NCBI GenBank assembly: GCA_030062745.1
Contig: CP099847.1
Coordinates: forward strand, 2,898,304-2,962,303
Source of the DNA: Capitulum mitella
Lineage: Eukaryota > Arthropoda > Thecostraca > Pollicipedomorpha > Pollicipedidae
Reading direction: 5' to 3'
Length of the DNA stretch: 64,000 bases
The notes under the pieces were generated by a model. That model was not told where the DNA came from and did no database searches. It saw only the letters and a program-made list of their open reading frames with translations. Of the stretch, positions 1 to 64,000 are shown piece after piece; the stretch's first letter is position 1, and each line of letters opens with the position of its first letter. Made by a program: the position numbers and the translations under genes.

Positions 1-204
1 TTCGAGATCAGATTTCCTTAAAAAAACAGCAGGCTATTTTTTGAGAATTTATATACATATATATAAATTCTCAAATAATATAAATTTATATATATAAATA
101 TATATATATAAAAATAGCAGGCTATTTTTGAGAATTTATATTTATATATATATATAAATTCTCAAAAATAGCCTGCTGTTTTTTTAAGGAAATCTGATCT
201 CGAA
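1..204. repeat. Nested palindrome (foldback or MITE-like element)
   Basis: The first 54 or so bases (TTCGAGATCAGATTTCC...) recur as a reverse complement ending at 204, differing by one T in a T-run. The arms carry the block AACAGCAGGCTATTTTT and then TGAGAATTTATAT. The AT-rich centre repeats the GAGAATTTATAT and CAGGCTATTTTT segments in inverted form, so smaller hairpins nest in the large one. It could be a foldback transposon or MITE, or an inverted duplication made in assembly; the window starts exactly at one arm, so the outer limit is unknown. No coding capacity. Confidence 0.75.
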
Positions 205-1733
205 ATTCGGCAGAGTGCAAACAAAATTAGATTTACCGTCATCCAATGTGCACGCTTCAAATCAACAGGCACAGAAGTTGGCTAATTCGCATTAATTTCG
301 CTGTTGGTCAGGTCAGAGGTGCTGCAGTGCGTTACGTTAAGATAGCACGTTCATCGTGTTATTGGGTCAGTCTAACATTCTCATTTGATTTATGCACGTA
401 CGCAAAGAAATATGTATCACAAAGCAATGATTCATATTTAAGCTAAGTGCACTTCATTTTCCCTTATACGTGCCGTGCATAATGGTTTCGATGATATCAA
501 ACAGCCAACTTTCTAGTGCTAGACATACGTGTGATCTACTGGCAGGCTTCTTATGAATCACCTCTGCTGGGCTTCATGTCGATATCTAGACAAGGATTCA
601 AGTGGTCTGGTACTTGATAGTCCGCAATGCCACAGATTTTTCTAGATGCTGCCTGACCACACTTCTGACTGCTTAAAAACACCCACAAACATTCAGTTGT
701 ATTTGAAAACGTGCGCACAACTCACAGTTCAGCACGCCATTTTGCGACATCTATCACAGGCCTCCACAACAGTGCTTTCACTCGAACACAGTTCTCGCAA
801 TGCGGGACGAAGCACGGCAAGTCTTCTGAACACGTGAACATAACAGTCTTTGGCACATGTACACTGCGACCGACGCGAGGCGCCAAACAGTCGAGCGGCG
901 GAATAAATAGGGAAATGACTCGTCTAATATCAGTGCGCAGCACTACATTCACCGGCACGAAGACGCAACAGGGCGCAAGGTCATCTACCGCTATCGTTAC
1001 AGGCCATTCGTGTGAACTCTGCCAATGCATCACAAGCGATACAAAACGATCAAAACCCGTGGATGAGCATGGAAAAGGAACTGACACGTTGCTGCCACAG
1101 ACGGACCAGCTGCGACTGACCGGAAAAGCGTCACGAGGAACTAGTTCGGCGGCAGACTTTCGGCCATTTCACACGGCCGTCACCATGTGCAATATTTAGC
1201 TATCTCAACAATGAAATGGTCCTCATTGTATGTGCTGCTGGATTTCCTCCATGTGACAAAGTATATCCAATAGCCGTTTTACATGTTACCGGAACGTAGA
1301 AGCCAGCTGCCCAAAGCGTCATTGCTCAATGTTGACGCACATTATGGTGTGTGTTTTGCCAGTTTTTCCCGATGGATTTCAGACACTTGAAAGGACAACT
1401 ACCACTGAAGTCAATTAATTTCCCGGCCACGGAGACAGAAGAGTGCAAATAACAACAGCGCCACTACCCAGCCAGTCGCAGACCGTCCACTCAGCGAACA
1501 CTTCGCGGTGACTGATTGCCCCGGGCGGTGGACCGGAGAAACGGATCATCATCCACAAGAGCGCCGCACTTTTGATCGATAGCGTCTACCGTATGCAGGC
1601 GGCTGCGATCTCCGATAAACAACTCTCGTCGTTTCTTGAGTGCACCGCCAACGACTAGAGCCCCGGCCGGGGTAACAGCACGCCGCCGTCGGGAACGACT
1701 CGCTCTCGCGGCCGGCCCGCCGTCTGGAACCCA
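205..1733. other. No gene recognised; 3' flank or last intron/UTR of the minus-strand gene
   Basis: Mixed-composition DNA without a convincing exon, RNA gene or long repeat. The open frames at about 711-1199 (plus) and 722-1087 (minus) overlap each other and show no family motif, so they are not called. If the terminal exon proposed at 1734-2090 is real, this stretch would hold the 3' untranslated region; I did not see an unambiguous polyadenylation signal on the minus strand. Confidence 0.4.
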
Positions 1734-2090
1734 TCACGTATCAGAGGCCGGCACCCGCGCGCCGCGCCGCCGCGCCCCCCGCATCACAACAGTGATCCGT
1801 CGCGGCCGCGCAGACGGTGGTCTGGCTGTCTGCGGCGGCAGGCGCGGCCATCCGTCTGGGCCCCGGCGTCTGCCACCAGCCGGCCCGCCTCTGCCGACGG
1901 AGCCGGGTCTCAGGTCAGGGCAGCAGGTCTGGGAGCCCTGCCACGATCCTCCGGTGGGATCGGCCCGCAGCTCCGGAGCCGGTGCCCGGATCCTCGGGCA
2001 GGATCCCGGCCGGCGGAGCCCGAAAGCGAGCCCGGGAGAGCGCAGCCGACAGGGAGGGGGCGGGGAGGCCGCGGTGGGGCGGCTGGCGTG
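1734..2090 (-). CDS. Candidate terminal exon of the Sidestep-like gene (weak)
   Basis: A pyrimidine-rich tract followed by TTCTAG precedes a frame beginning HASRPTAASPPPPC. The frame stays open for 118 codons and ends in TGA at 1734-1736. It starts in phase 0, which matches the phase-0 end of exon 16, so it could be the carboxy-terminal cytoplasmic exon. Against it: the segment is very GC-rich, rich in Pro, Arg and Gly, lacks a motif I recognise, and long open frames arise by chance in such DNA. Treat as a placeholder. Confidence 0.22.
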   Translation of the reverse strand, partial: HASRPTAASPPPPCRLRSPGLAFGLRRPGSCPRIRAPAPELRADPTGGSWQGSQTCCPDLRPGSVGRGGPAGGRRRGPDGWPRLPPQTARPPSARPRRITVVMRGARRRGARVPASDT

Positions 2091-3521
2091 CTAGAACTGC
2101 GTGGAGAGACGGGAGGCGGCCACTTGTATCACAGTTTCCTGACTGGTGGAGGCAGGCGTCCGACTCATGTACGGCTCGACGTCCGAGAGGTCCTGCAGCA
2201 GGGCACAGCTGATCACACACCGTCTGCGGCCGAGTTGGACAACGTCTTATTAATCTTAGCCCATAGTTAACATGGTTTAGCAAGCATCTGGCAACACCTG
2301 CAGTCATGCATTCGGCTTGAACAAAGTATTGGCGGTTTGCGCAGGTATGTCTAAGGCAAGATGCCAACATGATTTCGGCCACAGAATACCTCCACAATCC
2401 CGAAGAGTCACATGAAAAATGTGACAGATGTTTCTTTTTTTACCGGTTACTCATCATATGCACGAGGTTGGTTTATCAATCACGAAGAATCCAATAAAGA
2501 GCCATAAAAATGAAACAGCCACAGGCAGCATGGGCACAAATAAAGAGTAAGTAGTAACCAAATGAATAAATGCCAGACACTCCCTGCAGCAAAACATTAA
2601 TACCACAAAAATCCAATTAAATTGGCCGTAGTAGCCTTCACCGTTCAGCATTGTCTCCATACTGACACCTATCGACGTTCCCTTACAGATCTACGGGATC
2701 GAAGAGAGTATCTACCTCTACGACAAGCGTGCTGGCAGGCATGTCTATACCGAGCTCTCCCGGTGGTCGGAGCGCGGTAGAAACGGCTCGATCTCGTGGC
2801 GCCGTGCGGCGTGCGGCGGCGGCCCCACGTCCGTCCGCACGTCCGCGCGCACGTCCGCCGCGGACCTCCGCGCCAGACACGGCACGGACGCGTACTGCAC
2901 GTCCGGCCCGGGCTGTCCGCGCACGGCGTCAGGTCAGAGGCGGGACGGCGCCACAGAGAACCGTCACGGAACAGGTCAAAGGCACGGCAGCGTCATACAG
3001 AACGGTGACACAGAACAGGTCAGAGGCAGGGTTTGCGCCCGCCAAAAATACATCAGGCCAAAGGCCTGGTAGGAACGTCGCGGAAACAAAGTGGGACGAA
3101 GCGGGGCAGATCTACAGGATTTCACGACAGTTCCGCGAGTCTTCGGAATAACAGCCGCGTTTGGAAAAATTGCACCCGTCTGATTAGTGTTCGCATGAGC
3201 ACAGCTAGCGAACAGAAATGCAGCAGTATACAGGCCGGCGACTGGTTGTTCATTGTCGGGAGCTTGCGGCAAAGCTGACCGCTCACGGACGTCGGCGCCG
3301 GGACCACTCCCGGGCGATAGGATCGGCCTCGGTCGGCCCTTCTGCGCGGTGACATCAAACGAGGCAGCCGAGCACCATCAAACAGCCAGCCCCGCATTGG
3401 AGCGACAAAAATACACCACACGGGCAGACGACGGGGTTCTAACGGCGCCCGGTTCAGACGGGGCTCGGTCAACAGAAGCCCCGAACGCCGCGGAGCGGCC
3501 TGCTCGTCCGTGCACGAAACA

Positions 3522-3555
<34 letters not shown>

Positions 3556-3592
3556 AGCAGAGGTCGGTCCGCCCCCGGCCGTGGCGGCTCAC
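2091..3592. other. Intron after exon 16, no second exon confirmed
   Basis: It contains GC-rich DNA at 2750-2960 with repeated CGTCCGCACG-type words, and a (CA)n microsatellite close to the exon 16 donor. A plus-strand frame after CCCTTACAG at about 2679-2688 (IYGIEESIYLYDKRAG) looks protein-like, but no partner exon or family match was seen. Confidence 0.4.
3521..3556 (-). repeat. (TG)n microsatellite just inside the intron after exon 16
   Basis: Plus-strand ACACAC... with one TAC interruption; on the transcript it is a UG repeat beginning about 37 nt after the exon 16 donor. UG-repeat tracts near 5' splice sites are known binding sites for CELF/Bruno-type and TDP-43-type proteins, so a splicing effect is possible (inference). 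Confidence 0.9.
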
Positions 3593-3768
3593 CAGGTGCT
3601 GGGACGCCGGCCGGGAGGGGTGGGACTTCCTCACGCGGCCCGTGGTGCCCGGCGGGGAGGCGTGGCCGTGGTGCCCGCAGCCGTAGCCGCCGGGAGCCGG
3701 CCGCAGGGTCCGGCTGCTGGGCTGGCTCAGCCGTTCAATCATGTGCTTCTCCTCCGGATCCAGATACT
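3593..3768 (-). CDS. side-like: Sidestep-like receptor exon 16: cytoplasmic tail
   Basis: Acceptor CTGCCGGGCAG, donor CACCTG|GTGAGC. It enters with two bases that complete the single G left by exon 15 and leaves in phase 0. It encodes about 59 residues, beginning EYLDPEEKHMIERLSQPSS and ending RPASQHL. The acidic start with EEKHMIERL resembles the short acidic/EKAFERL-type stretches in cytoplasmic tails of Side proteins, but the tail is poorly conserved in the family. It is called mainly on splice signals, phase and codon bias (G/C at third positions). It contains one Gly/His-rich run (GCGHHGHA). Confidence 0.6.
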
Positions 3769-4366
3769 CTGCCCGGCAGACAGGTACGGGTCGCAGTGGG
3801 TGGACGATTCCGACAGTTGGGAGACGAGTCAAACTGTCTGTGTGGCTCGGACAGGTTGGGTGTGAAGGCAGATGGGCCACAAGTGCCAGAAAAATGTGTC
3901 ACAAGGGCCAGATGTGTCAGAGAGGTATGATGGGCCAGACAGGTGAAATGGATTGCGCCATCACTCAAAATGGGTCAGGCGGGTGGAACAGCACAGACCA
4001 GTCAGGTCCGAAATGTCTGAAATCATGAAGTTGAGCTTCTATGTTCAGTCTCATCGGGAGGTCAGATGGCTGCTTCATTGTTCCATATCGCATTTGGTTG
4101 CCGAGTACACTAAGGATGACAACTTCTCCCACATTCCCCGACTCGACGAGTGTGTGCGGGGGACAAAGACCAAAACGAATTAATTGCTCATTGAAATCAT
4201 GGTATTTAATCATCCTAGAAAACTATACTCTTATAAGTCTCTAAATTGCATTTGTTGCGAAAGTAATCAAAAGAATACACCAAACCGCCTGAGAGTTGCA
4301 TCTGCAACTGAGACGGTGCATCAATCTGTCTGTCCGTGAGGCCTCTGGTTCCCCTAGGCAGCGTAC
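3769..4366. other. Intron between exons 15 and 16
   Basis: 598 bp, bounded by GTACGC (donor side) and CCGGGCAG (acceptor side). Nothing further recognised inside. Confidence 0.5.
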
Positions 4367-4469
4367 CCAGAGGCAGCGTCTCGGTGCTGGCCTTCTGTTT
4401 GAGGTCCGGCTCCAGCTGGTTGTTGGTGTCGCCGGCGGTCGTCCCCGCGGCCGGCGGTCGGTCCTTCCT
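4367..4469 (-). CDS. side-like: Sidestep-like receptor exon 15: juxtamembrane cytoplasmic segment
   Basis: Acceptor CGCTGTTCTCAG, phase-0 entry matching exon 14, and a weaker donor TGG|GTACGC leaving in phase 1, which matches exon 16. It encodes about 34 residues beginning RKDRPPAAG and containing GDTNNQLEPDLKQKAS. Third positions are strongly G/C, unlike the flanks. The N-Q-L-E-P-D string recalls the K-N-P-D-V/I-I-P motif of insect Side tails, but that is a loose likeness. It is supported mostly by phase agreement on both sides. Confidence 0.55.
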
Positions 4470-7075
4470 CTGAGAACAGCGGGCCGCCGGGGCTGAGTCA
4501 CGAGCGGGCCGCACATCCCGCCGCCGATGACAAGGCTGACAGCCCGCACGCTGACGTGACGTCGCCACCGCTGCGCCGTCGCGTTCCGGCGGCGGAACCA
4601 CGGCCTCTGGCAAACTGGCAAACTTGGGCGGCGTCGGCAAGTGGTAGCCGCCGAACGTCATCACAGCTCTGGATTTTCAAACAGACCAGCCAGAGTCAAA
4701 ACTGGGCTGCATGTGAGGGCGTTCGGAAGCCAGGGGCCATACAGCAACTCGTAAAAAAACACCTCCGTTCCAGAGAAAACGCGCTGCGTTGGGCTAATAA
4801 ACAACCGACTGCAATTTTTAATTCACAGATGTAAACAAAAAAGTATATTTCGAAGCAAAACATCGCTATTTAAGCATCCACTGGGAACTAAAACAAATTT
4901 TTAGGCGATGAGAATGCTGCCAATTTTTACGAGTTTTAGCATCTACGCTTGCTTCGGTAACAAACATACAAGTCGCCGTAGCTATCCGCGAGCCCGTGTC
5001 TTCCTCAGTTGCGAGCACCGGGAGCAGTATTCCTCTGAGGACGACGCTCCCAGCCGGCTGGGGGGGGGGGGCTGCAGCGGTGCCTATTTGGGCACTCAGC
5101 TGACCGCATTAGGGCCAATTATTGTGACAAATGGCGGGACTTCACTTCACCGGCGACGTCGCGGCGCCCGATGACAAACGAGAGGTTGGGATGACGGAAA
5201 ATGCGACCCACTGATGCTCCCAGGGAAAGACAGAAACGTTGAACGTCAAACCCAAGGAAAAGCCATTCACAGCTCAAAGTGGTACGTTTTAGAACTATAT
5301 GCCATTCTCTTTCATGACCAAAGTTCGCACTCAACTCCGTTATAAATAAGCGTTGAGTCCAAAAAAATTACTCTTACTCTACGAATGTCGGGGCCCCATT
5401 AACCCACAAACTCAAAGTCCTCGCCGAAAGCGCTGGTCAGTTTGCACTGAGATCCTTGATCCACTGTTGCCCGGCAATTTCCATCCCCATCCATTTCGTC
5501 AACGTCGCACTCCGAGGCGTCATCAGCGGGCCATTGTTCACCCCCAGCGTGACACTCGCCCTGCCGTGGGCGAAACTATTACGCTGATGCGATTAACGCC
5601 TGCAGGGGACGTCTAATTGCCGCAAACGGCCTTAATTTTCGCAATTGTCACAGCGTGTTCCCGTGTTAGCAGGCCGCCGTTGTGAATGCTGAATCAAGAC
5701 AGATCAAGGCAGATCTGGGCTTCTCGGTTCGCACCGTGCGCGGACAGACGGTTTACTTTTACGTCAGCTGTGCTCAACATTATGTGAAAAACGTCTCTAG
5801 GTTGTTCTGAACAAAGGATATGACGTAGTCGAGAAAAAGTTTCCAGCTCTCCTCTAGAACTTAAAAGAATGCAAGGAAACAAAATTCGTAAAAGTTAAAA
5901 GACTAGCTGCGTGGAATGACTGGTACTGACAATTATATTTCGTTTATAACGTTTAAATGGCAACGGACAGTTCATACGGCTGATAAGTGGGTAATTAGTA
6001 CGGGGTGTCGACGGACCGCATCACAGGTCAGTCATACCGTAGCGCATGGACAAGGCTTTTTGGAGAAACAGGATGTACTGCAGTTTTTTTCTGAATTCTA
6101 GCACTGGATACATTGCGTTGTGCAGAGGGAATTGTTCTCAAACCTTGCTGTGCAAGTGTGCAAGTCTCAGACACAAATACGTTGAGGTACTACGCCATGG
6201 TCCGTAAATGGCTCCCCCTACGGCAATGAATCACCAACGTCAATGATTTGCAAATGACTCACCCTATGGCCATGAATCACTGATCATTCGCACTTCAGCG
6301 ACGCAGCCGTCCACGAAGAAATGGTTCGAGGAGTGCAACAAACCTATCCGTGGCTACGTCGGCAGCCTTGCAAATGGTGCAAGTGAAAAGCAACACCAGA
6401 TACCATTACCTCGGCCGTTTACCATTACCGAGTCGTCTCGGGTCTATGTCATGATGTTGGCATCCGCGCAAGCCAAGAATCCACTTTGTGCCTTTTAAAA
6501 TTGTCGAAACGTTGCTTCAGTTTCGAAATAATTGCGTCCAATATAGAAGGTGTTACCAACTAGACAAAATCGCACGAGTTTCAGGAACATCAGTTATCCT
6601 CGTAAAATGACGCGAGAACGATCTTCAGCTAATGGTCAAAATAATATAATTGAACACTGTGACAGGACGAGACTAAGTGGTTTCTGCGCCGCCTGTTTCT
6701 TTTGCTCATTAGCTCCTCGCACGGTTTTCCAAATATCCCGAATAACAAAAACGGTTTTGCTCATTGGCTCCGCGTCCGGCCCTTAAAATAACCTGAATGA
6801 TAAAAAGACAGGTCACAGTTTGTCCATCCTAAAACTAAGTATGCTATCTCGAGTTCGGTTCTTCCGACAGTCTGTAGTGTTCTCGTTATTGATGTAAATG
6901 TTAGCAACCAACGAATACTGACGCAGTACCGTGCTGCTGTGCTCTTTAGACAGCACCAACACGCACACCACCAAGCTATTTGGCTTCACTCCGCACCATT
7001 TTTATTAAACCCGTCGACAAGTGTGTCGCTGGCACGCCCAAATTACGCGGAGTTTCCCCGCACCACCCCTCTCAC
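4470..7075. other. Intron between exons 14 and 15
   Basis: 2.6 kb, mostly AT-rich without exons. It has a short G-run at about 5060-5070. Around 6190-6280 two similar short phrases (CCTACGGCAATGAATCAC and CCTATGGCCATGAATCAC) form a local direct repeat. No mobile element was recognised. Confidence 0.5.
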
Positions 7076-7206
7076 CCTGCTCCTGCGCCTCGCCCGGACT
7101 CGGATGCCGACTACTATGACGACGACGACCAGGACCAGGACGCCGATGACGCCCAGCAGGGCGCCCAGCAGCGGCGTCATCCGGAGGGCGTCGTCGGCCG
7201 GTTGCT
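7076..7206 (-). CDS. side-like: Sidestep-like receptor exon 14: transmembrane helix
   Basis: Acceptor CCGGTTACAG, entering phase 1, and donor AGCAGG|GTGAGA, leaving phase 0. It encodes 44 residues: a short linker (QPADDALRM), a hydrophobic helix with LLGALLGVIGVLVLVVVVIV, and then the stop-transfer run RVRARRRSR. The TPLLGALLGVIG start resembles the helix entry in Side proteins. If the donor is skipped the frame stops ten codons later (VRGVVRGNSA), which would give a receptor with a very short tail; that alternative cannot be excluded. Confidence 0.88.
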
Positions 7207-7579
7207 CTGTAACCGGGGCCTGTCTCACTGCGAGATGTGATGGGGGAGGGGGGTGCCCGGACTGGCGGCTGACGAGGTGCCGCCGGCTCGGCAGGCCGTC
7301 GGCTACTGGCGGGGGAGGGGGGAGGGGTGTGGGAGGTCGTGAAGTCACCGCTCCGGCCGGTAGCAAAAGGCCCGTGGCCGATCACGTGGGATGGAAGCAT
7401 GTCGTCTGACTAGGACAACAGTTCAACGTCTGTTTCCAACCAGCCTGTTGCAACAAATGTCTTGATGAGTCATTCTGACACTGGGTTTGACGCATTTGAC
7501 GTCACAAAGCCGCCACTATGCTTGACGCATACGAATAAACAGTCTATGCGCCTTTCGTCTGACGTTACTCCCGACTCAC
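7207..7579. other. Intron between exons 13 and 14
   Basis: 373 bp; contains G-rich plus-strand tracts (GGGGGAGGGG) at about 7235-7325, which read as C-rich on the transcript. Nothing else seen. Confidence 0.5.
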
Positions 7580-7722
7580 GAGCGTCCTCAGCTATAATGC
7601 GCTGAGCCACGTCCTCCGGCGTCACGGCCGTCGTGATGTACCGGTCGCCGCGGCCCTTCTTGTTGACGGCGTAGATGGCCAGCAAGTAGCGCCTGCCGGG
7701 CCGCAGACCCTGGGCCACGAAT
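7580..7722 (-). CDS. side-like: Sidestep-like receptor exon 13: second half of the FnIII domain
   Basis: Acceptor TGTTCGGACAG and donor GCTC|GTGAGT. It begins with one base that completes the codon split after exon 12 and leaves in phase 1. It encodes about 48 residues: FVAQGLRPGRRYLLAIYAVN followed by KKGRGD, the F-to-G strand region of a fibronectin type III fold. The G-L-x-P-G and Y-A-x-N-x-x-G-R signatures are visible. It then runs through TPEDVAQRIIAEDA into the juxtamembrane linker of exon 14. Confidence 0.87.
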
Positions 7723-7982
7723 CTGTCCGAACACGGTCCGAACACCGAGTCAGGGACACGGAGGACAATGACGGAGAAAGTCCGGCCGAACGGCGGCAAG
7801 GCGACAGGAAAATACAGTATGGACCAAACCGCGCGGTCGGCATGCACCAAAACGGATATTTTTAAGGCGAACATCTAGCCAGATTCCCACAAGACGCGGC
7901 AGAAAGTCTCGGCACGACCTGGACCAGTTCCGTTCTCCCTCCAGTGCCAGGCGATGAGACCTCGATCACAGTCCCTGCCGAC
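7723..7982. other. Short intron between exons 12 and 13
   Basis: 260 bp intron splitting the FnIII domain. No repeat seen. Confidence 0.6.
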
Positions 7983-8151
7983 CTGGGCGTGTCCGACGAG
8001 ATGTTGGTGACCAGCCGCTGCAGCTGGATGTCCGTCATCTCCAGCACGAACGTCTGCCGGAGGCCGCCGTTGTAGCCTGCGGTGCAGTGCACGTGCAGCG
8101 TCTCCGACGTGCTGTTGACCACCGTGCAGTTGTTGAGGCCGTCGGGCCGTT
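7983..8151 (-). CDS. side-like: Sidestep-like receptor exon 12: first half of the FnIII domain
   Basis: Acceptor GGTCGCCTCCAG and donor CCCAG|GTCGGC. It enters with two bases (phase 1) and leaves in phase 2. It encodes about 56 residues starting ERPDGLNNCTVVNSTSE, then LHVHCTAGYNGGLRQTF and FVLEMTD. The N-C-T-V-V-N and H/Q-C-x-x-G-x-x-G-G-L strings are characteristic of the single FnIII domain of Side proteins, which carries a family-specific cysteine pair. N-glycosylation sequons NCT, NST and NIS are present. Confidence 0.93.
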
Positions 8152-10698
8152 CTGGAGGCGACCATAGGATGTTTATCCCCTCCTGCGGCCGTTTCGTGGT
8201 CCGGGAGCGTCCGTACCGGTCTGAGACCGTGTACACTTAAGCTTGCATTTATCGCGGCAATCGGCAGCAGATGTCGTGCTTCGAGCTATTTGAGTAAGAG
8301 ATGATCCATGCTTGCTTTTCTGATACGAAGCGTTCTCGACTTGTATTTGCGATAAGAGAACTTCATGTCTGGTGTGAATTAACCCTATTCCCGGCAGGGG
8401 GGGCGGAATCCGCCCCCCCTCGGGTTTTTTGCTTGCCAATTCCAGGCTTTTTGACGCAGCTACGCGAAACCTAGTCACTTTTCCTAGCTATTCCTTCTAC
8501 GCGCCGTGACAAAATTTCGAAATTCTATTTTGCTCAGGGGCGGAGCCAGGCAACGTTTTTGGGAGGCACCTCAGGTCATTTTTGGCCATGTTGAGGGTAA
8601 AAGAAAAATGTCTGCCAAAAACAGAGTTTTTAAGATAGAACTTAAAACTTTATATGAATATATAGCTAAATAGTTGGGCAATGTGCATATGTAATTTTGT
8701 TTATCTGAGGTCACTTTACAAGGTCAGGTCAAGGTCAAAAGTCAAAATTTGTTTTTTCGCAATAATTTCGGCGCCGTTTTTTCAAATGCCAAACCCGGAA
8801 TATATATGACGTAGAAAGATGTCCTCTACTTGTGTACCAAGTTTCAGCTTGATATCAGGTCAGGTCACGGAGCTATGACCTAAAATGTCAGTGCGCGTAC
8901 CCTATATCGCAAAAGTCAAAAAATGAATTTTTTGGAATAGAGTGAATTTAATCGATTAAAAACGTTTACAGATAATATTGAATGCACACGACATCCTTCC
9001 AGGTGACCCTAAGGTCACTGGAGGTCATTTAAGGTCAAAGGTCACAAGTTGATCTGAGAAACGTGTGACCATGACAGTTCCCCCTTTTTTATGTCCCTGG
9101 CACCGCCTATGCTAACATTATACAAACATTATAATGCGATTTGTACTTCTTTAGCATAACATGACTAGCAGAAGCTAAAAAAGTGTTTTGGCCTCTTTTG
9201 TTCATTCCGTTATTGGAAAACTAATCCCCCTATTTTTGAAACCCTGTGAACGCCCATGAATTTTGTCAAAATTTCAAATTTGCATACCCATGGTAAAAGC
9301 CCTATCCATAATCTCTCGATTGATGCCACTTTCATCGAAATCGGTCCATAAACAACGGAGTTATAAGAAGTCAAAAAATACCCCCCATTTTGACATTTTT
9401 GCCCCCCTGTATCCACAAATTTCAAAATTTTGAAAATTTCTTTTTATAAAAATGTAGTTCACGTCACGGCAAATCGATTGCCGTTTGTTGCGATGAAATC
9501 GGATAAGTGGTTCTCGAGATCTCAGGGGGGGCCGAATCCGCCCCCCCCTGCCGGGAATCGGCCATACCGTGCAGCCCTCCGGGAATAGGGTTAAAGGTGT
9601 CTTAAGTAAGAAGAACCCCACTTAAAATTTAATATGTGGCGTGAATAATGTCGGAAATATTAATAAACAACTGGCGCGCAAAAACCGTGTTGAAGCCACC
9701 GTCATGCTGAAATCATCAGCATGACTGGGAAACAGTGCCTTGCTTCATAGTTTCAAATCACCACGCAGACGATAAGTTCATAAGTTTCAAATGACCACAC
9801 AGACGAACAACAAGAAAGACGTGAATCCGAGGCGTTACCCTTGTAACCCGTGGCAGTCCCATATTTAGGCACATATGAATATCATGCCACCATGTAGGCT
9901 GTGACCCTCGGTGTGTTGAGCTTAAGCCAACAGTCGTTTCCCTTCTCAGTGGTCTTGGTAACAACCATTTTGCGCCTGCTGAAACCCGGGACGGCTTACT
10001 CGAGGGACGTTGATGAGTCATACCCTCATTGCCAGCACTCTGTCTGCAAAGTGCAGACCCCTCCTGGACATAGCGTTCCCCGGAAAAATGGCAAATGACG
10101 ACAGTTTTGAAGACGGTTCCAACGGGACAAGAATGTTTTAAAGTCGGAGCACGCGGACGTAGTTAGAAACTTTGATAGAATGATAAATGTGATGGAACAG
10201 CGGACGGACTTTCAAAGAGTAATATGTTCAAGCGAAAGTCTCTGTCAGCTAGTCACTGAACTTTCTGATCGCTTATGACATCCCAAATCTTTTGAAACAT
10301 TGTTAACTTCCAGTGATCTGCTGATTGGCTCATATGCCATGACTCGCCTCCACTGACAAATGTGAAACCGTGCTCTTTTCGGACGCATGCGAAAACGCAG
10401 TGAGGGTGGCTTTATCTTAATGAACTAAGTTTTAGTTGCTGTACAACGATGTGGTTTCGAAAACTATTCGACTTAAATTACAATGGGCGTAAGAGCAATT
10501 CTCCAAACGATGTAACAGCACATGGCGTTTGACGAAATCCTTCAAAATTGGCACGCTCTACCTGCCCTGGCGGAAGTAAAACACAAAAATGCTTATCTGG
10601 AGATTTCCCACTCCAGCTGTTCGAGGTTCGGCCTAACGGCGTCCGTCGCCGACAAATGCCCCGAGGCGACCGTCGCCAGGCCGGACGGACGCGCTCAC
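8152..10698. other. Intron between exons 11 and 12, carrying a TTAA-bounded element
   Basis: 2.5 kb. Nearly half is the TTAA-bounded element described separately; the rest (8152-8378 and 9595-10698) shows no exon or known repeat. Confidence 0.6.
8379..9594 (+). mobile_element. TTAA-bounded non-coding element, copy 1
   Basis: It starts TTAACCCTATTCCCGGCAGG and ends CTCCGGGAATAGGGTTAA, so the two ends are inverted repeats inside a duplicated TTAA. Palindromes of the type GGGGGCGGAATCCGCCCCC lie near both ends. TTAA targets and CCCT-starting ends are typical of piggyBac-type DNA transposons; no transposase frame is present, so this would be a non-autonomous member (inference). The interior has many AGGTCA hexamers, including AGGTCAAAGGTCA at 9032-9044. 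The element at 44795-46015 is a close reverse-oriented relative. Confidence 0.8.
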
Positions 10699-10863
10699 CT
10701 GCCGGCACGACGCGGAACGCGCAGGGCTCCCTCTGGCGGGCCACCTCGTTCTCGGCCCAGCACAGCAGCCGGCCGTAGTCGAGCGCCGTGCGCGGCGTGT
10801 ACCGGCACAGGCTCGACAGGCCCGTGCTCTCCGCGTGCGACTCCGGCACGTCGATCATGTGGC
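10699..10863 (-). CDS. side-like: Sidestep-like receptor exon 11: second half of Ig5
   Basis: Acceptor CGCGCGCAG, preceded by a (TC)n tract that serves as a pyrimidine tract, and donor CGGCAG|GTGAGC; phase 1 at both ends. It encodes about 55 residues with LSSLCRYTPRTALDYGRLLC, where the D-Y-G-x-L-L-C-W-A-x-N string is the F strand with the second Ig cysteine. It ends in REPCAFRVVPAG, the conserved linker into the FnIII domain of Side proteins. Confidence 0.93.
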
Positions 10864-11794
10864 CTGCGCGCGGAGAGAGAGAGAGAGTGAAAACGGCTCG
10901 GCTCATCTTCATCATCAGGGAGCGTGGCATTCGCTGGTGATCTGGATCTGGAGCTATGGAGGACTATGGACATCTGTGGAATCCTGGCGAGGCAAGGTCA
11001 CTTTTATCGCTTAGTATGAGCGATTTGCTGGCGTGATGTTTCGGATCAGAGCACATGCTAAGCAGAGCTTGTTGCACGGGCTCCGAATCCTACACACCCG
11101 ATCGTGCCATTCCAGGTAACGGCTGTTTTGTGGGTAGGTTTAACGTGCCGTCAAACGTATGACCCGACAGCGAGGCAGTCAGCATGCCCTCCTATTTTCT
11201 AGCTTCCAGCTGACCACTGACCTTAGCTATAAAACAATTAAGTAAACATTAAATGAGCACCAAAGAGCTTCATTACGTGCTTGGAGTAATGGGGTACGAA
11301 TGCGGAGCGCGTTTGACTAATGACAAACGCGCTCGACACGTTCATGGCTCCACTTGGCCATATAATGTCAGCAGCGATGACAGTAACGAAGGATCATTAA
11401 CTTTTGCAAGCCTTGTGCGCAGCAGAACAGTACATCGCACACCCTCTTGGGCCAAACGAAATGTCTTGTAGCAATTATGCAACACGATAACTGCACCGTC
11501 AGCATCACCACGAAGAATGTGGAACAGAGTGCGAAAATTAATGGCTTAATTACCGCCGCGGAGCGGTGACATCACCCCTCTAGTGACCTTTTCTTTCCTC
11601 GGAATCCGTTTCGCGTCACCGGGCATGATGCAATTCGTTATTAGAGCGTGCAGGCTTCGCACGTGACGGCCACGCGACCACACGTCCTGCGGAAACGCCG
11701 CAGCTGCGCGCCGGAGCAGGAGGCCCCGCAGGCCTGGAGAGCAGGGTCACTGTGTCCGATCACCAGCGGCCGCACGGGGCGCAGCGCCGCCTAC
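10864..11794. other. Intron between exons 10 and 11
   Basis: 931 bp. It holds copy 1 of a stem-loop repeat at about 11035-11180 and a GC-rich stretch next to exon 10. Confidence 0.6.
11035..11180 (+). repeat. Stem-loop repeat, copy 1
   Basis: It contains TGCTAAGCAGAGCTTGTTGC flanked by partly complementary arms (GGATCAGAGC and GCTCCGAATCC). It is followed by CACCCGATCGTGCCATTCCA and further sequence shared with the copy near 46.3 kb. The family is unknown; it may be part of a SINE or MITE. Confidence 0.6.
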
Positions 11795-11923
11795 CTGACG
11801 CGTTGAACGCCCAGGAGAACCGGAACGGCGGCGGCTCGGCGGTCACGTGGCACCGGACGTAGATGGTCTCGCCGCGGGAGGCGCCGTACTGGGTCACCTG
11901 GTCCGGTGCGCAGCGCGGCGCGT
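11795..11923 (-). CDS. side-like: Sidestep-like receptor exon 10: first half of Ig5
   Basis: Acceptor GCTGCGGCAG and donor GCGTCAG|GTAGGC; phase 1 at both ends. It completes a Tyr codon with exon 9 and encodes YAPRCAPDQVTQYGASRGE, then TIYVRCHVTAEPPPFRFSW. The string Y-A-P-x-C-A, the first Ig cysteine in Y-V-R-C-H-V and the B-to-C strand W match Ig5 of Side proteins. Confidence 0.93.
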
Positions 11924-13557
11924 CTGCCGCAGCGGGTCAGGTCATATCACGGTCACGGCAGCTCAGGCTTCTCAGAGAGGCGCATAATTTCACCCTCCCG
12001 CAGGAGACGGTGTGGGAAGTTGGAAACATCACTACCGCAGCGGTCGGACGCGACATTGATGTCCGAAACATCATAACAATTTATCGGTGAACTGATGGCC
12101 GGATATGTCACAAAATAAGGTAACACAACTTAGCAAACGAAGTGTGATAGCATCGTGCGTGGGATGGGAGCACACTGGCTTTTCATTGCCTGTTAGCCGA
12201 CACACGTAATTGACAAGGTAAATGACCATAATCCTGGATAATCTTACGATTGATTTTCCAGTATTTTGATCTCACATGAAGGCTTCGGTGTCGTGTTTTA
12301 TGTGATTCTAAGATCTCTCAAAACACACACGCTTTAATTCCTGTCATTCACGTGACATACATCCTATATCCTCCCACGTCCTACCTATTTTGGCACGGCT
12401 GCGAAATTAACGCAATTAAATTCGTCGCGTGCAGCAGCCGCTCTGATCTGTTTTCCTGGAAACACGCATTCCGCGGTGCCCGAAGAATCCTGATAAGCCT
12501 CAAACGTGCACTTAGCCGCGCTTCTATTGGAAAACGTCTCAGGCGCTCAGACCACCGAGCTGGCAATCTCAATAGGCCCGTCTGGGACCTGGCCGATTCC
12601 AGAAAGCCGTCAATTCGATCGCGGCTATTTCGGCGCGCGATAACGAGATACAGACGCGGCGCACCGGCGGCGATAAGCGCCATCGCGTCGCAGTCGGGCG
12701 GCGGAGTTCGCCGCGACAGGCGGAGCTGAATATAAGAATCGCCGGCCGGAGGGAGGGGTCGGCGGGGGGACGCTAATAATCCGCTCGATCGATCACGACC
12801 CGCCGGCCCCAGTTGGACCCGGCTCGGGCGAATTAGCCGCCCGCCCGGCCGGCGCTTTCCCGCCTCCGACTGAGCCGTCTCCGGCCGGCGCCGCGCCGCC
12901 TCCGGCGCGCCTGCAAAGGTCAGCCTGATGAGGACCAGGTCTGGAAATGGTCCGCTCTGATGACCGTCCCCGGCGGCCGGCGGCGATCGAGTCGGAAGCG
13001 GACTTCGCTGATTGACCCGGAGACCGTCCCTGGACTAAGAACGTCCCTGATCCCCGTTGCACTTCCCCTTAGGTCCTGCTTCGGCCCTGGCTCATGCATT
13101 TGCAATCCCGGCTTTCTTAGCTCGACGTTTAGCTCATTTTCACGATTCCAGGGCCAAGCTGCATTGTCTTCACTTTCATATGCTAATCTCAGTAGGATCC
13201 ATTTCGTCCAGGCCCGGCTTCACCTCGTGCAATTTTGGTTCTAACCTAAGCCGCAGTGAGGTCCTAATTTCCGTATTCCTCAGGCCAGGCCCAAGACAAT
13301 GTCCCAATCTCCAAATTTATTTTCCCGTTTCAAGCTTCGTCTTCAGCCCCGTCTCCTCGCTACCGTCGCCGACTCCGTCTCCACATTCCTCTTCTTGTCT
13401 CCAGATTCATTCTCAGTTTCTGCCTATATCGTTTTTTTTGTCTTTCACATTCTCCAGTTCCGTTCATCCGGCTCCAGTCCGTCTCCAGCTCCGTCTAAAA
13501 CTTCTTCTCCGGCTTCGTCTCCGTCTCCGGCTCCGCCTCCAGCCCGCCCCCCCCCCC

Positions 13558-13805
13558 CAGGGACGTAGCCAAGGGGCCATGGGGGCCATGCCCCCCCCCC
13601 TGAGCCAAACTGTCTGTACTAGATACATAGCAATTTCGCAGGAATACGTAAGCGATCATATATGTGCTGCAAAAGCAAACATTAATGTTCTCCTATGCGT
13701 TAAATGTGAGGTAAATTGCACAAAATTGCCGTTTTTCCTATAAACTTCGCCATATACCCATAGCATATGACAAAAATTTGACATTTGCCCCCACCCCCGT
13801 CGTTC
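13558..13805 (+). mobile_element. MITE copy 1 (CAGGGACGTAGCC ends)
   Basis: It starts CAGGGACGTAGCCAAGGGG and continues through CCCCTGAGCCAAAC, TTTCGCAGGAATACG and CAAAAATTTGACATTTGCCC. The same order of blocks occurs at 19943-20191. The right terminus is worn here; in the other copy it is GGCTACGTGCCTG, complementary to the left end. No coding capacity. Confidence 0.7.
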
Positions 13806-13914
13806 CAGCTTCTCGGCCTGATTAATGGACTCCCAGTTCTGGTTAAGCTCCGGACTGGGTGGTCCACCCGTCTTTGTGAGGGCCAGAGAGTGTGTCTGCC
13901 GCGCACAGCCCGCT

Positions 13915-14300
13915 TATCGGAATCTGCGCAGAACGTACCTGCTCGACCGAGCCGACAGAACGTACCTCTCAGACCGAGCCGGCAGAACGTACCCCGCCCG
14001 ATCCAGCAGAACGAAACACTGCTCCCCGGCCGATCCGTGGAGAACGCATCCCCCGCCGACCCGGTGGAGCACAACACTGCCCCTCCCGGGCCATCCCGGC
14101 AGAACGTAGCGCTGCCCCCTCCCCCCCCCCAAATAGCGGCCGGCCCAGCAGAACGTAAGCAATGCCCCTTCCCGGCAGACCCCGCAGACCGTAATACTGC
14201 CCACCCCTCCCCCATCCCGGCCAGACCCAGCAGAACATAATACTGTTCCTTCTCGGCCACCCCCGCAGAATGTGACACTGTCCCCCCCCCTCCCCCCACC
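13915..14300. repeat. Minisatellite, unit about 40 bp
   Basis: Imperfect head-to-tail copies of a unit containing CAGCAGAACGTA...ACTGCCCC...CCGGCC. Recurring GCAGAACGTA or GCAGAACATA anchors lie roughly 15-50 bp apart. It lies about 430 bp into the intron after exon 9 and creates the apparent long open frames on both strands here, which are not called as genes. Confidence 0.8.
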
Positions 14301-14730
14301 GGGCCTACCCGGCGTACCCAGGACCAGTCCTGGACAGTCCACTGGCGGGAGAAGAGACAGTGTTGATTTCACTGGCCTCACCGAGTGTCTTCCCGCTGCG
14401 ATCAATCCGAACTTCGTCTTCCCACCGGCTGCAGACTTAGCGGCAACGTCCCCAGGGATTTGGAGTCTTTTCGTTTCCTTAAATTGCAGTGGATAGTCGG
14501 GAAGTGGATGTCAGGATCAAACAAATTGGGACTTTCGGTCGAGTTAAGGTCGAATCAAGCCGAAACGGTTAAGTAGAAGTGCCTATCAAAGACGAGTAAA
14601 ACACGAACAAACAGCAATTACTATCGCAGACGCTGTGCAGGCAGAATATATAGCGTCCAGTCACAAATGATCCTGCCGAGTTCCAGCACTGTATGAGACA
14701 AAGATGAGGCCTCTCTACTTCAGAACTCAC

Positions 14731-14890
14731 AGCGCACGCGCAGACGGACCACGGCACTCTCCCCGGTCCCCTCGGCGTTGAAGGCCGAGCAGGAGTAGTC
14801 GCCCGAGGCGTTCCGAGTCACGTGGTGCAGCACCAGCGTGTCATTGGTCAGCTGGAGGTCACGGCGCGGGTCGCTGACCACCGGAACGCC
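14731..14890 (-). CDS. side-like: Sidestep-like receptor exon 9: second half of Ig4
   Basis: Acceptor CGCCTCTCCAG, phase-0 entry, and donor GCGCT|GTGAGT leaving in phase 1. It encodes 53 residues: GVPVVSDPRRDLQLTNDTL, then VLHHVTRNASGDYSCSAFN with the second Ig cysteine in D-Y-S-C-S-A-x-N, and then ESAVVRLRVR. The L-V-L-x-x-V-T-R-x-x-x-G-D-Y-x-C pattern is a strong Side Ig4 match. Sequons NDT and NAS are present. Confidence 0.94.
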
Positions 14891-16226
14891 CTGGAGAGGC
14901 GGCGACACAGGTCAGGTAACAGCTGAACTACGACTCCCGGCAGCAGATGGTACTAATGAATGCATCACTGTGGTCATCTTCGCTCTGCTCACAACAGGCA
15001 GCACCTGCTATACTACTGACACCGATGCTTGATCCATATTGAGAAAATATACTTCTGGCTACGATTTTCACTCGAGTGTCGTTAATATTTTCGTTTCACT
15101 CGCTCTGTTATCATTCCCTTATGACTATAGTTTCTATTTTTCTAAGCATTTTGTACAGAAGTTTATTTCAAGATCTGACTGACTGACTGATATTGATACA
15201 TCTCCGACTGATATTGAGTTTCAAGGCGTGCCACGACCTACTAGTCATTATGCGCCGCCTACAAAGTCTGTCTGAGCTACGTTACGTTACAGCACATGTG
15301 GTGATTTTAAAGACAGCACAAGTGTTCTAAATAGCATTACAGGAGGAAAGAGTGATGAATACAAGTGATTTTTTGCTTTGAGTTTGTATGTGTGCGAACT
15401 AAATTTAGAAGCCGCCTTTAGCATTGGCATAGTGTCGGGCTTCCGTGAAGAGGAGGCAAGGCACTCAGGGGGAAGAGGAAAGGAGCTGTCGCCTCTTCTA
15501 CTGTCAGTGTTGTTACTTTTAGCCCTACTGAAAAAAATTACGTCACGATTTACGTCGGATTTTGCCAAGCTGCCGACACGTGCACTACTCCTCACGAAGA
15601 GCACCGGAGGATCTTTATCGTGCACGCTAGGAGATCGCCCACACCGCTTCTCACGCTGGCTAAGCATTCAGGCTTTTAAGAAGAACTTGGGGTGTTATGC
15701 TGTGGTTCTGTAGTGTTGTGTAGTGGTGGTGCTTGATCGGTGTTGGTGGCCTGAGCTGGTAGGTTGCGCGGTGTCCATGGCTGTCTCTGTGTACACAGGC
15801 GGAGCCCAGGAAAATGCGCGATTCTGGCCGAGAAGAGCCCAATAAAATGCGCGATTCTGGCCAAATTCCCGTGAGGTAAATTGCCGTCACTGGCTGTGTG
15901 TGTGGTGTAGATGAGAGAGTATTGTAGAGAGAGAGAGAGAGTATGTAGATGAGAGAGAGTGTCGTAATGCGGTGGGAGAGAAGAGGGGAGGGAGACTTGG
16001 GATGTGGTGTGGTTGTGTCTTTCAAGACCTCTCGGCATGACCGGTAAAATTGTTCCGGGTAACTAAAAGCGATTTTTTTTTTTAAAATTTCATCTGCTGA
16101 TTTCAGTTCGCGTAAGTAATCTGATTTCATGACATGCACATGCACATTACACCCGTATCTCCGAGAGGTGATAATTCATTCCCGTTCTGTCACCACCACA
16201 GGTCGCCGCTCGGCGCCTTTACGCAC
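14891..16226. other. Intron between exons 8 and 9
   Basis: 1.3 kb; a GA-rich microsatellite lies at about 15905-15965. A short direct repeat (AAAATGCGCGATTCTGGCC) occurs at 15811-15829 and 15843-15861. No exon seen. Confidence 0.6.
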
Positions 16227-16357
16227 GTTCAGTTTCCAGACGAGTCGGAGGGCGGGTGGGTCGGCCTTGACGATGCACTTCATGTAGACGTCGTGTCCCT
16301 CCCGCACGGGCCGGCCCGGCTCGGAGGACCAGGTCCGGAGACGGACCACGGGAGCAT
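16227..16357 (-). CDS. side-like: Sidestep-like receptor exon 8: first half of Ig4
   Basis: Acceptor TCTGGACCGCCAG, phase-1 entry, and donor CTGAAC|GTGCGT leaving in phase 0. It encodes APVVRLRTWSSEPGRPVRE, then GHDVYMKCIVKADPP and VWKLN. The strings P-V-V-R-L, E-G-x-D-V-Y-x-x-C and A-x-P-P-x-x-x-x-V-W are typical of Ig4 in Side proteins. Confidence 0.95.
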
Positions 16358-16997
16358 CTGGCGGTCCAGACACGACAAGAGACCGGTTACACGAGCCTCG
16401 CGCGCCGGACGCCGCGGACACATGAGCTGAGCGAAACGTGATAAATCGTGGGCCTATCTTCCAGAAATTCCGGGTCTTTCCGTGAACGGGAACGGAAAAC
16501 ATCAGATCACTGCCTGGAGATAATAAGTTAATGCATCGGAAATCTGATTCACACGCCTGAGCTGACTTCGTGATGTCTGAAATGCTATGGCAAATGGGAA
16601 CACGGCTTCCGCATTAGATTCCTTACCTGTTCGCTTTGTTTCCATAATCATGGCAACGTGCAGAAACAACGCAACTTAGAAACGCTGCTACATCAGGTAC
16701 TTGTACCTGACGTAGCAGCGCATGTACCCCATGTACTTGTACCATTTCAGGAGACGGGCTCTGCCTCTTTTCCCGACATCGACAAAATGCCCGGGAAACT
16801 TTCACGGGTCGCGTCGGCGGCCCTCCATCACCAGTGCCACACGCCCACAAGTGTTCTCGCAATCTCAGCGACCCGCACAGAATCTCCTCAAGACCTTCAA
16901 CTCTCCCGGAGGCTCCTCGCACTCCTCCACTGCCGCGGGATGGGGTCCCTCACGGCCCTGACGCCCCACTCTGTCAGGGCCGCCAGCGGGAACTCAC
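16358..16997. other. Intron between exons 7 and 8
   Basis: 640 bp. The block at 16680-16750 contains small inverted/direct repeats of ACTTGTACC and TACATCAGGTA; otherwise nothing. Confidence 0.55.
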
Positions 16998-17142
16998 AGC
17001 GGACGTTGAGCCGCCAGACGTCCTCCAGTGCGGCGCTGAGCAGCGGGTTATGCGCCCGACACCGCACCTGGCGGCCGGCGTCCTGCACCTCCGGCCGCAA
17101 GCTGACCCGCGACGTGGTGACGTTACCATCGTGGCTGCGCAC
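16998..17142 (-). CDS. side-like: Sidestep-like receptor exon 7: second half of Ig3
   Basis: Acceptor GTGCCGTCCGCAG, phase-0 entry, and donor CCGCT|GTGAGT leaving in phase 1. It encodes 48 residues: VRSHDGNVTTSRVSLRPEVQ and DAGRQVRCRAHNPLL, with the second Ig cysteine in V-R-C-R-A-x-N, then W-R-L-N-V. The N-V-T-T-S...D-x-G-x-x-x-x-C-R-A pattern is diagnostic for Side Ig3. Its acceptor lies in a tandem duplication (see the repeat at 17143-17275). Confidence 0.94.
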
Positions 17143-17275
17143 CTGCGGACGGCACCGGGGCCGGTCGTTTGTGCACCCGAAGGCTGGCGGGCTGAGCACA
17201 ATCATACGCACCTGAGGACGGCACCGGGGCCGGTCGTTTGTGCACCCGAAGGGGCGGGCTGAGCACAATTAGCCA
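17143..17275 (-). repeat. Tandem duplication spanning the exon 7 acceptor
   Basis: Two copies of a 65-70 bp unit, each running from ATTGTGCTCAGCCCGCC through CACAAACGACCGGCCCCGG to a CCGTCCNCAG|GTGCG junction. The copy next to the exon is the real acceptor; the upstream copy keeps the same CAG|GTGCG but reads into GTATGATTG instead of exon 7. Confidence 0.9.
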
Positions 17276-17649
17276 GCGACCGTGGCCGCTGGAGGTCGGC
17301 AGAGGATGCGGCAGGGAACTGTGGCTCCAGGGGAGAGCTGAGGGTTGCCTTAAGACCGGGTTCAGGTTTACCGATAGGGCGCCGTTCAGGTTTACCGACA
17401 GACGGCTTTGGGTGGTTACTAAAGCACTAATGCGGTGTGATGAAGCCCAGCACGAAAGGCAAGCCTGGGGTGCTGCTGTTAACGGAGGTCGAGAAGCTGC
17501 TCTACTTTCCAGGCGTGACAGGCGGGAGACGAGACGCGTGGGACGGGAGCGCGCGACGCCCCAGTTCAGGTCTCCGAACGTGACTGACTGGTCGGAGCGC
17601 TGCCCGGCACGGGGTGTCAGACGGCCGCTGCGGTATTACGGACTGGCGG

Positions 17650-17793
17650 CGTGGCCCCTGCCGGTGATAACCTCACGGCGGCGTGACCCCTGCCGGTGAT
17701 AACCTCACGGCGGCGGCGACCCGCGCCGGTGATAACCTCACGGCGGCGGCGACCCCTGCCGGTGATAACCTCACGGCGGCGGCGACCCGCGCC
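17650..17793. repeat. Minisatellite, unit 32-33 bp, about 4.5 copies
   Basis: Head-to-tail units containing CCGGTGATAACCTCACGGCG, alternating between CCCCTGCC and CCCGCGCC variants. Very little divergence, so it is young. It lies about 500 bp upstream of the exon 7 acceptor. Confidence 0.93.
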
Positions 17794-19942
17794 GGTCGGC
17801 CGCCCGGAAATGAAGGCCAAATTAGCAATCGTCTGCAGTATTGCCATATTTGTATCCATTATAAAGCGTATTCGAACGCGAACAAAATCCTGCGCCACGG
17901 GCGCAGATAAGAATGAAGTAGGAATAGCTGGCACTCGAAACAGCAGTGGTGAGCAGTGCGATATTTGCCAATAGGACCATTAACGAGGATTTTTTGTGTG
18001 TAACTGCGAAGGGTTTCACTCGAGTCCCCTTGTCTGGCCATTGCACGCGTTAATGAGTGAATGCCTCCTGTGTGTGTGTGTGCGCGTGGGGGGGGGGGGC
18101 GTATGTGTGTGGGCTGGAGAGTGAGTTGTCCCGATGGGTGCTGTACACGGAATAGTTTGCTATTCAGACCACCATCTTACTGGTTCAGCCACTGGATGGT
18201 CCATCTGACAACAAACTCTGTTTGGTCCTGGTAGGCCTGTCTTATAGGCCGGCTCAACATTAATTTGGCCCAATGACGTTAAGGCCCATCAGCATTTAGT
18301 TTTCCTGGTTAGCCTTAACTCTTAACATATAGGCTTTGGAATCGATAAAATGAGCAATCCTCACGTTGCTTGGCTGAGATTACTTTACGTGCTTTTAATT
18401 AATTCAGTCTGATAACTGGTGATTTTGTGGTAGAATATCCGTGTATTTTGTTTTTGCTTCCTTTCCTCGCAGGGAGTGCCACAGCTTGATATTTGCTCTT
18501 GTTTGCAACCTATTCGTCTGAGAGTTAACGTAAGGTTTTTGTGTCGTGTTGCATTGGAATGATAGCACTCCTGGTCATCTATTCACAGGTGGCGGGTTGA
18601 TAAGAAAAGGAAGAGCCAATCTGTGCAATACTTTGAAGTAGTTTCCCGTCCAAGTTCTCGTCCAGCCTCATCATGAAACACTTGGGAGGAGCTCATCCTG
18701 AGTATGGCTTTGCATTCCTGAGCAAGAGCACCAAATATGTTAATGCCACCAGTAATGTCACTAATGCGTCAGCTTTCCCCAGAAACTGAATCCGAATTAA
18801 GATGGAGTATGATATTACAAAATTCGGTTGAAAGCGAGTTAAGCCACCTGTTAGTAGAAGCGTCCTTGTAGTTTCCAGCGAGTAATCAAGATAGAATATC
18901 GATGGCCAGATTGCTATGCCACTAACCGCTAATTACCTGGTATCGCCTTATTATATCAGGAAACAGCTTAGCAATGAACCAGGCTAAACACCCCATTCTC
19001 CGAAACCAAAGACCGTTTAGCCAGAACGGATGATGATCAGTATCGAGCTGCCAGCTGGGGTCGCCCATATCCCATGGAATAAACGTAAAAATCCCCGTGA
19101 AAAGATGAGGACAGCAAAACAGCATTGCTGTCGCGGATAACGAGGACGGGTTGCCGAAACTTGGAATGTATTTTGATACTGCTGTAGTTCATCAGTATAT
19201 CAAGCGTAAATCACATGAAATGGGTTCAGGCACAAGCGTCTTAATGACATCAATCTGACGACGTTATTCGCCCGACCGCGCAGCGTTGACGGCAGAGGCA
19301 CAACGCCGCTCGATCCGCGCGGGAACCGGCGGCGTCACGAGCTCCAAGCTCCACCGGCACCGACCCCTGGCCCTCGTGACGCTCCAAACAACGGGGTATC
19401 GTATCGCCGGCCGACTCGGCACCGGTGCAAATGTCGCGCGCGAGGACCGTCCCCGGCACCGCCCGGCGCAGATCGACATCTGGAGACGCGGGCCGGACAC
19501 GCGCGGAACCCGTCCTCGGCGGCGGCGGCGGCGCGCCGCGGCCTATCTGGCGCGGCGATCGGCGCCGGTAACCGAGCCGGACCCCGGATGGCGTGCGCTG
19601 AGTCCGCCCCGCCCTCACAAATCAGCCAGCCGGCGGTCCGTCGATGCAATCACCGCCGGGGACCGCCGCAGGCCGGGCGGCCGGCGCGGCGGCGGCCGCG
19701 GTCACGGGGCCCGGGCTCAGGCTCGAACCGAGTCCGGAGCCGCTTTGATCAGGCTAATGTAACAAGATGTGGCGTACGGCTAACCCCGTGCCCTTTGAGG
19801 GACATATTGATTTGACTCAGGCCACGTGGTGACTTCAGACTAATACTAAAACGTGTCATGACTAGAAATATCCCGAAGCACTGTCGCAAGAAAAACACGA
19901 CCAAATCATGACCAACGCGAGTTATTCCTAGCTGTATTTCGC

Positions 19943-20191
19943 CAGGAACATAGCCCACGGGATGGGCCATGGATACCATGGCCCCCCTGAGCCAAGCAGT
20001 CTTCACTACATATTTAGCGACTTCGCAGGAATACGGAATAGTGATCATATATATCCTACAAAAGCAAACATGTTCTGCCTGGGAGTGAAATATGAGGTAA
20101 ACCGCGTAAAACTTGCTTTTCCCAATTAATTAATGTCGATGGCATATCGCAAAATTTGACTTCCCCCGTGGAAATCCTGGCTACGTGCCTG
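19943..20191 (+). mobile_element. MITE copy 2 (about 250 bp)
   Basis: The left end CAGGAACATAGCC and right end GGCTACGTGCCTG are imperfect inverted repeats. The interior matches the copy at 13558-13805 block by block (CCCCTGAGCCAAGC, CTTCGCAGGAATACGGA, CAAAAGCAAACAT, GCAAAATTTGAC). Non-coding. Confidence 0.75.
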
Positions 20192-20261
20192 TAGTTCGCA
20201 AAAAAGGAAACAGGCAACGCTCGGTCTGCTTGGAACGTTGTAAGCAGTGACAACAGTACAT

Positions 20262-20487
20262 GAACTCGTGCCTCGTCGACAGCGGTGCACTGTCATCGTG
20301 CCTCATGCACAGCGGTGAGCTCCTGTCCGTAGCTCGTCCTCAGTGATGAGCTCCTGCCGGCACCTCGTCTACAATGGCGAGCTGCCATCAGTACCTAAAC
20401 ATCAGTGGTGAGCTCCAGTCCGTACCTCGTCTACAGCAAGGGGCTGACTTTCGTACCTCGTCCACAGCGGTGAGCTGCTGACCGTCC
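20262..20487 (-). repeat. 31-bp array derived from the exon 6 splice donor
   Basis: Seven units on the minus strand follow the pattern CAGCTCACCGCTGTGGACGA then G|GTACGAAAGT. The first unit is the 3' end of exon 6 plus its donor. Later units keep GACGAGGTACGG or GACGAGGTGCCG and decay to GGCACGA further into the intron. Spacing is close to 31 bp throughout. Confidence 0.88.
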
Positions 20488-20605
20488 TTCCACCAGCTGA
20501 TGACTGCGGCCGGTCTGGACCCCGCGCTCTGGCAGGTCAGCTGGTATGTCACGCCAGCTGACAGCGGGTTGTTGGAGCCCAGCAGGCGCACGCTTAACGG
20601 ACGCA
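20457..20605 (-). CDS. side-like: Sidestep-like receptor exon 6: first half of Ig3
   Basis: Acceptor TTTTGTCCTGCAG, phase-1 entry, and donor GACGAG|GTACGA leaving in phase 0. It encodes LRPLSVRLLGSNNPLSAG, then TYQLTCQSAGSRPAAVISWW and KDGQQLTAVDE. R-P-L-S-V-R-x-L-G-x-N-x-P-L-S-A-G...C-Q-S-x-G-S-R-P is the most recognisable Side-family signature in the window. The last 20 or so coding bases double as unit one of the adjacent array. Confidence 0.97.
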
Positions 20606-20843
20606 CTGCAGGACAAAATACACAGGGAAAAATCACCGAGCAGAGGCCGAGACAAACCGGCCGTTCGACTGGAAGAAATTAATAAATATCAAGCACATAT
20701 TCAAAAAGGCATCAATGTATTTTTATACCGAGAGTGATCGCGCAATCTTCCTTTTCACCGTTTGTCGAAAAAAGTCTTGCGCATATCAGGAACAAGACCT
20801 CCGCGGCATGTCTAAAGGGAAAATCGCTACAAACAAAACTTAC
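20606..20843. other. Intron between exons 5 and 6
   Basis: 238 bp between Ig2 and Ig3; nothing else seen. Confidence 0.7.
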
Positions 20844-21047
20844 GAAGCATATCGATTGTGACCCCCGTGGATCTGGGTGGCGCCAGTACGTGGTTGCTGG
20901 CCCAGCAGACGTACTCCTGGCCGAGATCTTCGCGCGTCAAGGGGCCGATGGTGACCACATTCTCGACCGAGCCGCCCGGCGTTCGGTGCCACGAGCTGTC
21001 CAGTAGTTCGGCGCCCTGCCACCAGGTGATGTTTGGCGGCGGAGTAC
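20844..21047 (-). CDS. side-like: Sidestep-like receptor exon 5: second half of Ig2
   Basis: Acceptor CCATTGCCTCAG and donor ATGCTTC|GTAAGT; phase 1 at both ends. It encodes 68 residues: GTPPPNITWWQGAELLDSS, then NVVTIGPLTREDLGQEYVCW with the second Ig cysteine, then ASNHVLAPPRSTGVTIDM. The G-x-P-P-P-x-I-T-W-W and L-x-R-x-D-L...Y-x-C-x-A-x-N strings fit Ig2 of Side proteins. One sequon, NIT. Confidence 0.95.
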
Positions 21048-22034
21048 CTGAGGCAATGGGAAACTGAAGCTCGAGGGTCACCGGCCGTCGTCACAATCCT
21101 TTCAAAACGACAACAAGAACCAGATCAGATCCTGCCAACCGGGCGCGGCAGTGTGACATCCTGGAAATCAGTGGAAATACTTCCCGAAAACCAGAACCTC
21201 CAGACAGGGTACACTGGCAGTGATCCCAACGTTCCTCTCAGCACTCTCCTGCACGGAGAAGCTTCCCGAGACGTCCTGCAACGTCCGGCGGTAATCCAAG
21301 GCCGTCCGCCGGCGTCGCAGGCACTTCCGGCGTACATCGCTGGCGCCCGGCTACTCCAGTCGGACGGAAAGAACGGTGCCGGCGGCGGCGGCGGCGACAC
21401 GGAGAGGAGGGAACTGCCGGCACGCGATAGGTCGGCCGGGCATCCGGGCGTGAGAGGATCCTCTTCTCCTCTCTGGCCGGGCGTGAGATGAGATCACTCC
21501 CGGCACTAATGAGGGGAGACCCCTGCTAGCGGGAATGGAAGAGGATCCCTAAGCGCAGGAATCGGAGAGGATCATCCCAAGAGAAAAGAAAGACCTGACG
21601 AGTATGCGCCCCCTTCTTAAAACGATATTGACCTGTTTAATTTAAGAGTGTTTAATTTAAGAGGCGTTAGTCGTCATCTTTCTCGAGAGATGTGTCTCCT
21701 GAATAGTGAGCCCAGTTCTGAGTGGCGTAGCTCCCCTATGAGAACCAGAACCAGACCTACAGCACCAGACGTTCAAAGCGCAGATTCACCTCTTGAGGAA
21801 CAGACTGGTTTCCCCGAGGAGCAGACTCACTTCCTGAAAAGCAAACTCACCTTCTGAAGAAAAGACGCGCCTCCTGAGGAGTAGACTCGTCTCTTAAAAC
21901 GTGGACCCACCTCCTGAGAACTGGACTAACCTCTTGAAAAGAGAGCTCGTCTCCTCTACAGCAGTCTCCCCTCCAGAGGAGCGGTCTCCACTCCTGAGGC
22001 GTGAGTGTTCTCAGTTCCTGAAGAGTGTTCTTAC
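21048..22034. other. Intron between exons 4 and 5
   Basis: 987 bp. About 250 bp next to exon 4 is the donor-derived array; the rest shows no repeat. Confidence 0.65.
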
Positions 22035-22045
22035 CTTCTGATGAC
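21780..22045 (-). repeat. About 20-bp array derived from the exon 4 splice donor
   Basis: On the minus strand, some thirteen imperfect units follow the consensus TCAGGAGGTGAGTCTGCTCC. The first unit, TCAGAAG|GTAAGAACACTC, is the true exon 4 donor. Several others keep donor-like strings, for example TTCAGAAGGTGAGTTTGC and TCAAGAGGTGAATCTGC. The exon 4 reading frame stays open across most of the array and stops with TGA at about 21847. Confidence 0.85.
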
Positions 22046-22148
22046 CGGCAGGTGAGCTGGACCAGCTCGCCCTCCCTGTAGCGACGTCCGGTGAGCCGCT
22101 CCACCACGTGGCCGCCGTCGTCCAGGATCGTCGGCCGCCCGGGAGGTG
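22035..22148 (-). CDS. side-like: Sidestep-like receptor exon 4: first half of Ig2
   Basis: Acceptor ATGTCCGGCAG and donor TCAGAAG|GTAAGA; phase 1 at both ends. It encodes about 38 residues: TPPGRPTILDDGGHVVERL, then YREGELVQLTCRSSEG with the first Ig2 cysteine. P-x-x-P-x-I-L-D and E-G-x-x-x-x-L-T-C are the expected Ig2 entry in Side proteins. The exon's last bases are unit one of the donor array that follows. Confidence 0.92.
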
Positions 22149-24609
22149 CTGCCGGACATACATTACAGCCACGCTCTGAGACATAGCAGGAGGTGCTAAC
22201 AGACTCAGAGCCGCAATCATAGAGCCAGCAGAGGAAGCTGCCTGGTACAGAGCTAAGGAGGGAGGCTGGTCAGAGAGGTTTGAACAAAACTTGGACTCCA
22301 GTCAGGGGCCACAGTCGAGATTTCAGGACACCTGTAATAAACGCGGGACTTTGTTGGTGGGCTGGATTGAACCTGGTGTTGTGTGTCCTGAAATGGAGCA
22401 GCCCAGTCCCATCCTTTGTAGGGTTTGGGCACCGTGGGTTTATGTCTGTGTGTGGTTTGTCTGGGATCGGTTGGTTGGGATAGTCCGAAACGAGGCTGGA
22501 CCTGGAACGGAGCCGACAGGCGAAATACGGAGAACTGTTGACGATCTGCCCGCCATAAACTGTCCAAACCGATCGCTCCGCCGACGAGCCAACAGTTGTA
22601 CGGGCCCGCCTGAACACTCCATCACAAGAAGCCACCCGTTCTTCCGGTCCCATCGGGCCCGATACACGGAACACTCAGAGCCGTCCCGGAGAGTTACTGG
22701 CCCTGCGACCGCCGCTGCGCGAGCCGAACACAGCCGCACTCAAACCCGCCGGCGGCCGTAAATCACGCGCACTTGAACAGCGTCGAAACAACGCGCCGCC
22801 GGCGCGCGGGCGCCGCGCCGGCGACGAGCCGTCCGTCGGCCGGGCGGCGGCGCCGGACCGACGGCAGGAAGCCGCGGGCGGCGGCGGCGGCGCGGCGCTG
22901 AAAGCCGCCCGCATACGAGGCCGTCAGCGGCGCCGTTAAATCGTCCGCTCTCGGCGACCGAATGGCGGCCGTCGCTCGGAGCGGCGTCCGGGGAGCCGCC
23001 GCCGGCGTCGGCACGTGCATTAACGACCGGGCCGTCACGGCGACGGCCGGATCCGTCAGCGCGATGGCCGGATCCCTCGGGCGGGCGGGCGGGCACGGCG
23101 GTTCAGACGGACGGGTCTCTCGAGGTGTTAACGGATCCACCGGTGAGGATGGTCGGGACTGACCGGAAGATGAACGGGAGTCGTCGCACATGACGGCCGC
23201 GTCTGTCGGGAGGATCGGCGTCTTCTGTCATGCAATGACTCAAGTCCGTGGCAAATATGCGAGAATTTATCACGGGGCCCAGCGAGATTCATTACGAATC
23301 TGAGACGTGTCACGGCGTGACGACGCACGGCCCGACTCACCGGGCCTCACACCGGGAGCCGGCTCCCTCACGGCGCTGGGTCGGACGCCGACTCCGTCGC
23401 GGCTGTGCGTAGGATACCGGGTCTGGCTCTCCAGTCGGGCGGATACCGGATCCGACGCGGAGGAGGTTCGAATACCGGGTCGGCCGGGCAGGCGTCACAG
23501 CGGGCGCCGCCGGCCACGTGCTGGCCGCTCGTCACTCAGCTGATCGGCTCGTCCACTGACGGCAGGATACCCAGCCCGGGGGCGGCGGCGGCGGCGGCGG
23601 CGAAAGCGGGGGACCGTGAGAAATGATCGCCGGCAGGCCGGAGCGAATGAACCGGCAGTGTCGGCCGATGGTGCAGGGAGAACGAGTACAGCGCGGGCAG
23701 GTCGGCGTAGGACCGGAAGCCGAGAGGTCCATTGGGTGGCGCCCTACAGTGCAAGTGCAGACTGGACAACGCGAATTGAAAGAATATCGCCTCTCAGTAT
23801 TCAGTTCGCTAAATGTATCACAAAAGTCTGAATTGCGTTCCGCATCATTGCTTTTAAAAGCAACCCAGATGCTCCACAATTCATGATTTTCATTAAATGA
23901 TAGCGAAATTCGAAGCACCACCGCATAACGGTCTTCTGTTCAGTTATCAAAGGAAAGTATACGAGGCCTTAAATCTGGATGTCCCCGGAAAACTATCACT
24001 TACATTCTATTATGGATAGCACTCTAATTCACATTGTGTGGGATTCAGCAGATTCAAGCAGTAAATATCGAAATAGCTCTTTGCTTAATGCTAGAGCCTT
24101 TTGTCGTGAATCCTATATCTAGCGACGTGAATAATCTTTCCACCATTTTAAACCAATATTCTTCAGACGAAAAATTCCAATAAGCCTTCCCACGCACAAC
24201 GTCATCTTGGACCAAAAATATCGAGTGGTGTCATTTGGCAGCTGTTCAATATTTTAAGCTTTTTTAATTTAAGACACCGCACATCAAACAGGACTCGCCG
24301 AATGCCGGAAAACCATCACCATAAACTCCAGGGGCCAGAAAAACTTCACCTCGCGCGGCGTCAGAATTTGCAACTACCGGCCATCGCTGGACCGTCGAGC
24401 TCGCCGCGGTGGCGGCGGCCCTCGCAGCTGAATGGCTGACCCGATGTATGCCGAGGGCAAACACCACCCGGTCGCGCCGCCGGCCGGCGCAGTCGACAGC
24501 GATACGTCGCGACAAACTGGGTCAAGTTTGCCGCTCGGATCGGGCGGAGACTGGAGAGTGGGTCAACGGTGGTCCCCTGACCGTCCCACTGCAGACAAGG
24601 TGACACAGA

Positions 24610-24812
24610 GGTGGACTGGCCAGTGACGGAGTGTCCCCCCTGCTTTATGAGTAGATTGGTCAGCGGCTGTGTGCCTCTGGCAGCAATGAAGTGGACTGGC
24701 AAGCGACTACGTGCCTCCAGCTGTATCGAAACGAACTGGCCAACGAATCAGTGCCTCCGGCTGCTTTAGGAGCGGATTGGCAAACGACTGAGTGCCTTCG
24801 GCAGTGGTGGAG
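24610..24812. repeat. Minisatellite, unit about 40 bp, five copies
   Basis: Units read GACTGGC(C/A)A(G/A)CGACT...GTGCCTCCGGC...GAAGTG with moderate divergence, for example at 24650-24690 and 24690-24730. It lies in the intron between exons 3 and 4, far from either exon. Confidence 0.85.
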
Positions 24813-27800
24813 TGCACTAAGGTAAGTGAAGAAAAAGGCGGTGGATTGGACTGGACGGCGAAGGGAAGTCCTCCCAGCGTTGGAAGAGGCGCCAACAATG
24901 CTCTGGCTATAGCGGTAGGCAGCAATCGGCGAGGTGTTGTTCGCTCTTGGCTCCGGCGGCGGTCTTTCAGAGGTGTCCCTAGCTGCAGTGGTTTGGAGCC
25001 TTTGGTGCACTGCTCCTGGCTCCAGTGGGGCCCTCAGCGCTCTGGCTGCAATTTGGAGCCGTCAACAAACGGCTGCTACCTACGGTGGGGTTGATAGTGA
25101 AACGCCCCTGCCTGCAGTGGTTTGGGACCGTTAGCACGCCGATACTGTGGATCGTACGGTCTTGCACCGACGACGCGCCTTTCAAATATCTGCCTGATCA
25201 GCTCTCGACGGCTTGCTACTGACTGACCGTGGCTCTGACGAGTAACGGGGAATCTGGCTTCGGTTCCGGAGACGGAGCCTGAGAGATGGCTACCCCATCT
25301 AAGGAAGGCAGCAAGCGCGTGACTTACCCACTCCCAGTTCAGGGGGGGGGGGGGTAGTGGCAGTAAATACAATGGTGGTTTTAAGCGATGTCTTTGCCTG
25401 TGGTCGTCTGGAGCCATCAGTGAACTGCTCCTGGTTCTCTCGCCAGCGGCGGCTGGAGGATGTCGGAGCCGTGTGCGGTCCGCGGCAGAGACCCGGCCAG
25501 AGGAGCGCTGTCTGATGACGGGCCAGCCAGGGAGCGGGAGGGGGAGCGGCGCCACTCAATCAGCCATGCCTGGACGAGGACCCGCTCGCGCCCGCGGAAA
25601 TACGCCACGCAAACAGAAGCCGTGCCAAGAACCGCCGCCGGAGCGGAGAGGTATAGCGAATACAGCGAATATCTCGCGATGTGGAAGGAGAAGGCAAACG
25701 GAGGGGGGGGGGGGGGCGGGGACGGCAGGGGCCCGCGGTTCGACAGGGGACGGTCCCTCACCGTGGACACGGCTGACGTTTACGATTTTTCGGCGCGATT
25801 CAAAACGCCCGTCATTAATCACGGGGCCGAGTTATGCGCCAGATTCAAGCCGTTTTCACCCGGCGGCGCCGGACGCCTGCCAAAGTCAGCTGCCTGATAA
25901 ACTCGGCGCTGCCGAGCCGCAGTCGCCCTTTGATGTCCCGAGCAGGGCAGCTATCTGCGCCGGCAGGGGGTCGGCAGAAGGCAGCCGCTGCCGCCGGTCG
26001 GCAGAGTCTTCTGCTCGGTTGAACACGCCAACGGCCCTGAACCGGTGGCTGGCCGCTGCCGGGTTTGACGAGCATTGACGCCGGCTGCGGGAGTGATTCG
26101 AGTAACCCTGAAAGTCTGAGAAACCAAAGTTCTGGCGAGAGAACCCTGTGCCCCGGATTTCCGGGCGCATAATTCAGCGCCGGCAGACGGCAGATCTGAC
26201 GGAGGGACAAAATGCAGACCGCGCCGATACGGGGAACACCGGTGGGCTCCGAATTCCCTGAGAGTGCGCCCAACGAGTGCTGGGAACCTGCAAGGGTTCT
26301 CGATCCTGGAAGGGACATGGGCAGACTGGAGATCATGAACACCAGTCAAACTACGAACCGGAAACCCGTTCATGCATCGAAAGCTGAAATGTTATTTGCC
26401 TGGTAAGTTCTGCTCTCAGGTATTGTCAGTTTTCACACAAATTGTTTGAAATACGCGATGACTAACTAAATGACGGCAACTAGAAAGGCGATGCAGTTAA
26501 GGATGTCATTCAGTTTGTAGCTGACGTGATGAGATCTTATCTCGCCTAACTCTGACAGTGAAAGACCGTGAATCTTTTGCAAAGTACACCGAGTGTCACG
26601 GTTGAGCTTCTGGTGAGATGTATATGTTCAGCTCGTCCCGCCCTCCAAGAACGTACACAGCGCAAACGGCGAAACATTTGCTCTGATTCTCGGTAGCTGT
26701 CATGACCAGTTCCATAGGCGACTACGGATTTGGCCGCACTTTCCGGCAACGTATGGTCGGACTAATTAAGAGAGACCTCCGGTGCAAACGTCACGCGTAG
26801 ACTTCCCCCGCCTTCAAAGCCGCCCGCCGTCCGAGCCATCCATCGTGGAGATGAACAAGTCGTATGCGGGCTGGCGTTCACGCGGCCTGGCCGCGATCAA
26901 ACGACGCTGCCGGCCGCCTCCGCCGCCGCCGCCGCCGGCGTGCGTCCGATTTCGGTGTCGATACCGTCCGACGGGGCCGACGCCCGACGATGCAATTAGT
27001 GGCTCCAGACATCCGGGCCCGGCGGCCGAGGCCGGCGCCGGCGGTCTGCCGTGCCCAGGTCACGAGGTCGGGACAGAGCGGGCCGCCGGCCGACCGCGCC
27101 GGGTCGCGTGCGCCGCCAGGTCACAGGGGTCAGGCGGCAGGTCACCGCGTGTTGAGGTTGGGAAGGCCGCGCGGTCAGGGACCGGCACGTGGTGGGCTGG
27201 GACAGGTTTCCAATGCCGGAAAAGTCGCTGCTGCGGTCAAAAACATCAAGGGACGAGAAGAATTAGCAGCGAAGGCTTAGTTCGGAAAGGTCACAAAACA
27301 TTATCGGAAAATTACTAACGTAAACTTAGAGAAGAGCATTTCGACCGGTGATAATAAGTGCTCTGCGACAGCGTCCCGAAAGAGGTAGCATCCATGCGTT
27401 TCTTCGCACCTTCCACTGCACCCATCTGAAGTCAAAGTTCTGCTCTACCTCTCACCTCTGCCAAAGCAGACGTGCTTTTCTAGTGTGTCCACGAAAATTG
27501 CGTCACTTCAGACACATTCGCATTCTCACGTAACTACCAACGAATCGCGCCATAACGTTCCGAACTTGGCATCACATATTTGTTCTTCAGATCGCCCACA
27601 ACAAGGAAAACCAGAAACACTAAAAAGGAAAACAAAAAGGAAAACTGCGAATAAATTGGAATGGAATGAGGAGGTTAGCAATAGTGAGCAAAACCACCAG
27701 GGGTGCTCTATGCAATTCTACCCCAGTGACCCTTGTGGTCCCACTAACGTTCGCAACATCGAAGGGTTTCTTCGCTTGAACTAAGCTTATCGATACCAAA

Positions 27801-28247
27801 GTTGTCAGACGTAGCACAGTCGACTCAGCTTTTTCATTTGTTTCATGTCTGCGTCTTTCAGCGTTATGCCCAGCAACGAAAATGCTTTGTATAAGAGGCC
27901 GCGATCAGACAAAGACTCGACAAGATACAGGGAGCTGTCGCCAGGAATTCTGAGAAGGTTGCCTAGCTTTACTGATACGTTGTGGTCTGAAGGTGCGTGC
28001 AAGTCGGCATGGTTACCAACAAACAGAAACGTCGTAAACTTGCGCGAGCCATGTTGCCGGTATTTGGAAAAAGTAGAATGCGCACCGGTGTCACTTTCGC
28101 TGCTGGGACATTTATTCAGGTATAAATGAGCTTCGGCTGCTGTGTTCCGTGGAATAAGTCAGAATATCCGGGTAAATGGTGATATCAAGGACATATTAAA
28201 CTGGGAGCTAAATGGCGATCAAACGAGGAATGAAGAAATGCTCATGG

Positions 28248-29400
28248 TTAACCCTACTTCCGTACCCACAACGCTACGACACATTCCCGTACGGTGGGGG
28301 GGGGGGGGCGCTTATTCGGTCCGTCCTGAGATCTCAAGGACTACGCGTTCGATTTGATCGCAAAAAAACGGCAATCAGTTTGCCATGGCATGATCTATAT
28401 CTTCATGAAAGGTGCTTTGAAAATATTGCAAGAGACTGTTGCAGGGGTACAAAAAGTAAAAAAATTGATTGTTTTTTTTTTTTACTTGCTCTAAGACCGA
28501 TGCTTATAAACCGATTCTGATGCAACTGGCATCAATTGAGTGCCAACTGATAAAACTTTTCCCTTTGGCCCATGTGTTGAAAGTTTAAGAAAAGTCATAT
28601 GCGTCCACAAGGCTCGCAAAATTGCACAAATATTTCTATGGAACTGAACTTGTATAAAAGTTTATTCTGTAACTCTAAATGGTCATTTAGTACAGAAGAA
28701 GTACAAGTCATATGAGCATGGAAAAGAGGAAACTGTCATGGCTGTTGTTCTGTTCATCAGTTGTTGCATGTTCATCAGGTCGAGCCATGACCTCTAACCT
28801 CAAACGACCTCAGAAGATCCTAAAAACCCATGTAATTATCTTGAGTTCATTCCATAGTGCTCATAAACGATTCCAGTAATTTGAATTGACTATGTTTTAA
28901 AAGACATCGCTTATGAGCGTCGTGATATAGGATAAGTGCGTGGTTATTGTAGGTCATAGCTCAGTGGCCCGACACGACAGTGACCTTTTACTTAAAACAA
29001 GAGGATACTGTGCTGAGTTACATGTTCCGGATTTTTGTAATTTAAACAAATTGGCGTGAAACTATTTACAAAAGACCACTTTCTTACTTTTGACCTTGAC
29101 CCGGTTCAATAAAGTGACCTCAGATCAAAAACAGTTGCATAATAACAGGTTCAAGAAGCTCAAATTCTACAAAAACTTTTTCATGTACCATTTTTCTTTT
29201 ACATTCAACAGTGCCAAAAAAATGACCGGAGGTGCCTCCTAAAAACTTGGCCTGGCTCAGCACCTGGGCAAAATAAAATTGTAAAAATTAGGCATCGTAG
29301 AAACAATAGATGGAAGACGTGAGGCTGCTTAAAAAATCGGAAATGGCGAGAAGAAAACCGGAGGGAGCTTCTGACCTCCACCCATACCGAACAGAGTTAA
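28248..29400 (-). mobile_element. TTAA-bounded element, copy 2a
   Basis: Left end TTAACCCTACTTCCGTACCC and right end ...CCATACCGAACAGAGTTAA. Its interior matches copy 1 in reverse order: CTGAGATCTCAAGGAC near the left end, TGACCTCTAACCTCAAACGA centrally, and CCTGGCTCAGCACCTGGGCA near the right end. No open frame with transposase features. It shares its right TTAA with the next element. Confidence 0.72.
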
Positions 29401-31783
29401 CACTTTTCCGTATGGGGGTCCAGAAGCCCCCTCCGGTTTTCTGCTCGCCAAGTTGAGAGTTTTTCGAGCAGCGTCATGGAACTTGGTGACTAATCCTACC
29501 TATCCTTCCTTTGCATTATGCCAAATTTTCAATATTTTATTTTGTTCAAGGGAAGAGCCAAGGCACATTTTCGGTAGGCATCTTAGACCGTTTTTGGCAC
29601 TGCTGAAGATACAGAAATGGCTGCCAAAAATATTTTTTTTGATAGAACTTATACCATGGCATGAATGTATGAGAACATCATTCGGCAAACACGTAACAGT
29701 ATTTTTCCTGATCTGAAGTCCCTTCACAAGGTCGCGTCAAGATCAAAAGCCAAAATTTGGTTTTATATCAATGCTTCTGACCCCTACTTTGAAGTTGCAC
29801 TATCTGCAACATCTACCAAGCAGCATGATCTCCTTTATTTGTGTTTTAAGTTTCAGCTTTCATGACACGTTTTTGGGAAGCATCTCGGGCCGTTTTTAAC
29901 ACTGCTGAAGGTAACAGATGGCCGCTAAAACCAGAGTTTTGTTTACGTAGAACTTACACTTTTGTATAAATGTATGGGAAGATCACCAGGTAAACACACA
30001 TAAATATTTCTGCTGATCTGATGTCACCTCACAAGGTCAGGTCAGGGTCAAACGTCAACATTTGGTTTGATGTGGATCTTTTTGACTCTGTCAGTTGGCA
30101 TAATATGCTCTAATTGTGTTTTAAGTTCCAGGTTAAGATCAGGTTGGGTTATGGAGCTATGGTCTAAAACGTCGTCGCGCATATCCTGTATCATGACGGC
30201 CATAAGTAGGGCTTTAAAGATAAAGTCAGTCAAATGATTGCAAGCGTTTTCAGACACTACGAAATGAACTCAAAATAATTTCACTGGGATCTGAGGTCAT
30301 TTGAGGTCATTTAAGCCTAAATGTCCTGAGATGACCTGATGAACATGCGGCCATGACAGCTCCCCTTTTTGACGTCCCTGGCGCCGCCTATGCCAACATA
30401 ATACAAACAGTTCAAAACGATTTGTACTCTGGAAGGGAGTGGAGTCATCCCCCACAGTCTCAGCAAATGTAAATGCTAGAAACATCACAATTACAGGCAG
30501 AATGGGGACTATAAGCAGATCTCTTGTGTGTAAATTTGTTGGACCTTAGGCCATTTTTATGGGAGTCAGATTAGGTCAAACGTGTTAACTTTTATGAATT
30601 TTCCTTTTGCGACGGTTTCTCTAAATATTCATGTTTCAAGGGAGATATAATACAATAATACATTACAGAGGTGGCAGACACAATTAACCATAAAAAACAA
30701 AGGATAAAGTTTTTGACCACAGGTCACGCATGTATGAAACTAGTTGTATGACATATTTCATGAAAGCGGTTCATTGGGAATGGTTTTTGGATGAATCGTA
30801 AAGTAACAGTTCTATTTCATCACTATCTGAACGCAGTTTGGCAAATACAGTGCAAACGGAAGTCTCTTTGGATTCAGCTGGAATGTGAAGTCATCTTAGG
30901 TCATCGGGCATTTTCAGTGTCGTGACATGTTTCGACTATGAGCGTCACTTTGTTACAATGTATTGTCAAAAACAAAAACAGGCGAAAGGTTGAGCTGGAT
31001 TTCACTCGGTGGCCTAGCATGATCTTGACCCAGATTGACCTAAGTGACCTTGCATGACCCCTATATTTACATTCATACCATTATATACACCATAGGCAGC
31101 CATCGCTATGATCATGAGGGCAGCACTTGGAAATATTCCCAGTACGCCTCACCGTCGGTCTGAACGCGTTATTCTGCCCGACAGTTTTTACTTTATAGGT
31201 CAATACCTTCAAAAAAATTTCGGCCGATGTTTTTTAACAGTGTGCTATTTATTTAATGGAAGCTAGACAAAAAAAAACAGTCTGTAGGTGTTTTCTTTGA
31301 AATTTAACAGAAAACCGGAAGGAAGGGTGAATTTCGTGCCCCTTTCAGGCCGCGTGTTAAGTATGAAAAGACTAGCTGAAGTTCCACAGACATTATTAGC
31401 TTTAATGTTAATTCATTTTCCAAAAAACGTTTTTCCCGTCCTCCAAGCCCTGCGAACGCCTATGAATTCTTCCAAAATTTAAAACGCATGGCCCAGTTGG
31501 AAAAGTCCCATCGATTACCCCTTGCATCAAAACCGACCCATAAACAGCGGAGCTATAACAAGAGAAAAACTATCTCTTGCTGACTCTTTTGCGCCCCCTG
31601 CCCCTTTAAAAATGCTCAAAACTTCTCCTCAAAATTGCAGTTGACGTAATGGCAAATCGATTTGCGTTTGACGTGATGAAATCGGCCGGGCAATTCTCGA
31701 GATCTTAGGGGTGGCGTGGAAAAATAAGTCCTTTGACTATAAGGAAATGTGTCCTAACGTAATAAGTAGGGGCTTAGGGTTAA
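29397..31783 (+). mobile_element. TTAA-bounded element, copy 2b, with an internal duplication
   Basis: It starts TTAACACTTTTCCGTATGGG and ends GGGGCTTAGGGTTAA. It is in opposite orientation to copy 2a, and the two ends form an inverted repeat around the shared TTAA (29345-29386 against 29411-29449). A 5' segment occurs twice (TTTTTGGCACTGCTGAAG at about 29595; TTTTTAACACTGCTGAAG at about 29893). Non-coding. Confidence 0.7.
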
Positions 31784-32461
31784 GGACACTGTGGCTTTGT
31801 GGCAGACACTTTGGCAGGCAATTTCAAAAATAAAAAAACGGAAATGGAAGAGCTTGGATATACCATGAAACATTCAAGTCATAAAACCTGCACCTGAAGC
31901 AAAACGTAATTACACTGATTTGCAACACCGACGGGTACCTGAGGAATCAGTCGCCGCTGTCTGAAATGCCTCATCCGAAATGGTGTGTGTTAGATATCAA
32001 ATAAGCTTCCGCATTGTTTAGTTTCTAAGATATGAGACATTCAGAAGGTTTCGCTGAAGTGGAAATGGTGAAACATATGATAAACGAGGACATTTCTAAC
32101 GTCGAACGGCCATCTGAGTGCTACTGACAACTTTGAATTCTGCGAAGAGTTATGGGTCGAAGCACTTAAAACGTTTCCTGTTTAATCACCGCTTAGTTTC
32201 AGGTTAGTACGTAACTTGGGAACCCGTGCGAGAGACCCTTCACTGGATTAAAACTGGGCATTTCTGTTTGAGCACACGTACCCGTCAAAACTCAACATCT
32301 CTGGTTTCCTCCGGAGGAAAACCCATCCGAAACTTGCACGAGGCATTAAAACGTAAACGTCTTCGCTGCCTCGTTCCGTGTCCACGCTGGACTTTCAAAG
32401 ACAGACAGAATGACATTGGCTTCCCTTTGGTGTGTGTTTTTGAAACTACACCTGCGAGTAG

Positions 32462-32630
32462 CCGATGGGCAGGCAGGACTTGATGTCAAGCTGGGAACGA
32501 AGAGGAAGACTTGAACGTTCGGCTGGGAACGAACAAAGGGATTTGATGCCAGGCTAGCTCGGACAGGAGGACTCGATGCCAGGCTGGGGACGAACAGGAG
32601 AGCTTACTGTCAGTCTGGATCCGAAAGTTC
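32462..32630 (-). repeat. Minisatellite, unit about 31 bp, with acceptor-like units
   Basis: Five units; on the transcript strand each contains a pyrimidine tract followed by CCCAG, for example CCTTTGTTCGTTCCCAG and TTCCTCTTCGTTCCCAG, then CNTGNCATCNAGTC. It lies about 300 bp into the intron after exon 3. Confidence 0.8.
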
Positions 32631-32931
32631 CCTCAGGTCAGAGGTTCAGAGGTCGGACCGTCCCCAGCGAGAGGCTAGTACCCCGTGGGGTCTCGACAGC
32701 TGAACACTGAGCGATCGCTTACCAGCGCCCTAAAATTCGCCGAAAGAGGCCGTACGCTCCATGAAGACCATCCCGATGGCCGGCACTTCCAAGAGGCCAT
32801 TAACTGATCGCGTTTAAGTCAGTCCGGGAACCCTAAGTGTCGTCTCACTCCTCATATAGGCCAGCTTAGCGCCGGAGTGCCTTTCGCGAGAACAAAGGCG
32901 AGAACAAAGGCGGATCCAGACTTCCACTCAC

Positions 32932-33140
32932 TGATGACGGTGAGGTTGACGCGCGAGTTCCTGGTCGGCGAGTGGAGGAAGTCGACCCGGCACCGGTAGA
33001 GCCGCTGGTCAGAGCGGCGCACTCCTCCCAGCCGCAGGTGGGCGGGCCGCGTGTCCGGCTGGAAGCGCACCCGGCCCCGGTCCACGCTCGCGTCCGCCCA
33101 GTGAGAGCCGTGCCCGCTGTGCCGGTTCCTGACGTCGTAC
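32932..33140 (-). CDS. side-like: Sidestep-like receptor exon 3: second half of Ig1
   Basis: Acceptor GCGCCCGTCGCAG and donor GTCATCA|GTGAGT. It begins with one base completing a Thr codon from exon 2 and leaves in phase 1. It encodes 69 full codons: YDVRNRHSGHGSHWADASV, then RVRFQPDTRPAHLRLGGV, then LYRCRVDFLHSPTRNSRVNL. Y-D-V-R and Y-R-C-R-V-D-F-x-x-S-P-T-R-N are near-invariant in Side-family Ig1 domains, the domain that binds Beat proteins in Drosophila. Confidence 0.97.
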
Positions 33141-34459
33141 CTGCGACGGGCGCCGGTCGTTAGGGGGTGCTGAGGCACACCTCGGTAGCAGCGCAGAACT
33201 GTGGGCCAGCTGTTACGGAGGTGGTGTGGCACAGCGAAGTCGTTACGGCAAGTAGCATGCTACGGCGAGGTAACAACAGCAGCGCAGAACTGTGCTCGTA
33301 GGCAAGGGAAGCGTTTTGGGAAGAACGCCTCGCAGGAAACAGTGATGTATACAACTGATGAAAGTGCCATACCATAGCTGAGCAAATGCGACGCATACTC
33401 GTACAACACAGTTCGGCGTTCCATAGTCCGACAGAAGCGATGAGGCATTTGCGTTTTGCAGACCAGCGCACCTCCAAGGATAGTTTCGAACCTATGCAAG
33501 TCCAGTACGCCTACCATGGCGCACACAGCTGCGCCTTGGGCAACACAACATAAATTTTCGCTTCAAACCGACACATTTGTCGCGACCTTTTCACATTTAG
33601 CTAAAGCATTAGCGGGTCATCTGTACCTCTCAATCACTTGTCGTCGAGCAGTGAAGCCGCTGCGCTATAAATTCCCTGAAGAACGTTTTGCATTTCTCCG
33701 GCGTTAGCACTATCGCTCCTTCAAGGAGTGCATACTTCCGCAGCGAAAATGGCAATCAGTCTCTTTTCAGCCCAAAGCAGGCCCTCACATTGACGCCAGG
33801 AGAGCCACTGAATGCAGATTGTCCCTAAGCTTCCGTTGACTGATGCCAAATTTGGACGATCGGCTTGACGGACTATTGAAATTCAGTCATCCACCTTCCA
33901 CCGGACGCACTGCTAATATCTTTGGAGTTGTTGAGAACTATTCGACGTCTTATGAGGAACTCGCAACAGCGGAGTCCAATAAACCGCTGCAAACAAGTCG
34001 AAGCCCATTGACAGACAGCGCCCGAACTGAGTGGATGAATCGATAAATTCGGGCTGGAGGAGGTTAGTGTCAGGCCCAGAAATGGCAAAAATGTCTAAAA
34101 TCACACAAATCCCTTTCAGGTCGTTTCAAAGCGACGCTGTCATGGATACAGACAAATCAGAATCAAAATGTAGTCAAATAGATTTTCAGAACCAAGATTT
34201 CACGACGCACGTTCATAAGTCCATTGTGTCAGTGTTGATAATGGGACCCGTACATCGCAACAAAGAGTTTAACATCTGCTGAAAACCGCCAGTCCTAAAA
34301 CTTTAAACTTCAAACCTTAAACTGCTAGTCTTAGTCATCCATGCATGCCGGACTAGCCTGGGTGGCGGATTTAGCACATCGCAGGTCCGGTTCAGATCGA
34401 CGCTCGGCGGCCCCCGACCAATGTGTTCGACCACCACGACACCACTGTAAGCAGCTTAC
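33141..34459. other. Intron between exons 2 and 3
   Basis: 1.3 kb. The phrase AGCAGCGCAGAACTGTG occurs twice (about 33185 and 33280), a local duplication near the exon 3 acceptor. Otherwise nothing. Confidence 0.6.
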
Positions 34460-34592
34460 GTATACACCGGGGTTCCTTCCGTGCCGTAGTACCAGAGCAC
34501 CAATCGCAGCTCGTCATCCACGATCGGTGGCGTGACGTCACAGGGAAGCTCGGCGGTCTGGCCCTCCACTGCCGACACGTTGGTCAGCAGGC
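34460..34592 (-). CDS. side-like: Sidestep-like receptor exon 2: first half of Ig1
   Basis: Acceptor AACCTGTTCCAG, phase-1 entry, and donor GTATAC|GTAAGC leaving in phase 2. It encodes LLTNVSAVEGQTAELPCDVT, then PPIVDDELRLVLWYYG and TPVYT. V-E-G-x-x-A-x-L-P-C-D-V-x-P and L-V-L-W-(F/Y) are the standard opening of Side Ig1. The two entry bases complete a Ser codon with exon 1, and the two exit bases complete a Thr codon with exon 3. Too short and without a Met, so easily missed by automatic frame listing. Confidence 0.95.
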
Positions 34593-36946
34593 CTGGAACA
34601 GGTTCACCCCGTCAGCCGGCAGGCGTTGTCGGCTGAACACTTTTGACTGCACGGCCATTCCCTATCCTACGGCTAGGCAGAAGACGTCAACGTGTCAAGT
34701 CGTTCATTTTTTTTCCTAGAGGGCGCCTTTGCCGTTCGATCGATGGCGGTCTTTATTTCATTTTTAACTCTCCATTTTTCTGCTACGTCATAGCAAAACA
34801 TGAAAGTAAAGAAAAAATGAAATAAAGCAAGTCACAGCTGTGGCCACACAGCTCACCATGTAAGGTTCTGTGATTGTTGCCTCACAAAAAATGGCGATCT
34901 CAAGGTATCTATCTCGTGACCGATCTTCACTCTGTTTCAGCCCACGCAGAAGAAAGTGTTGTAACTTATTAATTGACTAGGTTTCAGGAAAGCTGGCATT
35001 GTGATGCGACATTTACTTGCATATTTTGGCATTCGCGTATCGTGCTGAAAAAAAAGTCAGACGGAAGATGTACAACACGTTTTTTGAGGCATAAAAGACC
35101 CTACGATAAGATGAGAAGCAAACTGCTCACAAGTCGATTAATTATTACTGTCACGCATTGCATTTACTGCCACATTGCATTAGCACTAATGCATCACTGA
35201 CGTGTGAACACTTCGTTCAAATTGGCTTGAGTACAATGGCGTCCGAAGATGTCTTTTCATCAGCGAAGTAGCCCCGTGCAGGTGTGTCTGCCACCGGTCA
35301 GCCGGTTCGCGGGACGATAGCACAGCGCCTCTGCCGGCCGTGATCGGGGCGATATTTCGCCGGCGTTCCGGTCTGACCAGCGGCGTTACCAGCGCGTAAT
35401 GACCCGAACCGGCCCACTTCCCCATGGCTGCACAAGCCGGCCCCGTTTTACAGCCCGTCCGGGGCGGGCCGGCACCGGAAGCAGACCACTTCCGGCGACT
35501 CCGCGCGCCGCGTCCGCCGGGGTCCGACGGGTTCCGGCCAGACAATTTCCGAGTCTGATTCCCTGGTCACAGTCCGAGTCGCCGCGCGAGTCGCGGTCGA
35601 ATCGGCTCGGTCAGTCTTCGTCCGAGTCACCATCTGAGTCGGATCCGCCATCCATAATCCGACTCAGCTTCAGTCACTACCCACTCTTTGTCTTAAACAT
35701 TGGTTGAGTGAAGAACAGAATCTGTTTCTCATTATTCGAATTGCCATTCGTGTCTGGTCTCCTCATCATGTTCTTTGGCTGTGCCCATTGGACACGCCCA
35801 TGAAAAAAGTCCATGGTTTATGCACTGGCGTCGCCTCCTCTTGGCCATCTGTGCTCTGTGCCTAACATATATGAGCCATTCACCTGGAATTCAATTCCGC
35901 CAAGCCGCACTACGTCTTGAGCTTTCTCCATATCACCCGACTCATGAGGAAATACCACTTCTCCTAGTTCGCGTTGAAACATGTGACATCTCCAAATGCC
36001 TTGACAATGTTCCCAGCTGATCGGTACTAATTACGCCATGATGGTTCTTCATATCCTAGCAGAGCGCATGTGACTGGGACATTTAGGAGATATTTACAAG
36101 CTCTGCACTATAAAAATACAGCATGGAAATAAGCAGCTGATATGTCCATAACTGTATGTAGGATGATGCCCAAGTCTTCTGGCTCCGTCTTAAGTCATCT
36201 CTGTGCCACGAGCCTTTTTGACCTCCCCGGGATGCACATCCCGGTTACAGTTTGAAACTACGTACCAACATCACAGAAAACATGATTTGACTTGGAAATT
36301 CGCAAGTTTACCAGTCCAAAACGAATCGGTTCAAACGTGGAAGTTTGTCAAACTGACGGCAAGAAATCACCAGCGGCAGTGCTGTGCAGCCGGCGGCGGT
36401 TTCATTTAACTACGGAACTCCTTGAAATTAGTCTCTAAGTTTCCCGGCCAAGCCCGCTTTCGGCGGAAATTGGGCAAACTCGAATGAGTTGGAGAACGGA
36501 ACGAAAAAATAACTAGTATGTTTCAATCTGGACTAAGCAAAGCGAGCGTGACACATTTTGATTCACCTAATTGGCTGGCATGCCTTCAGGGATTAAATCT
36601 GGGAGGGATTTCACGCTGAGCAGCTCCGTCCGGTGGTTACAAAGACCAGTGGCTGCAGGTTGTGAACCAACCCCCTGTGTCTGAATATAGACTGAAATTT
36701 TGCCAGCATGCATTAAATGGAAACGCTGTTCTGTTTAATGTTTTTTTCCCCGGCGATGCGTATTTGTGTTCTTTTCCTGTAAGCTTCAATCAACAGCATT
36801 ACCGCTATTTAAATTCGGTAGAAGAATTCTGTCAGAAGTTGTCAAAGTTTTTGCGAGTTCTGCATTACCATTTTTATTATCAAACACTTTACTTATTTAT
36901 TTTGCGATCATATTCAGCACTATTTGGGACACCCGTAATCGAAATA

Positions 36947-37976
36947 CAGGGTGCCCAAAAAAATGTAACACGGAACTTGGCAATAATTCCTTTGTTTATT
37001 GAAGTTAAGAAAACCATATTTTCACAAAACATTTGTAATGCTCTGCATGTTCAGCCCAACAAATTCCATAACGATAACACGTCCCTCTTTATTTCAGTAC
37101 TGTTTTATTACGTGCTCTAATTGTTGGCCTCGGTGGCTCAAACACTCGAATACGCTTGGAGAAATTGTTCACAACGTTTAGGTACTGATCGATGGGGATC
37201 GCTCGGGTCGCAGGGGTCAATGTGACACGCAATATCGGGCTTGGTTTCCCTCCAATACAAATTGTTTTTTTTTTGCTAACATGACCATTGAGCAAAAATG
37301 TGTCTCATCTGTGAACCAGAGATCTTCAAGAAAGTTTGGCTCCTGCTCGAGCTTGTCGGTGAACCACTGTCACATCGCCATCCGTTTCTCCATGTTTTGC
37401 GGTTCGAGTTTATACAACAAACCTAGTTATTTGGTACGATGCGATTTTAAGCCCTTTTTCGAAACGTTAGACAATCCATTCCTGGACATCTCGAGCTTTT
37501 GGCAACGACGGCGAAGGGATTTTGTCGTGCTCCGTGCGGCTGAAGCCTCGACAGCGGCAATGTTGGCTATAGCTCTTTGGGATTTTGCTCTTCCTGAGTA
37601 AGTAGCCTTGCCCGGGGGCTGGAATATTCAGACTGTACACCGTTTCACGAACTCTGAATCTGTGGGTCCAATGACGAATTGATTGTATGTCGGGGACATC
37701 GCGTTTTTCAAGACCGAAACGGCGTGAAAACTCCAAGTGCGTGTGTTGGGCAGGTTTGGTTGTTGCGTTTTTCCAACATGAAATGCGTTTTCCTCGATTG
37801 TGGACCCCATCTTGTTCAACACAGAATTCCGGCACTCATGGATGTTTCGGGGACAAAAATATACTATGGCACGTGCCATGCATGTGCGCTATTATATGAC
37901 AAACAAATTATGTGCTTATCTTTAAAACGACGTCCGTTATTAAGAAAAGTAGGTGATATTTTTCGGGGACACCTCG
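36947..37976 (-). mobile_element. Tc1/mariner-type DNA transposon, decayed
   Basis: Ends CAGGGTGCCCAAAAAAATGT and (reverse complement) CGAGGTGTCCCCGAAAAATA form imperfect terminal inverted repeats. Each is flanked by TA (36945-36946 and 37977-37978), the target duplication of this superfamily. Length about 1.03 kb. It lies in intron 1, with its transposase on the same strand as the host gene. Confidence 0.8.
37090..37880 (-). pseudogene. Mariner-like transposase pseudogene
   Basis: Fragments in more than one minus-strand frame. An amino-terminal part starts MARAIVYFCPRNIHECRNSV. Then comes a helix-turn-helix-like region (KRDVPDIQSIRHW, later SYSQHCRCRGFSRTEHD), and after further breaks LWFTDETHF, the W-F-x-D-E-x-x-F motif holding the second catalytic Asp of mariner DDE transposases. 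Frameshifts and internal stops separate these parts, so no functional product is expected. Confidence 0.7.
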
Positions 37977-39548
37977 TATTTTTCAGTGGGAAAGAACAGT
38001 CATGTAGTCTTAGACCCTAACGATATATAATAAATTCACCCCATTTTGCTACGTAGAATCGCATCTGGTTCCCCATTTACGGTGACAATTTTTAATAACA
38101 AGTATCTCGTCCTGCTTAACTTGCCGCCATTGTTGCCTGTACAAAACAAGAAACAGGTTTGGATTGCTTCTTGTTGATAATCGATATGCTCACAATTTTG
38201 AATGAAAGATATTGCACTCAACTGTCGATGTAATAAGTCAAAAACTCAGGCATTCACGTCTATGTTTATAATGCAAGAGGCATGATCTGAATTTTAGGGA
38301 AGTTGAGCAAACGAACTCAGTAATTACTAGTGTACTAAAGACTGTCGTTTAGTCGTCGTCATCACATGTAAGCGATAACAAAATACGCAATATTTGGCAG
38401 TATAGAAGGAAACAACACATTTACTGCATATATGAAAAACGAAGGTATCTATTTCACATTATCTATCATTATATTGATACATTTTCCTTCTTGCTTTACT
38501 TACAGTTTTGGGAACTGTAAACGCTGAGGACAAAAACGACAACACAATGAGATGCAAAGCCACCAGAAGCACCTCGTCATGCCTTTGGCAACGTAGTTCA
38601 CCTACCGTTCAGGACGTCTCGTACGGACCTAATGAAAAACAATCTCTCCGGTCATGCCGGCTTTCCTCAGCCAAGGCCTAGGCTGTGATTAGGCGGGGTT
38701 TTTTTCGGGCCCATGACCCGTAAAAGTCAATGATTAAACGTCGCTCTGGCGAGGAATCGCGGGTCGAGCTCGTCCGAAATGTGGAAGGCTTATTTCCAGT
38801 GACAGGCCAGGGATTAGCCTGCTTCCAGCAGCAGAGAAGTTTTTTCGACGACTGTCCCGGCATTTTTTTGAATCGCAGCAGCGGTCAGAATGATTGTCCG
38901 GTGAACGCGACGTCGCCACCGAGGTTTGACAGGTTTCATTGCAGTGCCCAAGGACACGTGAACCATAACCGCCCGTCAAGGGACAGATATGGGGCCCTTT
39001 GGAAAAAAGAACGTTATGGCGCAGTTACAGATCGGCAAACAGTGCTCCATAAAGCGAGCTTTACAGAAGTTGAACGTCTAAAAACAACAGCAAATGCCGA
39101 TTGCCGCGCACGTGCCAATGAGGATTTCAGTGTGAGTGGAATATGTCACATTAAGAAAAGACACTGTGTGTTACATTCGCACTTAACGGCATTGTAAATT
39201 ACTCAGATCCATTCAGTCAATGATTGTGGATGAGAGCAATGCTGAAAGTGACACTTCTAAGACATGATCCTCACCCTCCCCACTGTAGCACGGATCTGCC
39301 CATCATATTTCGTGGGGAGATGAATGGCCTCGAAAATAATGTCACATTGTTCCGTGCCTGGCAAAGACGGACAGACATGCCTGTACGGTATCAGTCGGTG
39401 ATTGAAGCTGGACGCTACCGTAGGGCGCATGTTAGCCTGTTCATATTGCCTGTTGTATTTTATTCTATTGAGACCGTTGTGTTTAGCATGTCCTGAACCA
39501 AGTTTAATCACTTTCTTTGAACAGAAGCAAAAACGCTTACTTAGATCG

Positions 39549-39620
39549 TTCACGAAATCGCGCTTAGCTGCCGATAGTGGCAATAGACCGTTCACAAAAT
39601 CACGTTTAGCTGCCGATGTT
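39549..39620. repeat. Short direct repeat (two copies, about 41 bp apart)
   Basis: GTTCACGAAATCGCGCTTAG and GTTCACAAAATCACGTTTAG, each followed by CTGCCGAT. Two diverged tandem copies; no function inferred. Confidence 0.8.
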
Positions 39621-39953
39621 GAATATACATATTGCTGAGTGGTCATGAGCAATAACGAAGGCCAAGCGGGACCAGGTCCTTGTTCTATATTGTCTATGGG
39701 TACGATCACGAGGAGGAAGAGGAGAGATTTCTGCCAATTTCAAGGCAGGGAGGATGCTGTCCCATATCTAACTCTCCTTCTAAAACGCACCATTATCGCA
39801 TGTCGTATCGCTTGGACTAGATGGTTTGTAAATTACCTCTGGTTACACAACATGACTACCAATCAGAGCGCCCTCTGCCACTGACGTCATGCTTCTCCTT
39901 TGCCTCAGCAGTGCCCGGCAGCCATCCGCCGGTGCTCGACCCCGACCGCAGCT

Positions 39954-41101
39954 TTAATCCGCACACGACCGTGGGTCGGCGACGATCACGCCTGACTGGG
40001 GGGCGGTTGACCGTTCCCCCTCTAACTCACGAACGGCTGGCCGCACGATAAAAATAAGCACACCGTTGGAAAGCTTGTGACAAGTAGAGCTCGAAACTGG
40101 TCTCATTTTTAGTTTAAGGTAATATGTAAGCAACTTACGTCCTATATATGTTTTCTCATAGCCGACTGTATGAGACCGAGAAGCGGTCTGAATATCAAGG
40201 ACTGTGACTACTATTTGTTCAATATATACGCCGAAACGTTGAGTTAAAGACACTGCAATTTTGGCGCCGGTTGTCGGCGGGCGCCGCAGCCGTACGCAGT
40301 AAGAAATTAACGGGAACTTATTTTAGCGTTCCTTTACTTTCGCGACACGAGTCTATCCATTTAAATTTTATTGATTTTAGTGATTCTTGTGATGGTTTCT
40401 CATGCTTAAATTTTGGAAAAATTCATTAGTTCCCAACCTACACAACTGGCGGAGCTTTATTCGGGAGAGTCTGCTTATTTCCAAAATACGCAATTTTTTA
40501 AACTTTTTCAGTTTCTTGGTATTACATATGTCTGTGCAAGCCAGTTCTGCTATTTTTTACCCATTCTGAGTTATTCGTCGTTGAATTTGACGGTGGTACA
40601 TTTTGGCTCACAACAGTTCTTCGTGACCTGACCTCAGGTCAATGGCTGGAAGTCATTGATAGTCAAGCCCGTTGACGGTAACTATATGTCTGCTTCACTC
40701 CACACTAAAAATGTTATGAAAAATTACGCCAATTTGCGAAAAAACGACATGTCTTAAAAATGAGCTTCGCCTCAGGTCAATGACCTAGGAAATTCCGAAA
40801 AATTTCAGATAGCAGGTTTGTTGCATCTATGAAGATCACTAATCCGTGAAAGTATTACTGTAATATTTTGTTTTCTGAAAGAAATTACAGGGCGCTACTT
40901 TTTTTGGACTTAAGTCCGTTTGACCTGTCCTAGGCCATACACCTGACTTGACCTGAGGTCAAAACTTTGACACAAGGAGTAAAAATAATCACGCAAAAGG
41001 TACGCGAAGTTTGGTGTCGCTGTGTTTGTTCATTCTCTCGCAGTCCTAGAATAATATCGGTGGAGGACGGTCAACCGTCCCCCCAGTCGGGGGCGGGTTA
41101 A
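39954..41101. mobile_element. TTAA-bounded element, copy 3
   Basis: The left end is TTAATCCGC, with CTGACTGGGGGGCGGTTGAC further in. The right end is the reverse complement of TTAACCCGCCCCCGACTGGG followed by GGGACGGTTGACCGTCC. Both ends thus carry the palindrome CGGTTGACCG or CGGTCAACCG. The interior has TGACCTGACCTCAGGTCA-type clusters. Size (1.15 kb), target and organisation match the other copies although the end sequences differ. Confidence 0.65.
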
Positions 41102-42739
41102 GGATTTGAAGCCTGCTCATGGAATTGTGAATCAGTATGATTTTTGCAAATTGATCGTACCTTTACATTGACTGTGCTTTGACATTTCTATCTCATCTTT
41201 TGGGGCGAAATAGCATGAACTCCAAAAGATTCGAATATCCGAACCGAATACTCGAATGCACCACTCGAATATTTGAACCCAAGACCCTAACCGAACTCTC
41301 AGCCCTAGACTACTCATAGTGAAGTGCTGCAGGTAGACCCAGAGACTCCATTTCGTTCGTTTAATCGTTGTAGAGTCATGCCACCTCACGCCACGATACT
41401 GCAATGAGCACAAAGATGCGCCATCATGCCTCAGACAACAGCTGACTGGTCTCGGTACAATCGAGCACCGTCTAGTTTGTGTGGTCTCTCCATGTACGCC
41501 GTCTACGACAGTAACGTGGTATCGATTCTTACCGCCCGGTTCGAGGCCATTGTTTGGACCCGTATTTACTGCCTGAAGAGCGGATGCGCGACGCCCTTCA
41601 AGCATTTGCAGACACAGCTGTCCCGACCATCGTCCCAAAGACGCACAGCCCATGCCCAGGTCAAGATGACCCGCAGCTCTGCACCCGAGCTGTCGAGTCA
41701 GAACAGCGCCTTCATCACCTCGGCACGCAACCGGGTGATGACATCAAGCGACTGCCTTAAACATAGCCGGCAAAGACGCAAAGACTGCATCCTGTGCAGC
41801 GTGCAAAGAACCATTCGATTCCCTTCCGCGCCACCGTGGCCCTTTCCGCCGACCCTCCTCCCCCCATTTGCAGCGGTCCGGAGCCTCCCCACCCTCACCC
41901 GCGCCGCCCCCGCCCCCGGGCGGCGTTGATTGCTGTCGCACGGGCACAATTTATGGGGCGACAAAACCGATTAGCCGGTCAGCTCGGATGCGATCGGCGC
42001 CGGCCGGTCGGACGGCCGGACGGCGGCCGAGGGACCGCCGCGGGCAGGGGAGTCAGGTCGGGTCACGGCGCGGGCACGGCCTGACGGTGACCTGGGTTGG
42101 TCGGCAGGGTGACGCATGAGGCGGATTTCGTGGGGTGCGAGACGTGAAGCCGACATGACAAGGCCCCGGGCTCGAAGGATCAATCGCGAACGTCGGCGTC
42201 CAGGCGGGCCCATTTCTGTGTCATTATATTCTGCTTCCATGTCTTGGTCTTATCCGGCCGATTCCTTTCCCTCAGGCGTTAACAATACACGATACAGTTT
42301 CACAGCCTATGCTGGAGTTAGGCAGGAGAGTTAGGATTGAAATGTGAAGGCAACAAAATATATGTCGGTGTGATACCGTGACGGGACAGCGGGCGTGATT
42401 TCCGTGACGCCGCACCGTGATGGAAATGTGTTACTTGTGTACGTGATGTCAGCATGGCGCCGGCCCAGACAGGGCCAAACACCGTGCGCGCATCATCACG
42501 TCGACGTGACCTTCGGTGGCAGCAAGTGTCACGCCAGCGAACCAACTGTCAGCCGACATAGGGCGGAACTACATCGACAGTGAGCCCAGCCGACACAGTG
42601 ACCGATTGGGGCTACCAAGGATCGTCAAAGATGCCTAGCAAAAAATCTGATGCATAATAAATCACGGATTACCTGAACAAGTTCTCTTACGTTTTAGTAA
42701 CTATTAGAACCGAGAATTCTGTTTAGGATGATTCATATA

Positions 42740-42930
42740 TTCCACAAAATGGTCGGATTTGTGTTCGACCATTTTGTGTTGTTCGTTGACCATGTTGTGA
42801 ATGTTCAACCATGTTGTGAATGTTCGAAATTTGCTCCAAGGTTCAAACATTCGGCGAATATTCGGTTAGCCATTGGAAGCGAATATTCGACGAGTATTCG
42901 AACGGCAACCGGGCATTCGAATGTTCCCCC
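42740..42930. repeat. Hairpin and ATTCG-rich repeat tract
   Basis: A perfect 13-bp stem (CACAAAATGGTCG / CGACCATTTTGTG) around a 10-nt loop is followed by two copies of CCATGTTGTGAATGTTC and several CGAATATTCG-like palindromes. Similar ATTCGAATATTCG words occur at about 41235-41280 and 44165-44205, suggesting remnants of one dispersed family. Confidence 0.6.
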
Positions 42931-44794
42931 ACATTTCGCGGCAAAATCGGAGGGTATATGCTACAAAGCAATCATGCAGAACCAGGCAGAATCCTAACTA
43001 GGGCACCGACTCCTGTTCTGTGGATTTTGTACATCAGTGAGGTTGGGGACGATAAAAAGGTGCTCCGCCTCTTCCCAACTGCGTTGCTGATAGGTGCCCC
43101 AGCTTTGTGGGGAGATGCGTAGCCCTACGAGCAATTTGGCGCGATCTGTACGTAATCTGGCACGACTGGCAGAAGTGCTGGGTCGACGTTGGTCGGTCAA
43201 TGAAGTTGGATGCTACGGGGTTGTAAATATATGTCTGTTAATATCGCCTCTTTTAATGTCACCAATTCTGCCAATTATGGGGAAATGGCAAGTCTCTCAA
43301 TGCACGAAAGAACCTCCGTACCTGTGCATATTTTTATGCTAAACATATTTGTATTGACAAACATATTGTACAAATGTAATGTGACAGCGGAAGTTCGTAT
43401 TCGAGGAGGAAAGAACAGAGTGCCACTCCAATCTCGGCAGAGTTCTTTTCTGAGCATTAACTGCAACTATTCGTGAGCTCATCCAGAGCTTGATTTCAGG
43501 GAGGGCAACATTATTGTGAAGAGTTCCTCGTTTAATTATTGGATTTAATATTAATTCAATGGTTAATGTGAGTACCTCCATTTCGAGCGGGTGCCCTTTG
43601 TTATCTATGCGATCCCATTGTTTTGCTGGGACGTTTTGGAATCACAACCCAAAATATGCATGGCTTGTTCCAACTAACTAAACACATCGCACCCATTTAC
43701 GCAATGTCAGATCAACGGCACAATTTTCAGCGAAAGTTCAATCTGCGGACATGAACGGCACGGTCACATCTTAGCCAGTGTGCCTCCCTAATGGTCAGTT
43801 AATAGTGTGCAAATGCCTTGCTACAATCGTGACGAGCAATACCAACCAAAGGTCGAGCGGAATGCCGCCTTCATCCTAATAATGGCTGCGGATGCGATGG
43901 CGGGACAGGATGGGAGATTCCTTTTAATTTCAAGGCCTTTAGGCTAGTTTCCCTATACTCGACCGATGTGACGCGCTATGGCTGCACAGCAACATGGCTG
44001 CCATGGGTGTGCAATGACGCTGGAGTCACGCCCTTCGTCATTCTCTCTGGCTACGGCCGCCGCCGCCGTCCGTCCGGTTCTGGGCGCCGGCCGCAGCTGT
44101 AAAATTCCGTACCTTGTTCACGTTCTTGAGAATCAGTGCAATTTTTACCATTAAATGATCGGAATGTGCGATCCGAATATTCGAATGCATCTGTGCGAAT
44201 ATTCGAGACTAAAACTCCGCCCTAATTCCTGGGTTTTAAAGTCTCTATGCATTCCTCATGTTCATGTGCATACCAGATTTCTGAACGGCATACACATTCA
44301 CGGCATTCCGCACAGATGGACAAAAGGATAGAACGATGTTTAGCTCATGTTGCTATAGAACAGGAATAAGGTTTTTTGGTATGCTTGTTCGGATACGTAC
44401 AAAGTAGAGGTCGGCACCTCCAAAAATATTGCTCGATTAGTCTAAGCCAAGCCACCTGTACTCAGCATCCTTTACTCGTATGCGAAAATTTCTGCTAAAT
44501 TATTTCAGTACTGGATGCTGTAGAATGAGACAGTCTGTTGTGGAAAATAAAATATTTATTAGAAAGCTTGACATCTGCATTTCAGGAATTGGTCTTGTCA
44601 TGTGCCTTGGGTTTCTGGCAGGGCCTCGATACGCGTAAAAAATGTTTTTTCTTCGTAATAATTTGATCATTAAAACTTACGTGAATAAGAATTCGTTAAC
44701 GCATTTACGTGCCAGAGGAACGAAATCCGTTTTGGGTTCAATATTGTTCACATCTCTTACGGCCGAGGCCATAGGCTGAATGAGTCTCACTCAT

Positions 44795-46015
44795 TTAACC
44801 CTATTCTCGGAGGGCTAGACGGTATGGTCGATTCCCGGCAGGGGGGGGGACGGATGCGGCCCCCCTGAGATCTCGAGAACTACTCCTCCGATTTCATCGC
44901 AACAAACGGCAATCGATTTGCCGTGACGTGACCTACATTTTCACAAAAAGGAAATTTTCAAAATTTCGGAATTTGTCGGATACAGGGGGGGCAAAAATGT
45001 CAAAATGGGGGGACTTTTGGACTTCTTATAACTCATACTTTATGGACCGATTTCAGTGAAATTGGCATGAATCGAGAAATTATGAATAGGGCTTTTACCG
45101 TGGGTACACAAATCTGAAATTTTGAGAAAATTCATGGGCGTTCACAGGGTTCCAAAAATAGGAGGATTAGTTTTCTAACAACTGAATGAACAAAAAAGGT
45201 AAAAACGCTTTTTTGGCTTCTGCTAGTCATGCTATGCTAAAGAAGTAAAAATCGCATCACAAGGTTTGTATAATGTTAGCATAAGCGGTGCCAGGGACAT
45301 GGAAAAGGGGGAACTGTCATGAACTGTCATGTCACGTTCCTCAGATCAACTTGTGACCTTTGACCTTAAATGACCTCCAGTGCCCTTGGGGTCACCTGGG
45401 ATGATCTCGTGCGCATTTGGTATTATTTGTAAACGTTTTCAATCATTTCAATTCACTCTATTTCAAAAATTTCATTTTATGGCTGTTGCGATATAGGGTA
45501 TGCGCAGTGACATTTTAAGTCATAGCTCCGTGACCCGACCAGATATCAAGCTGAAACTTAATACACAAGTAGAGAGCACCCTTCTACGTCATATATATTC
45601 CGGGTTTGACATTTGAAAAAACGACGCCGAAATTCTTGCAAAAAAACAAATTTTGACTTTTGACCTTGACCTGACTTTGTAAAGTGACTTCAGATAAACG
45701 AAATTTTGTGTGCACATTACCCAACTATTTAGCTATAGATCCATACAAAGTTTTATGTTCTATCTTAGAAACTGTGTTTTTGGCAGACATTTTTTTTTTA
45801 CCCTCAACATGGCCAAAAATGACCTGAGGTGCCTCCCAAAAACGTTGCCTGGCTCCGTTCCTGAGCAAAGTAGAATTGTGAAATTTTGTCACAGCGCATA
45901 GAAAGAATAGCTAGGAAAAGTCATCAAGTTTCGTAAAGCTGCGTTAAAAAGCCTGAAATTGAAGCAAAAAACCCGAGGGGGGCGGATTCAGCCCCCCTGC
46001 CGGGAATAGGGTTAA
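44795..46015 (-). mobile_element. TTAA-bounded element, copy 4
   Basis: It starts TTAACCCTATTCTCGGAGGG and ends CCGGGAATAGGGTTAA. Over its length it is the reverse complement of copy 1 with scattered differences, including the shared CTGAGATCTCGAGAACTAC and GGCAATCGATTTGCCGTGAC blocks. The DR1-type motif TGACCTTTGACCT is kept at 45354-45366. One 10-bp unit (GAACTGTCAT) is duplicated at 45311-45330. Non-coding. Confidence 0.85.
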
Positions 46016-46317
46016 CTAACGGGGAAAAACGCATAGCGGTAGACAATATTCAGTACGCCAAGATTCAACAGGCCTTGTTCAACAGTCGGTTCGCAGATTT
46101 GGAGCAAAACGCTATGGGTCTCGGTAGTTATGCACAGGGAGTAACTGAAGTGTCTTTAGACAACATAGATCGCTGGATCCTAGATTCATTTAAATCCTTC
46201 GATAAAACATCCCAGGATCCCGGACCCTGAACGATCTTTCGACAAAATCAACGTATGGTTCCGGGATATTGGAGGATATTTTTTTATTTGATCCGGGAGG
46301 GTTGGGAGGGATTGAGT

Positions 46318-46475
46318 GCTGCCAGGGGATCGGAGCTCGTGCTAAGCAGAGCTTGTTGCACGCACTCCGACCCCTTCACCCGATCGCGCAATGACAGGTT
46401 ACGGCTGATTTTGTGGCGAAAATTGAAAGCGCCGCTAGGGGTGCGACACGACCGTATGGTAGTCAGCATGACGCA
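46318..46475 (+). repeat. Stem-loop repeat, copy 2
   Basis: Core GTGCTAAGCAGAGCTTGTTG with arms GGATCGGAG and CTCCGACCC, then CACCCGATCGCGCAATGACA and TTACGGCTGATTTTGTGG, shared with copy 1 at about 11.04-11.18 kb. Confidence 0.6.
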
Positions 46476-46763
46476 TGACATTTTCACATTACCAACAACT
46501 TGGATCCTGGAGAGGTATGGGGTGTGAGACCCAGGATCCCATACCGGGATCACGATCACGGGATCCTTTTATGGGACCCAAGGATATTTTGCCTATTGAC
46601 TGTGTTTTCCCAGGTAGCATGCAGTGCACACAGCACTATTACTGTCTCACAGGTTGTACTCGTTTCTTTTGGTGCCATGAAAAAACGTTGTGCCCTCTCA
46701 AAAGGACACGTCGAATAAAACTTAAGTAAATGATTTTCTTCTACTAAGTTCCGGTATCTCAGT

Positions 46764-49037
46764 TTAAGCCTCGCCGGGCCGGTCTCCAGATCCACTTTCG
46801 CCGGACCGGGGGGGCTTCATGAGAACCCACTCCTCCCCCCAAATCGCGAGAACTACAAGTCTCATAGACAAAGTAAACCGATCGACGGAAAGGCCTTGGC
46901 AAAATTAGAGGGAAACATCCATAATTAGTTCAGTTAAGTGAAAACTGGGGTCACCAAAGGTCCTCTTAGGCCAAATCACCTGTTGATATTTTTGGCAGAA
47001 AACTGTGATAACCAAGTCGTTTACGTAGGTATAAAGAGGTAAGACGTCGAAAAAACCTGATTTACCTATCTGGTGCAATGAAAGGACACTCAAAGCAAAT
47101 CTAGCCATTTTACAAGAGAGTGAAGGTGAGGAAAACATTTTCTCCTTTTCTGTGGCAGGAATCTCGTTTCATTGCAAAACAGTGTTTTGGCCAGATCACG
47201 CTGTTTATGTGCTTACGATACATATCAGGTCTGCCTCTATCATATTAAACTGGAATAAGTTTAATATGATTCAATTTAATATGATTCAACCTAGGTCGAA
47301 ATTTGGTGCCTGTAGGTCAAGAGTTTTGCTACCTGTCGTATCATCTGCCGCATTTCCATTGATCAGACACAACATAGCATACAAGCTAACACCATCACCT
47401 CATGTAATATCCGTTATACACCACAAAACCCAAACCCCGAAATCGATCGAAATGTCGATTTGCATTATTTTTGAGGGTCCATGCCCCTAATCTCAATGTG
47501 GATCTTGGCCATTCTGAAGCTGATTTTGTCTCCCCCCAGTTGTTTCTGTTGGTTTAAAGAGGGAAATAGGAAACAACAAGGAAAGAACGGCCGCAGTAGA
47601 TAACAGACAGGCAGAAAGTATAGTGAAAAACATAAAATGATCTACAACATTTAAAAAAGAAACAGTGGCAGATTTCGTGGTCGAACGGATACACTGTTCA
47701 GGGGTGTCGTTTTCTTTAGGTCTGGTTGTGCTAGAGACCTGCCAATATTGATTTCCACCCTACCAATATTCCTCTAGGTCTTAATGTGTGTTTTTTTTTT
47801 GAAAATACTAAATCAAAGTTGTCTGTACCAAAAGCAGTAAGAGCAAAAAAAAAAAATAAAACAAAGAATCATGAATTTTATACACCAGAGCTGTAGTACA
47901 AATATATACCTATCGTGTATATTTGTGTCTATATGTATGTACGTATGTACTTACGTTTGAAGGGCGGTCCACAACAAGAATGATTATTAAGCCACTCTTG
48001 TATGTATCTAACCATCCAGCCATCAACCTATCTATCTATCAATCTATCTATCCAATAACAAAACACTTACAAATTGCCGTTGGTCAAAATAAAGTGAGCT
48101 AAATCCACGGAGAAACACACAAATGAGGGGGTTAGCTTGTCGGACCCTCGGCTCCCCCCCCCCATTTACACGAAAAGACAATCCTGCCTGAAAGCATGTC
48201 GTTACGTACGTCAACAGACGCTCCGAGGCTGCCGCGACCGCAATGCAAAAATGTAATATTTAACGGGACGTTATTTTAGCGATGGCCAAGGTATTTATTT
48301 CGCAGAAGAAAAATAGCAGGACTGAGACAGTAAAAGCTGAATATGGGTATGGTGATGATAATATTGGGCCATACAAAGTGAGTACGCATTGAGAACAAGC
48401 AACATTTTTCATTGTGTCAAATCAGGCCATTCTGTTCTAAATGGGATTTAGTCAATCTTGGAAGCTATGTTTTTAGCATATAGCAGTTCTTCTAAAGCAC
48501 ACATGGCAACTGATAAACATTCAAAGACTGTAAGGCGATAAATTATATTTGGCTGCGGGTATGAAAATTGGGAGCAAAATGTAACCTGAACTCAGGCCAC
48601 GGATCAAAGCGCCAATTTGTATGTGTAAGAAACGTGAGAAACACCAGGGTGTACATTCAAATTTCAAAACCACCCAAATGGATCCCATCTGACAGTGCAA
48701 AAAGGCCAAAAGTTTGATTGACTTAAGATCACTGATATTGAGGAAAAGCAGCATTGTTGCATCTGTCGTGTTCTGTCAATGTAGCAAGTTTTATGTTAAT
48801 CGACACATTTCACCAACGGCTATGCCACTTTACTTTTTTGAACATGGCCTGATTTCACCTGCCCTAGTTCAGTGACCTAAGGTGACCTGAAGCAAAAATA
48901 AGTTCACATAATGCATAAAAAAGAGCATAAAAAGAACCTGGAGTTTCACGTCACTGCGACTCTTTGTTTTCTGGACATCCTCGGAAACCGGATGTGCCAG
49001 GGGTTTTCATGAGCCCACGCGGCACGGCGAGGGTTAA
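46764..49037. mobile_element. TTAA-bounded element, copy 5 (2.3 kb)
   Basis: The left end TTAAGCCTCGCCGGGCCG matches the reverse complement of the right end, TTAACCCTCGCCGTGCCG. Further inward GGGCTTCATGAGAACCC matches GGGCTCATGAAAACCCC. The interior is AT-rich and has a TATC microsatellite at about 48025-48052. No transposase frame recognised. Confidence 0.6.
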
Positions 49038-52000
49038 AACCCACGTCAACGGAGCGTCATTAGTTCGAAGCAGCGCACGGGGGTCTTCCCGCTGCCAGAT
49101 TTCTGGGCGTCGCCGGCAATATCAGCATTCCTGGGCGGCGCCGTCCGCCTCCCCCTCTTTATTGAGGCGGTCGTGTCCGCCTCTATACTGAGCTGTGGAC
49201 TTGAACCTCCCCCTGTCCCGGACCTCGCGTGCCGACGGCGATGACGTGGGGCAGACATGCGACATACCGATGGCTCCCGGCCCACCCTGGCAGCCCTGCC
49301 GGCAGCACGGACACGGTGGCGCGCGTTGTTGGCACGCGCAGTCATGCAACCAGAGCGTGGTGGAGGCGGTGGACAATGAGGCACGTCTGAGGAAAAATGC
49401 ACGAGAATGCCTCTTGTGTCGTGTCCCATGTTGATGGATGGAGGAATGCATGATGAGAAACACATGGCAAACTGAATGAAACGGACTGAGGTGCCTGCCA
49501 CAGCAGAGAAAGAGACGACATTCAGCATCTTCATCCATTCACACAGGAGCGTCGAATCTCTGTGGAGATGGGGGGGGGGGGGGTAAACGTGATCTTTACC
49601 TCACTCCTTTCCATGCACCGCCATATAGGATTAATGTTAAATGTTGTCTAAAGTAGGGGGCATCTGCCTCCACCTGCCCCCCGATTCCTACGCCCCTGCA
49701 TTCATAGCACCACAAATATGGTTAAAGAGAGCTCTACCTGGCAAATAAGTACTCGTGATCACATTTCCAGCAAGAAATACTCAACCGACTCCACATGCAA
49801 AAACTACCAGTGCATTTTTGAAAGTCTAAACGGACTGGTCTGTTTCTTCATCCATTTCCGAGAAAACGGCGAGGTTAGTACTTAGGCTTTGCTACGGACA
49901 ACACGCGCGCAGTAAACCCATGCAACTGCCAGCTAAGCCGGCGGTCTTCCGGCAGATCTTTTAAGATCTTTTACAAACTCGCTCGCGGTCCCAAGGTGCC
50001 GGCCCACTGGGTCGGTTCCTGGTATCCGCCCGGATACCGCCTGGCAACTTGTCTCCTGCAGTCCCATCGGCGACGCGGTGATCTCCAATGAGCGCTGGGC
50101 AGCGGCCGGTCCGAGCCGGCACCGCCCCGGCGCCCACCGGTCCCGGCTCCCCCCCCCCCCCCCCCCGGCGGCGGAGCGGCGCTCTCCGATCCCCGCCGGA
50201 GGACGCGAGCTGCCGCCTGTCCTCCGGACGCCCTGAGTCACGCGGCATGCAGGCCGACTCCGACTCCGCCGCCGGCGGCGCGCGCGGCCCGGCCTTGTGA
50301 CTCACCGGTCGTAACGCGACCAAACGGGGAAATTGCAACAACAGAGGCGGCCGCCCCCGCTGCGCGACAGTCGCCTGGTGCAGAGACGCGCGCCGCCGCC
50401 GCCGCAGCCGCCGCCAGCCGCCGACGGCGGGCAGTGGCGGGGGGCGTCCCGCGTGGCGGACTGTGACAAACGCAACAACGTTTTTCGTTCTGAGAAAGGT
50501 TGCAGATTTGCCAAAACATACTATGTTGCCTGTTAATAGCGCTGTTTTCGTCAGCCTTTGTGTGAATGGTCGCATGATGCAAGAGAGGAATCGACATTGT
50601 TGAGTGACGATCCAAAAGGTGAAGACAAGCCTCAGTTTAGGACCTCACGCCGCGGAGAGGGGAACAGGTATTCCGCTGGCCCTTCCCACGCGGACCGCAG
50701 ACCGGCCTCCGACCGACAGAACCAACTGCGGCCGGTTCTCAGTCCTTCTGACGACGGCGACGCAGAGTAGAAAGCGGACATCGCGACGTCGCGGCCAGTT
50801 TTCGCTGCGGAGTCCGCTGTTCGCCGCCCCGCGGCTGGTGGGTTTCCGAGCCGGGTAGGACGATGGAAGTCGGGGTGAGGGAAGCGGCCCAGTGCGCGCG
50901 CCGAGGGACGGGACCAGCTGCACTGCAATGGTGCGGACGGCAGGAGGCCGAGAGCCGCTCTCCAGGCACCGCGGCAGCTCCGCAGAACTACCCGGTGTCG
51001 CCTTCCGAGTAATTGGCTCAGCCGCAGGTAAGTGAAGTCCCGCAGGTTTGCAGTGTCTGCCGGAGCTCAGGTAACATGGCCGAGACAATGCATGGCGACC
51101 ACTATAACGGTCTAAAAGCACGTGAGTGCTGTCCTCAACGCGTAAGCTGGTGGACTCTCAGACTGTTTGTGTTCGCGAAAGCGGATTTCTTGTTGCCATA
51201 CATTTATTTGAGATTAGTTCGATAAGCACTTCTGCTGTAGTCGCAAATGCGCCTTGCAAACGCAGTCGGGTCAAGCTGCGGAGACAGTCATACGGCGTCG
51301 ACACCTACTAATGTATGGAGAAGCATGTCCCCCACCCGCACTCCCCGCCCCAACTCTCGCATACGGCGCGGTTGTTATGCACAGTTCTGAAGCGAGATGT
51401 CTTAACCATACACCGCGGCAGCATTTAGTCACCTCACACAATCACTCACATCGTACGTTTCCGGGCAGACAGGCAGACGGGCAGACAGGCAGACACAACG
51501 GTGACTCATTGACGACGAATCATCTGACGCAAAGCCCCACCCCAACTATTGCAATTGCTGTCGTGCATGTCGCGCCGCGTGACAGCCGTGCGCCGGGTCC
51601 ACGTGAGATGCGACAGCTTGCATGCACTGGTTGTGCGGCTGGCGAAATTAATCCAGCAGGACCATGATGAATGTAAACCTTGCGAGGCAATATGAGCGTC
51701 AGCCAAGCCTGACCTTTGCATGGCCTGCGGACTTTTTGACAGTTGTCCGCAGTTGTCAGCGGCCAGTTTTAAACATTTTATGTAACGTGCTCATATAAGG
51801 AAGCCTTTCGCAGGTCGCAAAAGATGTCGCCATGCGTAGCATGTGAGCAGCGATTGATGGGTCACTATTCATTTAGTAAGGAACGACACAAAGGAGGGAT
51901 TTCACGAATCGCTTCACATTGATCATGCGCGCGTCAAAAAATGGCCCATATAAACATCCTGATTTCTCACACTAGGCGAGCGCTTTCCAGCAGACGTGAT

Positions 52001-53219
52001 GGTGATGGTAGAGTTACGGCCGTGCCACCGCTCGTGACTGTAATTCCGACAAGTCGGGCTGCTCCTCACGTTCCCGCCAGTCTGCTAGTACTACGCCGCG
52101 CGCCGGCTTCCGAGCCAGCAGATCCACCACCGACCTCCTCCCGCCGCCAGGAATGCGGCTTTTCGCACATCCGGCAATCTGCTTCAGCCGTCTGTCGGCG
52201 GCCGTTTCTATGAATTTCCGCAGCGTAAATCCGGCACCCGTCGCCGGCGTAATCGGATCACCGTAAAACGATGACGGACCGGGCACGACCGGCGAAGGAG
52301 GCGGGCATACCAAAAGACACAAAGTCCCCTCAGCGGCCCTACCGCCGAAAGGGCGCCTGTCTCTTTATCCTTCGAAGGCTACCGAGCAACCGCACTTACG
52401 ACTGGGCGCTCTCCTGTCCCATGGCTGTCAAATGACTTACGTGGTGCTGCGCCGGACATACCTCAGGGGACATGATTTTGTTTATGGCTCTGGCTAAGAG
52501 GCTAGTCATAACAGGCCGTTGATTGATGATAGGGAAGAGCTCGTCGACGCTGAGATCATCAATACGGTCTCAGGTGTCCTCCGTGTAACTTTCATGGCCG
52601 TATGTTCAGTTTTTCCCCACGCTTAACTTTAGGAGCCACAAATCTTATCACTAAGCGTGGTTACCCGCAAATACCACCACAGAAAAATCCATTTCACCAT
52701 GCTTGATTAATGTCCATGAACGTTTTTTGTTTGCTGTCATGTTTGCTGGTTTTCCAGGATTTGCTGGTTTTCTAGGAACAAGATATTTACAAAGCTTGAA
52801 ATCAGATAACGAATTTTATCAAAATATGCACTGGCTTAAATTTGACCTATGCCAACTTTTAGCGTAGGACATCAAGTAACTAACATCAAAGAATGCAACC
52901 AAGCAAATTGTAAGTAAGCAAGTATATCGAATGGTATGAGTAACGCAGTCGCCATATGTGTACCTCAAAGGGCACGCACAGCACCGGTTTTACTAACACT
53001 GAACGATTTTAACATTAATTCTACAACATTTCATGCAAAAAAGTTCGAAAAATAGCTCCGGCCCTACCAGCCATGAAAACATCCTTGCACTGATCGCGGT
53101 CATCAGATCGTCAGACTTAAAAGAACACACTTTTTGTTGTTTTCGCGCACACTGATGCCAACATTTGTACGAAAGTCGACATTCGAATGACAGCAGTGAC
53201 CAACAGCCTGGTTCCAGGA

Positions 53220-53530
53220 CAGAACTTCGCACCGTATTCTCCCGTGTCGCATTTCTTCTTGTGCAAAATTTCGTATCGCAAAACTTCGCAAGTACAAAAC
53301 TCCGTTTACGCGATGCTTCGCATCGCAAAACTTTGAACGCGCAGATCCTCGTATAAGAGTTTCTTCGTATTCGACAAACTTCGCATACACATTTCTTCGT
53401 ATCCGGAAAACTTTGTATACGCATTTCTACGTACAGCATTTCTTCGTATACGTAAATATTCGTATCGCATTTCTTCTGCACGCAAATCTTCTATAGCAAT
53501 TCTCCTACACGCCAATCTTCACAACGCATT
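53220..53530. repeat. Degenerate short tandem repeat (CGCATTTCTTCGTAT-like)
   Basis: Many imperfect copies of a roughly 20-25 bp phrase such as TCGCATTTCTTC, CGCAAAACTTCG and ACGCATTTCTTCGTATACG. Frames running through it give arginine-rich repetitive products, which I do not call as genes. Confidence 0.75.
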
Positions 53531-54714
53531 TCATTATATACATACACAGTTCCTCGTGATTCCTGCGTTCCTACTTTGTGCACAACCCACTTGTGTATGT
53601 CTTCATTTTAGGACGGTACAGTATAATCACTGGCCTCGTCATATACGTATATCGGCCATGACAAAGTGGATTTCGGTCGATGGGCTCAGGTAAGACGCAG
53701 GAATATTCCAGAATGTTGAGGGATGAACAAAATCCTTGTTCGGCTATTCTTTCTACGCGTCACCATAGCGCTATGCTTTGGGAGGCTAGTGCTGTATAAC
53801 ATAAAACAAATCCTAACCTTTGTATGCCTCCGCAGAGTTTCCGTTTCAGACCCGCAAGAACTTACTTTACAGGCCAGCTCGGTACCTTGTTTGTACGTGG
53901 ACTGGGTACCGTGATAGAGATGCACCAGGCCATGGAGGAACCACGAAGCCGAGTAATCAAAAGTTCCTCCGTGCGGAAAGCGGAGGAACATCCCCTGCCA
54001 AAAGCCGGGACCCTTCCTCGCTACGATCGCATGAAGCCCCGACATGGTCAAAAAAGTTCTCCTCCGATACTGACGGGTCACCAACCCGGAAACGCAGCCA
54101 AAAATGTATACAGTCATAGATACAAAAGTATTACCTCATCGAAATTTTAAGGCTATGCTTTGGACAACCTTTCTGAGCTGTTTGGTCCGATACTCGGGGC
54201 ATCGAGCCGCCCTTGACAGCATACGCCGGCCAGCGACCGAGCTTTGACATGTGGCTGTCAATGGCAACCTAAAGGCCGCACCACACCAGCCATCCGTCCG
54301 GCGATTTCGCTGTTGCGATTTTTTTGCTAACACGCTTTTCTGGTGATTGTTTTTAAATGAAGGCTCCAGAGGTAGTTGTCTGAATGGACAACGCAAATGC
54401 AATTTTGGTCCAGTTCATAAAGGCTCCAGTTTTGTTCTGTCAGTTGGGCAGCGCAAACTGTGGGTTCGTATCTGCGACAATCGATAGCCGAATGGCTGGT
54501 GCGCGGCCGGCTTCAGCCACGAATACGCAACATTAACAAAATGCAATTAACCTGGAAGAAATAAAAATGCAAGTGATGGCGAATTCTCGGCCCTAGACCT
54601 TCGTCAGGTCTGAGGAGTGTGGGCGGTGGTGCGACTGGGAGCGATAACCGGCGGGTTCCACGCTGGCACCGACCTTTTGTTCAGGTCGGGTCAGTCAGCC
54701 GGTACCGTTATCAG

Positions 54715-55997
54715 GTAACCCGGCACCGTCCGGGGGCTCCAAATAGGGCGCCCCTCGTTTTTTCGTGGATAGGTTCTGCAAAGTTGAAGCCAACCAAGCC
54801 GGACTTCCTGTACCTGTTCATCAACCAGTTTTACATATTTTGACATCAAGATCATTTCCGCGCCAGTTCAGGTCATGGAGATGTGACGTCATAAGTGAAC
54901 CCTTGCATTCATGTTTTCGCCTCTTCGGACGGTACCGCAAAGATGCTTCTTTTTTATTATATTCGCGAATATGATGCATGGATTATTCGGATTTACATAA
55001 CATATGGCCCCCAAAAGGATATACAATCGTGTCATGTCAACATTAGAAGCCATACTAAGTCACCTGCATAATGACAATTGGACTAGTTTGCATTGTGGGT
55101 GATAGAAGTGGTTGCCACTGACGTTCTCATTGCTCAAACCAGACAAGCAAATCTATTTGCGTCTCTTGGCAAGACTCACCAAATGCAGCGTGAGGTCACG
55201 CCAGGTCACATCATCAGTAGACGAAAAGACGAAAAAATACAACATTGACAGTAGAAGATCGGTCATTAGCAGAAGAAAGCAATAATTGTTCCTAGTCAGA
55301 AAAAGAAAAATAACGTGCTGTCCTGACTTGGCTTGACTTTGAACCGGTATAAAGCAGACAGACCAGATCTCATTATCACAAGATGTCGTTTAAGCATTGT
55401 ACTTGACGGAGTTAAGAAACCCAGCGAGTTATTATTGCTCTTTGTCAGGAAGAGTAATGCAGCCCATCTGATCTGACCTAGATGACTTTGACTGGATGAA
55501 AATCACTTAATGAAAAACTGGTCAGCAAAGTCTTCACTTCCATCCTTTTCGTCATGTGGATCAAAACGGCCGCGAGTAAGTATCGATTTTTCGGCATGTA
55601 AAGTAAGACCAATATTTCACCTGACCTAGGTTAATCTTAACCTGACATTTTTACCACTTTGGCATGCTTCTGATGCAGAAGATCGTGATCTTTCATTTGA
55701 TATCCAGTTGAAGCCTCTTATACCATTATTGCCGATGATATAATGTACAAACCGGTGTCAGTTTTTTTTCGGCGCCACGCTCCGCGTTTAACGCGACCGG
55801 TGGCGTCATCAGTCATGTGAACGGGGCTAACATAGTATTTTCTGAGTCGCAAGACTCAGAAAATACTATGTTAGGGCCATGGAATGGTGGTAGACCGGTT
55901 TAGATCCGACCGTTAGATTCTGAGATACCAGGGGTGCCCTTTTTGTCATCCCCAGGCGGTCGCGGGTATAAAAACACGCCAGGTGGTGCCGGGTTAA
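54715..55997. mobile_element. TTAA-bounded element, copy 6
   Basis: The left end GTAACCCGGCACCGTCCGGG (TTAA mutated to GTAA) matches the reverse complement of the right end, TTAACCCGGCACCACCTGGC, and an inner GGGCGCCCCT / GGGCACCCCT. About 1.28 kb, non-coding, with GGTCA-type words inside and a perfect hairpin near its right side. Confidence 0.6.
55827..55874. repeat. Perfect 22-bp inverted repeat with GCAA loop
   Basis: CTAACATAGTATTTTCTGAG plus TC, then GCAA, then the exact reverse complement. In RNA the loop is C(GCAA)G, a GNRA tetraloop with its preferred closing pair. It lies in TTAA-bounded element copy 6. Confidence 0.95.
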
Positions 55998-57189
55998 CCC
56001 TTATTGCAGAATACGTTCGCACGTCAGGCTCTTCAACGGAACATATTTTGTCCAGTATGGATACAGTATTGCAGTGCCACGGTAGGTACCTGTAGTCGAT
56101 GTAAAACTGGTGCCGACGATACTGGAACACTACCTGAGTAGGCTTCAGTACCAGGGGAGCCGATTACGCAATCCTTTTCCGAATCACACGACGGTGCTGT
56201 TCCGGTACCAGGGAATGTTGGACTGGATGAATGTCATGAGAAGGCGGCGCCCATGCCACACCAGCCGAACCTTGCGGACTTTTGGCTGGTGCCGGAACAT
56301 ATTTGAGCCGTTTGGCCACCATCTCGCAGAGTATACAGCACGTCATCCAATGGCCGAAGGTCTGATCCAGGAATCCCCTGTTGATAAGCGCATCCGAGCA
56401 TCCGAGCCCTGTTCTACCGAGTTCCGGGAGTTCCCAACATGCATTACCGCAACAGTTTTATCAGATTTACGCCCGCGTATGATAAAGGACTTCTGCCTCT
56501 CTAAGATCCCAAATCTACGCCGGTGCAGCGGTTGAACATGGCTCAACCTACTTTGTGTCACATCGCCTGTCGTGGACGTTTCTTTTGATTGCCGCCGTGG
56601 GTGAAACCATCAGAGGTGCCAGAGGACATGCTCCCCCAGGTTTGGGGAAATCGGCTTCGCCCCCCTCCAGTTTTGGTTGAAAAGTAAACGTTTTTTGCCA
56701 TGTCCCTTTGAAATATATCGTTTTAGGTCAGGTTATCACCCTCCAGAGTCTGATTTGTCCCCCACCAAAAAAACGAAAATCTGGGAAGTGACTACACACA
56801 TGTCGTGGCCGATGGCAGCCTTCACTGCACAGGCTGGTGATATTCTACTTACACCGCATCTGAATACAATGCCGATGACCCCCACCCCCTCCGTCCCACA
56901 CGCACTGCCTTTGGAGCTGGGATACAGCACGCTCTTGCGATATAACGTCGTATTAAACGAGTCGCGTTTTCTCCGAAACCTTTCCAGTGGGCTGATATTT
57001 AAAATGTAAGTCTGCCCATGCATCCTTACTCAGCGCGTATACTGAGAAATGTCATACGAGGCTTTGCATATACGAATTTTTGCGGATGCAAAGATAAGTC
57101 TCTCCGTCGTTCTTCGTTTTCTCTGTTTTGCGGAAAGATCGAAAGGAACTCTTCGTTGGGAATTTTACCCGAACGGTTTGCGTGGATGA

Positions 57190-57292
57190 CTTCTGGCTCA
57201 GAGTACCGACATGCTAAGCAGAGCTTATTGCCTGTACTCTGAACCGACCACCCACCAGTGCAGTTCCAGCTTAACAAATAATTTTACGTCAG
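57190..57292 (+). repeat. Stem-loop repeat, copy 3
   Basis: Core ATGCTAAGCAGAGCTTATTG inside arms CTCAGAGTAC and GTACTCTGA, followed by CACCCACCAGTGCAGTTCCA, which is related to the flanks of copies 1 and 2. Confidence 0.6.
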
Positions 57293-60200
57293 GCCTTTTC
57301 AGCCAGACAGGACCGCGGAAAAACCTTTCCCTTGCCTCACAACGCTGCGACATAGCCGCCCGTGTTGGGTTGACCCTCTCCGGTCAGTTGCCAGTTGACT
57401 GTTCTATGAATGGTTGGGCCCAACAGTTTAATGTTCCCGTGGTGTGAACCCGGCCCTATTGGGGCCAGAGCCCATGACCCTAGGACACAGAGATGACGGA
57501 TATAGTCTTGTTATCTAAGGTATCTCATCAAGATAAACATAAACGTTATGCAGACTGCTATGCTAGAAAATGATGATATTGCTCAAATAACTTTTTGGCT
57601 GCTGAGTCCTCAGAGGCCAGGAGGCCTCTTCTGTACTCCATTGAAGATGAACGCAAGGACGTGTCTGGGGTCACTACACGAGGAAGCAGAAAAGTCTCAC
57701 TGCTGCTCTTCTTGTGCACTGTCAAAACGCGGCGTTCAAAACTTTGTCGGCTACGCGAGCAGCCAAAGGGGCAGCCAGGAGCCTATCGAGTGCCTGGGCG
57801 TAGGAGATATAATTGCAGCGATAATTATCCACGCCTGTCGTCTTTGCACGTCCCCTGTCCTGTGGAGCGATTCCGAGGGAGTGGCGTGCAGAAGACAGGA
57901 CTTGCATGTTCCGAAATCGGCCCGATTCAGTCCCCAAAAACACCCAGCAAGTTGCCCCTTCCTGCACCAGATCGTTTCAGCCGCTTGCACATGACAAATC
58001 TCTGTGACGAACACTGAACTCTGTAAATAATGTTCCAGGACCATTTCAAGTAAGACTAGGTGTCTTGGAAAAAATAGGTATATGAAAACAATACCATTTT
58101 CCAGGCAACTGTCTGTTCGGCTGCACGCAGCAGACATTTAACGCGAGAAAAACCTAGGAGAATAATTGCGCCGGGAACAGGATAAGGTTTCTGCGAGGTC
58201 CCTCCCATGCATCCGAACTGAGAACACATAACAATGAAACCTTTATAAAAGAAGCTGAAAGTCATTGCGATGTCCCATTCACGACAGTGCCAAAATGTGC
58301 AAGATCTGGAATCGGTTGTAGAAAGCGTCTGACAATGTACGCTAATCTACTAATGAATGAACCACACGCTTATGAAAGAGCCATCCCAGGCAGGTCCGTT
58401 GACCATCGCTTCGGTAATTAGCAGATTGCTGGAGACGGTCAACTGCAAAAAAACTCACCAGACCGACCAGCGGCGGTAATAACGGCTCAGAATTGGACCG
58501 CGTACGCGCGAGCTGCAGCTGCGAGCGCCCCCAGCCAATTCAGATCGTCAGCACCAGCCGTGTTGACCGCTGCCAACAACAATGAAACTGTGCACGCTGC
58601 ATGGAAGCTATCTGGCGGCCCGCGGCGCGGGTCGCCTGTACCGGAACGGCACGTCAGCGGTCGCGGTGCGACGCGACGACGGACAAGCGACGTCGACAGG
58701 GTAGGATGCGTCGTCGGCGCCGACGCGACGGAGGACGGGTCGTCAGCACCGGCGCCGAAGGCAGGTCGATGATCAAGCCTGCTGATGTCCAGATCAGACA
58801 TCCCTGGCCCCCGTCCAAGTGCAATTAATGTTTTGGCTCCGTATGGTTCTGGATTTTAGTACTTCCCTGCGGGATGAGAGTTCATGATAAAAACGGGCCT
58901 CTGGCATCAAGGCAACGTGCTGTAAAAGGGAGTTTCCCGGCCCATTTTTCGGAAAACGCTTCGTTCGAGGCAACGCGACGTGGTGATCAGGGATGAATTT
59001 ACTGACTGCTTGGTGTAAGCTCTCCACCACTGACGTTGTGTGATAGAGTCTTTGAAGCATCCCGTTTCAGCGTTCTGCAGAGAGCGTGAGAATGACAGCA
59101 GATGCAGCACACTGAGACGTGTTTTGTCCACGTCCGTGCAGACGTGGGAATTCAGTGCGTGCGAGTGTTTACTCTTAATCCTGGTCAAATGGAAACACGT
59201 TTTATGTTTTCGTCGCTGAGCAAAGCTCAGGGGAAATGGGAGAGGAAGACTGGAACTGAATATATAACAGAATCAATTAAAATCGCGCGGGAGGCTCAAA
59301 TCCCTCCTTGCAGCCTCATTCCTCGTCAACCCCAAGTTTAAGTTCAAGTGCGTTCCGAATCAACACTGAGCCCGAAGCGTCCGTGATAAGGAGCAGCAGA
59401 TGAAGCCGTCGTCGGCGGCCGTCTCTCAGGCCCGCACCGTTAATCGGCCCGTGATCGATGGCGGCGCGTCCGGAGGTCGCCGGCCTCAGGCGAGGTCAGC
59501 GGCGCCGACCCCAGACGGAGCGCGCCGCGCCGCTCGTCATCAGCGTCGCGGACGCATTCCGCCGCCAGCGCCGGGCCCGAACAAGAGCGCGGAATCTTCA
59601 TCCCGCCGCCGGCGGCGGCCACTGCCGGGCCGGTATTGGCAGAGCCGAGTCCGGTTGGCGTATTACCAGCAGCGGGCCAGGCGCTGGGTCGGCGGCCGCT
59701 GCCCGGCCGGTCTGTCGGCGGCGCGGCCTGGACCAGGTGCTGAGAGCCTGGCCTTACCGGGCGGAGCTGGCTGCGCGCCAGGCACGCGACAGAGCGGCGC
59801 GCGCGCCAGGGGGCGGCCGCCGTCGTCCAGGGAAAACACTGGGGCAAGGCCGGCCGGCCGGCCATGAGCGCCGCTGGACGGGTCAGGCCGGCCGCCGCGG
59901 CGCGGGGCCGGCTCCCGACTCGCGCCCACTCGGCCGACCGTAAGAAACCGGCCAGAGCCGCCCGACTGTAGGCGCTCACTGCATAATGAGGCGTGCCGGC
60001 CGGCTGCAAATCAACTGCCGAGTGCCGTTTGAGAGGCGTTCAGTCACGGGCTCATGGGCTCCTTACGCGAGGATATATAACCTTTACGGGACAGTTTATT
60101 GATATTTTAACACTGCGAGTTGAAGTGCTGATGGGCATCGTTAGCTCGTGGTCAGACCCATACATCATTAGCGCAGCTCGGGGCGCAAAACATACCTTGG

Positions 60201-63028
60201 AAGAATTTAGACGCCAAACATCAACGTTGTACGTTCATTCCATTCTGTGTACGTAATCGTCATCTCACTAACGGCGATCCCACGCCGAGGGGAGGACCTC
60301 TGCTGTGTAGCTCCATAGGGTGACATCATACCATCGCATCCGTATGCGTCAGTCATCGTAATCCAATATGATGAACACATCGCTAAGCCTAGATCCCTTG
60401 ATTTGTGCCAGAGGCGCTGTGATTTAGCGCAGTGGCAAAATGTCATGGGCTTACCTTCATTTACGCTTGCTCGTGGGTATTATGGCTCGCCGCCAATGGA
60501 AGTCAGCGTGCATCGGCCGTACGCAAACGGCACTGGAACCGTGCCCGATTCCCGCCACTGATTCCAGCGAGCCATCGCCTGACAACCGGAGCTATAGTCG
60601 TCCAAATGATCGCTGCTGCGTCTGAGCCTGGCTGCGCACTGACAGTCAGGGTGATCGAGCGCGATGGCCGGGCCCTCAGACGTGCCAGATTGATGAGGCA
60701 AAATGAATTAAACTTGTGCTCTCGTCTTACGTTTAATGGATTAGATCAGGAGGGCTCCGGGGCATTGTCTTGGCCAATGACTTGCCCAGTTTCGCGACAC
60801 TATCATTAAAGTGCAAATGATTATGTCTCACTTGCGCCTTCTTTCTGTCTGCCATTTTAGCATTTTTATGATCTGGACTTGTGGGCTTTGCAGTGTTATA
60901 AAACTAGCTTCTCCGAGTGCTTAAAACATGTGCCTCATTTTTGTCGGCGCCAAGAGCGGCATGAAGCAAAAGCTGTGGAGAGACCCAGAACTCCTTCCTT
61001 TTGCAAATATTATGGCCAGCAAATGTAAATGTATGCACTTTGCGCAATGAAATGATAGGATACAGCGTGGCAACTGGATTTACCACTGCATTTGTCATTC
61101 ACCGATGAATTGGAACTCGCTACTTTTCATCCACTGATATTTATGAACAGGATATAGACACGTATCCATAATGTTTCTCACGCGGCCGCAGGCGACGATC
61201 CCAGACTACAATTCCATCCTCCCTTCCCCAGAGCCGGCCAGAGGCTCGGCAGGAGGTCCCGACAGGACGGACCCGGGATGGGAGCCCGGAGGAGGATCTG
61301 GGAGGAGAGTTTGGAAGGTCCGCCCGAGAGGACGGCCCGGTAGGAGGGGCCGGGAGGCAGGTGTCTGAGGATGGCGCCTGGTCGTCCTCTCCGTCCGGCG
61401 GCACGGCGTGTCCGGCAGGTGGAGCGGCACCAGACCGGGACAGGACCCGCACCGGTTGGCCGCGGCGGTGCGCAATGCACGTCGCCCCAGCGACCCCGGT
61501 CGGCGAAGATCTGTTGAGAGCCGCAGTCAACAGGCGACGGCTGCTGCTCGCGCCACCAGAGCGGAGTCACGGCGATGGAACTGACGGAGCCGTTGAAGTG
61601 AAGGGCCCTTGGTTTGTGCGGCGGACGCACAGACTCTTTACCGTGATCAAACAAAGACGCTGGGTGAAAATTGGGGCACGCTGGGCGATGTTTTTTTGCG
61701 ACGCGCGTTTGCTGACGCAATGGGACTGATGCTGGTGCTCCAGCCGCCTTGCGACACGACATTTTAGCACAGCCAAAAGGATTAAGCCACTCAATATTAA
61801 AGACAGCGCGGCACGTTTAACAGCCCAATCAATTTTCCTGACTGAATCAGCTGTGCAAAGCAATTCTCTTGTTGATCCCATCCCAAACTAAGCATAGCGC
61901 CAGCTGCAAAAATAAAACCCTTCAGTTACACGGAATGCATGCAACAAACAGCACGTTACCACGCGTTAAAATCACGAGATAGCTAAAACGGGTTCTCCAA
62001 GCTCGGCTGGCGCCGGCGACAACGTCCGGTGGTTAGCCTGAGCACCAGACCGTGAACCGATTGTTCACGGTTCACGCTTCGCGGCGGGCCTGCCGCCAGT
62101 TCGCATCGTTCACATGCAGATGAGCGGCCACAGGTGGGCGAGGCGAGCTCGATCGTGCTATCGTCACGGCGCCGGGCGCTCCTTGACTGCCCATCTGGGT
62201 CTCAGAGGCACCCGGCCCGCACATAGTTGTCGACTTCCAAGAGCATGTGAACGCATCGCAGACCCCAGCCGGCAACCGTTCGCACTGTCAGGAAGCTGGG
62301 ACAACGTCTCTCTTGCAATTCTCCAGACAACCATTGATTTCTGATGCGCTTCAACGCATGGGCGCCATTCTGTCGCAAGCACAACCTGCGCTGAGTAACC
62401 ACGGCCTTCAGTCCTGGTCAGGTCTCAGTGAAACACACTGTGTCCAGCTCCGGGATCGCAGACGACGCCATGCGCCCCTCCCCTCACACCCAGACAGGGA
62501 TTATTCACGGATCCTCTGCTCGGATCCCTCCCGCACCACCAGGACAGAGTCTCCCGCATGTCTAATGCCTGCTCACGGCGAAAGGCAATCAATTCGGGCC
62601 AGATAGCCTATGTAAATAGTACAATGAGACGGGGTCATTTGACTGGAAGCCAGATTAAACAGCCCGGACGAGCGTGCGGGAACTTATAGCCAGTGGGCTG
62701 CGCGCCGCCGGTCGGCCTGAGTCTCGCAAGCGTCGATCACAGAGATTGCCCGAGAGCCGCGCGAGAATGCGGATGCAGCATTCCAGGGGTTGCGCACTTC
62801 ATCCCTGTGGGCCCAAGTCGTGCCTTATACCAGCGCAGCTGCGTTCTGAAGCTCTGCTGCACCTGGCTGCGGTAAGCGCCAGTGCCTCTGGCAGAGCGCC
62901 CCACTGCAACCTGTCGCTTAGCATAGCTCATTGGGCACACATCGCATGATGTCGAGAGTCGGAGCACACGTTAAGATTACCGCGGAGACACTTTTGCACG
63001 TCGCCCGACTGCAGGGCGTGAGACTTAC

Positions 63029-63098
63029 TGGTGCTGTCCAGGTCGGCCGAGCAGCGGGCCGCACTGCCCAGCACGAGAGCCGCCATCGCCAGCAGCAT
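63029..63098 (-). CDS. side-like: Sidestep-like receptor exon 1: start codon and signal peptide
   Basis: Coding part of exon 1, with donor ACCA|GTAAGT leaving in phase 1, which exon 2 completes. It encodes MLLAMAALVLGSAARCSADL and three more residues: a short hydrophobic core and a small-residue cleavage region around AARCSA, a classic secretory signal. I chose this Met because the peptide starts cleanly there; the frame is open far upstream (to about 63404), but that extension is arginine- and glycine-rich and typical of GC-rich 5' untranslated DNA. The link to exon 2 across 28.4 kb rests on phase and on the missing signal peptide elsewhere. Confidence 0.75.
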
Positions 63099-64000
63099 GG
63101 CGCTCCGCCCCCGGACGGGCCGGCGCCGGCGGCGGAGGCGGAGGGCGACTCCTTCGAGGCCCGCCTTGTCCTCAGACCGAGCCCGCTGCCGGCTGCAGCT
63201 CGAGCCAGGTCGTCCGGAGGCCCTCAGAGGAGGCCAGCGCGCGCTGCAGGGCCGGTCCCGACTCGCCTCGCCGCAGCCTGTCCCGCTCCGTCTGCGACAG
63301 AGCGGGACGGTTGCTGGACCGCCGCCGCCCCAGCTGGCACTGCCTCCTGATCCTGCCGCGCGGTCACCGGCCTCTCGGAGAGCACGTCTCTGCGTCCTGC
63401 ACACGGGCCCGGCGGCCGTCTGCGGCCCGAGCCGCGCGCTCGCAGGAGGCCGGTGCGTCGTCGTTCCTGCTCGCCCCCGCTCCCAGTCCGTCCTCAGTCC
63501 ACACGGAGCGTTCCCGTCGGGCTCCGCTCTGCGCTGAGCGTCGGGACACGACGCGGCGCGCTGGCCGCCGGCCGCGCGGCGTCCTCTGCGTCCGGCACGG
63601 TCCGGCCGCGGAGCCGCCTCAGCCCGCCGGAGCCTCCATCGCGGCCGGCCGGGCGCCGTCCGCCTGGGGGCACAGAGGCGAGGTTAATTCGGCCCGATGA
63701 CCCGCTGGCGTGTCGCCCGGCCCAGGCGTGCCGTTCCGGCAGGCCCACGGCTGAAAACTCGGCCCGGCGCCGCTCTAATCCGCGCCTGTGTACGGCCGCG
63801 CCGGAATTAGGGGGAAATGAGAGTGCCGCGGCTCCGGTCGTATATCGCGGACGACGGAGACGGCGCGGCGCCGGCCGGCGCGGGCACGGAGACCGCCAGC
63901 GGCGTCCTCTGCCAGTGGGCCGAGAAATACGGAGGCCGCAATTCAGGACAGCGAGAATATTCGTAGGGCAGGGACGTTCAAATGTCCTGCTCTTCAAATG
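63099..64000. other. CpG-rich upstream region and probable 5' UTR/promoter
   Basis: Very GC- and CpG-rich DNA directly upstream of the start codon. Long overlapping frames on both strands are composition effects. No TATA box or clear initiator could be assigned, so the transcription start is not placed. Confidence 0.45.

Follow-up and report, generated by a model that had tools for sequence, protein, structure and literature searches.

A minisatellite-like array spanning the exon 4 donor of a sidestep-like gene in the barnacle Capitulum mitella, with similar arrays at other exon-intron borders

The end of exon 4 of a sidestep-like gene of Capitulum mitella and the adjoining splice donor belong to a degenerate tandem array that runs into intron 4. 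Similar arrays lie over other donors and acceptors, in the same gene and elsewhere in the genome. These arrays are probably neutral minisatellites, each founded on a splice border and tolerated since the exon-proximal site is the one used.

Results

Host gene

The window, i.e., the whole stretch of 64,000 nucleotides that was analysed, corresponds to C9:2898304-2962303 within a genome of 477 Mb (16 contigs); positions below are those of the window unless a locus is named. The gene is on the minus strand, and the splice-site joined frame gives 18 coding exons, 871 residues and GT-AG limits for 17/17 introns (Table 1). In the 871-aa protein Pfam recognises a V-set domain and four Ig_3 stretches, while a fibronectin type III match (23.1 bits) is under the Pfam cut-off of 25. 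A hydrophobic stretch, which by eye would be transmembrane, starts at residue 660 and is followed by a tail. The closest proteins are from barnacles (Pollicipes, Amphibalanus), and the database names of the relatives include nephrin-like, hemicentin-like and sidestep; «sidestep-like» is the label chosen in this analysis for this immunoglobulin-superfamily gene. Exon 4 is supported both by homology (tblastn with barnacle relatives) and by the splice-site joined frame.

Table 1. Features of the sidestep-like gene, in window positions (/ marks a splice border).
Feature	Positions	Strand	Description	Evidence
Whole gene	2091..63098	-	18 coding exons, 871 aa	homology, joined frame, Pfam
Exon 4	22035..22148	-	first part of Ig domain; AG acceptor, GT donor	tblastn, joined frame
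Exon 4 donor-spanning array	21777..22041	-	13 units of ~20 nt, consensus TCAGGAGGTGAGTCTGCTCC	TRF, hand alignment, lag identity
Authentic exon 4 donor GT	22033..22034	-	U1 pairing -9.5 kcal/mol	joined frame, U1 pairing
Copy 7 GT	21909..21910	-	GAG/GTGGGT, U1 -10.0; predicted +124 nt, frame shifted	U1 pairing
Copy 10 GT	21849..21850	-	AAG/GTGAGT, U1 -10.7; predicted +184 nt, frame shifted	U1 pairing
Exon 6	20457..20605	-		tblastn, joined frame
Exon 6 donor-spanning array	20262..20477	-	7 units, 31-nt steps (last step 30)	hand units; TRF 20267-20503
Exon 7 acceptor-spanning duplication	17138..17269	-	69-bp unit x 1.9, 95% matches; exon starts at 17142	TRF

The exon 4 donor array

Exon 4 ends as TCAGAAG/GTAAGA (donor GTAAGAACACTC), with 22035 as its last base on the minus strand. 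The first unit of the array consists of the last 7 nt of the exon plus its donor, the border being placed between unit positions 7 and 8. Eleven units are 20 nt long, one 24 nt and one 21 nt (edges set by hand). TRF with permissive weights reports 21776-22044 (period 20, 13.2 copies, score 174), and with default weights only fragments. Identity at lag 20 is 0.551 vs. 0.249 +/- 0.030 in dinucleotide shuffles, and 0/2000 shuffles reach the observed value; chance periodicity is ruled out. The run of about 20-bp units which the earlier note had described from this donor onwards is thus confirmed, with the periodicity on which its reading depended, and the consensus that it proposed fits, save for the last column, which is T in 7/11 units. 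A higher-order unit of 60 bp, hinted at by TRF, brings no gain (identity 0.454 at lag 60 vs. 0.551 at lag 20) and was rejected.

The copies are ~60% alike (mean identity about 0.6), with little gradient with spacing, and for these reasons the array is likely to be old, without recent homogenisation. Across the eleven units of 20 nt, counting the one at the exon itself, the commonest base occupies 67/77 cells of the seven exon-derived columns and 99/143 cells of the thirteen intron-derived columns. Neutral decay does not explain by itself why the exon-derived columns are better kept, and this counts against the explanation preferred here.

The 20-nt consensus has 62 matches with at most 3 mismatches in the 477 Mb, vs. 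18 for a reversed-pattern control. Of these 62, 18 share the identical sequence TCAGGAGGTCTGTCTTCTCC, a variant that presumably represents a separate dispersed repeat. Seven other matching loci were cut out, none of which (0/7) has an array (score >=60) covering the match; a dispersed repeat as the origin of the 20-nt unit was rejected.

Other arrays of the gene

The donor of exon 6 is spanned by a second array, whose unit includes 21 nt of exon 6 coding sequence. Its first four units keep GT (4/7 including the authentic one, i.e., 3/6 copies), with nearly equal U1 pairing (-5.4 to -5.9). That this array differs from that of exon 4 had been claimed before and holds: judging by the different unit, it is independent of the exon 4 array. 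In exon 7 the acceptor itself is duplicated. The acceptor of the exon is the downstream, exon-adjoining copy, and the upstream copy also retains CAG/GTGCG.

Three further repeats of the window were noticed: (i) a long degenerate array in intron 9 (13922-14313), two units of which read AGGTACGT on the minus strand, a good donor motif, and beside which no exon was recognised; (ii) a ~1.2-kb element in intron 11 (8379-9594) with terminal inverted repeats TTAACCCTATTCCCGG...CCGGGAATAGGGTTAA, resembling a TTAA-type transposon or MITE; (iii) a perfect 41-bp inverted repeat around an AT-rich core (1-204), possibly a small palindromic element.

Comparison with paralogs and barnacle relatives

Where exon 4 now has A, 11/12 intronic units have G. 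The consensus codon is then GGA (Gly), and Gly occupies this residue in 7/10 aligned barnacle relatives (N, D and D in the others; ten aligned from 12 barnacle entries) and in both close paralogs, A and B. Since the units carry the G/Gly of relatives and paralogs, the array looks founded on an older exon end, which, on the evidence of this one site, the copies seem to preserve.

In P0001 (Pollicipes LOC119099657, the highest-identity Pollicipes protein), TVISECLAVIRECLAVIS is found at the end of exon 3, where residues ~130-155 of the predicted protein read ECLAVIRECLAVIS; the first exons are present twice. This looks like a 21-bp donor-spanning border repeat read through by the gene model. P0012 (Amphibalanus LOC122365524) has >50 extra residues at the exon 3/4 junction, including DTGAEYSVLP, which we take to be akin to a retroelement aspartic protease that the gene model has incorporated.

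Borders elsewhere in the genome

A total of 134 borders was placed, 34 in the window and 100 outside (53 acceptors and 47 donors). The outside borders come from all 27 non-window stretches, two paralog regions and six of 20 kinesin stretches, the latter 20 chosen for compactness among 129 matches, and were set by hand from the ends of tblastn or profile matches. The sample represents two gene families, and borders of one gene or of close paralogs are not independent. As placed, 3/134 borders are off GT/GC or AG (two by one base; acceptor 6 of paralog B is approximate). The following were dropped as unplaceable: donor 7 of A and of B, donor 11 of L033, the acceptors of L035 and L045, donor 12 of L049, the donors of L050, L054 and L058, the last donors of L063 and L065, and the first acceptor and last donor of L064; secondary matches of L046 and L047 were dropped too. 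Among the dropped rows, L045 (arrays of score 69-97 near the acceptor) and L049 (score 65) might be extra hits.

Pairwise ungapped self-similarity, tried first, misses degenerate multi-copy arrays, and for that reason TRF was adopted with weights 2,3,5, period >=8 and score >=80. The exon 4 donor scores only 9.5 in ungapped self-similarity with the stricter penalty. With the looser penalty 3/21 borders are in the top 1.3%; with the stricter one 2/34 pass thresholds 15 to 25 (rotation P 0.06-0.40) and 1/34 passes 30 (P 0.15). The outcome of this measure is dependent on the score used.

With the TRF criterion, 8/134 borders are inside arrays: three in the window and 5/100 outside. The count is 6/134 when >=4 copies and a score >=100 are required, and 10/134 at score >=60, the additions being the exon 17 acceptor of the window and acceptor 1968 of L065 (score 79). 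The five outside hits are the exon 3 and exon 4 acceptors of paralog A, the L041 acceptor, the exon 3 donor of L056 and the L063 donor. Both kinds of border are thus represented, donors (exons 4 and 6, L056, L063) as well as acceptors (exon 7, A exon 3, A exon 4, L041).

The L041 acceptor, that of a sidestep-family exon, lies inside eight 51-bp copies that are 94% alike (43-452 of the locus, G000:C9), and the array looks young. The exon 4 acceptor array of paralog A (L031, reverse-complemented, 3296-3493) has 53-bp units in which, by eye, ~40 nt resembling the beginning of the exon are accompanied by a T-rich tract and TTTTAG. At the L056 exon 3 donor the unit is 29 bp, in about 11 copies; GT is present in 3/11 including the authentic one. 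In the kinesin gene of L063 (G000:C3, reverse-complemented, 2207-2546) the exon ends as CATACCGTACAG/GTCAGT and about nine copies of a 38-bp unit extend into the intron; GT is present in 7/9 including the authentic one, which was counted against a neutral explanation. The similar kinesin exon of L064 has no array at score >=60.

Border rate and genome background

Arrays cover 6.0% of the window and 6.6% of 20 random 10-kb stretches (range 0.8-29%), vs. 0.00% and 0.04% in shuffles. The genome is rich in degenerate minisatellites. The rate at the 100 outside borders has to be read against this background. The recurrence of arrays in one gene had suggested, in the earlier note, a process acting at exon-intron borders. 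In such a process, transcription- or U1-linked breaks, or border motifs serving as seeds of slippage, would favour arrays at borders. Recurrence is real, since three separate borders of one gene and five of the outside borders are affected; an action specific to borders was not demonstrated, and a process of this kind is considered unlikely.

The earlier note had proposed a scan of all donors of the genome; for the borders placed here the rate is no higher than the ~6.6% background: border minus genome coverage is -0.016 (95% interval -0.067 to 0.039, window left out). In the window 4/34 borders are in arrays vs. 1.96 expected by rotation (P = 0.15; 0.27-0.34 with other thresholds), and free placement of the arrays gives P = 0.16-0.26; it must be noted that these overlap tests count as a hit the exon 17 acceptor, whose array is largely coding (114 coding bases). 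When the null limits the overlap of arrays with coding sequence to 30 or 50 nt, P falls to 0.0007-0.03, a result in favour of a border-directed process at first sight. What it says is that exon ends tolerate arrays, with no sign that they attract them.

The coverage profile around borders (score >=80) rises from 0.9% at 41-60 nt inside exons to 3.7% at 11-20 nt and 6.0% at the border. In introns it is 11-12% at 11-50 nt, 10.5% at 51-100, 6.8% at 101-200 and 5.4% at 201-350. At threshold 60 exon interiors have 10-12%; the depletion of exons is confined to the stronger arrays. For the 100 outside borders, the first 100 intron bases have 10.6% vs. 5.5% at 151-350 (paired bootstrap P = 0.016, with borders taken as independent; 0.026 for donors and 0.10 for acceptors). 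A process blind to position would not predict this excess at intron edges, which favours a border-directed process and counts against the preferred explanation. Truncation accounts for only a small part of it: random DNA cut into 1050-bp pieces has 6.2% in the near zone and 5.9% in the far one. However, against the genome background the excess is 0.040 (interval -0.029 to 0.116, whole sequences resampled), i.e., not significant. The data do not demonstrate a hot spot at borders, and with intervals this wide they are compatible with a moderate excess. The wider proposal, that splice borders seed minisatellites through transcription- or spliceosome-linked duplication and that arrays of the exon-plus-donor or acceptor-plus-exon type lie on several per cent of borders genome-wide, is likewise held to be doubtful; if true, the genome would contain thousands of natural decoy-splice-site experiments.

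Splice signals and reading frame in the copies

GT is kept at 6/13 donor positions of the exon 4 array, the authentic one included. The five GT-bearing copies (GTTAGT, GTGGGT, GTGAGT twice and GTGAAT) bear out the former count of at least four copies with donor-type sites. U1 pairing of copies 7 and 10 (-10.0 and -10.7 kcal/mol) is stronger than that of the authentic donor (-9.5), and copies 6, 11 and 13 have -6.8, -5.7 and -7.0. By this measure strength alone fails to single out the authentic exon 4 donor.

These five sites, two of them no weaker than the authentic donor in U1 pairing, agree with the possibility that the copies are functional decoys, which would bind U1 and tune the splicing or the retention of the intron. 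The retention of GT in 6/8 copies of L063 and in 3/6 of exon 6 points in the same direction, as does a human parallel, the intronic VNTR of ABCA7, to which the title of a paper attributes an effect on splicing. On the contrary, GT is lost in 7/12 copies of exon 4 and in 8/10 of L056, and the GT columns of the eleven 20-nt units (14/22) are kept no better than the intron-derived columns overall. Functional decoys are judged very unlikely.

It is highly improbable that the copies serve as alternative donors adding array-coded residues to the Ig domain. The exon 4 frame does stay open for 62 codons, up to a TGA in unit 10, as had been remarked before. However, this openness is not significant, since 11% of the shuffled sequences and 14% of the permutations of unit order do equally well, and it was rejected as a sign of coding. 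Use of the GT copies is predicted to add 104, 124, 184, 204 or 245 nt: four of these would disrupt the frame, and the fifth (204), although in frame, would run into a stop, so that no exon 4 copy is expected to give a productive message (0/5 GT-bearing copies both frame-preserving and stop-free). In exon 6 the in-frame GT copy (+93) sits behind a stop. Moreover, no insertion is found in the proteins of the barnacle relatives, either at junction 4 (0/10) or at junction 6 (0/9, P0001 ending there).

Finally, although the copies contain AG/GT, the array can hardly be a remnant of intron birth or sliding by AG/GT tandem duplication (Rogers model): introns 4 and 6 have the same positions in paralogs A and B, so these introns would predate the array unless both paralogs had it.

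Discussion

Neutral minisatellites founded on splice borders thus remain the preferred explanation. A segment reaching from the last bases of exon 4 across its donor would have been duplicated in tandem, by slippage or unequal exchange as general knowledge suggests, then expanded into a minisatellite and decayed. Splicing would take the exon-proximal donor, a use suggested by the conserved protein junctions and by published parallels; further copies would be intronic, and the duplication would be tolerated because the protein is unaltered. At acceptors the mirror rule would apply, the exon-proximal, i.e., most downstream, copy being the exon border. Such arrays would recur because minisatellites abound in the genome and are not kept out of the outermost exon bases. 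With minisatellites over ~6% of the genome, arrays are expected at some per cent of borders, and a border-seeking process need not be invoked to explain why a single gene has two donor arrays and an acceptor duplication.

The nearest known systems are the «mirages» of amphioxus, described in two papers as minisatellite-like tandem duplications of exon-intron borders in Adh3, globins, troponin C and PGBD5, with splicing said to stay normal (PMC3087553, PMC3902484). Like the barnacle arrays, mirages as presented there have units of minisatellite length over the border, with exon and intron sequence, in several genes; splice signals are found in many but not all copies, and both donors and acceptors are affected. 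Mirages are further characterised by somatic instability and by copy numbers that vary among alleles (PMC3087553). The barnacle arrays match them in anatomy and are known here from the genome sequence of one assembly. They differ in lineage (cephalochordate vs. barnacle) and in decay, since the exon 4 copies have an identity of about 0.6 whereas BflGb6 mirage units are given as 81-100% alike (PMC3087553). We take the two to be convergent, not related by descent.

In the 37-bp repeats of human F7 intron 7, the most upstream donor is reported to be the sole one in use in the normal condition, by oriented scanning (PMC6627357). As in exon 4, this donor lies in the first of several homologous repeats. 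Donors of near-equal U1 pairing are seen at exon 4, at exon 6 and in donor arrays outside the window. However, the F7 repeats are described there as highly homologous and variable in number, while the exon 4 copies are diverged and under half of them retain GT; the first donor is reported to be used in F7, and its use at exon 4 is deduced. In human genes of segmental duplications, variable internal tandem repeats (minisatellites) occur at exon-intron boundaries; they are reported to change gene structure and at times to form new introns (PMC2812944), whereas the barnacle intron would predate its array. Intron gain of the Rogers type shares with the present arrays tandem copies with AG/GT, but introns 4 and 6 are common to the paralogs and no gain is seen. 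Ordinary minisatellites of the barnacle genome have similar unit sizes and degeneracy; the border arrays differ in overlapping a splice border and some coding bases.

The exon 4 array looks like a recurrent minisatellite of a type that has been described before, and not like a device specialised for splicing. A limited search of the barnacle literature found no earlier description of border arrays. The present data add a crustacean lineage, two unrelated gene families (sidestep-like and kinesin) and a first rough rate. An excess at borders, should a full scan show one, would point to a duplication process linked with splicing or transcription. Each array also provides a natural experiment on how the spliceosome chooses among near-equal donors and on the amount of duplication that exon ends can tolerate.
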